DNA from: Bactericera cockerelli
Taxonomy: Eukaryota > Arthropoda > Insecta > Hemiptera > Triozidae
NCBI GenBank assembly: GCA_024516035.1
Contig: CM044962.1
Span: forward strand, 9,443,595-9,507,594
Direction: 5' to 3'
DNA length: 64,000 nt
The stretch's first letter is position 1, and every line of letters begins with the position of its first letter. Positions 1-64,000 of the stretch are shown one piece after another. The notes under the pieces are model-generated. The model searched no databases and was not told where the DNA came from. It worked only from the letters and a program-made list of their open reading frames with translations. Made by a program: the position numbers and the translations under genes.

Positions 1-654
1 AGTGTTGTTACCTGAGAGTAGTGAGTGTTGTTACCTGAGAGTAGTGAGTGTTGTTACCTAAGAGTAGTGAGTGTTGTTACCTAAGAGTAGTGAGTGTTGT
101 TACCTAAGAGTAGTGAGTGTTGTTACCTGAGAGTAGTGGAGTGTTGTTACCTGAGAGTAGTGAGTGTTGTTACCTGAGAGTAGTGGAGTGTTGTTACCTG
201 AGAGTAGTGGAGTGTTGTTACCTGAGAGTAGTGAGTGTTGTTGTTACCTGAGAGTAGTGAGTGTTGTTACCTGAGAGTAGTGAGTGTTGTTACCTGAGAG
301 TAGTGAGTGTTGTTACCTGAGAGTAGTGGAGTGTTGTTACCTGAGAGTAGTGAGTGTTGTTACCTGAGAGTAGTGAGTGTTGTTACCTGAGAGTAGTGAG
401 TGTTGTTACCTAAGAGTAGTGAGTGTTGTTACCTAAGAGTAGTGAGTGTTGTTACCTAAGAGTAGTGAGTTGTGTTACCTAAGAGTAGTGAGTGTTGTTA
501 CCTGAGAGTAGTGGAGTGTTGTTACCTGAGAGTAGTGAGTGTTGTTACCTGAGAGTAGTGGAGTGTTGTTACCTGAGAGTAGTGGAGTGTTGTTACCTGA
601 GAGTAGTGAGTGTTGTTGTTACCTGAGAGTAGTGAGTGTTGTTACCTGAGAGTA
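1..654 (-). repeat. Minisatellite of UPF1 exon P tail plus donor, ~28 copies, open at left edge
   Basis: About 28 head-to-tail units of 23-25 bp. Read on the minus strand each is CACTACTCTCAG|GTAACAACACT, that is, the last bases of exon P followed by its donor GTAACA. Variants include TTAG|GTAAC and one-base length changes. The array begins before base 1. A retroposon (655-871) sits between it and the genuine exon end at 882. Confidence 0.95.
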
Positions 655-839
655 GTAAGGGTTGGGTGGAAGAGATTGCCACAGGCAATAACCCCGCCTT
701 TTAGGTAGGACATTATTGTTATTTTTTTTTTTTACTTATTTATTTTGTCATTTGTTGGTTTGTTTGTTTGTTTGTTTGTTTTTTTTTTCTCTCCTAATTT
801 TACACTGTTACCTGTACCTACTTTGTTCTCCTAATAAAG

Positions 840-871
<32 letters not shown>
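655..871 (+). mobile_element. Short retroposon, hairpin subfamily A, poly(A)-tailed
   Basis: Begins AAGGGTTGGGTGGAAGAG with the 5' hairpin (ATTGCCACAGGCAAT), has (GTTT)n, an AATAAA signal at about 833 and a 29-base A tail. It is inserted in the UPF1 exon P minisatellite; the same repeat sequence flanks both sides. Its body resembles the inverted copy at 9283-9457. Confidence 0.8.
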
Positions 872-872
<1 letters not shown>

Positions 873-881
873 TGTTGTTAC

Positions 882-1016
882 CTGAGAGTAGTGAGTGTTG
901 GAGTAGGGGGGACGATGGTCCAGATAGGCGGACTCTTGCGACAGCATGCCGTCCAGCTGCGACATCATGAGAGAGTCCTGACTCAGCTCGGCCTGCGACA
1001 AGCTGAAGCCTCCGCC
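882..1016 (-). CDS. UPF1: UPF1 exon P (C-terminal SQ cluster)
   Basis: Encodes [37 protein letters not shown] and YSNTHYSQ, equivalent to the C-terminal LSQPELSQDS region of UPF1 where SMG1 phosphorylates. Phase 0 both ways, donor CTCAG|GTAACA. UPF1 proteins end shortly after this point, so the last short exon should lie left of the window, beyond the minisatellite at 1-654. Confidence 0.92.
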
Positions 1017-2460
1017 CTGAAATTACAGCACAACGGCGTTAGTGAATATTTCCAAATAATAAAAAAAAAGACATGAAAAAAAAGAAGACAATAAATACTA
1101 TTTGCTGCAATCCACCACATACTGAAAAGTACATTGGATTGCAGTAACTATTAAATATTAAATGAAGGATATGTATGAATATTAAAATAAAATATAATAA
1201 AGTTATTGAAAAAAAAAAAAAAAAAAAAAAAAATGTGTGGCTGGCAATGTTTGGTAATGAGTACTAAAGTAACAAAGTATTGTTCTGAAAGATACCTCTT
1301 TGAAAAATAAAACTACGAGGAAACAATTAATTAAATGTTAAAAAAATATAATACCAAATTAAAATAAGGAGCTCTAAAAAAAAGTCTGGCTGGGGGACTA
1401 TAAACAGGGAGGAGACCAACAGTCTGGCTGGGGGACTATAAACAGGGAGTAGACCAGCATTGGCTTGGCTCTGGGGGCCCTTGTCAGTTATTAGCCTCCG
1501 TGTAAAGACAGTGGTAGCAGGCGTCAGTGAATGTGTGGCTGGCAATGTTTGCTAATGCCCAAGTAGACTTCTAAAGCAACTAAGTATTATTATTATTATT
1601 ATTGAACATGTTGGATCAAGTTTCATTTACAAATGACATAGAATATATACAATTATACATACATAGAAATTAAAATTAAGAAAACAAAACTTGATCAAGG
1701 GCGGTGCTAATGCCGACGGCATTCTCTTCCGCACCACCCTTTAGTGTATTGAAAGATACCTCTTAGAAAAATAAAATTACGAGGAAACAATGAATTGAGT
1801 GTTAAAAAAAATATAATACCAAAATTAATAAGGAGCCCTAAGAAAAAGTCTGGCTGGGGGACTATAAACAGGGAGTAGACCAGCAGTCTGGCTGGGGGAC
1901 TATAAACAGGGACTAGACCAGCACCCTGAGTAGTTGGCTTGGTTCTGGAGGCCTTTGTCAATTTATTATTAGCCTCCTTGTAAACAGTGGTAGAACGGGA
2001 GTAGACTATGTCTCCTGGCTGTTGTTCCCCTGAATGAGATGGCCCTGGCTTAGCTTGTTAGGACCGGTGGACCCTAGCTTCATTGTTAGGACCCGTGGAC
2101 CCTAGGTTAGGACCAATAACCTCAGAATCACACGCTACTCACCTGAGACATGACCTGGCTGTAGGGCTGCGTGATCTCCTGGCTGTTGTTCCCCTGACTC
2201 AGATGGCCCTGGCTCAGCTTGTTGGGGCCGCTGTGTCGCTGGTTGGGGCCCGTCTTGTTCCGGAACCGGCCGCCTGCGTTGTTGTTGGGCCCGGCCGGGC
2301 CGTGGTGTAGCCCGTTCCGCTGGCCCATCCCTGATGATGACAAATAAACGATGATAATAACTTGGGCGCAGTGACCATTTTTTTTTTCAACAATTACTTA
2401 TACTTTATTGTATTAATAATAAATGCCCGCAGCACGGGTGTATATTTACGAGCCGAGCTC

Positions 2461-2501
<41 letters not shown>

Positions 2502-5500
2502 CATCAACACTTGCTAGCTTTTTAGGGCTAGACAAGCAATTACAGATGCGAATATATTTATTGTGTGTTTATATGTACAATCATATAATATATAGGTATA
2601 CAATACATACTGATAGCTTAAAATTAAGGTGAATATAATAAAACATAACATAGAAGAAATAAACAATGTCTAATATTAATCTGGGTACTATCTAGTTGAT
2701 TCTATTTTGATTGCTGAATGATAATGAATTATACGGGTGGAATGTGCCTATCTATAGTAAACAATCTGCATATAGTAAACAATATTATCATGCTGTCAAT
2801 GTCTTAATCTGGTGAGTCAGATTACAGAGATATAGAGTTACTTATGTTTGATGTTCAAGCGTTGTTTATTTTTTTGTTGATTACTACTCGTATGGATAAA
2901 ACAGGTCTGGTTTGTTTTCGATGTTATTATAGACATTCATTGCAGCTATTATTGGAGATTTCAATAAATTTGGATGAACAGAGAATAGTGTGGTTGGGTC
3001 AGTACGGAGTCTTGGATTAGGGACCTTAATATCAATTTTGGATGTGAGATATATGCTATTAATTTTGTTTGTTAGTAAATTTTTGAGAAATTTAATTTGG
3101 TTGTCCCTAAATCTGGATTCAATAGAGTCAATGACTAGATGTTCAATCAGTAATTTGTAGCTTATGTTGGAGGGGTATTTAGGGTAAAAACCATTGACTT
3201 TTTGAAAAAGGTATCGTACGAAATTAGCTTGTACTTTTTCAAGTTTCATAATTTGGGTTTTTGTTTGTGGAGTCCATAGAGCAGAACAATATTCTAATTT
3301 CGAACGCACTATACTTTTGTATAAGAGTGTAATAGTGTCTATATCACTAATGGGGGTGCAGCATCTTATGACCATCCCTAGTCTCCGGTTGGCCGCACCT
3401 ATTGTTTTATCTATGTGTGCATCCCAGTTCAAATTTGAGCTAAATGTAACACCAAGATCTGTAAATGTTTCTACGTTTTGTAGGGGAGTTTTATTGACTT
3501 CATATGGATTCTGTATGGTGTTCTTTTTAGTGGTTAATGTCATTTTGAAGCATTTGTTGGGGTGAAAGTGTAGACCAACCGATGCAAGCCACTTTTGTGA
3601 GGAGTTTAAATCTTCCTGCAATAAAATACAGTCGTTATAAGATGTTATTTTCTTGTATATTTTTAAGTCGTCTGCGTATAATTGAAACTGAGAGTTTTTT
3701 ATGTGCTTTCTGATGTCATCAAATGTTAGAATAAATAAAAGGCTACTAAGTTTTGAACCTTGTCCTACTCCTGATGGTGGATAGAAGGGTTTGGAAACGT
3801 GGTTTTCGAACAAAACTTGATTTTTTCTCTGACATAGATAGCTCTTCATTAGTTGGACGAGAGGGGTAGAGAACCCTATTGATTGTAGTTTGTGTATTAT
3901 GGCTGCGTGTGAAATAGAGTCGAAACATTTAGATATATCGCTGTAAATTACATCAACTTGAGCTTTTTCAGATATGACACGAGCGACGTAGTCGCAGAAT
4001 TCAGTAAGGTTACTGAGTGTGGATTTTTGTTTTACGAAGCCGTGTTGATTGGGAGATACGTTACTGAAGATGAAATTTGAGATTTTATTGTACAGAGCAC
4101 ATTCATATATTTTTGCCAGTGTATTAAGGGTTGAAATGGGTCGGTGGTTGTTAATTTCCACATTATTACCTTTTTTGGGGATCGGTTTTATAATAGATTC
4201 TTTTAATTTGTCTGGATATACTGCTTCTCGTAATGATTGATTAATTAAGTTAGTAAGGGGGTTTAAAAGGGTATCTAAGCATTTTTTGAACAAAATTGGT
4301 GGTAATCCATCGGTACCAGGTGATTTTTTTACCGGTATTTCTTGAACAGCTTTTTTAATGTCGTCTTTTGTGAAGTATTCAATATGAAGGTGTGTGTTTG
4401 AGTATATTTGTTCCGGTGAGAGTGATGCTGTAGACTCTGGGTCTATTGTGTTATTGTTGTGTGATTTAAGAAAATGTTGTGCAAAGGTGTTGGCTATTAT
4501 TTTAGGATCGACTAAGTCTTTACCTTCATGTTGTACTGATTTCTTGTTAGAGAGAGCTTTCCTGTTTTTGTAGAATTTCCAAAATTGGGAACTATCTTTT
4601 TTTATGTTTTGGGACATTTTTTGTACATAGTTTTGGTAATTTATTTTAATTTGAGATTTACATAACTTACGCAGTTGCTTATATTTGTTCTGTTGATTTG
4701 TGGATTTATTTTTTTGTTTTCTTAGTCTCTCTTTACTTTTAAATTTCATTTTTGTGTCATGCGTCCACCATATAGGATATTTATATTTGGTGTGCGTGTT
4801 TTTGTACTTTGGATCGTGTTGTTCTAAAATTTCGAATATTTTCTGATAAAATTGGTCCAGATTTTGATTGCAATCTTTTGAATCCAGATTTATTACATCA
4901 GACCATTGTATTTTAGCTAACACGGTATTGATCAGGGTAAAATTAGCGTTCGTGAAATTAAATTTATTGTTTTCTCCTATATCTGTATTTTTTGAATTTG
5001 ATATATTATTTCTAGCATTTTGTAATTCTACATTAATTACTAAAGGTGGATGGTGTCTATCGGCTTTTACAAGGCCTTCATCAGCTTTTTCTATATTTAC
5101 ATTTGTTTTTTTCCTCCTAATTGAAAACTGTTTGGATATATTGGTTAGACATAGGTCAAGGGTACGTGAGTTGCTGTTCTTTATTTTATTGAATGACTCT
5201 AAATTTAGTGTGTTCATGAGTTTGTGAATTTCATAAACTTGCGTGTTACCATTAATACTGGTGTTATCATCAAATTCTGGTATATTGAAATCTCCTATTA
5301 TCATTATGTTTTTTCCCAAAAGATTGGTGTCGGAACAAATATTGCTGACAAAAGATTTAACTGTTTCATTACTAACAGGAGGTGGAAAATAACAAATGCA
5401 GAAAAGTAGTTCCTGACCATATATTTGACATTTGACCCACATGATCTCATTTTCGCGTGTGCAAATATTAAGATTTCTGAGGGGAGTTGCTTTATAATCT

Positions 5501-8500
5501 CGTTTACAGCTGAATAATAAACCCCCACCTCGTTTTTTACAGGTTGAGGGATCTCTGTCTTGACGATAGATATCATATCGCTTATTGTCAAAGAGTTCAT
5601 TATTCCCTATGTCTTCAGATAACCAAGTTTCTGTTATTATAATAATGTCATAATCCTCACTGTAAGTGTTGTAAAAGAAGTTGGCGTGTTTTCGCTTTAT
5701 GCTATTGGCATTTTGATAAAATATACGAATTGCTTTTGTTGTTGAGATCATGGGAGTGTCATGTTGTCTAGAGTCTAAACTTATGTCTAAACTTAAATCT
5801 AAATTTTCTGAGAAGTGGTTCTCAAAGTCATTCTGGGGTTCTAGAGCCGTTTCATTAATAACTTTGTCTGGGGAAGCCAAAAATATGACTTACTTCATTG
5901 TTGGGTTGAATACCTGAGGGTTGCGTATAGTAATTATTATTATAACAAACAGAACTATTTACAAACAGAAAACAAATAACATCAATATATCACATAAGAA
6001 AGCTTTAAAAACAATCGTATCACAGTTATAAAAAGAAAAGAAAAATCAAGTAAAGTTAAAATCAGCACTGACATTTGTATTGAAGAGCGCCGTCACCGAG
6101 TTCCTTCCCATCGACCTTTTTTTTTACCGACTTCCTTCCTGGTCATGGTTTCGACGTTACCGACTTGCTTCCCATTGAGTTCCTCCCCGATAACGACTTG
6201 CTTCCCGTTTACCTGGTCTAAAAGAAGGTCTAAACAAGAAGATTTAGAAGAGAAATGGTTCTTTTTCTTTCTTCAAATTCCCATAGTCATTCACAGCCTG
6301 GTGTACCTCGTTCAGGGTTTGAGGAAGCTTTGGTAATGCACGGGTCCTAGCGTCAGACATATTTAATTTTTGCTTTATATAAAGAGCAAATAAACTCATT
6401 ACAATGAGATTACCTTGAGGGCCGGTGCCGCGGGGCCCAGGGGCGGGGGCGTTGTAGAAGCGGGGGGCGGGCCCATCTGATGGGGTGGCAAGTTCATGAG
6501 CATGCCCATGGGCACCGGGAGACTGGCGAGGGGCGGGCCCGTGCGCTCCGGGGCGATGTACCCGATGGGGTCGTGCCGGTTGAACATTTCCAACCCTGGG
6601 GGAGTAGGAAGAGAGATTAATAGTATTAGTATTAAGTATATTTATTGAACGGGAATAACCCTATACATATAAGAATACAAACATCGGAAACATGAAATGG
6701 TAACACTTATGAAAATAGTATAAAAAAAAATACAAGTACAAGTTAAAATATCACAGTAAATATGCAAAAAATAACCTGTCACAATAAAAAATAAATAAAT
6801 AAAACAAAACATGAAATATACCGTCGATATAAGAGAAACCTCGATATTAGAGGTCAAACTTAGCTCTGTATGACTATAAGGGAAAAGAACCTCTTTATAA
6901 GAGAAACCTCGATATTAGAGGTCAAACTTAGCTCTGTATGACTATAAGGGAAAAGAACCTGTTTATAAGAGAAACCTCGATATTAGAGGTCAAACTTAGC
7001 TCTGTATGACTATAGGGGAAAAGAACCTCTTAAGATAAGAGAAACCTAGATATTAGAGGTCAAACTTAGCTCTGTATGACTATAAGGGAAAAGAACCTCT
7101 TTATAAGAGAAACCTCGATATTAGAGGTCAAACTTAGCTCTGTATGACTATAAGGGAAAAGAACCTGTTTATAAGAGAAACCTCGATATTAGAGGTCAAA
7201 CTTAGCTCTGTATGACTATAAGGGAAAAGAACCTCTTTATAAGAGAAACCTCGATATTAGAGGTCAAACTTAGCTCTGTATGACTATAAGGGAAAAGAAC
7301 CTGTTTATAAGAGAAACCTCGATATTAGAGGTCAAACTTAGCTCTGTATGACTATAAGGGAAAAGAATCTCTTAAGATAAGAGAAACCTCGATATTAGAG
7401 GTCAAATTTACCTCTGTATGACTATAAAGGAAAAAAACATCTTTCTAAGAAACACCTGGATATAAGAGAAAAAAAATTCTGGTCCCTTGAGTTCTCTTAT
7501 ATCCAGGTTTGACTGTATTATAGATAATTTCAATGGAAAAGTAGTGTCTTGCAAGAGAACTATAAACAGAGAACACACTGAACAAACCTAACGAGCCCAT
7601 CTTGCTTGCATTTCTTCAACATTTAATATTAATCCTAGGATCACCGATGTCAAGCAACTTCCAGCGAGGTCAAGACTTCGTGATGCTGGCATTCCGGCCC
7701 AACCCAGACTGCGTGAGGTTAATATGGGTAGCAGGTTTGTGAGTTTCTTGTAAATGGAGGGTAACAGCCCCGTCGTGATATAACCATTCAGTCGAAAGCG
7801 GCGTTTAAACCCAAATTAAAAGAAAATGTATATCCGAACACTAAACCAAAATGTTTGAGTCTTGCTTCAAAAGTGTAAAAATTAAAAAAAAAAAAAAAAA
7901 AAACATTTAAATTTTAACCAAAATGGCCCCTACATGACCCCGAGGACCCTAATGGACCAGATTTGGCCCCAAAAACAGTAGGTAAAATTTGGGACCCGTT
8001 CTCTCATAAGGCGAGGAGGACCCTAATGGACCAGTTTTGACCCAAAAAAAAGTACGTAAAATTTGGGACCCGTTCTCTCATAAGGCGAGGAGGACCCTAA
8101 TGGACCAGTTTTGACCCAAAAAAGTACGTAAAATTTGGGACCCGTTCTCTCATAAGGCGAGGAGGACCCTAATGGACCAGTTTTGACCCAAAAAAAAGTA
8201 CGTAAAATTTGGGACCCGTTCTCTCATAAGGCGAGGAGCACCCTAATGGACCAGATTTGGCCCAAAAAACAAAAAATTGGTAAAATTTGGGCCCCGTTCA
8301 CTCACCCGGCCTCGTGGGGTAGTAGTGGGGGCCCGAGCTCATGTTGGAGCCTCCGCTGCGGTCGTAGACACTGCCGGGGATGATGGCCTCGCGCGCGTCG
8401 AACACAGAGGTGCTCATGAAGTGGGACCCGGGGTTGTTCGCGTTGAGGAGCTGCTTCGGCTTGGAGAAGAGGATGAGGGACTCCTTCAGGTTGTTGAGGG

Positions 8501-9593
8501 GACCCTCGACCAGGACCTTCTGTTCCTTGTAGAAGTTGAGCAGGTTGTTCCAGAGGGGTTGCTGAGGAGAATAGAATAGAATAGAAAAGAATGGAATAGA
8601 ATAGAATAGAATAGAAAAGAATGGAATAGAATAGAATAGGTTGAGGAGCTGCTTCGGCTTGGAGAAGAGGATGAGGGACTCCTTCAGATTGTTGAGGGGA
8701 CCCTCGACCAGGACTTTCTGTTCCTTGTAGAAGTTGAGCAGGTTGTTCCAGAGGGGTTGCTGAGGACAATAGAATAGAGTAGAATAGAATAGAAGAAGAG
8801 AATGAGGGACTCCTTCAGATTGTTGAGGGGACCCTCGACCAGGACTTTCTGTTCCTTGTAGAAGTTGAGCAGGTTGTTCCAGAGGGGTTGCTGAGGACAA
8901 TAGAATAGAGTAGAATAGAATAGAAGAAGAGGATGAGGGACTCCTTCAGATTGTTGAGGGGACCCTCGACCAGGACTTTCTGTTCCTTGTAGAAGTTGAG
9001 CAGGTTGTTCCAGAGGGGTTGCTGAGGACAATAGAATAGAGTAGAATAGAATAGAAGAAGAGAATGAGGGACTCCTTCAGATTGTTGAGGGGACCCTCGA
9101 CCAGGACTTTCTGTTCCTTGTAGAAGTTGAGCAGGTTGTTCCAGAGGGGTTGCTGAGGACAATGATAATAATTTCAGACTTATAAACTGTGCTGCCATTG
9201 GTTTGAGTTTTTTCAATTAAATGTGGAAAAAGGAACTAATAACTATAATAATTATCCGGAAAAAACATAGATACGTAATTTACTATTATTATTATAGTAT
9301 GCTTTATTAGGAGGACAGAGTACAATGGTAACAGTGTAAAATTAAGAAAAAAAAACAAACAAAAGACAAAATAAATAAGTAAAAAAGAAAATAACAATAA
9401 TGTCCTACCTAAAGAGCGGGGTTATTGCCTGTGGCAATCTCTTCCACCCAACCCTTCTTTTTTATCTTACTAATTATCCATACTCCCCTCCCCGTCTTCT
9501 TCACAATTTTTAACTTTGAAGACGGGTACCTTCCTATTATTTTTTTATTGTAATAATTTATCTTTGTCAAATAAATGGAAATGTTGTTAAAAG

Positions 9594-9628
<35 letters not shown>

Positions 9629-12600
9629 AGCAACAATTAAAAAGAAGTCACCGTGGCCGCGCTAGGCATTGCACGCACGGTGACTTGTTTTAATAGAAAA
9701 CTAGTGTGGAGAGAAAGAGTCTGAACTAGAGAAACACATTAAAATCATTTTCAGTTGAAAATGAAAAAACAAAAATCGCCCTTAGAAACTTAAAAAAAAA
9801 TCAAATTCAACTCCTATTTTGTAGTTAAATTTTTCTAAGATTTTTTTGTATCTCAAATTTTCAACGTACCTACCTACATGGGAAAACAGATAATTCCGCG
9901 AAAACAGATAAGGGCGGATAATTCGGCGGATGAGTGCATGTCAAGCTAGATTGCCATAGGCAATAACCCCGCCCTTTAGTTAGGACATTATGTTTTTATA
10001 TATTTTCTATTCTTTTTCATTTTTATTGTATATATTTTTTCCATTTTTTTCATTGTTAAAATAATTATTTGTATGTATAGAATGAATAAAGTGTTCTAAA
10101 ATAATAATAATATGGTTTGGTACATAAAAACTGTATGAGCGGTCTAAAAGAATGTGGTCTGTCTAATGCTAACTATTTATTAGAAGAAGCACAAAAATCT
10201 ATATTAATATCGACTACCTCCATCATAAGAAAATGCCTCGGCATACAATGAGTCCTGTAAGTCAATATATCATGAGAAAAATAACATAAAAAGAAGTATA
10301 TGTCTTGTCTCCCCTGCACCTCCACCACCTCTTCCTCCTCACTATCTCACTATGTCGCAACTAATAACTCACCTTGGACAGCACCTTGGGGTTGCAAGTG
10401 TATATCAAGCTGGACTCACCTTGGACAGCACCTTGGGGTTGCAAGTGTATATCAAGCTGGACTCACCTTGGGGTTGCAAGTGTATATCAAGCTGGACTCA
10501 CCTTGGGGTTGCAAGTGTATATCAAGCTGGACTCACCTTGGACAGAACCTTGGGGTTGCAAGTGTATATCAAGCTGGACTCACCTTGGACAGCACCTTGG
10601 GGTTGCAAGTGTATGTCAAGCTGGACTCACCTTGGACAGCACCTTGGGGTTGCAAGTGTATATCAAGCTGGACTCACCTTGGACAGAACCTTGGGGTTGC
10701 AAGTGTATATCAAGCTGGACTCACCTTGGACAGCACCTTGGGGTTGGTTGCAAGTGTATATCGAGCTGGACAGCACCTTGGGGTTGCAAGTGTATGTCAA
10801 GCTGGACTCACCTTGGACAGCACCTTGGGGTTGGTTGCAAGTGTATATCAAGCTGGACAGCACCTTGGGGTTGCAAGTGTATGTCAAGCTGGACTCACCT
10901 TGGGGTTGCAAGTGTATATCAAGCTGGACTCACCTTGGACAGCACCTTGGGGTTGCAAGTGTATATCAAGCTGGACAGCACCTTGGGGTTGCAAGTGTAT
11001 ATCAAGCTGGACTCACCTTGGGGTTGCAAGTGTATATCAAGCTGGACAGCACCTTGGGGTTGCAAGTGTATGTCAAGCTGGACTCACCTTGGACAGCACC
11101 TTGGGGTTGCAAGTGTATATCAAGCTGGACTCACCTTGGACAGCACCTTGGGGTTGCAAGTGTATGTCAAGCTGGACTCACCTTGGACAGCACCTTGGGG
11201 TTGCAAGTGTATATCAAGCTGGACTCACCTTGGACAGCACCTTGGGGTTGCAAGTGTATATCAAGCTGGACAGCACCTTGGGGTTGCAAGTGTATATCAA
11301 GCTGGACTCACCTTGGGGTTGCAAGTGTATATCAAGCTGGACAGCACCTTGGGGTTGCAAGTGTATGTCAAGCTGGACTCACCTTGGACAGCACCTTGGG
11401 GTTGCAAGTGTATATCAAGCTGGACTCACCTTGGACAGCACCTTGGGGTAGCAAGTGTATATCAAGCTGGACTCACCTTGGACAGCACCTTGGGGTTGCC
11501 GATGACGATGATGCCGTACTTGGCTCGGGTCAGGGCCACGTTGAGGCGACGCGGGTCATTGAGGAACCCGATGCCCTGGTGATCGTTGGACCTCACACAG
11601 GACATGATGATCAGGTCCTTCTCCCGGCCCTGGAACGCGTCCACACTCGCCACCTCGATCTCCTGGTAGATCTTGGCCGGCAGCGAGCCCTGGTACTGCA
11701 TGTGCTGCACCTGGGAGGGACAAGAATAGAATAGAATAGAATAGAATAGAATAGAATAGAATAGGACTAGAATAGAATAGAATAAGAATAGAATAGAATA
11801 GAATAGAATAGAATAGAATAGAATAGGACTAGAATAGAATAGAATAAGAATAGAATAGAATAGAATGGAATAGAATAGAATAGAATAGAATAGAATTAGA
11901 ATAGAACAGAATAGAATAGAATAGAATACAATTAGAATAGAATAGAATAGGACTAGAATAGAATAGAATAGAATAAAATAGAATAGGAAAGAATTGGAAT
12001 AGAATAGAATAGGACTAGAATAGAATAGAATAAAATAGAATCTTGTCGGGCAGCGAGCCCTGGTACTGCATGTGCTGCGCCTGCGAGAGAAGGAGAGGGA
12101 CAAGTGTGTCAGTATAAGGGTTGGGTGGAAGAGATTCCCATAGGCAATAATGCCGCCCTTTAGTTTTTTTTAACAAGATATGTGCTTTATTTTTGTACAT
12201 CATTTTATTACAATATTTTGAATAACAATAACATAATAAATATATAAGTATTTAAAATGAATCAAATAAAATAATTATGAGTATGCACTTATACTATCAC
12301 ACTAAGGTACCTGGGGAACCAGGCACCTTGTTTTGCGATAGTTAGGACATATGTTTTTATATATTTTTCTATTCTTTTTAATTTTTATTGTATATATTGT
12401 TTCCATTTTTTTCATTGTTAAAATAATTATTTGTATTGTACATTTGTCCATTTATATCTAATAAAGTGTTGAAAATAATAATAATATAAGTAGTACTTTA
12501 TTTAGACTGTCAGCTCAAAACAGGTATTCCCATTGTGCCAACAGTTTCCTATACCTCAGCTTTATTACAAAATATTGAGCAGAGTTTGCCTCGATATTTA

Positions 12601-15600
12601 CTCCCAAGTATTTACAACTTTCAGCATAGGCTAAGTATTTACACTGACATGGATTTTTGTAGAGTTCGTTTTTTCTGGTAGAATGATTAAAAATGGATGG
12701 TTTATTTTATTTTAAAACATACAATTTATAAAATGTAAAATATATTTCCTCCATGCTAGAGGAATAGGGCATTGTGCCCATCACACATGCGGCATTGCTT
12801 TTTTGGATTGCTATCGATATTCGTTGTCGTAAAAACTCATGACTTCTTTTCATTTTGCCTAAATTTGCCAATTGGCGGCGGATTTTGACTTTAAATCTTC
12901 GGGCGATAAGTTTTGTGATGTTTACAGTGTGAACTTCACACCAGTTCATTCTGTTTTTGGCGGTTTGTCAATTCCTTCTATTTCATACCAACTCTCCAAT
13001 TGCAATATTTGAAGCCAGAAAAGTATGCTTCGATTTCCCCGGTTTCAATTATTCACCTAACCGTTGAGTCATCTGATAGGTTCGGTGACCCTCTAATAGG
13101 TGTAGAAGTAGTGTTTATCTTGTAAGTAGAAGTCGAAAGACTTTCTTTTTCAAGTTAGAGTTTAAAGTCACTTTCAACTGCATGATCATATCACAGTCAA
13201 AAGACTGGTTTAGTCATATCACAGTCAAAAGATTTGTTAAGTCATATCACAGTCAAAAGATTTGTTAAGTCATATCACAGTGAAAAGACTTTTTAAGTCA
13301 TATTTGTTAAGTCATATCACAGTCAAGAGACTGGTTAAGTCATATCACAGTCAAAAGACTTCGGAAGTTTGCATAACCTTAGCAGATATTATTAAGAAAT
13401 ATTTTTGTTGTACAAATAAGAAGGACCATATTATTAAAAAAAAAGATGAGTGTTTCACAGCCGATTTTATTTTTATATCGTAGCCATGAAGTAGGAGCTA
13501 CTGTAGACGCTTGTGGTATGTGTTGTAGCCCGCCCATCCTGTAGTATGCGGTATGCCTCCCTTCTGATGGGCGAGAAGTGACACAATACTTCCCATTAAG
13601 GTGCTGGGTCAACACGAGCGCACCGGATGATATCGCTTACAAACAACTGTAACCAAATTTTGAATACAAATTTTTGTCGGCGCTGGGGTTCGAACCCGGA
13701 CCTTTAGCATGGCAAGCGCGTGCTTAACCACTGAGCTTAACCCCAATTCAATTCAGTTCAACTTGTGAGGTCATTACAAAGGAAAGCTCACCAGGAAGGC
13801 GCGCTGTCCCTCGTACGGCGTGATGACGCCGATCTGCTCCGGCTTGAGTCCGCACCGGATGAACCGCGTCGCGATCTTCTCCACGTTTGCGGCCTCGGTG
13901 CGGTTCACGTACGAGGTGCCCGAGCCCGCAATCTCCTCCTGGCCCTGGGTCACGTAGAACAGCATGGGCTTCTCGGGCACCGGCCACGGGAAGTCGATCT
14001 TGGAGAGCTTGCGCTCGTCTGGGGGGGGGGAGGTGGATTTTTTTTTTTAAACATAATTTCAACACTATATTTATAATTCAAACTAGCGGGCCGACGCATG
14101 GCCGTGAAAGCAAAAAATCATTTTTCGCCAATGGCAGGTGTTGTAGTGGGAATTTCGAAAAATCCCGTCTTATTACACATGTAGACTATAAGACAAAGCT
14201 ACCTACCAAATTTCAGCTCGCTAGGTATTACGGTTTGGGCTGTAGAGCGATGATCAGTCAGTGACTTTGACATTTATATATTAAGATTAATTATAATATA
14301 GCAATAACTGAAAAGTTTAAAAGATATTTAAAAGATATCAGGTTTTGTATCTAAATTATTGAAGTGATTCATTGCTGCATAAATGGGTGATTTCAGATAA
14401 TGATTGTTTCGAAAGTTTGGCAGAGCAAAGAAAGTGGATGAATTGGGACGCAGTCCTGGGATGGGTACTTTTATGTTAATGTTAGATACTAGATCATCAG
14501 TTCATAATGATATACCTTGATGAATAACTTGATGTCTCGTAATCTCGTAAAATAATTTCTGTCTCGGAAACTTCTATGTTTTACCAAATAAATAAACTGT
14601 TGTAATTATCCGTGAATTTTTTGCCTGTGACCAAAAAAATTGTATTTTTGTTTATATATGTGGTAACTAAAATCAATTTATTGTTTTGGTGCTCCGTTAA
14701 CGCAATTTCTTTAAAAAAATTAAAAATAAATTATTTTGTCAAGTTCCATTTTTATTACCTTATCTGACATATATGTGTGTAATGTGTACGTATTCATAGT
14801 ACCTATTGAGTTTGTGTGTTCCGCGGCTCTTGAACATTGTGTACTCATTAAAGAGTTACCTACTCGTGTTTCTCTTCTTGTTGTTTAATATTATTTCAAC
14901 TTAACGTGTTTTTGACTGTTTTGTGTTACCGTTGACCACATATAATGGAGATTCGTGTTAAATTTTTGGATAACATTTCAATCTTAACTAATGATAACTA
15001 TATCTTTAACTTTGTCAAATCTCGCCGTGCTGTGACTGTCAATAATGTTTTATAAATGTTCCGATAGTAAATGTACGAGTAAAATTACTTTAAATCCTGA
15101 CAAAACTAAGATTTTATCAGCTGACTTGCAACATAATCATATCGCTCCCCCAAAATCAGCAACTAAAAGTAATACTAAAAATAATGGAACTCCTGTTCAA
15201 AAGAGTAAAGATAGTGCAACAAATCAACCCGTTAAGAAATCTCAAACTAAACCAAGTACATCTAAAAGTGTTACTCTTGTCGATAAAAATCCCTCATCTA
15301 CTGTCGCTAATTCATCTCATGATAGCACCTTCTCATCTGCCGCCCCTCAATCTTCAACTAGTCAAAATAATAAACATATTAATAAAGTCAATAATACTTC
15401 TAAGAGTAACAGTGATGATATAACATTGCACAATGCTTCTACCTTTTCTCCTAATTCTCATTCATTGAAAAATGTCACTCCATCAAACTTGCGAAATAAT
15501 AACTCTAACTTAAAATGTAAATCTATCAAGAGAATTTTTATCTTTTCCGACAGTCATGGTAGAGACCTTTCCGCCGTATTAAGGAACAACTATGTTCATC

Positions 15601-18600
15601 CTGAGTGTCATGTGTCATCTTTGTTAAAACCAAATGCTCGGTTTGCTGATGTCGTGGGTTCGATTCCTGATATGTGCAAGGATGCGGACAAAAATGATAT
15701 TATTTTGGAACTAACAATTTATCAAGTCCCAATCTTGAAGCTGAACTTAGCCTCGGATGTCTGGTGCCCCTCGCCTCTAAAACCAATATCATTGTGTGCA
15801 GTATTCCCTTCCGGTTTGATGATCCTCAGTTATCTACAGGTCTAACTCGTGCAAATTTGTTTCTCAAAAATACATCCACTAATCAAGTTGGCAAATTTCT
15901 TGAATGCAATACTTTTCTACATCGCTCCTGTTTCACACGACATGGCTTGCATATGAACAGACGAGGCAAGCGTATCTTTGCTTTGAAATGTGCTTTTTTC
16001 ATTGATGAGCACTTCTGCAATGCACCTGCTATTATTCACTCTGGAGGAAGTATTGTCAATCAAGGTGAAGTCCAATTACTTGATGAATCTACATTTGTCA
16101 TCCATAGCCGAGCTGACGTCAATAATGCCCCTAGTGGCAGTACAAGTTCAAGATCTCTACAACTTGAACAATCATTGTTCACTTTTACTCCCCAAAATGA
16201 TTCCAGTGCTGGTCTGAAAGAATGTGAGGGGTATCATACCCCATACTCTACACCTTATGTTCAAAATCCAATTTCCAAAATAAGTGTTGCCATAGGAAAC
16301 AGACCCGAACGTGATGAATCAAATTTCCAAAGAACTTCTTCAACCCCCATAATTTGATTACATTAACAAACCAACAATCTGCTCAATACAAAAAAACAAT
16401 TTCACTTCATGTTTATTATCAAAATGTTAGAGGAATCAGAAATAAGCTCAAAGATTTAAGATGTAATATTCCCTTAATTGATTACGATGTAATTGTTTTC
16501 ACCGAAACATGGTTGTTAGACTCGATTCACGATGATGAGCTGGGATTCCGTGACTACTTTATTTTCCGTTGCGATAGAGATTATGACAATTCTAACACAA
16601 GCCGTGGTGGCGGTGTGTTGGTTGCTGTAAGAAAAAAATTCGCATCTCAGATCATCATTAAGAGTTGTGGTTTGTTTGAAGCCATATTTGTTTTAATTCG
16701 TTTTAAAAATTGTTATATCATTATCAGTGCTGTATACTTTCCTCCTGATTCCTCTAGGTCTGCCTACTCTAACTTTGCTGAGATTGCTGATGATGTGTTC
16801 AATCAATATCCCGATTCTAATGTATCTATTCTAGGTGATTTTAACTTCCCTTTCTTAAATTGGGACAACTTTCGTGATCTCACTAGATCGAACCTATTAA
16901 ATTCCAATGAGACCTCAGATGTAGTAATCGAATTTATAGAATTTCATGGACTCTATCAGATTAATAATGTGAAAAATCATATGGGCAGATTGTTGGATCT
17001 AATATTATTAAATTTCACCGTCTTGTCTGTGCAGAAATGTGACGACCCCCTACTCCCTGTTGATGCCTACCATCCGCCACTGTTATTTGTAGCGAGTTTC
17101 AATATTTCTAATAAGATTGATTTGTCTGATAATAATAGTGTTAGTGAACAACTTTGCTAAAGAAAACAAACTTTACTCAGCTAAGAGAACATCTAAACTC
17201 TATTGATTGGAATATTCTCTTTGAAGCAAATGTACCTTATAATGAACAAATTAAATACTTCTATGATGTAATTAACTCTTCCATTAAAAATTTCGTTCCT
17301 GTAGTAAAGTTTGGTAATTTTAAATTCCCAAAATGGTTCAGTAGCGATCTCAGGGACAAAACCCTGGCTAAAAAAGAAAAACATAAGCAATTCAAACGAT
17401 GCCCATCCGTCATCAATTATGAGCAGTTCTCCAATTTGAGGAGGGAATGTAAAGCTTTGAGTGATTCTGATTATAGCAGGTTTGTTTCTGAGGTTGAAGC
17501 TAGTTTACAGCAGAATCCTAAGCGGTTCTTTGGCTTCCTTAATGATTTGAAGGGTAGTAATAAAAAAAATAGAAATAACAATGCACCTCAATGTTTAACT
17601 TTGGACAACATCACTGCTACGGATTCTGAGGGAAGTGCAGGACTTTTGGCGACACACTTTTCATCTGTGTACTCAAATGAAACTATTGTGCCGCCTGAGT
17701 TTAACTTTCCTCAGTGTACCGATGGTTTGTCTCTTGTTCAGATTTCTCCTAATGAGGTTTTCAAGAAATTGTCATCTCTTCTTAAGTCGTCTTCTGCCGG
17801 ACCAGACGGTGTACCACCTATATTACTGAGAGAGTGTGCTGTTGAGCTGTGTCGTCCTCTGTGTTCATTATTTAACCAATCGCTATCAAATGGACGATTT
17901 CCCGATACATGGAAAAATTCTTTTGTTTTGCCTCTTTTTAAATCTGGTTCTAAAACAGACGTCAAGAACTATAGGCCAATTGCCAAAATATCATGTATCC
18001 CCAAAGTATTTGAGTCACTCGTCCTTGACAAAATTGGTAAACCTTTATCGAGTGTCATAGTCAGCAATCAACATGGCTTCATCAAAGGTCGTTCAACCTT
18101 GACAAATTTAACAACTTTCTATGAATATCTAACGTCTGTAATTGAAGATGGTGGCCAAGTTGATTGCTGTTACACCGATTTTAGTAAAGCTTTCGACAAA
18201 GTGAATATTAATATTCTTTGTGCAAAGCTCCATGCTTTGGGTATAAATGATCCTCTCCTATCCTGGTTCTACTCCTATCTTACTGGTAGAACCCAGACCA
18301 TTAGATATAATGGATCCCATTCTGAACCCATCTCTGTTAATTCGGGTTGTCCGCAAGGGGGGCATTTGTCTGGGTTAATCTTCAACATATTCATAAATGA
18401 CCTGATAAGTAGAATACCAGGAAATTTAGGACTTCTATTTGCTGATGACTTTCGACTTGCAAAACGTATTGACAGCACAGAGGATGGTGCTGCTCTGCAG
18501 CATGCTCTCTCACTTCTTTCTGATTGGTGTGGCGATAACCGAATGATATTGAATGTTAAGAAATGTCAGATGATTACTTTCACTCGTAAAAGGCGACCTC

Positions 18601-21600
18601 TTGTGATTCAGTACTCCTTGGATGGCGAACCTTTGTCTCGTATCTACAATGTAAGAGACCTTGGTGTTGTGCTGGATGCTAATCTTAAGTTCAACACACA
18701 CTATTACAACATTAAAAACAAAGCCATGAAAACTATGGGTTTCATCCAGCGCAACTCCAGAGATTTCAAATCTTCCAGTACTCTCAAAGCTTTATATTGT
18801 TCAATTATTCGTCCATCTGTGGAGTATTGTTCATCACTATGGTCTCCTTTTTGTCGTGAGCACATTGATCTTCTCGATAGTGTTCAACGAAAATTTTTGA
18901 GGTTGCTGGCATACAATGAAAGAATTAGGATTGTTAACCATGACTATTCTGAAATTGTAAATGCTAGTGGTCTCAAAAGTCTGAAACATAGACGAGATGT
19001 TGCTGATGTGATCTTTCTGTTTAAAATCATTAATAATTTTATTGATTGTCCCGACCTTGTTTCTCTAATCAATTTAAAAGTAAAAAACAAACAAACTAGG
19101 AATAATGATTTATTTGCAATTAAAACATTCAAAACCAACATTGGCAAAAATTGCACTATAAACAGAATAATGCAGCTTGGTAATATTGTTAACAATCCTC
19201 CATTCAATATTGACTTATTTAATGATACTTTAAACTCATTAAAATCAAAACTTATTGATTTCCAATCGCCGCACCAATAGTGTTCTGATCGCTTATGCTT
19301 AGTTTTAATAATTATTTTTAAGTTTTTTCTTTATTTTTAAGTTATTTTACTATATTATGTTTAAGTATTTTATTTGTTTTGTGTAGGGAAATTTATGTAT
19401 CATGGGTAGCACCCGTCTATTAATTAAATAAATAAATAAATAAATAAATAGATATGGGCTGTCTTTTTCATTATTAAGTATTTTTTCATTAAGATTTATC
19501 AGGGTCTTGTTAAATCTTGTGTTTACTGAGTCAATGGGAAGATTTTCTAGTAATTAGAATAAACAATATTTTTCTTTACCCTAATTTTTTAAAAGATATC
19601 ATAGTCGTGTTAATCACTTTTGTGACATCACAACTACTCAAACTCGCTTTACTAAATCTATGCTGAAACCAAAACTTGAATCACCCACCTCCAGGTTACA
19701 AGTCCGCCGCCTTATCGATCCTTATTGACTTCAAACTATTTCATCAATTTATTTTTTCTAATTTTTTTACTTAAACAATATTGTACATTACTATGTCCTC
19801 CTAATAAAGGTTACAAGTCCCCCGCCTTATCGATCAAGCTACTAAGGTATGTTTTTTCTTTACCTCGTCCAATAGAACCCAATATTATTAATCTCCCATC
19901 ATCATGGCTATGGATCACTATAAAAAAAATAGGTAAAAAAACCTGATCTTAGTGCAATAGATATAAAACTTAATCAAGGGTAGTGCTAAAACGGAAGGTA
20001 ACTTCGCACGGTGGTTACCTTCCACTAGAGTATTATTATGTGTAGGTAAGCCTAAATAAAGCTATAAACCTTTGTTTGTAAATAAAGCTATAAACAAACA
20101 TTTCCATCTAAAAAAAAGGTAAGCCTAGTGCCTACTTTGGTCTTCTCCTCCCACTTTGCCTTTTCCCAAATCTACTTGTGGTCGACATTGTTCAACCTCA
20201 TAGTTGACGTTGGTTGGTTGTGGCACATTTTTAGTAAAAACAGAAGAAAAAAAAACACTGTCCAATATCACTGGGGACTATAAACAAGTCTGGCTGGGGG
20301 ACTATAAACAGGGAGTAGACCAGTAGTCTGCCTGGGGGACTATAAACAGGGAGTAGACCAGCCCGACTCTAAACAGGGAGTAGACCAGCATTGGTTTGGT
20401 TCTGGGGGCCCTTGTCAATTATTAGCCTCCTTGTAAAAGACAGTGGTAGAAGTGCTGAGTCATTCCTTCACTGTCTGGCTACCATCGTTCACGATGACGC
20501 CACCCTATGATGATGATATCACTCACCCGCGCAGACCCCATTCTGCAGAGACCCCTCGTAGAAGAAGTTGGACGGGAACTTGCTGAGCTCGGGATGCATC
20601 CTGTACTGCACCTCCAGGCGGAAGGGCCGAATCCCGAGCACCACCAGCCGCTCAATTATGGACACAATACTTCCTCGTGATTGTATCACATTGTAAACAC
20701 GTGCCAATTTTGAGAATTTATACAAAATCAGTTGTATCTCCAAAACGACTGAACCGATTTTCTTCAAATTTGTTTTATATGATAGAATATTGTTTTTTCT
20801 ACATTCTAGATTCTGCAAAAAAATCTGTATCGGCAAGTCGTGTACCTTATTTTTTTACTTTTTTACAAGGAATCGTTTTTACAAGGAGACACTCACCAGC
20901 GCAAACCCCGTTCTGCAGGGACCCCTCGTAGAAGAAGTTGGACGGGAACTTGCTGAGCTCGGGATGCATCCTGTACTGCACCTCTAGGCGGAAGGGCCGA
21001 ATCCCGAGCACCACCAGCCGCTCAATGATGGACACAATACTTCCTCGTGATTGTATCACATTGTAAACACGTGCCAATTTTGAGAATTTATACCACAAAA
21101 TTACTTGTATCTCCAAAACGACTGAACCGATTTTCTTCAAATTTGTTTTATATGGTAGAATATTGTTTTTTTCTACATTCTAGATTCTACAGAAAAATCT
21201 GTATCGGCAAGTCGTGGACCTTATTTTTTTACTTTTTTACAAGGAATCGTTTTTTACAAGATTTGCGCGTTACAAGGAATCGTTTTGACAGACCGACAGA
21301 CGGACACAAAACCAAATTCGCTCAGGAGGTTATGAAACGTCCAGAAATATGAAAAAAATTGAAATCGGGACAAAAAAAATATTTTTTTTTTTTTTACAAA
21401 AACGAACACAAAATACTTCCGATTTCTAATATTGGAAATTTTTCGGAAGTAAAAAAAAGTTGTCCAATATCACTCACCGGCGCAGACACCATTCTGCAGA
21501 GACCCCTACTCCCCATGTTAAACGGCGGGTGTCTTTAAAAGATTTTTCCCCTATCTCCCTCATAAAAAAAAAAAAATCACTCACCCGCGCAGACCCCATT

Positions 21601-24600
21601 CTGCAGAGACCCCTCGTAGAAGAAGTTTTGGACGGGAACTAGAAAACTTGCGGGTAAAAAAAAAAAACAGTCCAATATCACTCACCAGCGCAGACACCAT
21701 TCTGCAGGGACCCCTCGTAGAAGAAGTTGGACGGGAACTTGCTGAGCTCGGGATGCATCCTGTACTGCACCTCCAGGCGGAAGGGCCGAATCCCGAGCAC
21801 CACCAGCCGCTCGAAGAGGGACTGGGAGAGGCCGGCCCGGGCCGCCTTCTTGCACATCACCACCGGGCCCAGCTGACAGTGGTCGCCCACCAGGATGAGC
21901 TGCTTGGCTCCTGGGCAACACAAAAAGTTATCATACAACATGTGTTAATCAAATGTAGCAAAAATAGTGTTCTACCATATCAAACTCTCCTTAGAAGAAT
22001 TCCTTAGGGAGAGCCACAAAAAATTGTAAAGAAAAACTAAAATAAATATACATAATTACATTAAAAACAAACTTGAAGAAAATCGGTTCAGCGGTTTCGG
22101 AGATACAAGAGATTTAGTATAAAAGCTCAAAATTAGCACGTGTATAATATCTGAAATAATCACGAGGTCCAAGTATTGTGTCCATAATTGCCAGTGTTTT
22201 CTACCCAAGTTAAATTTCGAAGGAAAAAAATGACCGAAAACAATAGTTGTTATAAGTTATTATATTTGTGTTAATCACTTTCGTGATGTCACAACTACTC
22301 AAACTCGCTTTACTAAATTTACGCTGTAACCGGGACTTCAACCACCGACCCCCAGGTTACAAGTCCGCCGCCTTATCAAGATTAGCTACTGAGGTCGGTC
22401 ACCTGGGCAACACATTCATGATAATAATAATATTGCCTTATTCATACTGCCAGATTAGGACAGCGGATTCAAAATACCGGAGGAGTAGCCCCTGATTGAT
22501 GCCTTTGTGTTTAGCCAGTAGTCAAGTGGTTAGCGTGCTGGTCTGGTAATCCAGGTAGCGTCGAATCCCACCCACTGCATGAATTTTTCCTCATTATTTT
22601 GAGTTTGTGACCACATAATAAGACTCTGTGGGATTGTTAGATGGTAGAAATTGCTTTGAGCACTAACCTCGCCTGGTGGTTGGTTACTTTCCACTAAAGA
22701 GTATTATTATTACAAATCTGATGTTGGAGAAAAAAAAAATCAAGAGGGTGGTAATAACATTATTGACTCATTTATTTACACTGTTCAATCAAGACGAATG
22801 AAATTTTGTTCCAAAACCTGGATTCACAAAACCACGAGTAACAATTGGTAGAAACCTGACTGCAAAACTAATGTGAATAAAACCGAGGTTTCACGTAAAA
22901 CCTCTGTTTTGTCATAAAATTGATAGAACCGGCCACTCTTGTATTCAACGGGGACAACGTACCATCGACGCTGGATGGTCAAATCTGTTGAGTTGCAACC
23001 AAATAAAATTTAACCATGTCATTAATCAAATTTAGAACCACATTATTAGCACCATTATATTTGTCACTTTCAACACGAAACTTTTGTAACAATTCAACAC
23101 GTACGCAAACATTTGACAACACCCTCACTGAAAATATACCACAACTTTCACCGTCACGACAGTACAAAAGGCGAACCCAGTACACACGTCAACCGAGTAG
23201 AAACACAGCATGGAAGGCCTGTTCACGTATAAGAGTGACCACAACCGGGTGTACGCAAGCGATAAGAGCCGCCACAACATCAGAAGTAAAAGCGTCAGAA
23301 ATCCACGCGAGGCAAGCAAAAGAACTCACGACGCTAGGAGCAGGACACGGCAGGATCAGATTGTGGCCCGCGGGTCCCTAGGTGACAGGAGATCAGGACG
23401 TCATTCACCCGAAGCAGAACCTAACGAGAAGTCTGACGAGTATGCAAACAGTGAGGCGTCCTCCGAGTCTGAGTCCAAGAGCAAAGGCCGAAAGAAAATA
23501 CATATAAATTTTAAGAAAAAAAATAAACACCAGCAGGAGAATGACTCAGAGAATTCGGAAGCAGATCCGGAACAGGAGTCGTCAGAAAAAGATCGACCCA
23601 AGCGGAAATTTCGATTCCGATCCAAGCATCGAGAGGAGTCGGATGACGTTGACAACGATGACAACTCAGAGAAATCCGAGCATGAGAAAGATCGATCCAA
23701 GAGGAAATTTCGATTCCGATCCAAGCATCGAGAAGAGTCGGATGACGCCGAAAACGATGAAAACTCAGAGAAATCCGAGCATGACAAAGAGCGGGAAAGA
23801 AGATCTTTCCTCCGGAGAAGACATCGGGATGAGTCGGACGAAGAGAGAGCGGAGCGCGAGGAACGCGAACAACGAAAAAGAGAGAAGCAGCGGGCGAAGA
23901 GCCGGCGGAGAGCGAAGAGTCGCGAGTTGAAGGAGAAGAAGAGGAACGAGAAGAAGCTGAAGAAAGCGGAGAGCGAGTCGTCGTTTGCGGCGCATCCTCT
24001 TGTCATACAGACGCACAGCGAGTTGCTAAAGATAGCCGAGTGCTATGAGCGGAGGCGTGCCGAGAGACTGAAACAGGACCCTGACGAGTACCTGTTCTGT
24101 TTGAAAGCACACAAATGCAACACTCAAGCCGAGGTAAAGAATTATCTTAATATAATAATAATGCTTTTTCTTTGTGTTATTATGTCACAATTTTAGTGGG
24201 TAGCGCAGAATCATAGGACTTTACCACTTTAATTTACAATATCTTGTATTTTTTTTTGCCTATGATTCTGCCACTGGTCGCTTAATATCTATAGAACACA
24301 CCCTTATAATTACAACACCTTTGCACCAAAAATTGCACCTTTTACTGTGATAAATGCAATTTGACACATTCATTAGCTGAGCTCACATTGCTTAATATGG
24401 TGTCATTCAAAATTCATACACTAAATTCTAAGCATGTATGGTACATAGTGCTTAATAATTCATAAAATTTCTAGGCATGTATGGTACATATTCCTTAATA
24501 TGGTGTCATTCAAAATTCAAACACTAAATTATAAGCATGTATGGTACATATTGCTTAATATGGTGTCATTCAAAATTCATACATTAAATTCTAAACATGT

Positions 24601-27600
24601 ATGAAACAAACATACCGTTAAAATTTCAGCTTTATAAGACAAAAATTGCAGCTTTTATTGCGTTTAACAGATTCGACCCATTTCTTAACCTAGGACCATT
24701 TTGTGATTTATAAATAAGATTATGATCTCTTCTTGAACACTAATAATAACACCAAGAAATTACTTGCTTACAGATAGAGAAACAGAGGAAAAAGGAAGAG
24801 GACAAGAAGAAAAAGGAAGAGAAGAAGAGGAAGGAGAAGGAGAAGAAGGAAAAAATGAGAAAGCTGAGGAAAAGTAAGAGTCATAACGATGTGAGCGATG
24901 GTGACGACACCACCACTGCGAGCGAGTGAGAAATAAAACAGAAAACACGATGAGACCTTTTTTATTTTCTGCTAATAAGGTCAGCCTCCGTGGCGTAATG
25001 GTTGCGACTACTGCCCGTAATCCATAGTTTCGACTCCCGGTTGGGGCAGATTTTTCGACGAAAATTCTGTTCCCTCCAAACACGTGAGGCTGGCATTTCC
25101 GGCCCTACCCAGGCTGGGTGAAGTTAATGTGGGTAGCTGGTACGATTCCCAGCGAATGGAGGGTAAAACCACCGTCCTGACTACCTCAAGTCAGGACGTT
25201 AAAACCAAATAGAATCAATGGACATGAAAGGAGCCTAGACATTGGATCTGGGCGTCCATATAATAATTTCACCACCGTGATTTAGGAATCAATTCTCAGC
25301 GAATGGAGGGTAAAACCCCCGTACTGACTACTTCAAATTAGGACGTTAAAACTAAATAGAATCAACTGGTCACAATAGATCTAATTAGGTCGCAGTGTTA
25401 ATTGTAAGGGTTTCACTGAAAATCCAACAATAGGTAAAAGTAGTGCTTTATTTAGACTGTCAGTGCAAGACAGGTGGTCCCACAGGTCCCATTGTACCTT
25501 GAGTATAAATACAATGAAAATGTAAAAAAAAAAAAAAACAATTAGAGGGTAAGGAAGAGAGTAAACAAAGGAAAATAATAGTTAATAAGAATAAGAAATA
25601 ACGAGGTATAGAAAGTATTTTTTTTTTCGGTCGGTTTTTTTTCTTCGATTTTCTGATTTTGTTTTGGAAATTTCAACAACAAAAAACAGCTCACCTTTAG
25701 GTAATAGAAAGTCGTGTGATGTTTACCACACCAGTTTATTTTTTAGGTCTTACTCAGCCTAAATGGCGACGTCGATTTTTGGTTGCTGAATCAGAAATCT
25801 CCAATTTAGCGGAAGCTCTGGACCTTTCTTTGTCTAGTATTTTTTGTCTAATTGAATAAACTAGTAGCTAGAACCATGGGCGTAGCCAGGGGGGGGCAGG
25901 GGGGGGCAGCTGCCCCCCCCTAGAGAAACCCCAATAGTATGTAACATGGAAGGGGCAACTTAAATTTACATATTATGATATTTTTTGAAAAATATTTTTC
26001 GAGAAAAAAAAAAAAACATTGAAAAACCTTAAAATCAAAAATCAAAGGATTTTTAAAAGGGTAAAAATATCAAGTAGACCCTAAAAAAAATATCAAAGCT
26101 CTTCCTGGCTATATAATTAGTGAGGCGCTCCAATGGAAAATCGGGGCGAGCAAATGGTCTTTTGGTGCCGATCAGGTTTAAACTGAGTTCCACCGACAGG
26201 TATGAATGGCCGCTATCTAGGGTTAGTGTTAAGGCCTTTCGTCACCTACTAAGGCCGAATTAGGGCCATATTAGGGCCTTTTTGGAAAACCATATATGCC
26301 GCTCTAACTCCTTCTGTGTTGCAGATGAAGCAAACATGTATAGAATATGAAATGTGTAGAATGTGTAGGCGCACCTTTTAATGGTACCAAAATTTGGTGG
26401 CGCGCGCCGTTCACGAGTTATGCGCAGAACAGATATTTTTTTCGTGCCAGTTTTGCCCTGCCACTTTGGTAGCCTCTGGACGCCATTTGGTCATCTAAAT
26501 ATCTTTTCCCATACAAGATAAACATTTTTTGTCAGGAAATCGACGCTTCATCTGGTGGCGCCAGCGGCGTCGAGGCGCTTGAATTTTTTGCGTTTATTCG
26601 CCATAACTCTGGCTGTGTTAATGACGAAAGGCTGAAATTTGTTGCGTTAGGTTTGTACAGATGAGGGCTAGAAGAATATGTCATAAAAACAGCTTAAAGT
26701 TTAAACTGATATGTCAAAAGTTTGACATATGTCAAAAAAATGGCTGCTTTTTTTTCAATCGGTGATTATGCACCGATAAAGTGTCGCAAGCACATGATGT
26801 TACATATTGTTCGATTTGCCTTGACGACGCAAATCCAAAAAAGTATAACATTACCGCCTTAATTCTTAAAATCGATTAATTTCAAGGCGACGATTAAAAC
26901 GGTTTCTTCAAACGCCGTTTTAAGGCAGAAGGAGACGTTTTTTAAGCTTTTTGAAAAAAAGGGGGTAGAGGGTTAGGCAAGAACGGTGATTCTCCATGTG
27001 ATTTCCTACATTTTTGCCAAAATTTTTTTGAAAATTTTAATCATTAACCATGTTTTTAATTCATTTGAATTTTTTTAATTATTTGAAAAATTAAATTTTT
27101 TTAGTGATTTTTCCGGGCCGTTTTCCGGGGCTATTATAAACGTTAACAGGGCATATTGCATATCGATCGAACCGGAAAATTGTCAGCTACAAGAATTTTC
27201 TAATAGAAAAGCTTCATATATAACCCAGTCCATGTGGGCGGGGCCGGTTCATTGATTAAAATTTTCGGAAAATTTTAATTTGCCCAAAGGGACTGTAAAA
27301 TTTTATCAAAACTAGACCTATTATATATCATTCGATGCGCATTGACCTGGAGAATGCCATAAATGCCATAAACGATGTAGGTCAGGGCGACTAATCTCGA
27401 GGTAAGGCCAAAAAACTTTTAAGGCAAATTTAGGTCAAATTTGTTGCGTCAGACCTGATTTTGCCGGCTTATTTGGGGGCGTTAACTTTATAGTAACAAG
27501 ATAATTTTTTTTGTAAAACCACAAAAATGTCTTTTTTTTGCCATTAAAATTTCAGATTTTTTTTTAAAGGGCAAATAGGTCAAAATAATTAAAGATTGAA

Positions 27601-29251
27601 AAAAATGAAAAATAGGTCAATTTTTTTTTATTTTTTTAAATTTTGACCTTTGGACCTAATGTGTTGCATATTAAAAGCTTTGTCTCTAAAAGTTGCAATT
27701 AGTAGTAACTTTTTTTTTTCTTAAATCGGTCAAGGTAGGGTCAATAAAGATTTTTCGTTACGGCAATTTTCAACGTTTCGACCGTACAAAAAGGCTCCTC
27801 GCTCAAAAAGTACAACCCAAATCGTTACGATCGGCACTTTTAGATTTGCAATAAAATTGCGGTTCTAAATATGTATAATAAAGTATATGTCCTCGCGACG
27901 AATCGAGATTTCTACTCAAAAAACCTCAAAAGTAATGCGCTTTTGATTTTAATTTTTTTTTTTTAGAAATTAACTTTGCATCAAATAAGTTTCAATAACA
28001 TTGTTACCTGTATTCCATTCAATAAATAAAAAGCCTGTTCTAAAATATTATTGAGAGAGAAGAAAAGCTGTCTGTATTCGTTGTATGTGTAGGTACAAAT
28101 TACAAATATATATTCAGTTTCTTGTGGGACCTTTGGATTTCAACAACAACAAAACAAATCGCTTCCACTGCCTTTTTCCGCACCCAAAGGTACCCACCCC
28201 CCCCCCCCCCCCCCCCAACTTTCGACACGGATATCTTAGTTGCCCCCCCCTAGAGCGGATGCTGGCTACGCCCATGGCTAGAACTCACAAAAAAAATCGC
28301 ACTCAACCAGTTACAAAAAATTCCTCCGGACAAAAAATAATAATAATAATATCGCCTTATTTATACTGCCCGATGAGGACTATTATGTGCCATTACTCCA
28401 GCAGTAAGCTCAAGACATATAATTACGTGGTAAAAATCACAAATGGGAGTATAACTTGTCAATCTTACCTAGGTTAAGTATTAAGTCCATGTAATTGCAG
28501 TGAAACACATTGCGTTTGAACATTAGTTAACACTTAAACGACCGGGTGTACCACGGGTGGTACACGCGTGTCTGTACGGAATGGACCGAGTGTACCACCG
28601 GTGGTACACGCATGCACTACGCCTGTGAATAGCCTAAACATCGCCGGTCCCACGGGAGAACTGACTAAAAACATGCCGGTCGTCTGTGTTAAAAAAAAAA
28701 AAATGTCCCGGCTGGGTTTCGAACCCACGACCTGTGGGAACTCTGGATTCACAGAGTGCCGCCTTGTACCACTGAGCTACCACTGGGACAGACCCCCGCC
28801 CGCTCACCTAGAATGACGGCCACCATACACTCGGGCTCCGTCGCCTGCATGCTCTCGTCAATCAGGATCGAGTGGAACTTGATCTTGAGGAGGCGCGGGT
28901 CGCCCGCCCCGACGCACGTGCAGCAGATGACGTCAGCGTTGTCGAGCAGAGACTTCTCCGCCGACTTCTTCAGGGAGCGGTAGCGCTTCTCGTCGGCAGA
29001 AGACAACTCGCCCGTTTCCTCTTTCAGCTGGAGCAGCTTCTTCAGCTCGGAATTCCTGAGAAAGGATTCAAAAAATAATATCATTCTATGTGACATCTTG
29101 TGACTCAAATTACACGTATTATACTCCTCTCAACAGGATGTTAAGATCTGCTAACACCGATTGTGGATTGGATTTTTAAAACAATTGTGATATATGTATA
29201 TTGTAGAGTATTTTAATGTCTTTCGATTACCATTTACCATGTATGTGTTCC

Positions 29252-29289
<38 letters not shown>

Positions 29290-32200
29290 TATATCTCGAT
29301 TGATTTTGGTTATAAATATTGTTATTTTGTACAAAGAGCTCTGATGCTCGTCAATAAATGAACCGGTACACCCGGTATTATTATTATTATTATTAATAAT
29401 TAATTATTGAATATTGCAAAATGTTAAAAAAAAAAACAGTCTAAAAAGAATTATGATGAATTTATTTGAAGAGAATGCCGTAGGCATTATAGCACAGCCC
29501 TTGATCAAGTTTTGTTTAATAATTTCAATTTTTTTGTAAAATGTACATATAATAATAAAAAAAAATTGTAAATAAAACTTGATTAAATCTGTTTAATTCT
29601 AAAACTATTGTGTTCATTTTTGTAAAAAAAAAATATTTTTATTATTATTTTATTTTTTTAATGAACATTGTCAATTAAACTTTTTTTTTTTTTTTTTTTT
29701 TAACGTCGCTTTCAACTGCATGGTCATATCACGACGGGGGTGTTACCCTCCATTCGCAGGAAGCTCACAAACCTGCTACCCACATTAACCTCACCCAGAC
29801 TTTTAAATGTATAGTTACATCACTATTTTTTCTTCTTTTTTTAACTGAAATCTATATGATCCGAATCTCGTTGTGCAAGGAACACAGGCAAATCTAAAGC
29901 TTCTCGACTTATGGCCCTTCACCTTCAGAACGAGTCTTCTTCGGTCTTCTGCCAACTGTCGATACAATGAATCGTCTCGGTCAACAGTCATAAAGAACAG
30001 TCTTTATGAAAAAAAAAAAACAATTTTTTTTTTCTTTCTAAACCTATGAGGGTATAGAATTTCTATTACCGGAGCGCACGAATAGCTCAGTGGTTAAGCA
30101 CTCGCTTGCCATACGGAAGGTCCCGGGTTCGAACCCCCACGCCGACAAGAATTTGTATTCATAATTTGGTTACAGTTCTTTGTTAAGGGATACCTTCCGG
30201 TGCACTCGTGTTGACCCAGCACCTAAATGGGAAGTATTGTGTCACTTCTTGCCCATCAGAGGGGAGGCATACTACGGGATGGGCAGGCTACAACACAGAC
30301 CACAAGCGTCTACAGTACCTCCTGTTTCATGACTACGAAATATAAAAGGTTGTGAAACACTCATCTTAAAAAAAAAAAAAAAAAGGTATAGAAAGTATTC
30401 TTTTCGGTCGTTTTTCTTCTTCTTTCTTTCTTTTTTCAACTCACATCTCCATGTTCCGAATCTGGTTGTGCAGGGCGAGGAAACTGACGGGCGAATCGAT
30501 GGCCTCGCGGCTCTTGGCGCACACCCGCACCACCTTGAGTCCGGTGCGGTGGATCTTCTCGGTCAGCTGGTCGACAGCGATGTTGGACGGCGCACACACG
30601 AGGACCGGGGAGCCGGTCTGCTTGACCAGCTGGTAGACGATGGTGGCCGAGGTCACGGTCTTGCCCGTGCCCGGGGGGCCTGGGGAAGGAGGGAAGGCGA
30701 TTTATTTTTTTATTATTTATTATTATAGGGTGGCGTCATCGTGCACGATGGTAGCCAGACAGTGGAGTAATGACTCAGCACTTCTACCATTGTCTATACA
30801 AGGAGGCTAATAATTGACAAGGGCTCCCAGAACCAAGCCAATGCTGGTCCACTCCCTGTTTATAGTCCCCCCAACCAGACTGCTGGTCTACTCCCTGTTT
30901 ATAGTCCCTCAGCCAGACTGCTGGTCTACTTCCTGTTTATAGTCCCCCAGCCAGAGTGTTTTATTTTTTATTCAAATCCACAAATTTATGCACTTTACAT
31001 TACAAGTATAAGAGAGATTTTATTAATTTTTTTGGCATCGGTTCAGAAAAGCTTGGAATTATTATTTTTTACACCAGACTAAACTCAGTTCTACTAAAGG
31101 CGGCACTCTCACGTGGGTTCGAAACCCAGCCGGGACATGACATGTTATCCTTCCATTTGGGATTTTTGCCACATAATAATATGTCTTGGGCTTACCGCTG
31201 GAATAATGGGACTTTAATAGTCCTAATTGGGCAGTATAAATAAGACGATATTATTATTATTACCTTGAATGTATGTATGTATGGTTTTATTTGTGGTGAA
31301 GCACAAGGTCTCTTCACAATTTTTGTGGGTAGCGCAGCATTACTAAGAGCCTCCTGTACTTTTCGAATTATTCTATTACATTAATTTCTTTTTACTCTGG
31401 TAATGCCGCCACTGATGGTCGTTACTCATACAAGTAACTACTCATTTTTCCTCACGAGGTATGAGTTATTACCTTGAATGAGGGACAGGGGCCGCTGTAT
31501 GGCATGCTTCACAGCGTACACCTGACTTCGGTTCAGATCGGGCAGGTTCGGCGCCGAGAAGTGCTTCGGCAAGTGACATCGGAACAGCACCTCGTCCACA
31601 TTGTGGCCGAGCAGCCGATGGTAGATGTACGCGGACACGGATTGGTCATCCACGGCGAACTTGCGAAGTGCCAACTGCATTCTGAAGGAGGGGGGGAATA
31701 AATTAAATCATAAAGGGTGGCATCATCGTGAACGGTGGTGGACAGACAGTGGAGTAATGACTCAGCACTTTTACCACTGTCTTTACAAGGAGGCTAATAA
31801 TTGACAAGGGCCCCCAGAACCAAGCCAATGCTAGTCTCCTCCCTGTTTATAGTCCCCCAGTCAGACTCTAAAATTAAATAAAAAATAATAATAATAAATC
31901 ATTAGTTTTATTTTTCATATTTTTTTTTGTTTACAGAGGACCCATCCTAAGCCATTTTTATTTGGCTTCTAAGATCTAAAAAATAGCGATAGATTTTACA
32001 TTACATGATACACAGGTTGCAGCCTTTCTCTTCTCTCTCTATATCTAATAAAGTGTTAAATAATAATAATAATAATAATACAATGAAGATTTCCCGTTGG
32101 CTTGAGATTTATCTCCGCCCCGTTTATTGTAATATCAATATTAATGTAAAATATACGTAATATCAATATTAATGTAAAATATACCTACAAATAATAGTAA

Positions 32201-35200
32201 TAATCACAAATAATAGTAATAATCACCTGTCAAACGAGGTCGACTTCCAAATGAAATCGACGGAGAAGCCGGTGGTCTTGTCGGTGGGCGCCTCGTTCGC
32301 GTTCTTCAGTTCCAGCCCGACCTCGTCTCCAAAGTTGTCCGGGATCTTCATCACGTGCCCGAGGCTGAACCAGGCCTTGGCTCCCGCGTCCCAGCCCAGG
32401 CTCAGCTTGAGCTCGTCTCCTTGCATCAGCCGCATGTCTGTGATTGGAGAGAGTAACGATGAGTCTATTATAATACAGTCCAACCTGGATTTTTTTTCTC
32501 TTAAATAAAGGTTTCTTGTATAAAAATACAATTTTCTATTTTTCTTCTTCTTTTACTCTGTCTTATCCCGCTTGAGTAGGGTCGACGTTGTTCAACCTCA
32601 TGGTTGAGGTTGGTTGGTTTTGGCACATTTTTACGGCTGAATGCCCTTACTAACACCAACGATACTATTTGATTTAATGTCCTGGATTAGGACGGGGGTT
32701 TTACCCTCCATTCGTTGGGAATCGTACCAGCTACCCACATTAACCTCACCCAGCCTGGGTAGGGCCGGAAATGCCAGGCTTACATGTACGGAGGGAACAG
32801 AATTTTCTGTGTGAAAAATCTGCTCCGACCGGGATCGAACTCAGGATCTCTGGACTACGGGCAGTAGTCACAACCGTTACGCCACGAAGGCTGGTAATTT
32901 TCCATTATAGAGAAGTAAATTTGACGTGGAAATCGTTCTCTTGTATCCAGGTTTCTCTTATATCCAGGTTTGACTCTATTAAAACTAATAATAATAATCT
33001 GATCAAACTGAGCATCTAACAGATATCTGGACCACAAGCAGTAGTCATAACTTCTACAGCACAGAGTTTGAAGTAGGTCCACTTCAGAGAAAGAGAAGTG
33101 AGTAAAGAGAAAGATCATGATCCCCTGGTAGCTCACCCCACTAAAACACAACTAAATTTTAACCTCTCAAACTAAATATTACAACAAAAAAAATACCAAA
33201 TAAAATTGTATTAAATTTTTGGTAACATTTATTTTCAATAGATGATTGCTTGACTCTTTTTCATTTCAAGAATTTACTGTAGACACTTGTTGTCTGTGTT
33301 GTAGCTGGCCCATCCCATCCTATACCTTGCTTCTGACGGCAAAAAGTGACACAGTACGTTTCCATTTAGGTGTTTAGTGAACACAAAGCACAAGGGAAAA
33401 TTAGCACCAAAATGGAAGTAGTGTGTCACTTCTCATCCACCAGTGCTTAAGCACACAACAGAATGGGCAAAGTAGAACACTTACCACACACAGTAACTGC
33501 AACTTCATGGCTATATAAATTAAAAAAAGGTTGCAGACACTGGCTGGTAATACCAGCCCCAGTAATCGGCGGATTCTTTGAAAATTTGATCCGCCATAAT
33601 CCTTATTATAATTTAAAATCATGTAATTCTCAAATACTGGGTTAAATCCCCAGGGATAGGAACCAGCTGCTATGTCCATGTTCATATTATTGTCAATTGT
33701 AAATAAATAAATAAATATTATTTAAAAAAAAAAGAACATTCGTCCTTAAAAAATAAAAATAAAAATCACCTCCATCAGTCTTTGCCAGACTGAAGTAGGC
33801 GATGGTCTTCTTGTTCAGTCCCACGTCCCAGCGTACGGTCACATTCTCCTGTGTCTGCGACTCCTTGAGACGCTTGTCATAGTCCGCCTCGAGTTTCACC
33901 AGGGGACCGAAGATGTTCTGGTACTGGTATCCGTCCTCGTACCTGAAGAGGAAGAAGAGGTTGATGTTGAATTTACCATTGTCACTGTGGCCAAGTTGTG
34001 TATAATAATAATATCATCTTGTTTATACTGCCCGATAAGGACTATTAAAGTCCCATTATTCCAGCAGTAACATATTATTATGTGTTAAAATCCCAAATGG
34101 GAGGATAACTTTCAATGACCCGGCTGGGTTTCGAACCCACGACCTCTGGAACCTGTGGATGCCGCCTTTACCACTGAGCTACCGAGACAGTGCAATAGGC
34201 TTGCACACACGGTGCTGAGTTTGATTCCCAGCTGCCTGGAATTTTCTACTCTGTACTTTGGATGTCTGGTGTCCACTTATACCTCGTGATGAAAAATGCA
34301 TGATACCAGCGCCTGCACCAGAGTATAATTAATGCTGCACTAGCCACAAAAATTGTGAAGAATCCTTTTGCGTCACCAGAAATAAATCATACTTTCTTTT
34401 AATTTTATACTCATTTTTTTTTTAAACAAATGTCAATATGAGGATAGAATCAAAACCTGAAGCTTGGTGGTTTGAGTACTTTGGAGATTTAATATGAATG
34501 GGGTACAAAATACTTCTACAGGGTGGACCAAAAAAACGTTTACACCCGTTAATGGTAGATTACTGACGACATTTCCAGGCCGGATCTGCAATCCGTTTTT
34601 TCGGATTCGCCTTTATAACTGCACAAAGTGATTTTTTGCAACTTTCTGAAAAAGTCCGACTTTGGCTTATTCTTCAGGTCAGAACTTTTTTCCTATTTAA
34701 GATGGGTTGATTCTGAACATTTCTGCAGAAAGCCAACAAAATTTCGATGTTTCTAGCTACACTACTTTGTTTTTTACGATTTGGTTTGGCATCTTTTTTG
34801 ACACCTGAATAGAAAAAAAATTCTCATGTAAGTTTTTTACACTTTGAAACACTCAAGATTTTCCCGAGCAAATTTTGGCACAGACATGGGCAAGTTTGAT
34901 AAAAGTTGGCGGCCACCCCAAGGATGCTAAAAAATAATTTTACGATTTTTTATCACGTGATCTTCTGGGAAAACGAACCAGGTAAGTCTCAAAAAATTAT
35001 GTTCAAAATCTTAAAAGTGTTGACCGTGTAAGGTCGTCTTGTACTCAAAGAGTAATTAGCTATTTACGTCTGATAATTATTTTCCTTGGAATTAATTAAA
35101 GGCCAGTCAAATGAATGATTGTTTGTTTCTCGATGATAGTTTTCAAGCATATTTTTCTGCATTCTATGAAATATTATTTTTAAACTTCTTGAGTTTTTTT

Positions 35201-38200
35201 AGTACAAGTTACATAATAATTATTATTCGGATGCTGAAATGGCAGATTTGCATTTGGCAGAATATGGAGCTGCCAACAGGAACATTTGGGATCACGTGAA
35301 AAACATAGTTTACGAAATACCAGTGGAGACGCAAGAGTAGCAGAATCTGGTAGCAAGAATCCTGTTGGCATTTGATGACCCGACAGAAAAACCTGAAATC
35401 TTCCGCAACATTAGACGGAACATGATTTGCTGTCTCTGGCGTTCGGACCCGGGTGGGATCTTCCGCATGGCAAGTGACTAGCTTACCACTGAGCTAATCG
35501 TGCGCTTCTAATCGTTTCTCATTGAACATACTCAGACAAAATGTTTATTTTTAATACCTTTTTGATTATACCCAAATAGTATAAAACATAATAAAATTTT
35601 ATTCATTTTACAAAATATTATCTTGTTTTTTTTCAGGATTTCTATTAGAAGTTGGCAGTCGGTAAATATTTGTTATTTAATTAGTATTGTTTATGATAGA
35701 AGAACCTACCTACATATTTACCTGGCATTATTTTATAAACTCTACTTTCGTTAGGAAAATTCACCAGTTTATTTTCTCTCTTAGGGAAGCATAAGAAAAA
35801 CCATCCATTATCAGGGCAGTCTCTCAGGGTCTTACATGAATAATAATTATGTGACTTATGATACCAATAGTATCTGATATAACTCAATTTACATATGGTA
35901 TTACCTCCAAAGAAACCATAAGTTGTTGGTGTTACAACAAGTCAGATACAGGTATGAATAAAATATTCCATCAGATTTTTTTTTGATAATTAAAAAAATA
36001 TTGATCGCCGAGAATTGAACATCGGTCATACGTCTAATACTCTTAGCACTAGCACATCTAGCTAACACCACTGACAATCTGAAAAGCACGAAAACTATCA
36101 TTTGAATTTTCCTAAACTGGCTGATGAAGACATGTAAGACCGCGGTATTCAAAAACTGCAATGTAAACAAATTTTGTAAACAATACAAGACGCCCTTACA
36201 CAGTCTACAGCTAGAAAACTCTTAGGAATTTTGAAGAGTTTTTGGCAAACATCTAATAATTTTTCCCAGAAGATCACGTGATAAAAAATCGTAAAATTAT
36301 TTTTTAGCATCCTCGGGGCTGCCGCCAACTTTTATCAAACTTGCCCGTGTCTGTGCCAAAATTTGTTCGGACAAATGTCGAGTGTTTTATTTAGTAAAAA
36401 AGTTTTTTCGTGTGTTTTTTTTCTGTTCAGGTGTGAAAAAATATGACAAACCAAACCGTAAAAAACAAAATAGTGTAGCTTAAAACATCGAAATTTTGTT
36501 GGCTTTCTGCAGAACTGTTCAGAATCAACTCATCTTAAACAGAAACAAAGCACTGACCCGAAGAATAAGCCAAAGTCGGACTTTTTTGGAAAGTTACAAA
36601 AAATCACTTTGTGCAGTTACGAAGGCGAATCCGAAAAAACGGATTCCAGATCCGGCCTGGAAATGTCGTCAGTAATCTACCATTAACGGGTGTAAACGTT
36701 TTTTTGGTCCACCCTGTATATTTTATTACTCTTTAAAATAGTCTCATTTTAAATGTATTAAAATATGAGGTTTGTATTGGAGACTTCAAATATACAATAA
36801 AAGTAATATATTTAAAAAAAAAAACTGAAAAATCTGTTAAAGTGTTATTCTGTCACAAACTATCTGAAAAAATGTTGTACTGTAAAGACACTCACTTCAT
36901 AATTAGTAACAAAAAGAATCTTTAATCACCTTTTTTTTTTTTTTTTTTTTTTTTTAACATCTCCATTTATTTGACAAACATCTATACTTATAAAAGAGAG
37001 TTTCACTCACTGACTGACTGACTGACTGACTGACTGACTGACTGACTGACTGACTGACTGACTCACTGATTCATCACTGTTTCTCCGAATTGGTAAGTCC
37101 TAGGAAGCTGAAATTTGGTGGGTAGCTTTGTCTTACAGTCTAGATGTGCAATAAGACGGGGTTTTTCGAAATTTCCACTACAACACCTGCCATTGGCGAA
37201 AAAGGACTTTTTACTTTCACCGCTATTTCTCCGCATTGATAAATCCGAGAAAGTTCAAATTTGGTAGGTAGCTTTGTCTTACAGTCTAGATGTGCAATAA
37301 GACGGGATTTTTCGAAATTCCCATTACAACACCTGCCATTGGTGAAAAAGGACTTTTTACTTTCACCGCTATTTCTCCGCATTGATAAATCTGAGAAAGT
37401 TCAAATTTGGTAGGTAGCTTAGTCTTATAGTTTAAATGTGCGATTAGACGGGATTTTTCAAAATTCCCACTACAACACCTGCCATTGGCGAAAAAGGATT
37501 TTTTGTTTTCACCGCTATTTCTCCGCATTGATAAATCCGAGAAAGTTCAAATTTGGTAGGTAGCTTAGTCTTATAGTTTAAATGTGCAATTAGACGGGAT
37601 TTTTCAAAATTCCCACTACAACACCTCTCATTAGCGAAAATGGACTTTTTACTTTCACCGCTATTTCTCCGCATTGATAAATCCGAGAAAGTTCAAATTT
37701 GGTAGGTAGCTTAGTCTTATAGTTTAAATGTGCGATTAGACGGGATTTTTCGAAATTCCCATTACAACACCTGCCATTGGTGAAAAAGGACTTTTTACTT
37801 TCACCGCTATTTCTCCGCATTGATAAATCCGAGAAAGTTCAAATTTGGTAGGAAGCTTAGTCTTATAGTTTAGATGTGCGATTAGACAGGATTTTTCGAA
37901 ATTCCCACTACAACACCTCTCATTAGCGAAAAAGGACTTTTTACTTTCACCGCTATTTCTCCGCATTGATAAATCCGAGAAAGTTCAAATTTGGTATTTA
38001 TGTTTGTCTTATTGTCTGAATCTACAAAATTGGGCTTTTCGAAACTCCCACTACAACATCTGCAGCCATTGGCGAAAAAGGAAAATTTACTTCCACTACT
38101 TTTCTCCGCACTGGTAAGTCCGAAGAAGTCCAAATTTGGTGTGTAGGTTTTTTTACAGTCTAGATTTGCATTTGGATGGGATTTTTTTAAAACTCCCACT

Positions 38201-41200
38201 ACAACACCTGCCTATTACTCCATATTGGTAAGCCCTAAAAAGTTCAAATTTGGTGTGTAGGTTCGTTTTACGGTCTAGATGAGAAATTAGACAGAATTTT
38301 TTCGAAATTCCCACTACAACAACTGCCTGTTACTCCGTATTGGTAAGTCCAAAAATGTTCAAATTTGGTGTGTAGGTTTTTGTTTTACGCTCTAGATTTT
38401 CAATTAGACGGACCTCAATACACTACGATCATGCCTCAATACACTACGTTCATGCCTCAATACACTACGGTCATGCCTCAATACACTACATTCATGCCTC
38501 AATACACTACGTTCATGCCTCAATACACTACGTTCATGCCTCAATACACTACGGCCATGCCTCAATACACTACGGTCATGCCTCAATACACTACAACAAC
38601 TGCCTGTTACTCCGTGTTGGTAAGTCCAAAAATGTTCAAATTTGGTGTGTAGGTTTTTTTTTACGCTCTAGATTTTCAATTAGATGGACCTCAATACACT
38701 ACGATCATGCCTCAATACACTACGATCATGCCTCAATACACTACGGTCATGCCTCAATACACTACGTTCATGCCTCAATACACTACGGTCATGCCTCAAC
38801 ACACTACGGCCATGCCTCGGCCCGCAAAGCGGGCGACAGCCCGCTAGTAAATTAATACAATCAAAAATAATAGAAAGGTATACCCGTCTTCAAAGTTAAA
38901 AACTGTGAAGAAGACGGTATCTGAGTAGGATTATATCTGATTACCTGAGCAGAACCTGATGCGGGTCCTCGTCAACTCCGGGCTTCTCCAGGTCCTGGAA
39001 CGTGGCCTCGGCATTGTCTTTCCACACCTCTTCCAGCTTGGCAATCTGAGCGGAGGACACCTGCCGGCCCCTCTGCTGCTCCTGCTCCGATGGCACCTTC
39101 ACCAGCCATGACAGGAAGCTGCGGTCCGCTATCAGTGGCTTCCACTGCTCTTGATCCCTGCAAGGAGATAGCAGCAAACAAAAATTGTGAAGAATCCTCA
39201 TCCAAATAAATCTATCTTTTTTTTTAATTTTTATACTCAAAAGTTCTAAACAGACGTCAATGGTTAGATCAATAAAAGGATGGACTCAAAACCTGTGTGA
39301 ATCTTTTTGGTCAACTATAAGTTTTTATGAAAAGCAAACCAACACCTTTTTTTTAGTATACCTGATGGTAGTGAAAGTTTTGTTTGGATTTTTTTTTTTC
39401 TTTTCTTTTTTAATGAGCTGATAGCATTTGAATGATTTGTTTTTCACTGAGTGCATCAACATTTTTATGTTTCAAAACATTGAAACCTACATCATCAATC
39501 ACCAAAGACATTACACTAAATTATAATGAAAAAAATAGAGGAACACAAGCTTATTTTCCTTTAAGCACTACCTATGTATTTCTATGTGATTGGAAAGTGA
39601 TGTAACATCTTCTGAGAATCAAAAACAGGGCAATGTGTGTATGTGCGAGTGTGCTACACTACTTGCCCAGCTAGAGGACTATAAACAGAGAACAGACTAG
39701 CCAACCCTTACAAGCCAGGCTAGCTTGCAGTGTCCTAAGGGTTTGATGGCATATAAAGGGTTGGGTGGAAGAGATTGCCATAGGCAATAACCCCGCCCTT
39801 TAGTTAGGACATTTATGTTTTCAAATATTTTCTATTCTTTTTCATTTTTATTGTATATATTGTTTTTTTGATTTTTCACTGTTAAAATTATTATTTATAT
39901 GTACATAATGTCCTTTTGTATCTAATAAAGAATTATATAATAATAATAATAATAATAATAAAGAAAAGACCGAGTCCTTACGATGGTTGATCGCACTTAG
40001 AAATAAGTGGTTCAGGACAAGCCAACTTTGAAATAAAGTTGGCTGGATACCATCACTCACCCCTCCAGCTGTAGCCAAGCTGGCTACAACAACAACAACT
40101 TGGCCACACAGTGACTATTTGATTGAAAATGTTTAGTAAAAGCTCCTGGGAGCAATAAAAAACTTTTTCACTTACCAGTTCATGTCCTTGAGGGAGTTCT
40201 GAGCAGCACATGGCTGTCTACATAGAAGCACCACAACAGAATCTGCCTTGGCTGGGATGAAGCCCAGGACAAAGATGTTGCGTACACCACAGGTGTAGCA
40301 TTCCAGCACAGTCTCACCCAGGGGTCCATCTTTGTGCAGGGTCACTTCCTAAAAGATGAAAAAAATATATATTATTAGTCTTAACTTAAAATAAAAAATG
40401 CGTGAAAATTTTGAAAAAAAAAAGATTAAAAAAAAATAACTTATCCCTGTGGTTCACTTCGTTTCAATTAAACTTGTTAGAATTCAGTAGTGAACCATAT
40501 ATAATTATATAGCTTGAGAGTTTTGAGATAACAGGATTTTGAATAAGGAGCAAAGTTTGACAAGTTTAGTGTCAGAGAATTCTTTTGAGTTATTATGATT
40601 TTCAACTTACTGGGATTTCGAATAAGTGAGATTCTACTGTAATTTCAATAATCCTGTATTTTTGGTCTTCCTGCTATGGCATTTGATTGATAAACCAGCC
40701 AAGTGCATTAGGGATGTCTGTGGCTATTTCGTGTGGTTTAGGCACTTGCACACCAGGGATCCTTGAGTTGTATCAATGAGAAATGATTTTTCTCATTTTA
40801 CAAATGGACTAATAAACAAAAACAAATGGGACAATGAAAAAGAGGTAGTCAGAAGCTTAGTGGGTCAATTATAAAAGCCAGAACTAACTTTGTGCTTGGC
40901 CCGAACCAAATGGTTGATGATGTGTGACCCACTGGTGTGGCCACGACCATTGCAGAACCACTTCTTGCAAATGTTACACATGATAACATAGGCTGGGTCA
41001 TGGATGCCACAGTACTTGCAAGCGTGGGGTGGAAGTTCCTTGTTGAAGAACTCGTTCCCATCTTCTTCTTCCTCTTCAAACTGAAGCTCGTGCAGTTTCT
41101 GGGACACAAGGTTGAGGTTGGAACTGTCTGCCTGCTTTCCATTCACCTGGAGAAGAAAATATAAAAGTTAACCTTCTTGAATATCACATGTCTTTTCTTA

Positions 41201-44200
41201 TACCCACAAAAAAAAACAGTGTTGCAAAAAGGTTTTTTCTTCTTATTTTTAAAAAATCTTCTTCAAAATTCAAAAACTCTTTACATGATTGATGTTGGCA
41301 CCAGCTAAGTTAATTAACAAATAATGTAAAATTAAGTATAAAAATACCTTTTAGCTCTTGTATTTTCATCTCCTAATGGTCATTGGCTAAAAAACTCATG
41401 AGGTCTAATTGATATTATGTATGTAGTGTTCACATATACAAAAGGGGCTCTACCATTCTAGGGTTGAGAACTTTTTCTCCACAAGGACCAAATCTGAAAA
41501 TTTGCACTGATAATCTCAACAATATTTTAGGTACATCTCATGCAATATTGGCTATCATTATACTTCAGATTTTCAGAGAAAACAGTTAAAACATAGTTCT
41601 TGTTCTGTTCATTAAGTTTAATAACATTCAGAGTGCCCCCTTTACCACTGAGCTACCGGGACAGAAAAAAACTAATACATTCACATACCAAATTTTATCA
41701 AAAAGGTGTTTAGTTTCATGAGATGTAAGCATATATTAAAAGTTGAGTTCTGGTGGAAGGTCTTAATCTCCTAGGCTGGTTATGCAGACATGTTCCCCCC
41801 CCCCCCCCCCTATAGAGTTCACTGTAGGATGGTCCCGAGCTTGCAATAGGGAATACTTCAACCTTGACAATTATTTTTTACTTCCTCATTTCTCACATGG
41901 TTATTGAATACAAAACACATACAAAGTTCTGGGCTTAATAGCTTTACTTATAAAACTTTGCCCTTATAAGATTTTCTATTATTATTATTATTAAATAGAA
42001 TCATTAAAAAATCTCTTCTTTCAAGAGACATCTGAATGTGCATGTGCACTAGGGTGGAGCGAAATCGCACTTTTATTTTTATTTTTTAATGGAATAGTGA
42101 AAAAAAGTTGTCTATTGGCGAGAAACTTCCAAATCTGTCATTAATTTTTTTCTAAAAAATCGGGAAGATGCGCCCCGAGCCCCGCCCACTTTTGCAAAAT
42201 TGTCATTTATAGACACTTTTCCTATGAATTTTCTAATTTTTTTAGTAATACTTTTTGAAATGGAATAGTTTTAAGTGTTTACTTAATAGAATGATCCATC
42301 ATTATAAAAATAAAAAATAGTCAATTTTAAATGGTAAGTCCCGCCCCAAATTTGTCCAAATCCAACAAAATTTTCTAAAATCAGCAAAAAAGACACATAT
42401 CTGCCGAATTTTCTAATTTTTCTGGGACATTTTTCCGGAACAGAATAGTATTTAAATACAAAAACATACTATCCTCGTTTACTTAGATTAAAAAGTTTTA
42501 TAAAGTTTACACGTTAAGTACCGCCCCGAGCTGCACCAAGGCCGCCTAATATTCTAGTAATAAATAGCTCTCTCTAGGCTCTCTACTAAGAGAATGGGCT
42601 CATGTACTGTGGTACACACAGATTTTTTTTCATTTTTCCAGGGTACTTTTACAGGACACAATATTACTGAAGTACTACTTTATACTCTTTTCGTACACTT
42701 GTAACAAAAATTGACTCATATATCACATTCTTAGTGTCGCCCCAAGTTGGTGAATTCATTAGTATATTTTTATATGCTACATGGGTAAAACACCCAAGTT
42801 ATTACAATGAATAAGAACACTATATTGATGAACGGAACATTTTCTTCATATTATGTATAATTAAAATGAAACATAAATAGTTAATAAAGGTAGGTAGGAG
42901 GTATAAAGTTATACAAAGTAAATTTGAAAGATTACAAATTACGTATTGACATTGGAAAGTACCTTTCTTTTTTTGAAAAAAAAACTTCAATTTTTCAAAA
43001 CCGATTCGGACATTTCTAACTAAAAATTTGCTAATTTTATTTATTATTCAGGCAAAGTCCTGTTTTGTACGAAACACTGGAATCATTCTTCTGGATCCAA
43101 TTTGATTCCTTATCAAACCATCTCTGGCTTCATAACCAATCACAGTGCTTGATGCATTTGTCACAAGTTTGATGTACCTTGCGACGCACTGTGTGTGGCA
43201 GGGCACATCTGGAATAAAGTTTTTGATGTTGTTGTTTTCAACAAGGTTGGCCAGATCTTCGATACTGATGTCTCTTATAAGGGGGCTCAGTCACAGGAAC
43301 TTCGTGCCACTATATTAAATTGCTGTAGGATGTTGCTACAGTGACTTTTCTAACATCAGGGAACCTGTTTTCTTCACGTGATTTTTTAATTATTCTGTAT
43401 GCAATTTCCCTTTGAACTTTGCTGTTATCTGCCAGCATAATCAACAGCAAGTTTTCAGGATGCGCGTAGAAGGCGTTTCTCTGAACAACAGGATCTACTA
43501 TTTTCTTTACACTTTCATCAAGATACTTTCTTCGTTGAATGTTTGGGTCCATCGAAACAAGATGATCTATTTTTAATTGAAAACCACATCGGACCATACA
43601 CCTTTAATATGAATGTAGTCAATGTCAATGTACTACGAACTGTTTCTTGATAAACGTGATAACATTTTCGAATCTTAATACACTGATATTAATTATTTCG
43701 AGAGAAAAAAAATCGTACAAATCGTTTATCAGATAACACTCCCTGCTTTCTGTCGACTGAGTTGTGGTAGGCATAAAACCCACGGATTTCTACCAAAATC
43801 TTGTTTTCTTTGTTTCTAATATTTAAGACCTTTTTGTGGCATTGATGGAGATGAATCATCATATTTGTAAAGGATTCTATTTCTATGATGAGTCATTATA
43901 AGAAACAAAGGATAGTATACTTGAGTGTACCACAGTACATGAGCCCATCCTCTTAGTAGAGAGCCTAGAGAGAGCTATTTATTACTAGAATATTAGGCGG
44001 TCTTGGTGCAGCTCGGGGCGGTACTTAACGTGTAAATTTTATAAAACTTTTTAATCCAAGTAAACGAGGATAGTATGTTTTTGTATTTAAATACTATTCT
44101 GTTCCGGAAAAATGTCCCAGAAAAATTAGAAAATTCGGCAGATATGTGTCTTTTTTGCTGATTTTAGAAAATTTTGTTGGATTTGGACAAATTTGGGGCG

Positions 44201-45958
44201 GGACTTACCATTTAAAATTGACTATTTTTTATTTTTATAATGATGGATCATTCTATTAAGTGAACATTTACAACTATTCCATTTCAAAAAGTATTACTTA
44301 AAATATTAGAAAATTCATAGGAAAAGTGTCTATAAATGACAATTTTGCAAAAGTGGGCGGGGCTCGGGGCGCATCTTCCCGATTTTTTAGAAAAAAATTA
44401 ATGACAGATTTGGAAGTTTCTCGCCAATAGACAACTTTTTTTCACTATTCCATTAAAAAGTAGAAACATCGCTCCACCCTAATGTGCACAGGCACTTGAA
44501 ACAAAAATCCCTGCATAACAAAATCCCAGGCATCCCTACAGTGAGGACTCTGCATACCACCCTAGATTTGCTGATTCTAAGTTGTTGAATTTTTACTGGA
44601 ACCATCTACAAAATGTCTCCCATGAGTGCAATTTTTTTTTGTTTGTTGAAATCTGTTTTGCAGTTTTATTTATCCATTTTGTATGTGAGTTTTATTTTAT
44701 TTGATTACCCAGTTTCTACTAACAACTCTAGTACAGACAAGCTATGTGCAAAACCTATTTTTTACAAAGCCTTATTTTAACCATCTAAAGATATTTCCTT
44801 GAAACAATCAATGTGTAAAATATAACCCTGGGTTGTACCATAACCCTGCATAAGAATGGTAGGGTCCCTTTTTTAAAATATGTTAATGTTACATTTGTTG
44901 AGTACAACATGTTTAATGGAGCTCAACTCATAGAACTTCTTTTTTACACCTCTTAAGTTTTACAATATAATTAATAATTAAGGTTCTGAGGGACCTAAAG
45001 GAAAAAATAAAATACTACGTACCTAAAACATTAAAAAAAAGCTTTTGAATGTTTTTTTTTTTTACGTTTTGTGCACGTGAATCAATCTCCTGAACACATA
45101 AGAAGGTGAAATAGGATGATACCTCATTTTTTCTGAAAATTGCAATGTTAAGCTTGCCGTTTAAACAATACATATACCTGAAACAGTCTCCTGAACATTA
45201 GAATGACATATAAACCTCATTTCAAAAAAAAAAAAAAAAAAAAAAATGCAGTACAAAACTAGTCATCTAAATTAGACAGTCTAGGTACTGTTTCTTTAAC
45301 CTTACAAAACCTAGTTGTTTGTCATTTAATATGAGAGGTAATTTAAACTGGTGTAAATACATTATTCCAAACCTCTCTAGGTCAATTTTGAAATCCTTGT
45401 AGAGAGACTGTAGGATCATTTGGAAGTTTTCCACTAGAATCTCTCCTAAATTATAAAGAATTATTTTGTAACAGCTGGAGTGCACAACATTGGCCAATGC
45501 CCTATAATTTAAAAACAAGTACAAGTTTTTAAACTGTAGGACAAGATTCATCTGGTGGATTTTGTCAGCATATAACTCATATAAAGAGCAGTAAACGCTG
45601 ACACTACAGGCAAAATTAGAGCAATCCATGCACTAGGAGATAAGAAGTGGGGATATCTCAATCTCAACCTTCACTGACCATGTGGTAATGTCATTGGAGG
45701 GAGAAGTCTCAACTCCCCACGTAACCTGAGGCCAAATTCTGCAATCGCTCACTTTCGCCCACCATTCTAGGCGAACATTCCTACCTGGATTTGGTTGACG
45801 CCGTCCAATTGGGAGGCCTGGGTTTGAGACTGGCTGGGCAGAGTAAAATCGGTAAAGTCGAATTCGGAACCCTGGGTATCGCCCCCGATCAAATCGGCTT
45901 CCTCTGTGTCAAGAAATGTCAGCGTTTGAGAGCTCGGTCCGTAGGCGTCCACACTCAT
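882..45958 (-). CDS. UPF1: UPF1 (RENT1) RNA helicase of nonsense-mediated decay, 16 exons, 3' end off window
   Basis: ATP-dependent superfamily 1 RNA helicase that acts in the cytoplasm in nonsense-mediated mRNA decay with UPF2, UPF3 and the kinase SMG1. Joined exons (45785-45958, 40889-41146, 40176-40348, 38945-39157, 33770-33942, 32227-32437, 31473-31681, 30445-30679, 28808-29055, 21686-21910, 13792-14018, 11477-11710, 8306-8561, 6414-6595, 2143-2330, 882-1016) give about 1,110 residues, close to the usual family length. Order: acidic N-terminus with SQ/TQ sites, Cys/His zinc domain, 1B insertion, Walker A GPPGTGKT near residue 471, motif II DESM near 615, GDHCQLGP and [29 protein letters not shown], then a proline-rich and SQ-rich tail. 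All splice sites are AG/GT. Phases agree except between exons N and O, so one small exon is unplaced. Exon copies and mobile elements crowd the introns. The gene looks intact. Family identity is certain; the exact C-terminus is not visible. Confidence 0.96.
1380..2000 (+). repeat. Two copies of a SINE-like repeat with the GGGGGACTATAAACAGGGAG unit
   Basis: Copies at about 1380-1560 and 1850-2000, each with two tandem units of about 40 bp (AGTCTGGCTGGGGGACTATA..AGACCAGCA) followed by CTTGTCA.TTATTAGCCTCC. They flank an inverted hairpin-subfamily-B retroposon (1587-1743). The same family recurs at 20255-20520, 30722-30960, 31715-31870 and 39645-39740. Confidence 0.75.
1587..1743 (-). mobile_element. 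Short retroposon, hairpin subfamily B
   Basis: On the minus strand it starts AAGGGTGGTGCGGAAGAG, followed by AATGCCGTCGGCATT, GCACCGCCCTTGATCAAG, an AT-rich body and an (AAT)n tail. It is the best copy of the B subfamily because the whole 5' stem is present. Related 5'-trimmed copies are at 29468-29592 and 62449-62576. Confidence 0.75.
2009..2070 (-). pseudogene. Decayed copy of part of UPF1 exon O
   Basis: CTCCTGGCTGTTGTTCCCCT and the following GGCCCTGGCT.AGCTTGTT match 2174-2235 inside exon O with several substitutions. It lies in the O-P intron in the same orientation. It has no splice sites of its own that I can see. Confidence 0.8.
2143..2330 (-). CDS. UPF1: UPF1 exon O (Gly/Asn/Arg and SQ-rich tail)
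   Basis: Encodes [32 protein letters not shown] and SQ-rich [20 protein letters not shown], matching the conserved GRGGRQ..RF and SQ part of UPF1. Acceptor ATCATCAG, donor CTCAG|GTGAGT, phase 1 in, phase 0 out. A decayed copy of part of it lies at 2009-2070. Confidence 0.9.
2463..5880 (-). mobile_element. LINE (CR1/Jockey group) with intact-looking ORF2 and poly(A) tail
   Basis: A minus-strand non-LTR retrotransposon inserted in the UPF1 N-O intron. The coding part is 2884-5880, the 3' UTR is 2498-2883, and the tail is a 35-base A run (T run at 2463-2497). No ORF1 is visible upstream, so it is probably 5'-truncated or its start lies in the AT-rich 5881-6080. Confidence 0.85.
2884..5751 (-). 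CDS. LINE ORF2: endonuclease and reverse transcriptase
   Basis: An uninterrupted frame of about 955 codons from the first ATG at 5751 (the frame is open to 5880). The N-terminal exonuclease-endonuclease-phosphatase domain shows YQNANSI, TETWL, RGGGLL, IIGDFN and DRHHPPL. The RT domain shows [61 protein letters not shown] and the catalytic LYADD. It nicks target DNA and reverse-transcribes the element RNA at the site. The frame and catalytic residues look intact, so this copy is young or recently active. H in the DRHH endonuclease site replaces the more usual SDH order; the same HPPL occurs in the second LINE here. Clade within CR1/Jockey is uncertain. Confidence 0.88.
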   Translation of the reverse strand: MISTTKAIRIFYQNANSIKRKHANFFYNTYSEDYDIIIITETWLSEDIGNNELFDNKRYDIYRQDRDPSTCKKRGGGLLFSCKRDYKATPLRNLNICTRENEIMWVKCQIYGQELLFCICYFPPPVSNETVKSFVSNICSDTNLLGKNIMIIGDFNIPEFDDNTSINGNTQVYEIHKLMNTLNLESFNKIKNSNSRTLDLCLTNISKQFSIRRKKTNVNIEKADEGLVKADRHHPPLVINVELQNARNNISNSKNTDIGENNKFNFTNANFTLINTVLAKIQWSDVINLDSKDCNQNLDQFYQKIFEILEQHDPKYKNTHTKYKYPIWWTHDTKMKFKSKERLRKQKNKSTNQQNKYKQLRKLCKSQIKINYQNYVQKMSQNIKKDSSQFWKFYKNRKALSNKKSVQHEGKDLVDPKIIANTFAQHFLKSHNNNTIDPESTASLSPEQIYSNTHLHIEYFTKDDIKKAVQEIPVKKSPGTDGLPPILFKKCLDTLLNPLTNLINQSLREAVYPDKLKESIIKPIPKKGNNVEINNHRPISTLNTLAKIYECALYNKISNFIFSNVSPNQHGFVKQKSTLSNLTEFCDYVARVISEKAQVDVIYSDISKCFDSISHAAIIHKLQSIGFSTPLVQLMKSYLCQRKNQVLFENHVSKPFYPPSGVGQGSKLSSLLFILTFDDIRKHIKNSQFQLYADDLKIYKKITSYNDCILLQEDLNSSQKWLASVGLHFHPNKCFKMTLTTKKNTIQNPYEVNKTPLQNVETFTDLGVTFSSNLNWDAHIDKTIGAANRRLGMVIRCCTPISDIDTITLLYKSIVRSKLEYCSALWTPQTKTQIMKLEKVQANFVRYLFQKVNGFYPKYPSNISYKLLIEHLVIDSIESRFRDNQIKFLKNLLTNKINSIYLTSKIDIKVPNPRLRTDPTTLFSVHPNLLKSPIIAAMNVYNNIENKPDLFYPYE
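6244..6360 (-). pseudogene. Fragment of a transposon protein (ALPKLP..EVHQAV type)
   Basis: A 38-codon frame starting ATG at 6360 reads [20 protein letters not shown]. The LPxLPxxxxEVHxA signature resembles the region before the catalytic domain of arthropod MULE-type, FLYWCH-linked transposases. It ends at a stop and nothing homologous follows. It lies just upstream of UPF1 exon N on the intron side. Confidence 0.35.
6414..6595 (-). CDS. UPF1: UPF1 exon N (proline-rich tail)
   Basis: Encodes [19 protein letters not shown] followed by a proline/methionine-rich stretch ([20 protein letters not shown]), equivalent to the Pro-rich segment after the UPF1 helicase core. Phase 1 in, phase 0 out (AAG|GTAATC). 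Phase 0 does not match the phase 1 entry of exon O, so a small exon between 2331 and 6413 is missing from this model. Confidence 0.88.
6829..7450. repeat. Tandem repeat, ~68-bp unit, about 9 copies
   Basis: Units read TATAAGAGAAACCTCGATAT..AGGTCAAACTTAGCTCTG..GACTATAAGGGAAAAGAACC. Copies alternate between CTCTT and CTGTT endings. Each unit contains CTCGATATTAGAG, a near-palindrome. The last units decay into ATATCCAGGTTTGACTGTAT. Located in the UPF1 M-N intron. Confidence 0.9.
7638..7820 (+). mobile_element. 5S-rRNA-headed SINE, diverged copy
   Basis: TCACCGATGTCAAGCAACTT and CCAGCGAGGTCAAGACTT match the 5S-derived SINE at 55938, followed by the shared body (GGCATTCCGGCCCAACCCAG..GTGAGGTTAATATGGGTAGC..GGAGGGTAACAGCCCCGTCG). 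The tail is AAATTAAAAGAAAA. Confidence 0.75.
7925..8300. repeat. Tandem repeat, ~70-bp unit, about 5 copies
   Basis: Units contain CCTAATGGACCAG, TTTGACCCAAAA and TAAAATTTGGGACCCGTTCT followed by CTCATAAGGCGAGGAGGA. The array ends at the donor of UPF1 exon M: its last unit runs GGGCCCCGTTCACTCACCCGG into the exon. The repeat is therefore intron sequence touching the splice donor. Confidence 0.85.
8306..8561 (-). CDS. UPF1: UPF1 exon M (end of helicase core), source of 131-bp repeats
   Basis: Encodes [58 protein letters not shown] and the start of the variable tail. The acceptor is TCCTCAG|CAACCCC. The first part of the exon and its acceptor are present in four more copies upstream on the coding strand (8638-9152). 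Only this copy has the donor (CCGG|GTGAGT). Confidence 0.94.
8570..8640. repeat. AGAAT/TTCTA pentamer microsatellite upstream of exon M
   Basis: Runs of AATAG/AAAAGAATGG units fill the space between genuine exon M and its first copy. On the coding strand it reads (TTCTA)n, pyrimidine-rich sequence just upstream of an acceptor. The same pentamer separates the exon L pieces at 11725-12040. Confidence 0.85.
8638..9163 (-). repeat. Four copies of the UPF1 exon M head with acceptor, 131-bp spacing
   Basis: Copies begin (acceptor side) at 8759, 8890, 9021 and 9152, exactly 131 bp apart. Each has TCCTCAG|CAACCCCTCTGG and then the first 90-120 bases of exon M. They are joined by stretches of TTCTA pentamer (AGAAT on the plus strand). 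The first copy carries the most exon sequence. It is 198 bases from the genuine acceptor, and the frame between them is open. Confidence 0.93.
9283..9457 (-). mobile_element. Short retroposon, hairpin subfamily A, inverted copy
   Basis: On the minus strand it starts AAGGGTTGGGTGGAAGAG with ATTGCCACAGGCAAT, has (GTTT)n and the CCTAATAAAGC signal, and ends in a short TAATAATAAT tail. It is the same subtype as 655-871. Confidence 0.8.
9930..10113 (+). mobile_element. Short retroposon, hairpin subfamily A, 5'-trimmed
   Basis: Starts inside the hairpin (GATTGCCATAGGCAAT), continues AACCCCGCCCTTTAGTTAGG, has AATAAA near 10084 and ends in an (AAT)n tail. Confidence 0.75.
10371..11476 (-). repeat. 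Minisatellite of UPF1 exon L tail plus donor, ~26 copies
   Basis: Unit of about 47 bp. On the minus strand it is CAACCCCAAGGTGCTGTCC AAG|GTGAGTCC AGCTTGATATACACTTG: the last 21 bases of exon L (codons NPKVLSK), the donor, then intron sequence. About 26 units are present; some 20 retain the GGTGAGT donor and six lack it through recombination at the repeated CCAAGGTG. A few carry AACC or one-base variants. The array is contiguous with the genuine donor at 11476. Confidence 0.96.
11477..11710 (-). CDS. UPF1: UPF1 exon L (motifs V and VI), source of a 47-bp minisatellite
   Basis: Seventy-eight residues in phase 0 both ways: [60 protein letters not shown] and GNPKVLSK. It carries the arginine finger region (LTRAK). 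Its last 21 bases plus the donor are repeated about 26 times immediately downstream, and its first 40 bases plus an acceptor recur at 12042-12081. Confidence 0.95.
11720..12040. repeat. AGAAT pentamer microsatellite upstream of exon L
   Basis: About 60 imperfect AATAG units with internal higher-order repeats (GGACTAG, AATAAG). On the coding strand it is (TTCTA)n leading into the exon L acceptor, between genuine exon L and its partial copy. Confidence 0.93.
12042..12081 (-). pseudogene. Copy of UPF1 exon L head with its own acceptor
   Basis: Reads TCTCGCAG|GCGCAGCACATGC and then TACCAGGGCTCGCTGCC, which matches the first 40 bases of exon L with few changes ([14 protein letters not shown]). 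It lacks the rest of the exon and a donor. Confidence 0.9.
12117..12486 (+). mobile_element. Short retroposon, hairpin subfamily A, interrupted
   Basis: Head AAGGGTTGGGTGGAAGAG with a mutated hairpin (ATTCCCATAGGCAAT) at 12117-12165, then about 180 bp of foreign AT-rich sequence, then the family body (GTTAGGACATATGTTTTTAT) from 12341 to AATAAAG and an (AAT)n tail. Confidence 0.65.
13180..13365. repeat. Tandem repeat, ~28-bp unit, 7 copies
   Basis: Units read TCATATCACAGTCAAAAGAC or TT followed by TGGTTAAG. The block starts from a SINE body end (CACTTTCAACTGCATGATCATATCAC), so it probably grew from the SINE tail. Confidence 0.85.
13441..13745 (-). mobile_element. tRNA-derived SINE (family 3), inverted full copy
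   Basis: The minus strand carries A box CTCAGTGGTTAAGCACGCGC, B box GGGTTCGAACCCC and then the body AATTTGTATTCA..GTGTTGACCCAGCACC..TGGGAAGTATTGTGTCACTT..GAGTGTTTCACAG tail. It matches the plus-strand copy at 30073-30384 over its whole length. It abuts UPF1 exon K. Confidence 0.85.
13792..14018 (-). CDS. UPF1: UPF1 exon K (RecA domain 2)
   Basis: Encodes [40 protein letters not shown] and [14 protein letters not shown]. Phase 1 in, phase 0 out. The acceptor tract is a run of ten C on the coding strand (CCTCCCCCCCCCCAG). A 194-bp Helitron ends 75 bases upstream. Confidence 0.95.
14093..14286 (-). mobile_element. Non-autonomous Helitron, 194 bp
   Basis: On the minus strand it starts TCTTAATATATAAATG after an A and ends GGCCCGCTAG before a T, the A|TC...CTAG|T arrangement of Helitrons. 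It contains CACTGACTGATCA and one unit of the same 146-bp sequence that is tandemly amplified in the Helitron at 36981-38847. Located in the UPF1 J-K intron just before exon K. Confidence 0.85.
14287..14860. other. Intronic AT-rich stretch without recognisable gene
   Basis: No coding frame, splice-like structure or repeat that I recognise. The right part may belong to the 5' UTR of the LINE that starts before 14945. Confidence 0.5.
14945..16357 (+). pseudogene. LINE ORF1: FLYWCH-type zinc finger plus SGNH/esterase-like domain
   Basis: Starts ATGGAGATTCGTGTT at 14945. The first frame stops at 15051-15053 (TTATAA) and the next frame continues with [15 protein letters not shown] and LQHNH, the C..C..H.H pattern of FLYWCH fingers. 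A low-complexity Ser/Thr/Asn linker follows. Next comes [16 protein letters not shown], the block I GDSH-like motif of SGNH hydrolases. After a second frameshift between about 15715 and 15770, the frame resumes with [14 protein letters not shown] and the terminal [11 protein letters not shown], a block V-like His. Esterase-like ORF1 proteins are known from CR1-group LINEs. The FLYWCH assignment is from pattern only. Confidence 0.75.
16354..19280 (+). pseudogene. LINE ORF2: endonuclease and reverse transcriptase, one frameshift
   Basis: The endonuclease frame (16354-17160) overlaps the ORF1 stop (TTTGATTAC) and has no ATG ahead of the domain. It shows [35 protein letters not shown] and DAYHPPL. 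It stops at 17158-17160 and the RT frame (17154-19280, 708 codons) takes over by a one-base shift. RT motifs: [76 protein letters not shown]. Apart from the shift the frame is intact. Confidence 0.85.
20255..20520 (+). repeat. SINE-like repeat with three GACTATAAACAGGGAG units
   Basis: Three to four tandem units of the 40-bp element, then CATTGGTTTGGTTCTGGGGG, CCTCCTTGTAAAAGACAGTGG and a terminal palindrome-like ACCATCGTTCACGATGACGC. It ends exactly where the copied exon J donor begins (20521). Confidence 0.75.
20521..21640 (-). repeat. Four partial copies of UPF1 exon J tail with donor
   Basis: Copies at 20521-20653, 20891-21023, 21472-21508 and 21578-21640. The two long ones hold the last 127 or so bases of exon J plus GTGAGT, and both are followed by the same about 230-bp intron-like stretch (GACACAATACTTCCTCGTGA..CTCCAAAACGACTGAACCG), so that pair is a tandem duplication of about 370 bp. 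The short ones hold 30-55 bases of exon plus donor. None has an acceptor. Confidence 0.93.
21686..21910 (-). CDS. UPF1: UPF1 exon J (motifs III and IV), source of nearby copies
   Basis: Encodes [45 protein letters not shown] and [12 protein letters not shown]. Phase 1 at both ends; donor GCTG|GTGAGT. Its last 130 or so bases together with the donor recur four times in the downstream intron (20521-21640). Only this copy carries the acceptor and the first part of the exon, so it is the functional one. Confidence 0.95.
22265..22400 (-). mobile_element. tRNA-derived SINE (family 4) fragment
   Basis: The minus strand reads AAGGCGGCGGACTTGTAACC and GGTGGTTGAAGTCCCGGTTA then AGTTGTGACATCACGAAAGT. 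The same family occurs inverted at 19605-19715 and on the plus strand at 59505-59610. Confidence 0.65.
22512..22712 (+). mobile_element. tRNA-derived SINE (family 2)
   Basis: AGCCAGTAGTCAAGTGGTTA, CGTGCTGGTCTGGTAATCC and TCGAATCCCACCCACTGCA form the tRNA-like head; the body is TTTTGAGTTTGTGACCACAT..GGATTGTTAGATGGTAGAAA and it ends with CACTAAAGAGTATTATTATT. It matches the copy at 60518-60727. Confidence 0.75.
23210..24929 (+). CDS. Nested gene for a 359-residue highly charged protein, two exons
   Basis: Lies inside the UPF1 I-J intron on the opposite strand. Exon 1 (23210-24133) begins [20 protein letters not shown] and ends GCCGAG|GTAAAG; exon 2 (24774-24929) begins after CTTACAG, keeps phase 0 and ends GDDTTTASE followed by TGA. 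AATAAA follows at 24932-24937, three bases after the stop. The protein is rich in Arg, Lys, Glu, Asp and Ser. A 34-37-residue block ([27 protein letters not shown]) is repeated two to three times. A calmer segment, [40 protein letters not shown], precedes a Lys/Glu coiled-coil tail in exon 2. Composition suggests a nuclear or RNA-associated protein, but I do not recognise a family. Confidence 0.8.
24400..24610. repeat. Imperfect tandem repeat in the intron of the nested gene, 3-4 copies
   Basis: Units contain CTTAATATGGTGTCATTCAA, AATTCATACACTAAATTCTA and AAGCATGTATGGTACATA, with one shortened unit. Confidence 0.8.
24932..24937 (+). terminator. Polyadenylation signal of the nested charged-protein gene
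   Basis: AATAAA two bases after the TGA stop (24927-24929). Confidence 0.65.
24978..25215 (+). mobile_element. tRNA-headed SINE sharing its body with the 5S SINE
   Basis: Head CAGCCTCCGTGGCGTAATGG..TTTCGACTCCCGGTTGGGGC (A and B box-like) followed by the body AGGCTGGCATTTCCGGCCCT, ACCCAGGCTGGGTGAAGTTA and GCGAATGGAGGGTAAAACC. Inverted copies of the family are at 32665-32893 and 47100-47300. A partial repeat of the body end follows at 25295-25350. Confidence 0.8.
25875..28276. mobile_element. DNA transposon, 2.4 kb, CATGGGCGTAGCCAG inverted ends, 8-bp TSD
   Basis: Terminal inverted repeats CATGGGCGTAGCCAG / CTGGCTACGCCCATG, followed inside by G runs and CCCCCCCCTAGAG. It is flanked by the 8-bp duplication GCTAGAAC (25867-25874 and 28277-28284). 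An 8-bp duplication fits hAT or P-type transposons. The interior is noncoding in all frames as far as I can see, except scattered T and A runs, so this is a non-autonomous copy. It sits in the UPF1 I-J intron. Confidence 0.88.
28330..28480 (-). mobile_element. tRNA-derived SINE (family 1), tail fragment
   Basis: AATAATAATATCGCCTTATT, ATACTGCCCGATGAGGACTA and CCAGCAGTAAGC match the 3' part of the family 1 SINE (full copy at 62568-62776). Confidence 0.65.
28540..28620. repeat. Two near-perfect palindromes GTGTACCACnGGTGGTACAC
   Basis: GTGTACCACGGGTGGTACAC at about 28555 and GTGTACCACCGGTGGTACAC at about 28591, in direct order, each preceded by ACCG. TTAACACTTAAACGACCGGG precedes the first. Such paired palindromes near a TTAA occur at the ends of some piggyBac-type transposons; I did not find the second end. 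Confidence 0.55.
28687..28795 (-). mobile_element. tRNA-derived SINE (family 1), head fragment next to exon I
   Basis: The minus strand reads TGTCCCAGTGGTAGCTCAGT (A box) and GTGGGTTCGAAACCCAGCCG (B box). It stops 13 bases from the exon I donor region. Confidence 0.7.
28808..29055 (-). CDS. UPF1: UPF1 exon I (motif II, with DESM in place of DEST)
   Basis: Encodes [34 protein letters not shown] and the motif II segment [15 protein letters not shown]. The usual UPF1 residue after DES is threonine; here the codon at 28848-28850 is ATG. ACG to ATG would be a single CpG transition. The following VAVILG also differs from the common VPVVLG. The frame is open and both splice sites fit. The donor GTGAGC sits beside a tRNA-derived SINE head. 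Confidence 0.94.
29468..29592 (+). mobile_element. Short retroposon, hairpin subfamily B, 5'-trimmed
   Basis: GAGAATGCCGTAGGCATTAT, then CAGCCCTTGATCAAGTTTTG, AT-rich body and AATAAAACTTGAT. Confidence 0.7.
29710..29812 (-). mobile_element. Body of the 5S/tRNA SINE without head
   Basis: The minus strand gives GTCTGGGTGAGGTTAATGTG, GGTAGCAGGTTTGTGAGCTT, CGAATGGAGGGTAACACCC and GCAGTTGAAAGCGACGTTAA then a poly(A) tail (T run at 29680-29700). Confidence 0.7.
30073..30384 (+). mobile_element. tRNA-derived SINE (family 3), full copy
   Basis: Head CACGAATAGCTCAGTGGTTA, GCACTCGCTTGCCATACGGA and GGTCCCGGGTTCGAACCCCC; body to GTGAAACACTCATCTTAAAA and a poly(A) tail. Shorter relatives are at 33270-33530 and 61065-61520, and a head only at 35440-35510 (minus). 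Confidence 0.88.
30445..30679 (-). CDS. UPF1: UPF1 exon H (Walker A, motif Ia)
   Basis: Begins inside Walker A ([19 protein letters not shown]) and continues with [14 protein letters not shown] and [20 protein letters not shown], the best conserved part of RecA domain 1. Phase 1 in, phase 2 out; donor AT|GTGAGT. Confidence 0.96.
30720..30960 (-). repeat. SINE-like repeat with GACTATAAACAGGGAG units, inverted
   Basis: Minus-strand copy with three tandem units ending at a GGGTGGCGTCATCGTGCACG..ATGG terminus. A second inverted copy is at 31715-31870, close to UPF1 exon G. Confidence 0.75.
31088..31262 (+). mobile_element. tRNA-derived SINE (family 1), plus strand
   Basis: GGTTCGAAACCCAGCCGGGA (B box), body TTGGGATTTTTGCCACATAA, CCGCTGGAATAATGGGACTT, GGGCAGTATAAATAAGACGA and a (TTA)n tail. 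Confidence 0.75.
31473..31681 (-). CDS. UPF1: UPF1 exon G (up to the Q-motif and Walker A)
   Basis: Encodes [20 protein letters not shown] and the nucleotide-gripping region [25 protein letters not shown]. The intron splits the first glycine of the Walker A motif, completed by exon H. Acceptor TCCTTCAG, donor CAAG|GTAA. Confidence 0.95.
32227..32437 (-). CDS. UPF1: UPF1 exon F (1B domain)
   Basis: Encodes [13 protein letters not shown] through [20 protein letters not shown] and the terminal [10 protein letters not shown] are conserved in UPF1; the middle is more divergent, as is usual for the 1B domain. Phase 1 in, phase 2 out. Confidence 0.93.
32665..32895 (-). mobile_element. tRNA-headed SINE with shared body, inverted
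   Basis: Body (GGACGGGGGTTTTACCCTCC..CCTCACCCAGCCTGGGTAGG) precedes the head (CGACCGGGATCGAACTCAGG..GCAGTAGTCACAACCGTTAC) on the plus strand, so the element is inverted. Same family as 24978-25215. Confidence 0.8.
33770..33942 (-). CDS. UPF1: UPF1 exon E ([14 protein letters not shown] segment)
   Basis: Encodes [20 protein letters not shown] and [18 protein letters not shown], nearly identical to conserved UPF1 sequence before the 1B domain. It ends in phase 1 at GAG|GTGATT. The preceding acceptor has a strong pyrimidine tract. Confidence 0.93.
34006..34195 (-). mobile_element. tRNA-derived SINE (family 1), inverted
   Basis: Tail AATAATAATATCATCTTGTT on the left, body CCCATTATTCCAGCAGTAAC, and head CCCGGCTGGGTTTCGAACCC..TTTACCACTGAGCTACCGAG on the right. 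A second, unrelated tRNA-like fragment follows at 34197-34400. Confidence 0.8.
34519..36716. mobile_element. Mariner-like element with ~450-bp inverted repeats, TA target
   Basis: Inverted ends CAGGGTGGACCAAAAAAACG and its complement, flanked by TA (34517-34518, 36717-36718). The repeats extend about 34519-34970 and 36266-36716 with a few mismatches. The interior holds a decayed transposase piece (35218-35430) and a SINE head (35440-35510). TA duplication and transposase remnant point to Tc1/mariner. Confidence 0.87.
35218..35430 (+). pseudogene. Transposase C-terminal remnant (mariner-like)
   Basis: In one frame after a shift it reads [19 protein letters not shown], stop, [22 protein letters not shown]. 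The [11 protein letters not shown] and LV.RI...FD...P.IF..IR pattern is typical of the end of mariner-like transposases. It has frame breaks and a stop. Confidence 0.65.
37070..38010. repeat. 146-bp tandem repeat inside the Helitron
   Basis: Period 146 bp. Units contain CCGCTATTTCTCCGCATTGA, AAAGTTCAAATTTGGTAGGT and TTCCCACTACAACACCTGCC. Diverged units continue to 38400. The single unit in the 194-bp Helitron at 14093 shows the unamplified state. Confidence 0.92.
38410..38820. repeat. Two arrays of 20-21-bp repeats (CCTCAATACACTACGNTCATG)
   Basis: Nine units at 38412-38600 and seven at 38688-38818, separated by one copy of the AAGTCCAAAAATGTTCAAAT sequence that also precedes the first array. 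The last units lead directly into the Helitron 3' hairpin. Confidence 0.92.
38945..39157 (-). CDS. UPF1: UPF1 exon D (linker and start of 1B region)
   Basis: Encodes [27 protein letters not shown] and the conserved [16 protein letters not shown]. Phase 2 in and out; the last arginine codon is split AG|G. The donor GTAATC lies only 98 bases from the 3' end of the Helitron ending at 38847. Confidence 0.94.
39755..39962 (+). mobile_element. Short retroposon, hairpin subfamily A, full copy
   Basis: AAGGGTTGGGTGGAAGAG, ATTGCCATAGGCAAT, AACCCCGCCCTTTAGTTAGG, body, AATAAAG and (AAT)n tail. Both arms of the 5' stem are intact. Confidence 0.85.
40176..40348 (-). CDS. UPF1: UPF1 exon C (second half of zinc domain)
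   Basis: Continues with [18 protein letters not shown] and the conserved [20 protein letters not shown]. The final tryptophan codon is split (TG|G) by a phase 2 intron, and the first base of exon D completes it. This confirms the junction. Confidence 0.94.
40350..40888. other. UPF1 B-C intron, nothing further recognised
   Basis: AT-rich intron sequence, no frame or repeat that I can support. Confidence 0.6.
40889..41146 (-). CDS. UPF1: UPF1 exon B (first half of Cys/His zinc domain)
   Basis: Eighty-six residues in phase 0 on both sides, with acceptor TTCTCCAG and a slightly weak donor AAA|GTTAGT. It holds the UPF2-binding zinc domain: CKYCGIH, then CNICKKWFC, then H residues in [13 protein letters not shown]. 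In known UPF1 this domain contacts UPF2 and restrains helicase activity. Confidence 0.94.
41160..42041. other. UPF1 A-B intron, left part, no gene seen
   Basis: AT-rich. Holds only a SINE head fragment (CCTTTACCACTGAGCTACCG near 41640) and a 17-base C run at 41795-41811. Confidence 0.6.
42050..44481. mobile_element. DNA transposon with ~580-bp inverted repeats and 8-bp TSD (hAT-like)
   Basis: Ends TAGGGTGGAGCGA / CGCTCCACCCTA, flanked by ATGTGCAC (42042-42049, 44482-44489). Inverted arms run about 42050-42630 and 43920-44481 and share TCTATTGGCGAGAAACTTCC, GCGCCCCGAGCCCCGCCCAC and GTACTGTGGTACAC. The 8-bp duplication and TAGGG start fit hAT. A broken coding remnant lies between the arms on the minus strand. 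It is in the first intron of UPF1. Confidence 0.88.
43050..43597 (-). pseudogene. Remnant of a transposon-encoded protein
   Basis: The upstream part (43310-43597) reads [49 protein letters not shown] and stops at TAG. The next part contains EVPVTEPP, then after a one-base shift [53 protein letters not shown]. The PCHTQ.V.R.IKLVT.AS..V.G.E.RDG pattern recurs in uncharacterised arthropod proteins that I associate with mobile elements. It has an in-frame stop and a frameshift. Confidence 0.65.
44490..45784. other. UPF1 first intron, right part, no gene seen
   Basis: AT-rich with an A run at 45223-45246. A frame of 120 codons at 45267-45629 (minus) has no ATG-supported homology and I do not accept it as a gene. 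Confidence 0.55.
45785..45958 (-). CDS. UPF1: UPF1 exon A (start codon, acidic N-terminus)
   Basis: Starts with ATG at 45958 ([13 protein letters not shown]) and encodes 58 residues, ending in phase 0 at the donor CAG|GTAGG. The segment is acidic and rich in SQ and TQ dipeptides (SQSQTQASQ), the kind of site SMG1 phosphorylates in UPF1 N-termini. The TLTFLDTEE stretch matches the conserved UPF1 start. Sequence upstream to about 46060 is the likely 5' UTR and promoter; I see no clear TATA box. Confidence 0.93.
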
Positions 45959-46841
45959 TCTGAGTCACTCGTCAGATAGACACGGTCCCAATTTAGATAT
46001 TTAAGATGTGGTCGAACCACAGACAAATGTCACTGGTAATCAGTCTAGTTTTCGGCTGCTAAAAAGATAAAAGAACGGAATCAAAAAATTACGTGGTTCA
46101 AATGAAATCAGCCATTTTGAAAAGAACTTATCTAGCAGTGTTGTCAGATGTCGACTAAGATTGCACATTTCTTCGCTAGATTTCTTTCAGAAGCTACTAG
46201 ATTTTTTGAGCCAATTTTGATACAATTGTTTTTGATGATGATTCAAGTAATTAACTTTTGCCCGAATTATGAAAAAGGATTTGATAATCTTAGTGGACAC
46301 CATTCCCTAATTTTCACCTAGACAACAACTATAGAGGTCATATCTAAGCCGGACTTTATAGCTGTATATTTTATCTCTGTGTTGGCGTAACGGCCCGATA
46401 GGTATTTTCGAATACCTATCGGTCAGCTGATAAAATCTAAGGTCGGCTTGGATTTACTAATCCTGTTTCATAATATGGCCCTCAGAAGAACTTCAACCAA
46501 TATTACCATTAATTAAATACCCTTAAAAATACTGGCTATGGAAAAGTGGAAAAATATCAATTTATTATGTATCAACAGTGATGTCAAATGAAAAAATCTA
46601 GTAGGATTCTCTTGCTCGATCACCGGCGCGACATTGGAAGAAAAATACGTATAGGTACTTACATACATACCTACATTGGTTTATATTTATCTCTTCATAG
46701 AAAAGTACGTACAACATAGGTCTATATCTCTTGTTGATTTTTTGTATAGTACAGGCTACTTCAACCATCGATGTGATTACGACACTTTAGGCGGCAATTT
46801 AATTATTGTGATGTTATAACCTACCTCTACGATACAATAAG

Positions 46842-47447
46842 CCAGAGGTCGGCAATTAAATCCTGCTCGGGTCCGAATTAACATGAGAAAAATCTCTGCG
46901 GTCCGGATCGATAAAATCCATCAGTCCCCCCTCCCCAGGAAGATGACAAAATCACGTGATTTAGAAGCAAAAGATACATTTTTTTTAAGTTGCAATCACG
47001 AAAGATTAGAAACTTCGGTGTGAACAATTGGTCATCTATTATTCTAGACTGGTTGGAGTTCCACAAGAGAAGCACCAATTATCAATATTAAAATCTATTG
47101 TGACCAGTTGATTCTAATTCTGATGTAGGTACGTCATTTACCCTCCATTCGCTGGAAATCGTACCAGCTACCCACATCACCCTCACCCAGCCTGGGTAGG
47201 GCCGGAAATGCCAGCCTCACGTGTTTGAATGGAACAGAATTTTCGGGAATCGAACTCGGAAACTGTGGACTATACGGGCAGTAGTCACAACCATTACGCC
47301 TTGGTCATCTAAGTCCAAGTTTTTTTTTTTTTTTTTAAGAAAGAGAAAAAAATGATTTTTTTTCGGGCCTCGAATATTGTTCGCGGGCCAGACTAAAGTG
47401 CTTCGCGGTCCCGATTCGGACCGCGATCTGCTAATTGCCGACCGAGG
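46842..47447. mobile_element. hAT-type MITE with GAGGTCGGCAATTA ends, SINE nested inside
   Basis: Left end CCAGAGGTCGGCAATTA, right end TAATTGCCGACCGAGG, with further inverted similarity (GGTCCGAATTA / TTCGGACCGCG). Flanks ACAATAAG / CAATAAAC suggest an imperfect 8-bp duplication. A tRNA-headed SINE (47100-47300, minus) is nested. Confidence 0.65.
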
Positions 47448-47585
47448 CAATAAACCATCTCGTTCTCGCCACGAGTGAAACTGCGGGCGACGCGATTCAC
47501 GCGAGGTGCCGTTTGAAAAGAATAATAATAATATTGCCTTCTTTATATTGCCCGATTAGGACACAAACATTACATCATACATGTT

Positions 47586-48599
47586 TCAGGATGGCATTGG
47601 TTCCGATGATTCCATTTCTTCAATCACAGCTCTGCAGGTTGGATTTTTTTGGTGGCTGACGAGTCCCGCCCTTGATTTACACACCCGCTGGCAGGCCTGG
47701 TATTGGTGGGTGTGGTTTTGCAGCTGATTTTGAACTTGTCTGGATCTGGGTGACATCTGTTGGGTTACTGGTGTTGTTGTTTGGGAATACTGGAACGTTA
47801 TGGACTGTTGGGAGGAGGAATGTGGCATTATTTTTATTGGTTGTTGGCTTGGTAGCTGGTATAAGTCCGGATGTTTACTTCTTTGATGGCTTTGGTGTCC
47901 CGATTTTGATCGACAGGTAAGTCCACAGATGGAGCAGTTGGTTGGGTACGTGGTTACAGGTGTTGGTGTATCTGTCGCGTGTTTTTGTTTGAGATGTGAG
48001 AGAACATATCGTCTTCCTTGTCGTCCTTCTCTCTTGAATGTACACAGGGGACATTGCCATTCGCATTTTTCTTCTTCTTCGTGTCTTTTAGTTCTGTTTT
48101 CTTTCTTCTTTTCTATGACATCTTCCTCGAACTTCTCCACTTTTTTGATTGTATTATTTCTCCATTCTTCCCTATTTGCGGCCAAGTTCCTCCAGGTTGA
48201 AAGGTCTATTTTCAGTTTCTTTAGGTCATTCTTCAATGTATCCATCCATCGGTTTTTTGGCTTTTGTTGAGGTCTTTTCCCCTGACTTAGTTCTGAGAAC
48301 GTGACCTGGAAAGGGACTCTGCTGTGGTCCATGCGGCTCAAGTGTCCCGCCCATCTTAGCCTTCGAATACGGATGATGTTTTCTACGGACATTGTTTCAG
48401 CTCTTATGAGGACTTCTTCATTTGGTATAAAGTCATTCCATTTGATTTTCAGAATGGATCTGAGACATTTAAGATGGAAGTGCTCAAGTTTTTTTGTGTG
48501 TTCTTCCAAGAGCGTCCAGCATTCAGAGGAGTATAGCAAAGTGCTTAGTACAGTTGTTGTGTATATTTTCAGCTTACAGACAGTCATACAGTCAGACAA
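47586..48599 (-). pseudogene. LINE ORF2 3' fragment with C-terminal zinc fingers
   Basis: A long open frame of about 337 codons. The N-part matches the end of an RT open reading frame: LSTLLYSSECWTLLEEHTKK, LRWAGHLSRMDHSRVP, KRPQQKPKNRWMDTLKNDLK. The C-part has three C2H2-like fingers: CPLCTF..H..H, CSICGLTC..H..H and CQRVCKSRAGLVSH. Such GH..RM and C-terminal finger arrangements occur in RTE- and CRACK-like LINEs of arthropods and molluscs. No RT catalytic core is left, so it is a 5'-truncated copy. Confidence 0.7.
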
Positions 48600-48830
48600 T
48601 TAGATATATTGATAGACATAATAACAGAGGCATACAGACAGACAGACACAAGGACAGTCGTGCAGACAGTCGACAGACAGACGTACATACAGAAATTCAG
48701 ATAGGCATACAGACAGAGATACACACAGACATACACACAACATTACAATCACTTGTGAAATCCAGACAGCTATATAGAAAGACAGGCAAACAGATATATT
48801 GATCATACAGACAGATATACAATGTCTTGG
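48600..48830. repeat. ACAGACAG/ACATACAGA microsatellite
   Basis: Degenerate run of GACAGAC and ATACAGAC units. Confidence 0.85.
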
Positions 48831-48839
48831 AAACACCTA

Positions 48840-49980
48840 ACTCCTTTTTGTGTACACATTTTGTTGCACTCTGTAAAAATTTAGGAGATAAAAATAACTA
48901 AGGCATTTATAATATTATCACTAAACATCAATACTATCAGAATCAGTCAAAAATATATTGTGAAATTTAGAAAAATCATAGCTTCCTACGAAATAAATAT
49001 AATATCCTCTCTATTTATGATTAAAATAAATTTATTAAATAGACAATTTTAATAGTGAAAAATATATCAAGTGTAAATAAAATATTACTATCAAGAGTCA
49101 GTCATGATGTCATTTATGTGTTGTAAAAAGAATAAAAATGTTTGCTGGAGTTGTTTAAATTTATTATGAAATGATATTTAAAAAAATTTCTATTCTTAAA
49201 AAAAAATAATAAAAAATAGAAGCTTCAGATATTATAAAAAGTGAACTATACTTCATTTGGTGAGTAACTATCATGCAAGTAAAATGGTTGATAATGTTTT
49301 TTCTTAGGTGAACATCTCTTCATTTTAGTTTTTATTATTTTTGGGTTTTTCTGTTTTTAATTAAGTTTATCAAGCACAATGTTCGTTTGGTGGGAGAATA
49401 CCTCCCAGAAATCCCTTTTTTCCACACGAAGTGTAATTTTTTAATTAACAAACAAGATAATTTCATCCAAACCATCCACCTGAGGCAGTGTGGACTGAAC
49501 TGATAATGTTTTAACTTAATATGTGACATTAATTTATTTTGCTCAATACCTACCTACTGAATACTCGTACAGGCTTCAATATTGTAATCAACTTAGAACA
49601 AATGGTAAAATGGAGCTTTGTGTTGAAAAAGTTTAAATTAATATGGAAAGCTTTTACTATATGAGATGTTATTGTAATAATTTATAAAATAATTAGTACT
49701 GAGCACACCAACTGCTAATTTGATTTGAAAAAGGCAAAAAGATTTAAAAATCTATGTAAGCTAATATACATAAACAAGGAAATAAAAAAATAAATTGAAT
49801 TTTCCTTGCAATCACTGGAATTATAAATAAGGAAATTGTTTTGAACACATTTAAATATTGCATCAACTACTCTATAGGCTATAGGTAACTTGATAATATG
49901 GTTATCAGAAGGAAACTGTAATTAAGGTTTCAAATGAGTGATCATTTTAGTCTAGTTAACTCTAGTTACCACAAAAAAAG
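48840..49980. other. AT-rich intergenic stretch
   Basis: No gene, tRNA or repeat recognised. The right end is the 3' flank of the SET-MYND gene. Confidence 0.55.
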
Positions 49981-51366
49981 TTACTGTTTGCCATGTGAGA
50001 ACAAATGTATAGTTTTCATGTGTGGTGTTACATGTTCTTTGAATACTTTGTGCTCTTCACCATAACAGACTCTAAAGATTTTGGCAGCATTTTCAACATA
50101 AGCACAAACTTTTTCTTTTTCCAAAGAGTTTGTCTCTTCTTGCAACACATCTAGCAGTATTAACTTGGCAGTTTTCAGCAGTGTATGTCCTAAAATTGGA
50201 TGCATCTCATCATAGTATTTTTTCATTCCTGGAATTAGTTTCTCTCCGTACTCCCGAGCCTCTTTCCAATGTGAAAGATCAATTGCTGCTGAGAAGGCAC
50301 TGTCCAGTATTTGAAGATAATACACATTGTTCTTATGAAACAAACCATCCTGTTTCCTCAAGCAAGTTTGACAGACATCAAGGTATGATGTCTCTTTCAT
50401 TCGATCAAGTTGAGTTTCAACAAACTCTAGCACAGTGAGATATGACTGGATTCTTGATTTTGTAATTTCTTCTCCACACTTCTTACACTTGAGATCATTG
50501 GGTAAACTGTCAACTTTGAAATCTTCAGGAATATGAATAGGCTCTGGACATGTTTTATTAGGACATCTCATTGATAGCATTTCTTCAAGTTGTTTTTTAT
50601 CCTGGCAGACTTCACAATTGCACTCAAAAAAGTACCCTTTACGAAGTTCCTGCATTCTTTTGGGTGTAGATTGAAGGACATCAATGTATGAAATGAAAAC
50701 CTTTGACCAAGCAAATTGAGGTATGGGTTTCAGTAAGCGAATTGAGAGAGTGGTTCCTGAAAATGTTGCAACTGCATTTGGTGAACAGGAATGATCAAAA
50801 CGGGATGCACCTAAATAGAGACCAGACCCAATAACCAACATTGTTGGATCCATGATATTGAAGGAATTGATCATTACTTTACCATAGATCATCATCAACT
50901 GTTCAAGAGGTGGAATTGTTTCATCTTCTCCCATATAATCATGAAGGATGTTAGCAACACACATTATGTCTGACATTCTCTCATTTGTACATCTGAGCTC
51001 ATTGTAATGTGACTCCAAGTCTTTAAACTGGCGGTACTCATCAGGTTTATCACCATAAAACCCTTTGATGTCAGAGCCTCTGGAATAATTAAGTTTGTAA
51101 AAGATTCTGGACAGCATTCTCACAGAATCTGGCACAATTTTTGGGTCAATTCTTTTCATATTAGCACATTCAAACTTGTGAATTGCCCAGGCTTCTTTCT
51201 CACATTCAATGCTACAGTAGCCAACTTTACGACACAACCTACAGCTCTGGATGTTCTTTCCATCCAAGCAATGGTCACAGAGCTTCAATCTGTGAGCTTC
51301 ATGCAGAATAAACACAAATGGTTTCTCCTGCATAAGCACAGTTCCTTGTGAGTAGGTCTTACTCAT
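49981..51366 (-). CDS. SET and MYND domain protein (SMYD family), single exon
   Basis: 461 codons from ATG at 51366 (MSKTYSQGTVLMQEKPFVF) with no introns. The MYND zinc finger is CDHC..CRLC..YCSIEC..H..C (residues about 33-68). The split SET domain shows SGLYLGASRFDHSCSPNA, where most SMYD proteins have NHSC, and VFISYIDVLQSTPKRMQELR. The post-SET motif is FFECNCEVC with a second cysteine cluster, CPNKTC and CKKCG. A helical, TPR-like C-terminal region follows (LGHTLLKTAKLILL). Family members methylate lysines on histones or other proteins. The N-terminal SET strand with the GxG cofactor motif, which should precede EKPFVF, is missing. It may lie on an unrecognised upstream exon, or be lost. 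Intronless structure suggests a retrocopy or a typical arthropod SmydA gene. Confidence 0.9.
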   Translation of the reverse strand: MSKTYSQGTVLMQEKPFVFILHEAHRLKLCDHCLDGKNIQSCRLCRKVGYCSIECEKEAWAIHKFECANMKRIDPKIVPDSVRMLSRIFYKLNYSRGSDIKGFYGDKPDEYRQFKDLESHYNELRCTNERMSDIMCVANILHDYMGEDETIPPLEQLMMIYGKVMINSFNIMDPTMLVIGSGLYLGASRFDHSCSPNAVATFSGTTLSIRLLKPIPQFAWSKVFISYIDVLQSTPKRMQELRKGYFFECNCEVCQDKKQLEEMLSMRCPNKTCPEPIHIPEDFKVDSLPNDLKCKKCGEEITKSRIQSYLTVLEFVETQLDRMKETSYLDVCQTCLRKQDGLFHKNNVYYLQILDSAFSAAIDLSHWKEAREYGEKLIPGMKKYYDEMHPILGHTLLKTAKLILLDVLQEETNSLEKEKVCAYVENAAKIFRVCYGEEHKVFKEHVTPHMKTIHLFSHGKQ

Positions 51367-51408
51367 ATTTATTTTATCACAACTTTTCCAGAGTAGCAGA
51401 AATACCAA

Positions 51409-52124
51409 AGTTTTGAAATTTGATTTGATCTACAGTTGTTACTTGTCAATTCGGCATATTCAATGGAAATCATGAGATATCATAGATCATGTATAAGATG
51501 TAGGTACTTACTCATTATCAATAACTTTCAGAGAAGATCAGAGACTGCAACTGTCAAATAAGTGTCAGTCAACTGTTTATTATCACCGTTTGAAGTGTTT
51601 TTCTGTTATCAGCTTATCAGTAAAGAATTTCAAATTTTTGACTTTTGACCAATAATTCTTTGCCAAGTTTTAAATTTGGATATCGTTAGTTTTAATTTTT
51701 ATCAACCACTTTATTCGATGGATTAGAAATTCTGTTCCTCAAATTGAATCACAGATTTATAGAAATCTGTGCTTCAGTGAGATCAGCGGTTCTCAACCCT
51801 TTGATCACTAGCGCCTCTGACTCTCTTGCACCCTTGGGTCCCTTGTTATTCCATTTTCTGAGTACCCCCTTATAGTCTTGTAGGCTCTACTCTACAATAC
51901 CATGAAAAACTACTACTAGTCACCTTGGCCAGGTGACTCAGGTTCGAATCCCTGCGGAGTCGGAATTTCTTCAGCTCTGTACTTTGATTTCGAGGCCTAC
52001 CCTAGCCTCGTGAGGACAAATTGGGGTAGCTATAGAGTAGGGTTTACAACCAGTGGTGGCATAACGAGATTTACATATATTTTAGATGGTTGGTTGGAGA
52101 TAATATCTCATATCATCATACTAT
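51409..52124. other. Intergenic stretch with a hAT end and a tRNA-like SINE fragment
   Basis: CAGCGGTTCTCAACCCTTTG at 51785 is the 5' end typical of SPIN-like hAT elements; I see no partner end. A tRNA-like SINE fragment follows near 51915-52050 (CAGGTTCGAATCCCTGCGG). No gene. Confidence 0.55.
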
Positions 52125-52129
52125 ACTGT

Positions 52130-52493
52130 TGTCGCGGCCTACGATCCGCTTTTGCAAACGGCCAGCACTTTGTGAAGAATGTACGAGTATAAATACCAGT
52201 TCTTCTCGAAGTTCCAGACCAGTTCAAATTTAGACCCTTCACAAGTACCGTCAAATTGTTCTCAACCAGTTCAAATTTAGACCTTCCACAAGTATCGTCA
52301 AATTGTTCTCAATACATGCAGTTCAAATTTAGATCTTCCACAAGTACCATCAAAATTGTTCTCAATAAATTCATTACAAAGGTTATTTTCTTACACATAG
52401 AAATTAAGCTTTTCATTTCAACATTTCAATAAGCAAACAAGTTACACTTAAGTACGTAGAATAACTGACTCCACCAAGGAGCCGGTCCATTCA
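52130..52493 (+). repeat. 5' LTR, 364 bp
   Basis: Contains three tandem units of about 50 bp (CAGTTCAAATTTAGACC..CACAAGTA.CGTCAAATTGTTCTCA), one more than the 3' LTR. GAGTATAAATACCAG near 52187 is a likely TATA box, with AATAAA further downstream. Confidence 0.93.
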
Positions 52494-52602
52494 TTTTTGG
52501 TCCTTCGGGCCGGATCATTCACTTTTGGTCCTACGAGCCACATCATTCAATTTTGCACCTTCAAGACACGATCAAGTGCCTTCAAGATAAGTTTCAATCA
52601 AC

Positions 52603-55047
52603 ATGACGGAAGTAAAGTTGAAGTTGCTGACTGCAAAAGCGGAGAACATATTCGGTAATGTACAAAGTACCTATGATTTTCTAGCAGTAGTAGCAGTTGA
52701 CAAAACAAAGAAGTCTGCGCTTTTAATTAAAGTAGCTCTTCTAGACTCTTATCATCAGGAATATAAGGCTATTATTAATGATATTCAGGAGCTCAAACTA
52801 TCTGATAATAATGATTATGTACCAAACTACAGCCAGCTTAATGCATTTGAAGAGCTAGTAGGTATTATCAAATACAATGCAAGCATTTGCAGTAAATCTA
52901 ACTCTAGCTCAGAAAAGATAGTGCCAGAGCTTCCCAGACTGCCGCCATTAGATCTGCCCTATTTCGATGGCAATATTCAACTGTGGTCAGTTTTCTCTGA
53001 GACGTTTACATCTCTCATTCATTCTAACAAGAGCTTATCCAACGATCAGAAAATTCATTACTTAATATCTCGATTAAAAGGTTCTGCTCTTAGTGTTTGC
53101 TCAGGTATTCCCGCAGTCGGATCAAATTACGAAACAATATGGCAAGCACTGAAGGACAGGTACGAGGACAAGAGAACGATGGCAGGGAGCTATATGGATT
53201 CGATTATCGATTTCAAGAATATCAAGTACGAGTCAATCGAGATGTATCAAAAGTTCATTGATGAGGTCGGTATGTCAGTTTTGGCTCTTAAAGCTCTAAA
53301 GTTGCCAGATCTAGCAGAGTACATTCTGTACGCACTCTCAGTCAAAAAGTTAGACCCGGAGTTGTGTAGAAAGTTCGAATCTAAAGCTTTCAATAGTCAA
53401 GACATGCCAAAGTTCTCAGACTTATTAGCATTTGTTAAAGAACAAGTGCGCATTTTGGAGCGTATGCAAGGGAGTTCGAGTCAGGTTAAAGAACCACTCA
53501 AAAGAGTCCCTCATACAAACACTTCACCTCTAAGTAAGCACAGAAGTCAATACAAGGCTATCACATTAGTCTCTTCTGAAGATAAGAAAGTATGTCCAGC
53601 GTGCAAGAACGCAGGCCACTCCTTATTTCACTGCTCTTCATTTATCGCGCTCGACCCAGCAGCCAGAGCCGATTTTGTGAAAACTAATAAACTATGTTTT
53701 AATTGTTTAAGCAGCAAACATCAAGTTGCAGCTTGCAGCAGCACGAGCAGGTGTCGGAAATGCGGCTACAAACACAACACAATGCTTCATCGTCAATCGT
53801 ATGAAAGTGAGAACACACCAGCACCGCCAGTTCCCGTCACACCGCAGCGACAGCCGTCCAGTGAGAAAGATACGTCCACCGCCGTCATATGTGCATCTAG
53901 TCAACATACAATACCTATGGCGAGTACTACAGTCCTGCTCTCTACCGTTCAGGTGTATGTAAGAGGCGTTCTGGTACGTATGCTTCTGGATAGTGCAAGC
54001 ATGAGTAATTTCATCACACAAGCGTGTTGTAAGAAAATAGGAATAAAATATTCTCCTCTGTCAACGGATGTTGGTGGTATAGGAGGTATGAGTAGCCAAG
54101 CTAAAGGATTTGCGTCCTTCATTATCACATCAAAATTAGACGCAAGAAAGAGTTTTAAGGTAGATGCACTAGTCGTTGATAAGATAACCGACCAATTACC
54201 TGTTTGTCCAGTTGACACTTCAAAACTATTGCATATCAAACAATTCATCCTGAGTGATGATAAGTATCACTTACCAGGGAACATTGATGGACTCTTAGGG
54301 GTTGAGTTATTTTCTCGTATCATTGGCAAGAAAAAGTTTGATAAAGGTCAACCTATAATAATGGAATCAGAGTTGGGTGATATAATAATGGGAAAAGTAC
54401 CTACTCTCACAAATTCACATCAGAATATTTGCGCCTTCACAGAAACTCCTCTTTCATCTATTCTACAAAAGTTCTGGAACATCGAAGAAGTTTCGCCTCC
54501 AACACAACTGCTGTCTTATGAAGATAAGATATGCGAGGATAAGTTTGTATCGTCTCATCAAAGGCTAGACAATGGTAGGTACAGTGTGTCACTACCATTC
54601 AAAGCGGACCCAAGTCTCCTTGGCCTTGGCGATTCCTATGAAATAGCAAAAAAGCGTTTCTACAACTTAGAACGTAAGTTTTCACGTAATAAAGATTATA
54701 AAGAAAGTTATACTGCAGCCATCTCTGAGTACATGACTCAAGGTCATGCAGTGCTAAAAGATGATCATAAGAAAGATACTATCTCATTTTACATGCCTCA
54801 TTCTAGCGTCACAAAGCTAGACAGTTTAAGTACAAAGACAAGGATTGTTTTTGATTTAAGTTGTGCAACAACGAGTGGTTTATCATTGAATGACATCTTA
54901 TACACCGGACCCACCCTGTATAAAGATTTGTTCAAATTACTCACTTCATTTCGTATGTTTCCTATTGCATGTACTGGGGATATCAAAAAAATGTTTCTTC
55001 AAGTATACGTCCAAGTTCCAGCGATTCCTGTGGCGGAGTTCACCTGA
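52603..55047 (+). pseudogene. BEL/Pao Gag, protease and start of RT, ends at a frameshift
   Basis: Opens with ATG at 52603. The Gag part has FDGNIQLWSVFSETF and LKDRYEDKR. The zinc-knuckle region (about residues 330-400) has CPACKNAGHSLFHC, CFNC and CRKCGYKHNTMLH. The protease-like region shows LLDSASMSNFI (DSA in place of DSG or DTG), as in many Pao elements. RT begins with TRIVFDLSCATTSGLSLND and GDIKKMF. A shift at about 55005-55015 leads to a stop at 55047; the downstream frame carries on from there. Confidence 0.9.
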
Positions 55048-55937
55048 AGAGGAGCTACAATGCTACGAGATGGAACGCGTGGTATTCGGCAACAAAGCTA
55101 GTCCCTTCCTAGCTCAGCGTGTGCTAGCGCAGCTAGCCACTGATAACAGCTCTCAGCATCCACTAGGCGCTCAGGAGACACAGCAGTTCTTCTACATGGA
55201 TGATTACCTCTCCAGCTTCTTAGAAGAAGATCTAGCGTCAAGAACACTGATTGATCTCACTACAATGCTCGAGAAGGGTGGTTTCGAACTCACAAAGATC
55301 GCTACAAACAACAAGGTAGTATTAGAAAATATTCCGTCTTCTCGTCAGCTCATGAGTAATGTTCAGTGGGATCCAGACACCTACTTGAAATTATTAGGTA
55401 TTCAGTGGAATCCTAATGATGATTATTTTTCATTCACAGTCAATGTAAGTGACGTGAAATGCACAAAGAGAAATATTTTAAGTACAGTGGCAAGAATATT
55501 TGATATTCTGGGATTCGTAAGTCCAGTTATTATCACTCTAAAGTTATTTATCAAAGAGCTTTGGAATTTAAAATTAGACTGGGACGATAATCCACCTTTA
55601 TCCTTCCAAGAAAGGTGGTTTAATATTGTCACTGAGCTACCTGTACTAAATACATTAAAAATACCAAGACATCTATCTATTGTAATCGACTCAAAAGTCT
55701 CACTTGTAGGTTTCAGCGACAGCAGTGAACGTGCTATGGGCTCGTGCGTATTCGCTCACGTATTACATCCTGATAATTCTACTCATGTTCATCTTGTTTG
55801 CGCAAAATCAAAAGTTGCGCCTATGAAGTACGTCACAATACCTCGTCTCGAACTTTGCGCTGCACTCATGCTAGCTAAGCTTATTTCAGTCGTAGCAGAA
55901 ACATTTCAAGCAAGATATGATATTCAAAATATTTTAT
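55010..55937 (+). pseudogene. BEL/Pao RT core, interrupted by a SINE
   Basis: Continues in a second frame: VVFGNKASPFLAQRVL, the catalytic FFYMDDYLSSF, KLLGIQWNPNDD, TVARIFDILGFVSPV and RLELCAALMLAKL (RNase H start). The frame ends where a 5S-derived SINE is inserted at 55938. Confidence 0.9.
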
Positions 55938-56198
55938 AGCCAGCGTCAATGGCATGTTGAATACACCGGTTCCCTTCAGAACACCGAAGTTAAGCGACAT
56001 CCAGCGAGGTTAAGACTTGGATGGGTGACCATTCAAATTCTAATTCTCGTGACGCTGGCTTTTCCCGGCCCCACTCAGGCTGGGTGAGGTCAATGTGAGT
56101 AGCAGGTTTGTGAGTTTCCTGCGAATGGAGGGTAAAACCCCCGTCGTGATATGACCATGGCAGTTGAAAGCGACGTTAAACCCCACTTAAAAAAAAAA
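55938..56198 (+). mobile_element. 5S-rRNA-derived SINE (SINE3-like) in the BEL/Pao pol gene
   Basis: The head matches 5S rRNA: CACCGAAGTTAAGCGACATC and AGACTTGGATGGGTGACC, the internal Pol III control regions. The body is shared with the tRNA-headed SINE (CTCAGGCTGGGTGAGGTCAA..GCGAATGGAGGGTAAAACC), ending GACGTTAAACCCCACTT and poly(A). A 12-bp duplication AAAATATTTTAT flanks it (55926-55937, 56199-56210). Confidence 0.93.
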
Positions 56199-56210
56199 AA
56201 AATATTTTAT

Positions 56211-57977
56211 GTTTCACAGATAGTACTGTAGCACTAAGCTGGATAATTTCAGAACCATACAAGTGGAATACATTCGTCGCTAACAGAGTGGCGAAGATTC
56301 AAGATACTGTTCATCAGGACAACTGGTATCATGTATCCGGAGTAGAGAATCCAGCGGATGTTCTATCTCGTGGTACCACCCCTACAGAGCTCATGAGTAA
56401 CACTCTATACTGGAATGGTCCAGATTGGTTGTCAAAACCTATTGACCAATGGGAACTATCTAGGTATGTGCCTAACTCTGACATAATATTAGAAGAAAGA
56501 AAAAAGTCCACTCTACATACAGTTGTTAGTAAGGAGACACCTCAAACGATTTTACTTGACTTAGCAAGTAGAATTTCGTCATGGAAAAAATTATTGCGAT
56601 CAGTAGCAATGGTTTTAAAATTTTGTCGTCTTCTCCCTGCTGGCCCATGTACCCTGAGTGATTTAGAATACTCTGAAATTAGAATTTTGAAAGAACTTCA
56701 AAATGTTTCATTCAAATCAGACATATAAAATATTCATAAAGGCAAGCCATGTTCTCATGAACTCTTAAAGCTTAAGCCTTTCCTAGAAGATGGTTTATTA
56801 AGGTGTGGTGGTAGACTAGAAAATTCTAATTTATCTTATGAACATGTACACCCTATTGTGCTACCCAAATCACATCACATTATAAATCTACTGATTGAAT
56901 ATATTCACATCAAAAATTTCCATACTGGACCACATTTGGTTATCTCAATCTTACGTAAAAAATATTGGATTTTAGGCTGTCGAGACATTGTTCGTAAGCG
57001 CATTCAAAAATGCAACATCTGCTTCCAAACTAACCCTAAACCAATATTTCCGATTATGTCTAATCTACCTAGTCCGAGAGTAAAAGAAAGTTCAGCATTC
57101 TACAACACAGGCGTAGATTATGCTGGTCCGTTTCAGGTGACTATGACTCGTAAAAGAGGAGTGAAGTCACAGAAAGCTTATTTATGTTTATTCGTTTGTT
57201 TAGCTACAAAAGCTGTTCACCTGGAATTGACGTCAGACTTATCGACAGCAACATTCTTGGCTGCTCTCAAGCGGTTTATAGCTCGCAGAGGCACTGTGAA
57301 AAATATTTATAGTGATCAAGGCAGTAATTTCATAGGCGCTGCTAATGCATTAAATGATATGTATAAATTATTATCTTCACAGGTGTTTATTGACAGCTAC
57401 ACCCGAGAGCTCCTGAACAGTGAAATTCAATCCCCCGGCTGCGCCGCATTTCGGCGGACTATGGGAGTCTAATGTCCGCGCAGTAAAGACTCATCTCTAC
57501 CGTACCATTGGAACACAGATCCTCACGTACGAAGAATTGAATACTGTGTTGGTTGGTATTGAGAGTATACTAAACAGCCGCCCGCTATGTCCATTGAGTT
57601 CAGAGCCAGGTGACCCTCTAGTTCTCACCCCGGCTCACTTTCTCATGCAGAATCCTCCTAATCACCTCCCTCATGTAGACCAAGATGTCAGTGTTAGATT
57701 GGGAGATCGCTATAAGTTTATTCATCATCTGTTATCTGACTTCTGGAAGCGTTGGGTTAATGAATATTTAAGCTCTTTACAGGAACGTTCAAAGTGGCTT
57801 AAAAATAACTCCGCCAAGCTAGAAGTTGGCATGCTGGTAATGGTGAAGTCAGAAAATACTCCTGTACTGTCATGGCCTTTAGCTCGTGTATTAGAGTTGT
57901 ACCCCGGAGCTGACGGTGTTGTGCGAGTTGCATTAGTCAAGACGACAGGAGGAGTTTTCAAGAGACCTGCTGTGAAG
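56211..57977 (+). pseudogene. BEL/Pao RNase H and integrase, broken
   Basis: Resumes after the SINE with TDSTVALSWI and WYHVSGVENPADVLSRG (RNase H). A nonsense TAA lies at 56726-56728 in the same frame. Then come the zinc-binding H..H..C..C segment (HTGPHLVISILRKKYWILGC..CNIC), the catalytic core VDYAGPF and YSDQGSNFIGA, and a frameshift near 57425. The rest continues with HFGGLWESNVRAVK, TVLVGIESILNSRPL, LTPAHFL and VKTTGGVFKRPAVK. It ends at an inserted retroposon at about 57976. Confidence 0.9.
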
Positions 57978-58171
57978 TTATTATTATTATTATACAATGC
58001 TTTATTAGGTATAAATGGACATTATGTACATAGAAATAATTAATTTAACAATGAAAAAAATGGAAACAATATATACAATGAAAATGAAAAAGAATAGAAA
58101 ATATATAAAAACATAAGTCCTAACTAAAGGGCGGGGTTATTGCCTATGGCAATCTCTTCCACCCAACCCTT
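57976..58171 (-). mobile_element. Short retroposon, hairpin subfamily A, inserted in BEL/Pao
   Basis: On the minus strand: AAGGGTTGGGTGGAAGAG, ATTGCCATAGGCAAT, AACCCCGCCCTTTAGTTAGG, body and an (AAT)n tail (TTATTATTATTATA at 57976). Full 5' end. Confidence 0.88.
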
Positions 58172-58246
58172 TGTTATGTCCACTTCCTTGTCAGTGAAGG
58201 TGGATATTCATATGTTATGAAACCTGTTGTTTCATGGTGGGGAGTA

Positions 58247-58556
58247 TGTCGCGGCCTACGATCCGCTTTTGCAAACGGCCAGCACTTTGTGAAGAATGTA
58301 CGAGTATAAATACCAGTTCTTCTCGAAGTTCCAGACCAGTTCAAATTTAGACCTTTCACAAGTACCGTCAAATTGTTCTCAACCAGTTCAAATTTAGACC
58401 TTCCACAAGTATCGTCAAATTGTTCTCAATAAATTCATTACAAAGGTTATTTCTTACACATAGAAATTAAGCTTTTCATTTCAACATTTCAATAAGCAAA
58501 CAAGTTACACTTAAGTACGTAGAATAACTGACTCCACCAAGGAGCCGGTCCATTCA
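58247..58556 (+). repeat. 3' LTR, 310 bp
   Basis: Nearly identical to the 5' LTR but with two instead of three internal 50-bp units. The few point differences suggest a recent insertion. Confidence 0.93.
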
Positions 58557-58717
58557 ACTGTATAGCATTATAGTTCTCGGAATGTCGATGCTAACCCACT
58601 AAAAAATGTGACATAATAACACAAAAAAACAAACAATAGTTCTGTTTCATTAATTCCAACATTTCTAACTGGAGAAAATAAAGTGCAAAAAACTTAAAAG
58701 ATGCTGAAAGCACAAAA

Positions 58718-58723
58718 TTTATT
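58718..58723 (-). terminator. Polyadenylation signal of the secreted-protein gene
   Basis: AATAAA on the minus strand, about 190 bases after the stop codon. Confidence 0.6.
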
Positions 58724-58913
58724 TCGATAATGTACAAGTTTTCCCACTTGGTTAAACTACCTACTCCACCCTACCGAACAAAACACCACAATTTCCGAAC
58801 GTTCCAATTTTTTGCTAGCTCGGGGTCTTTTTTCGTTGTAATCCCGGAATATCATATTTGACTGCGCTTGCGCAATTTCTTAAAAGAAAGAACAGCGGGC
58901 GTAGGTGTAAAGG

Positions 58914-59843
58914 TCATTTGGCGTCCTCTCTGACCAACACACCACCTTCCAACTTAAGTTGCGGTGTCGCACGTTGAGACCTTCGCCCCTTTTTCGTTCT
59001 TTGAATTTGAACCACCCGTCCATCTTGATATTCTAAGGATGTCTGTCCTTGTTTACGACGAGGGGTTGTAGAAACGAGACTGGCCGAATCGGTTCGGACA
59101 GGATGATTGCTACCGATGACGTACGAGTCAGGCCGAACAGAGGACGAAGACAAACGAGATTTTGGAGCAGAAGAAGAAGATGTTGGAGGAAGTTCTTGTT
59201 GAGAATAAAGAGATGATTTATTCTTCGGAGAAGAAAAAGATGATTTATTCTTCGGAGAAGAAAAAGATGATTTATTCTTCGGAGAAGAAAAAGATGATTT
59301 ATTCTTCGGTTTTCTATTTGCGGACGATGAACTTGATCCTTCGTTACTTCGTCTGGGGACGAAAAAGAAAACATCTTTTTTAAATACAGAAACCGCCATT
59401 GATTTATTTATGAACCATCATTTTGAAACTTTAATTTTTTCAAAACTTAAGAAGGCATCTTAATAATAACACTATTTAGTGGAAAGCTAAGCTCAAAGCA
59501 TTTTTGTGTCGCGGACTCGTAACCTGGAGGTTGGTGGTTCAAGTCCCGGTTTCAGCGAGTTCGAGTAGTTGTGATATCACGAAAGTATAATTAACACAAG
59601 TATGATAGCTAGTTTTAAGTATTTGTTGACTTTTGCTATACCCACTAGATCTTATTGCAAATAAAAGATTTACTTTAATAATTATTACTCACTTTAGTTC
59701 ATTAACATCAGCCTTGTAACTAACTTTAGCTTCCGATAAACCCAAAGTAAGACCTGCCTCAGGTTCGTCGTCGGGATGTAGGTTCAAATCGAAATCCGGT
59801 CTCTTGTTTTGTCCGGCAACTGTGGAATAAAAATAGGAGAGAT

Positions 59844-59879
<36 letters not shown>

Positions 59880-60805
59880 CACTTGTAACGTAATATTACA
59901 ATAAAACATTTCTATTCTATTCTATTCTAAAAAATAAAAACTAACAGAAAATTTCTAATACTGTCCGGATTAGAACTTAACGAGTCCCATTGTTCCAGCG
60001 GTTACTAGGAGCCAAAAGTCTCAAATTTTATTATTTCTACGGATCGCTACGTTAACTGGATTAACAGAATCGCGCCTTGACCACCAACCAATACATGTTC
60101 AACAAATATTTCAAGATCAAAAACCGACAAAGATTTACATACATTCCTCTCTCCTACGCCCCATCTCTCCCCCTCATCTTCTGTTGAGATTTAATCCCAA
60201 AAAATTGTCTCTATTTGAAAATGTTATTTACTATTATTGCACTCTGAAGGTGTCTACGTCATCATAAAGAGTCCGCAAGACCATTATAGAAATCTCAACT
60301 CTAAAACTGAAATGATGCTGTCATCGCTACCCTAAATACTACAAATTATAGTCTTATTATTATGTGGTCACAAACACAAATTAATGAGGAAAAATGAATG
60401 CACTGTGTGGGATTCGAACCAACGGATACCTACGCTACCTGGATTACCAGACTAGCGCGTTAACCACTTGACTGCCAGTGCACTTAACTTTATCAATACT
60501 TACTTAACTAAACAAGTCACTGGTAGTCAAGTGGTTAACGCGCTAGTCTGGTAATCCAGGTAGCGTAGAGATCCGTTGGTTCGAGTCCCACCCAGTGCAC
60601 GAAATTTTCCTCATTAATTTGAGTTTGTGACCACATAATAATAAGACTCTGAGGGTTAGGTGGTAGAAAATGCTTTGAGCATTAACCTCGCCTGGTGGTT
60701 ACCTTCCACTAAAGAGTATTATTATTAAACAATAGAAAGTAAAACGTTACCTGCTAGTATGGAAACAGCTAAAGAGGCTATCAGAAATACAGGAAGGTGT
60801 CCCAT
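58914..60805 (-). CDS. Small secreted, low-complexity protein, 188 residues, 3 exons
   Basis: Exon 1 (60751-60805) encodes a signal peptide: MGHLPVFLIASLAVSILA. Exon 2 (59693-59819) encodes an acidic segment, GQNKRPDFDLNLHPDDEPEA then LTLGLSEAKVSYKADVNEL. Exon 3 (58914-59352) encodes Ser-rich sequence with three to four 9-residue repeats KNKSSFSSP, then a basic tail with PRRKQGQTSLEYQDGRVVQI and TKKGRRSQRAT, ending REDAK. Splice sites are GCAG|GTAACG, TTCCACAG, AAA|GTGAGT and CCCCAG; phases 1 and 2 match. A polyadenylation signal AATAAA lies at 58718-58723. No family recognised; it could be a structural, salivary or immune-related secreted protein. Gene structure is well supported, function is not. 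Confidence 0.82.
59505..59690 (+). mobile_element. tRNA-derived SINE (family 4) in an intron of the secreted-protein gene
   Basis: TCGCGGACTCGTAACCTGGA and GGTGGTTCAAGTCCCGGTTT head, then GCGAGTTCGAGTAGTTGTGA body. Confidence 0.65.
60355..60727. mobile_element. Head-to-head pair of family 2 SINEs
   Basis: An inverted partial copy (60355-60483, minus) and a full plus copy (60518-60727) face each other head to head about 35 bp apart. Shared sequence: AGTCAAGTGGTTAACGCGCT, AGTCTGGTAATCCAGGTAGC, TTCGAGTCCCACCCAGTGCA. It lies in intron 1 of the secreted-protein gene. Confidence 0.85.
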
Positions 60806-61064
60806 GACTACAGAGGGGCTGTCTGGCTGTATATCGCGTAGATCTGCTACTGCTTAAACTTATTATTTGGTCCACATAACGCAAGTGATCGTGTCAACTT
60901 ACACAAGGTTTTCAATGGCGGAACAGTGAAAAAGCACAAGTGTTTAGAGTTTATTAGACATGTCGTGACTTGTCTGCATAGATCAGGCATTGGAATATAA
61001 CAATAGAAGCTTATACCGTCAGCGTGCATAATTAGCCTGAGCCAATTAAAATGGTAAGATAATT

Positions 61065-61545
61065 CATTTGCCATGCGGAAACCGGGGTTCAAAAACCAGA
61101 GCCGACAGAATAATTGTGAAAAAGGCGCACTACAGTATGGGCATTATGAGGCACGCTACGACATAGACCACAATCTTAAACAGCTGTTTCATGGATACAA
61201 AATAAATTCCATTACTTTCCTTTCTGTTGGATAAGGAAAGTAAAAAAGCCGTGAAACACTCTATCCTTAACTTATAGAAAGAAAAGTAATGGAATCACCC
61301 AAAAGGAGAGGCTACAGTTGTCTGCAGGCGATACCGGATGGTATCCCCTAGATTCCCTAGAAACACCTAAATAGTTGATCCAGCACCTAAATGAGTATTG
61401 TCACTTTTCGCCCATTAGAGGGGTCGAGGCATACTACGGGATGGGCAAGTTACATCACAGACCACAAGAGTGTACTCAGTATTAGCTGCTGTTTCATGAC
61501 TACGAAATAAAAAAGGCTGAGGAAAGTTAATTTTTAAAATATATC
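61065..61545 (+). mobile_element. Family 3 SINE, rearranged copy
   Basis: Head remnant (CATTTGCCATGCGGAAACCG) at 61065-61100, then a broken body with CAGCACCTAAATGAGTATTG, GGGGTCGAGGCATACTACGG and TGTTTCATGACTACGAAATA. Confidence 0.6.
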
Positions 61546-61549
61546 ATAA

Positions 61550-61679
61550 TTATATTCAACTGTTAGCGTAATGGAAACTGGTCTCGGGCTGACATCAGTC
61601 TAAAAAAAGCACAGCAATTATTAACAACATGATTATATTATTTATGGAACTACAATGTTTTTATGTACCTACCCATTTC

Positions 61680-61710
<31 letters not shown>

Positions 61711-62240
61711 TTCTTTTTACAAATAAATGCCGACATCAGTCTAAATGAAGCACAGAAATTATTAACAACATGATTATATTATTTATGGAACTATTTAAAT
61801 CATTTTATGTACCTACCCATTCCTATTTATTTTTATTTTTACCTAATAAATCGTATTTATCTTAAGATACAAATAGATTTCATGTCTTCAAATAAATAAA
61901 TACAAATAAATCATATCTTTAATAATCTTAAATTTATGGAATGATATAATATATTATGGAATGAAAAATAATAATTTTATAGATAAATGAATGAACGACA
62001 GATAAACCTGATGAAAAAACAAATGGCACTAAAAATCGTTGGTAATTTAATAAATATTTTGATTTTAAGTGAGAAAAAAAAAAAATCTTCGAGAGGTAGG
62101 TATGAGTAAAGACAGCAACTTACATTCTATTAGGAAAATTTTGACACAAAAATACATAACATAGTTGTTATTCTTATGACAATGATTGAATTTGGCTAGT
62201 CAAATGAATGTAAAAGTTCAGTGAAATACATTTATTATTA
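61550..62240. other. AT-rich stretch with a short duplicated segment
   Basis: AGCACAG.AATTATTAACAAC and ATGATTATATTATTTATGGAACTA occur twice (61605-61680 and 61750-61820) around a (TA)n run. No gene. Confidence 0.6.
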
Positions 62241-62448
62241 TAGACTGGTTGGAGTTTCACAAGGGAAGCACCAATTATCACACCGACCTCTATTTAGATC
62301 TATTGTGACCAAAAACTACTTAGTGAAATGAAAAATACAAATGATTTAAAATAATGAGAGGTAGTAAATATAACTAGATAAATATTAATGAATAGATAGG
62401 TAACGTTCCCGTCAATAGAGTTAATCAAGTGAGTACCGAGACTCCCTA

Positions 62449-62576
62449 TGGAAGAGAATGCCGTTGGCATTAGCACCGCCCTTGATCAAGTTTTGTTTTA
62501 TTAATTTCAATTTCTATGTAAATATTCTATGTACTTTATTGTACATAAAACTTGATCTAACATGTTTTAATAATAA
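62449..62576 (+). mobile_element. Short retroposon, hairpin subfamily B, 5'-trimmed
   Basis: GGAAGAGAATGCCGTTGGCA, TTAGCACCGCCCTTGATCAA, body with TTGTACATAAAACTTGATCT and (AAT)n tail. Confidence 0.75.
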
Positions 62577-62776
62577 TAATATCGCCTTATTTATACTGCC
62601 CGATTAGGACTATTAAAGTCCCATTATTCCAGCAGTAAGCCCAAGACGTATTATTATGTGGTAAAAATCCCAAATGGGAGGATAACTTGTCTTGTCCCGG
62701 CTGGGTTTCGAACCCGCGACCTCTGGAATATCTGGATTCACACAGTGCCGCCTTTACCACTGAGCTACCGGGGCAG
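62568..62776 (-). mobile_element. tRNA-derived SINE (family 1), full copy
   Basis: The minus strand starts CTGCCCCGGTAGCTCAGTGG (A box), has GCGGGTTCGAAACCCAGCCG (B box), body with GGGACTTTAATAGTCCTAAT and tail (ATT)n. Confidence 0.88.
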
Positions 62777-62989
62777 ACATAATATAAGAGGTAGGTGTTT
62801 ACTAGCTTAAAATTAGCAAGTACTTTCTACCAAACATATCACTCCTGTGATCGGTGGAGACTCCTCCTTTGTTTGAGTGTTTCAACTAGGGGTTATTAGT
62901 GTTATGATAAGATCAAGTGAAGTGAGTTGCAACACTGGAGTTGGTGTTCTAGCACTAGGACAAGAGTTCAGACAACTTCTATCTGTCAT

Positions 62990-64000
62990 TTGGTCTTCTC
63001 ACACTTCTTGATGTTGTTATTAAAAATCAAGCTGGAGTTAATGTCTTATAGGTCGATAGTTTAGAACACTTTGCTCTGTTATTTGGTCTTCTAACACTTC
63101 TTGATGTTCTTATTAAAAATCAAGCTGGAGTTGATGTCTTATAGGTTGATAGTTTAGAACACTTTGCTCTGTTATTTGGTCTTCTAACACTTCTTGATGT
63201 TCTTATTAAAAATCAAGCTGGAGTTGATGTCTTATAGGTTGATAGTTTAGAACACTTTGCTCTGTTATTTGGTCTTCTAACACTTCTTGATGTTCTTATT
63301 AAAAATCAAGCTGGAGTTGATGTCTTATAGGTTGATAGTTTAGAACACTTTGCTCTGTTATTTGGTCTTCTAACACTTCTTGATGTTCTTATTAAAAATC
63401 AAGCTGGAGTTGATGTCTTATAGGACGATAGTTTAGACCACTTCGATCTATCATTTGGTCTTCTGACACTTCTTGATGTTCTTATTAAAAATCAAGCTGG
63501 AGTTAATGTCTTATAGGTCGATAGTTTAGAACACTTTGCTCTGTTATTTGGTCTTCTAACACTTCTTGATGTTCTTATTAAAAATCAAGCTGGAGTTGAT
63601 GTCTTATAGGTTGATAGTTTAGAACACTTTGCTCTGTTATTTGGTCTTCTAACACTTCTTGATGTTCTTATTAAAAATCAAGCTGGAGTTGATGTCTTAT
63701 AGGTTGATAGTTTAGAACACTTTGCTCTGTTATTTGGTCTTCTAACATTTCTTGATGTTCTTATTAAAAATCAAGCTGGAGTTGATGTCTTATAGGTTGA
63801 TAGTTTAGAACACTTTGCTCTGTTATTTGGTCTTCTAACACTTCTTGATGTTCTTATTAAAAATCAAGCTGGAGTTGATGTCTTATAGGACGATAGTTTA
63901 GACCACTTCGATCTATCATTTGGTCTTCTGACACTGGTTGGTGTTCTTATTAAAAATCAAGCTGGAGTTGTTGTCCTAGCACTAGGACAAGAGTTTAGAC
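62990..64000. repeat. 93-bp tandem repeat, ~11 copies, open at right edge
   Basis: Units read TCTTGATGTTCTTATTAAAA, ATCAAGCTGGAGTTGATGTC, TTATAGGTTGATAGTTTAGA, ACACTTTGCTCTGTTATTTG. Variant units with ACGATAGTTTAGACCACTTC recur in a regular place (about 63424 and 63889, five units apart), which shows a higher-order repeat of about 465 bp. Confidence 0.93.

What the first reader, a model, noticed from the sequence alone, without database searches (positions are those of the whole stretch)
882..21910. Exon-edge copying affects at least five UPF1 exons: a locus-wide phenomenon
Exons J (4 donor-side copies), L (donor-side array and an acceptor-side copy), M (4 acceptor-side copies), O (internal copy) and P (donor-side array) all have partial duplicates in adjacent introns, in the same orientation. 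Nearly all include a functional-looking splice site. The exons left of 22000 are affected and those right of 28800 are not. Because UPF1 itself destroys mis-spliced mRNA, noise from these sites could feed back on UPF1 level (inference). A mechanism such as template slippage in repair near donors, or retro-integration of partly spliced transcripts, is open.
Basis: partly seen in the sequence, partly recalled or inferred. Interest (0 to 1): 0.88.

Follow-up and report, generated by a model that had tools for sequence, protein, structure and literature searches.

The report
Repeated splice sites in psyllid UPF1
In a sap-sucking insect (a psyllid), short tandem duplications have copied the edges of several exons of the gene UPF1, splice sites included, into neighbouring introns; this resembles the "mirage" minisatellites of amphioxus, and the one apparently mRNA-derived protein record found shows normal splicing.

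Summary
In a psyllid UPF1 gene (16 exons in the window, minus strand), exons J, L, M, O and P have partial copies in adjacent introns. The exon search gave 44 hits, all same-strand and within about 1.1 kb, 43 of 44 reaching the exon edge; reversed and shuffled exons gave none. So the border at 28800 is not real. Best reading: recurrent local tandem duplications, some expanded into minisatellites, like amphioxus "mirages". Carrying the splice site follows from geometry. A protein record inferred to come from spliced RNA (P0001) shows normal splicing at the 15 junctions in the window. Of 57 surplus intact sites, 56 would add a stop codon if used; in the two old families the sites are lost. Excess at exon edges is not shown: 7 of 31 boundaries versus 223 of 1000 intron segments; the per-family test depends on which families are counted. 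UPF1 feedback has no support here. The genome-wide test could not be run.

The parts
882..45958 (-). UPF1 (regulator of nonsense transcripts 1), coding exons A-P; the last coding exon (PY-stop) must lie left of the window
   Evidence: Exon model with 16 GT donors and 15 AG acceptors; agrees with P0001 except one residue and a frame shift in exon N; PDB UPF1 match of exon L, E 4.5e-39
1..664 (-). 23-nt donor-side array of exon P: last 18 nt of the exon + gtaac, repeated; reaches the window edge
   Evidence: TRF 28.3 copies, 95% matches; 28 surplus [CT]AG|GTAACA sites; unit composition read by eye
665..871 (+). SINE-like insertion with poly-A inside the exon P array, between the first and the remaining units
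   Evidence: read by eye
882..1016 (-). exon P
2011..2069 (-). internal copy of exon O (source 2175-2233), no splice site, 90%
   Evidence: E 1e-14
2143..2330 (-). exon O
7942..8304 (-). 74-nt array abutting the exon M donor; donor homologue decayed in the 4 copies aligned (ATGAGA for GTGAGT)
8306..8561 (-). exon M
8640..9170 (-). four acceptor-side copies of the exon M start, each with intact CAG acceptor (first exonic bases 8759, 8890, 9021, 9152); 131-nt unit with TTCTA-type sequence at the junctions
   Evidence: TRF, BLAST 97-98%, contexts and alignment
10367..11476 (-). 47-nt donor-side array of exon L with 35- and 36-nt variants; 20 surplus AAG|GTGAGT sites, 20-nt filler in the unit
11477..11710 (-). 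exon L
11722..12041 (.). (AGAAT)n microsatellite between exon L acceptor and its upstream copy
   Evidence: TRF
12040..12090 (-). acceptor-side copy of exon L start with intact CAG acceptor (first exonic base 12080)
20516..21640 (-). four donor-side copies of the exon J end, each with intact GTGAGT donor
21686..21910 (-). exon J
29826..29945 (-). old, decayed donor-side copy of exon H (source 30420-30550, 68%; best 56 nt 82%); donor lost
32187..32226 (-). 19-nt tandem duplication starting at +1 of the exon F donor, giving a second GTGATT

Best explanation
These are 'mirage'-type minisatellites: short tandem duplications that crossed (or abutted) exon-intron boundaries of UPF1, recurring at different times. 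Steps: (1) a segment running from inside an exon into the intron is duplicated in tandem, probably by error-prone break repair or template switching (inferred from filler or microsatellite sequence at several junctions). (2) The exon stays whole because one copy of the duplicated exon part remains joined to it, while the other copies fall into the intron with their splice site (geometry). (3) Some duplications expand by slippage or unequal exchange into arrays of up to about 29 units (arrays shown; mechanism inferred). (4) Normal splicing continues to use the exon-proximal site (shown for one apparently mRNA-derived protein). (5) Copies diverge and lose their splice sites (inferred from young versus old families). 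No function is needed.
For: 44 of 44 exon-copy hits are same-strand and within about 1.1 kb. The outermost copy of M (acceptor), L (acceptor) and L (donor) sits in ordinary intron context, while inner junctions carry TTCTA-type sequence or a 20-nt filler, as expected for tandem duplication with junction insertion. Identities to the exon differ: 100% (P hits), 97-98% (M acceptor), 95% (L acceptor), 93-96% (J), 90% (O), about 84% (M donor), 65-68% (H), so the process appears to recur. Splice sites are intact in the young families (57 surplus sites) but lost in the H copy and the 4 M-donor copies aligned. The same locus has tandem duplications away from exons: 223 of 1000 overlapping intron segments have a local direct copy. 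P0001 (1116 aa, longest contig 4594 nt) agrees with the 16 joined exons, one residue and the exon N frame shift apart, and continues with PY. Amphioxus precedent: PMC3087553 (abstract and passages), PMC3902484 (one passage).
Against: Counted per family, boundary involvement can look over-represented: 8 of 16 hand-kept families against 1.3-5.8 expected, P from <0.0001 to 0.15, and 5 of 11 young families against 0.6-3.0, P 0.0001 to 0.15. The 8 include M donor (abuts only) and O (copy has no boundary); counted strictly it is 6 of 16, P 0.0005 to 0.55. With 8 dropped rows restored it is 8 of 24 against 2.4-10.3, P 0.001 to 0.90, or strictly 6 of 24, P 0.02 to 0.99. A hotspot is not excluded. No template for the L filler was found in the window, so templated repair is not shown. 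No read-level check of the assembly was possible; the window has one residue change and one frame shift relative to P0001, so copy numbers are uncertain. That P0001 comes from RNA is inferred.
Confidence: 0.8

Rival explanations
1. Functional decoy arrays: the surplus splice sites are kept by selection so that a fraction of UPF1 mRNA is mis-spliced and destroyed by NMD, giving feedback on UPF1 level.
For: 56 of 57 surplus sites would bring an in-frame stop if used (20/20 L donors, 28/28 P donors, 4/4 J donors, 1/1 L acceptor, 3/4 M acceptors). A review describes autoregulation of splicing factors by splicing coupled to NMD (PMC11117581, passages).
Against: Intron sequence read in frame usually meets a stop soon, so 56/57 says little (not measured against a control). 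Splice sites are lost in the two old families. The apparently mRNA-derived protein shows normal splicing. No evidence of use was available.
Confidence: 0.05
2. Exon edges are true hotspots of tandem duplication in this genome, for instance through transcription- or splicing-coupled DNA breaks, beyond what selection filtering and detectability give.
For: Family-level test on 16 hand-kept families: 8 (strictly 6) against 1.3-5.8 expected; several independent boundaries in one gene, donor and acceptor.
Against: Segment-level test shows no excess: 7/31 boundaries versus 223/1000 intron segments. The family-level excess weakens or vanishes with strict counting, with the 8 dropped rows restored, and with detectability allowed for. 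The gene was picked because it looked striking.
Confidence: 0.1
3. Assembly artefact: the arrays are errors of the assembly.
For: Exon N is out of frame relative to P0001 and one residue differs, so the window holds base errors or polymorphism.
Against: Copies differ from each other by substitutions and indels, one array is split by a SINE-like insertion (read by eye), and identities range from 100% to 65%, which an assembler would hardly invent.
Confidence: 0.05
4. Retro-integration of partly spliced UPF1 transcripts into neighbouring introns.
Against: All 44 hits lie beside their own exon, same strand; none elsewhere in 64 kb. Boundary alignments carry intron sequence. Target-site duplications were not searched for.
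Confidence: 0.01

Closest known systems
'Mirage' minisatellites of amphioxus (globins BflGb6 and BflGb9, Adh3, TnC, PGBD5): PMC3087553 (abstract and passages), PMC3902484 (one passage)
   Same: Tandem duplications spanning 5' or 3' exon-intron boundaries; many but not all units carry AG/GT signals; normal mRNA splicing reported; proposed raw material for new introns
   Different: Here in an insect, with local copies at 7 of 31 boundaries of a single gene (M donor abuts only), up to 28 surplus sites in one array, and old decayed members; haplotype and somatic instability not tested
Drosophila novel introns from tandem duplication of coding sequence with a proto-splice site, PMC2891723 (abstract and passages)
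   Same: Tandem duplication in insect genes that copies AG/GT sites; that paper also cites many natural partial-exon duplications in D. melanogaster
   Different: There the duplication lies within coding exons and becomes a new intron; here it lies at existing boundaries and P0001 shows no new intron
Internal tandem repeats at exon-intron boundaries of human genes in segmental duplications, PMC2812944 (passages incl. abstract)
   Same: Tandem repeats at exon-intron boundaries that can affect splicing
   Different: Those are found by copy-number differences among paralogues and change gene structure; here no change of exon structure was seen
Tandem duplications with end-joining junctions in C. 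elegans helq-1 mutants, PMC8654963 (abstract and section 12)
   Same: Direct duplications with occasional insertions at the junction, as a mechanistic analogue
   Different: Those are about 100 bp-10 kb, in a mutant, with templated insertions; here units are often shorter and no template was found for the one filler searched

Membership tests
Mirage minisatellite (amphioxus sense) | Tandem repeat unit spans an exon-intron boundary | tested here: met
   P donor, L donor, M acceptor arrays; J copies. Not shown for the M-donor array, which abuts the exon, nor for O
Mirage minisatellite (amphioxus sense) | Both 5' and 3' boundaries can be affected | tested here: met
   Donor side: P, L, J, H (and M, abutting); acceptor side: L, M
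Mirage minisatellite (amphioxus sense) | Many but not all units carry AG/GT signals | tested here: met
   57 surplus intact sites; absent in the O, H and 4 aligned M-donor copies; in the L region 25 spacer motifs but 21 AAGGTGAGT sites, the real one included
Mirage minisatellite (amphioxus sense) | Normal splicing of the mRNA | tested here: met
   P0001 agrees with the 16 joined exons and adds PY; one protein record standing for 7 member sequences; reads not seen, RNA origin inferred
Mirage minisatellite (amphioxus sense) | Length instability between haplotypes or somatic cells | not testable with these tools
   One assembly only
Intron gain by tandem duplication of AG/GT sites (Rogers model, as cited in PMC3087553) | A new intron is created from the duplicated sites | tested here: not met
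   P0001, the one record compared, shows no new exon or intron

The most novel reading that the evidence does not exclude
Exon edges of expressed genes in psyllids are genuine, genome-wide hotspots of tandem duplication (mirages outside cephalochordates), constantly generating arrays of spare splice sites that feed intron gain and new alternative exons, such as the in-frame 66-codon extension available at the nearest exon M copy.
Probability: 0.1. Interest if true: 0.72.

Novelty: new member of a known kind. Interest (0 to 1): 0.38.

Why it matters
Mirage minisatellites were described in amphioxus and proposed as a source of new introns. Finding several families of different apparent age in one psyllid gene suggests that the process is not a cephalochordate oddity, and gives a series of birth, expansion and decay of spare splice sites. 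It also offers a natural test of how the splicing machinery ignores dozens of near-identical donors beside the correct one.

Tried and rejected
Retro-integration was rejected because all 44 hits are local and same-strand. 'Only left of 28800' was rejected after the H and F cases. A claim of enrichment at exon edges was dropped. The segment control shows none: 7/31 boundaries versus 223/1000 overlapping intron segments with dust on (246/1000 off); inverted-copy background 0/31 and 52/1000 (dust on), 1/31 and 81/1000 (off). That control counts every array unit, so it is generous to introns. The family test, first run on 16 hand-kept families, is fragile. The 8 rows left out at first (starts 19693, 23585, 24295, 25145, 30715, 32814, 42190, 43986) had been judged transposon-like, coding or weak by eye; I also split the 37070-38818 row into two and added two short TRF rows (32129, 32187). 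Of 25 rows, four lie outside the gene. On re-checking for this report I made the strict count and lowered the hotspot odds from 0.12 to 0.10. No template for the L-array filler was found, both strands, up to 4 mismatches, outside the array. An L-acceptor frame computed one base off was corrected. Nested-gene and transposon proteins were scanned for orientation only. Rfam gave one 5S match, unrelated. Literature: 9 searches, several with capped lists; no listed row described exon-edge minisatellite arrays in insects, though Drosophila intron gain by tandem duplication is known. The library holds open-licence papers only. The original Adh3 paper is not held and is known to me only through the two papers that cite it.

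Full report
What the window is. The minus strand carries UPF1 with 16 coding exons (A-P) inside the window; the model has 16 GT donors and 15 AG acceptors. Exon L alone matches UPF1 chains of the PDB (E 4.5e-39). The joined exons up to the middle of exon N were searched against the protein collection (2769 proteins passed the threshold, 120 listed). The best record, P0001, is listed at 100% identity, and the first record with an organism name is from Cyamophila willieti at 92% (Psyllidae), so the window is most likely from a psyllid. P0001 (1116 aa, longest contig 4594 nt, 7 member sequences) is inferred to come from spliced RNA, because the exons span 45 kb. Compared residue by residue, exons A-N agree except residue 628 up to residue 990; from there P0001 continues in the other frame of exon N and agrees without difference for 124 residues through exons O and P, then ends PY. 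So the window has a frame shift in exon N relative to P0001, near a C run at 6462-6467: base error or polymorphism.

The observation. Each exon was compared with the whole window on both strands. 44 hits were found at E up to 0.01: H 1, J 4, L 21, M 4, O 1, P 13; the other 10 exons gave none. All 44 are on the same strand and within about 1.1 kb of the source exon; 43 of 44 reach within 2 nt of the exon edge (O is the exception). Reversed exons gave 0 hits and 20 shuffled sets gave 0. The H hit is new: a donor-side copy at 29826-29945, 65-68% identical (82% over the best 56 nt), local score 44 against a maximum of 19 in 300 shuffles, and 30 against 18 for the exon part alone. Boundary-centred searches add an array abutting the exon M donor, and TRF shows a 19-nt duplication beginning at the first base of the intron after exon F. 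The statement that exons right of 28800 are unaffected does not hold; a left-right contrast remains at p = 0.03, or 0.10 with F counted.

Anatomy. P: 23-nt unit made of the last 18 exon bases and gtaac, interrupted by a SINE-like insertion (by eye; TRF). L donor: 47-nt unit made of 27 nt of exon end plus donor and a 20-nt filler, with 35- and 36-nt variants; its outermost copy runs into ordinary intron without the filler. M acceptor: 131-nt unit with TTCTA-type sequence at the junctions; the outermost copy has ordinary intron upstream. L acceptor: one copy separated from the exon by (AGAAT)n, with different intron sequence outside. J: four copies of 28-137 nt with the donor. The layout, outer copy in old intron context and inner junctions with filler, is what tandem duplication with insertion at the junction gives. 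A mechanistic analogue with duplications joined by polymerase-theta end joining is described in C. elegans (PMC8654963, abstract and section 12); that the same pathway acts here is inference, and no template was found for the L filler.

Why the splice site is nearly always included. A tandem duplication inside an exon alters the protein and is likely removed; one inside an intron is not seen as exon copying; one crossing the border puts exon sequence into the intron while leaving the exon whole. The presence of a splice site is therefore expected without any targeting (reasoning, not a test).

Is there an excess at exon edges? Per 80-nt segment, 7 of 31 boundaries have a local direct copy against 223 of 1000 overlapping intron segments (dust on; 246 of 1000 off); inverted copies, as background, 0 of 31 and 52 of 1000 (on), 1 of 31 and 81 of 1000 (off). 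So no excess, but this control counts each array unit in introns. Per family, 8 of 16 hand-kept families involve a boundary against 1.3-5.8 expected depending on assumed intron length and detectability, P from <0.0001 to 0.15; for 11 young families 5 against 0.6-3.0, P 0.0001 to 0.15. The 8 include M donor, which only abuts, and O, whose copy has no boundary; strictly 6 of 16, P 0.0005 to 0.55. With 8 dropped rows restored, 8 of 24 against 2.4-10.3, P 0.001 to 0.90; strictly 6 of 24, P 0.02 to 0.99. The gene was chosen because it looked striking. I conclude that no hotspot is shown, and none is excluded.

Consequence for splicing. Surplus sites with intact GT or AG: 20 (L donor), 28 (P donor), 4 (J donor), 4 (M acceptor), 1 (L acceptor), 57 in all; one further match at 812 lies in the SINE-like insertion and is not counted, nor is the second GTGATT at exon F. 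Use of 56 of 57 would bring an in-frame stop; the exception is the nearest M acceptor (8759), which would add 66 codons in frame. P0001 shows none of these. In the old H copy and the 4 aligned M-donor copies the donor is gone. Feedback on UPF1 through NMD is possible in principle but unsupported.

Comparison. The phenomenon has a name: 'mirages' in amphioxus globin genes and Adh3 (PMC3087553, abstract and passages), and PGBD5 and TnC (PMC3902484, one passage), with normal splicing reported and intron gain proposed. Boundary repeats also occur in human segmental duplications (PMC2812944, passages), and tandem duplication of coding sequence with proto-splice sites gives new introns in Drosophila (PMC2891723, abstract and passages). 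Nine literature searches, several with capped lists, showed no row describing exon-edge minisatellite arrays in insects (calls in Tried and rejected); the library is limited to open licences.

Verdict. Real, best explained as recurrent tandem duplication of exon edges, a new member of a known kind in a new lineage. The genome-wide scan that would decide the bold reading could not be run because the genome search did not answer in 13 tries.

Noticed in passing
6462-6467: Exon N is out of frame relative to the apparently mRNA-derived protein P0001 from about this C run on; base error or polymorphism. One residue also differs in exon I (A for P at residue 628).
   Followed up: yes
23213-24930: A charged, SR-like open reading frame on the + strand lies inside the UPF1 intron between exons I and J, with a 99-nt tandem repeat in the frame (23588-23790); its first part (23213-24133) has no Pfam match.
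   Followed up: partly
2887-5889 and about 14900-19280: Two retroelements in UPF1 introns; the first has a reverse transcriptase domain, the second was only read by eye.
   Followed up: partly
25872-28282: Possible DNA transposon with inverted ends (read by eye, not tested).
   Followed up: no
52591-57469: BEL/Pao-like element: DUF1759, aspartyl protease and integrase domains; the family name is recalled.
   Followed up: partly
55939-56060: 5S rRNA match (Rfam RF00001, 65 bits) inside the retroelement region; perhaps a 5S-derived SINE (guess).
   Followed up: no
62982-63975: 93-nt array, 10.7 copies, whose unit contains TTATAGGTTGAT; near the window edge, gene context unknown.
   Followed up: no
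8568-8639 and 11722-12041: The same AGAAT-type microsatellite lies just upstream of two UPF1 acceptors (M and L), each time between the exon and its copy.
   Followed up: partly
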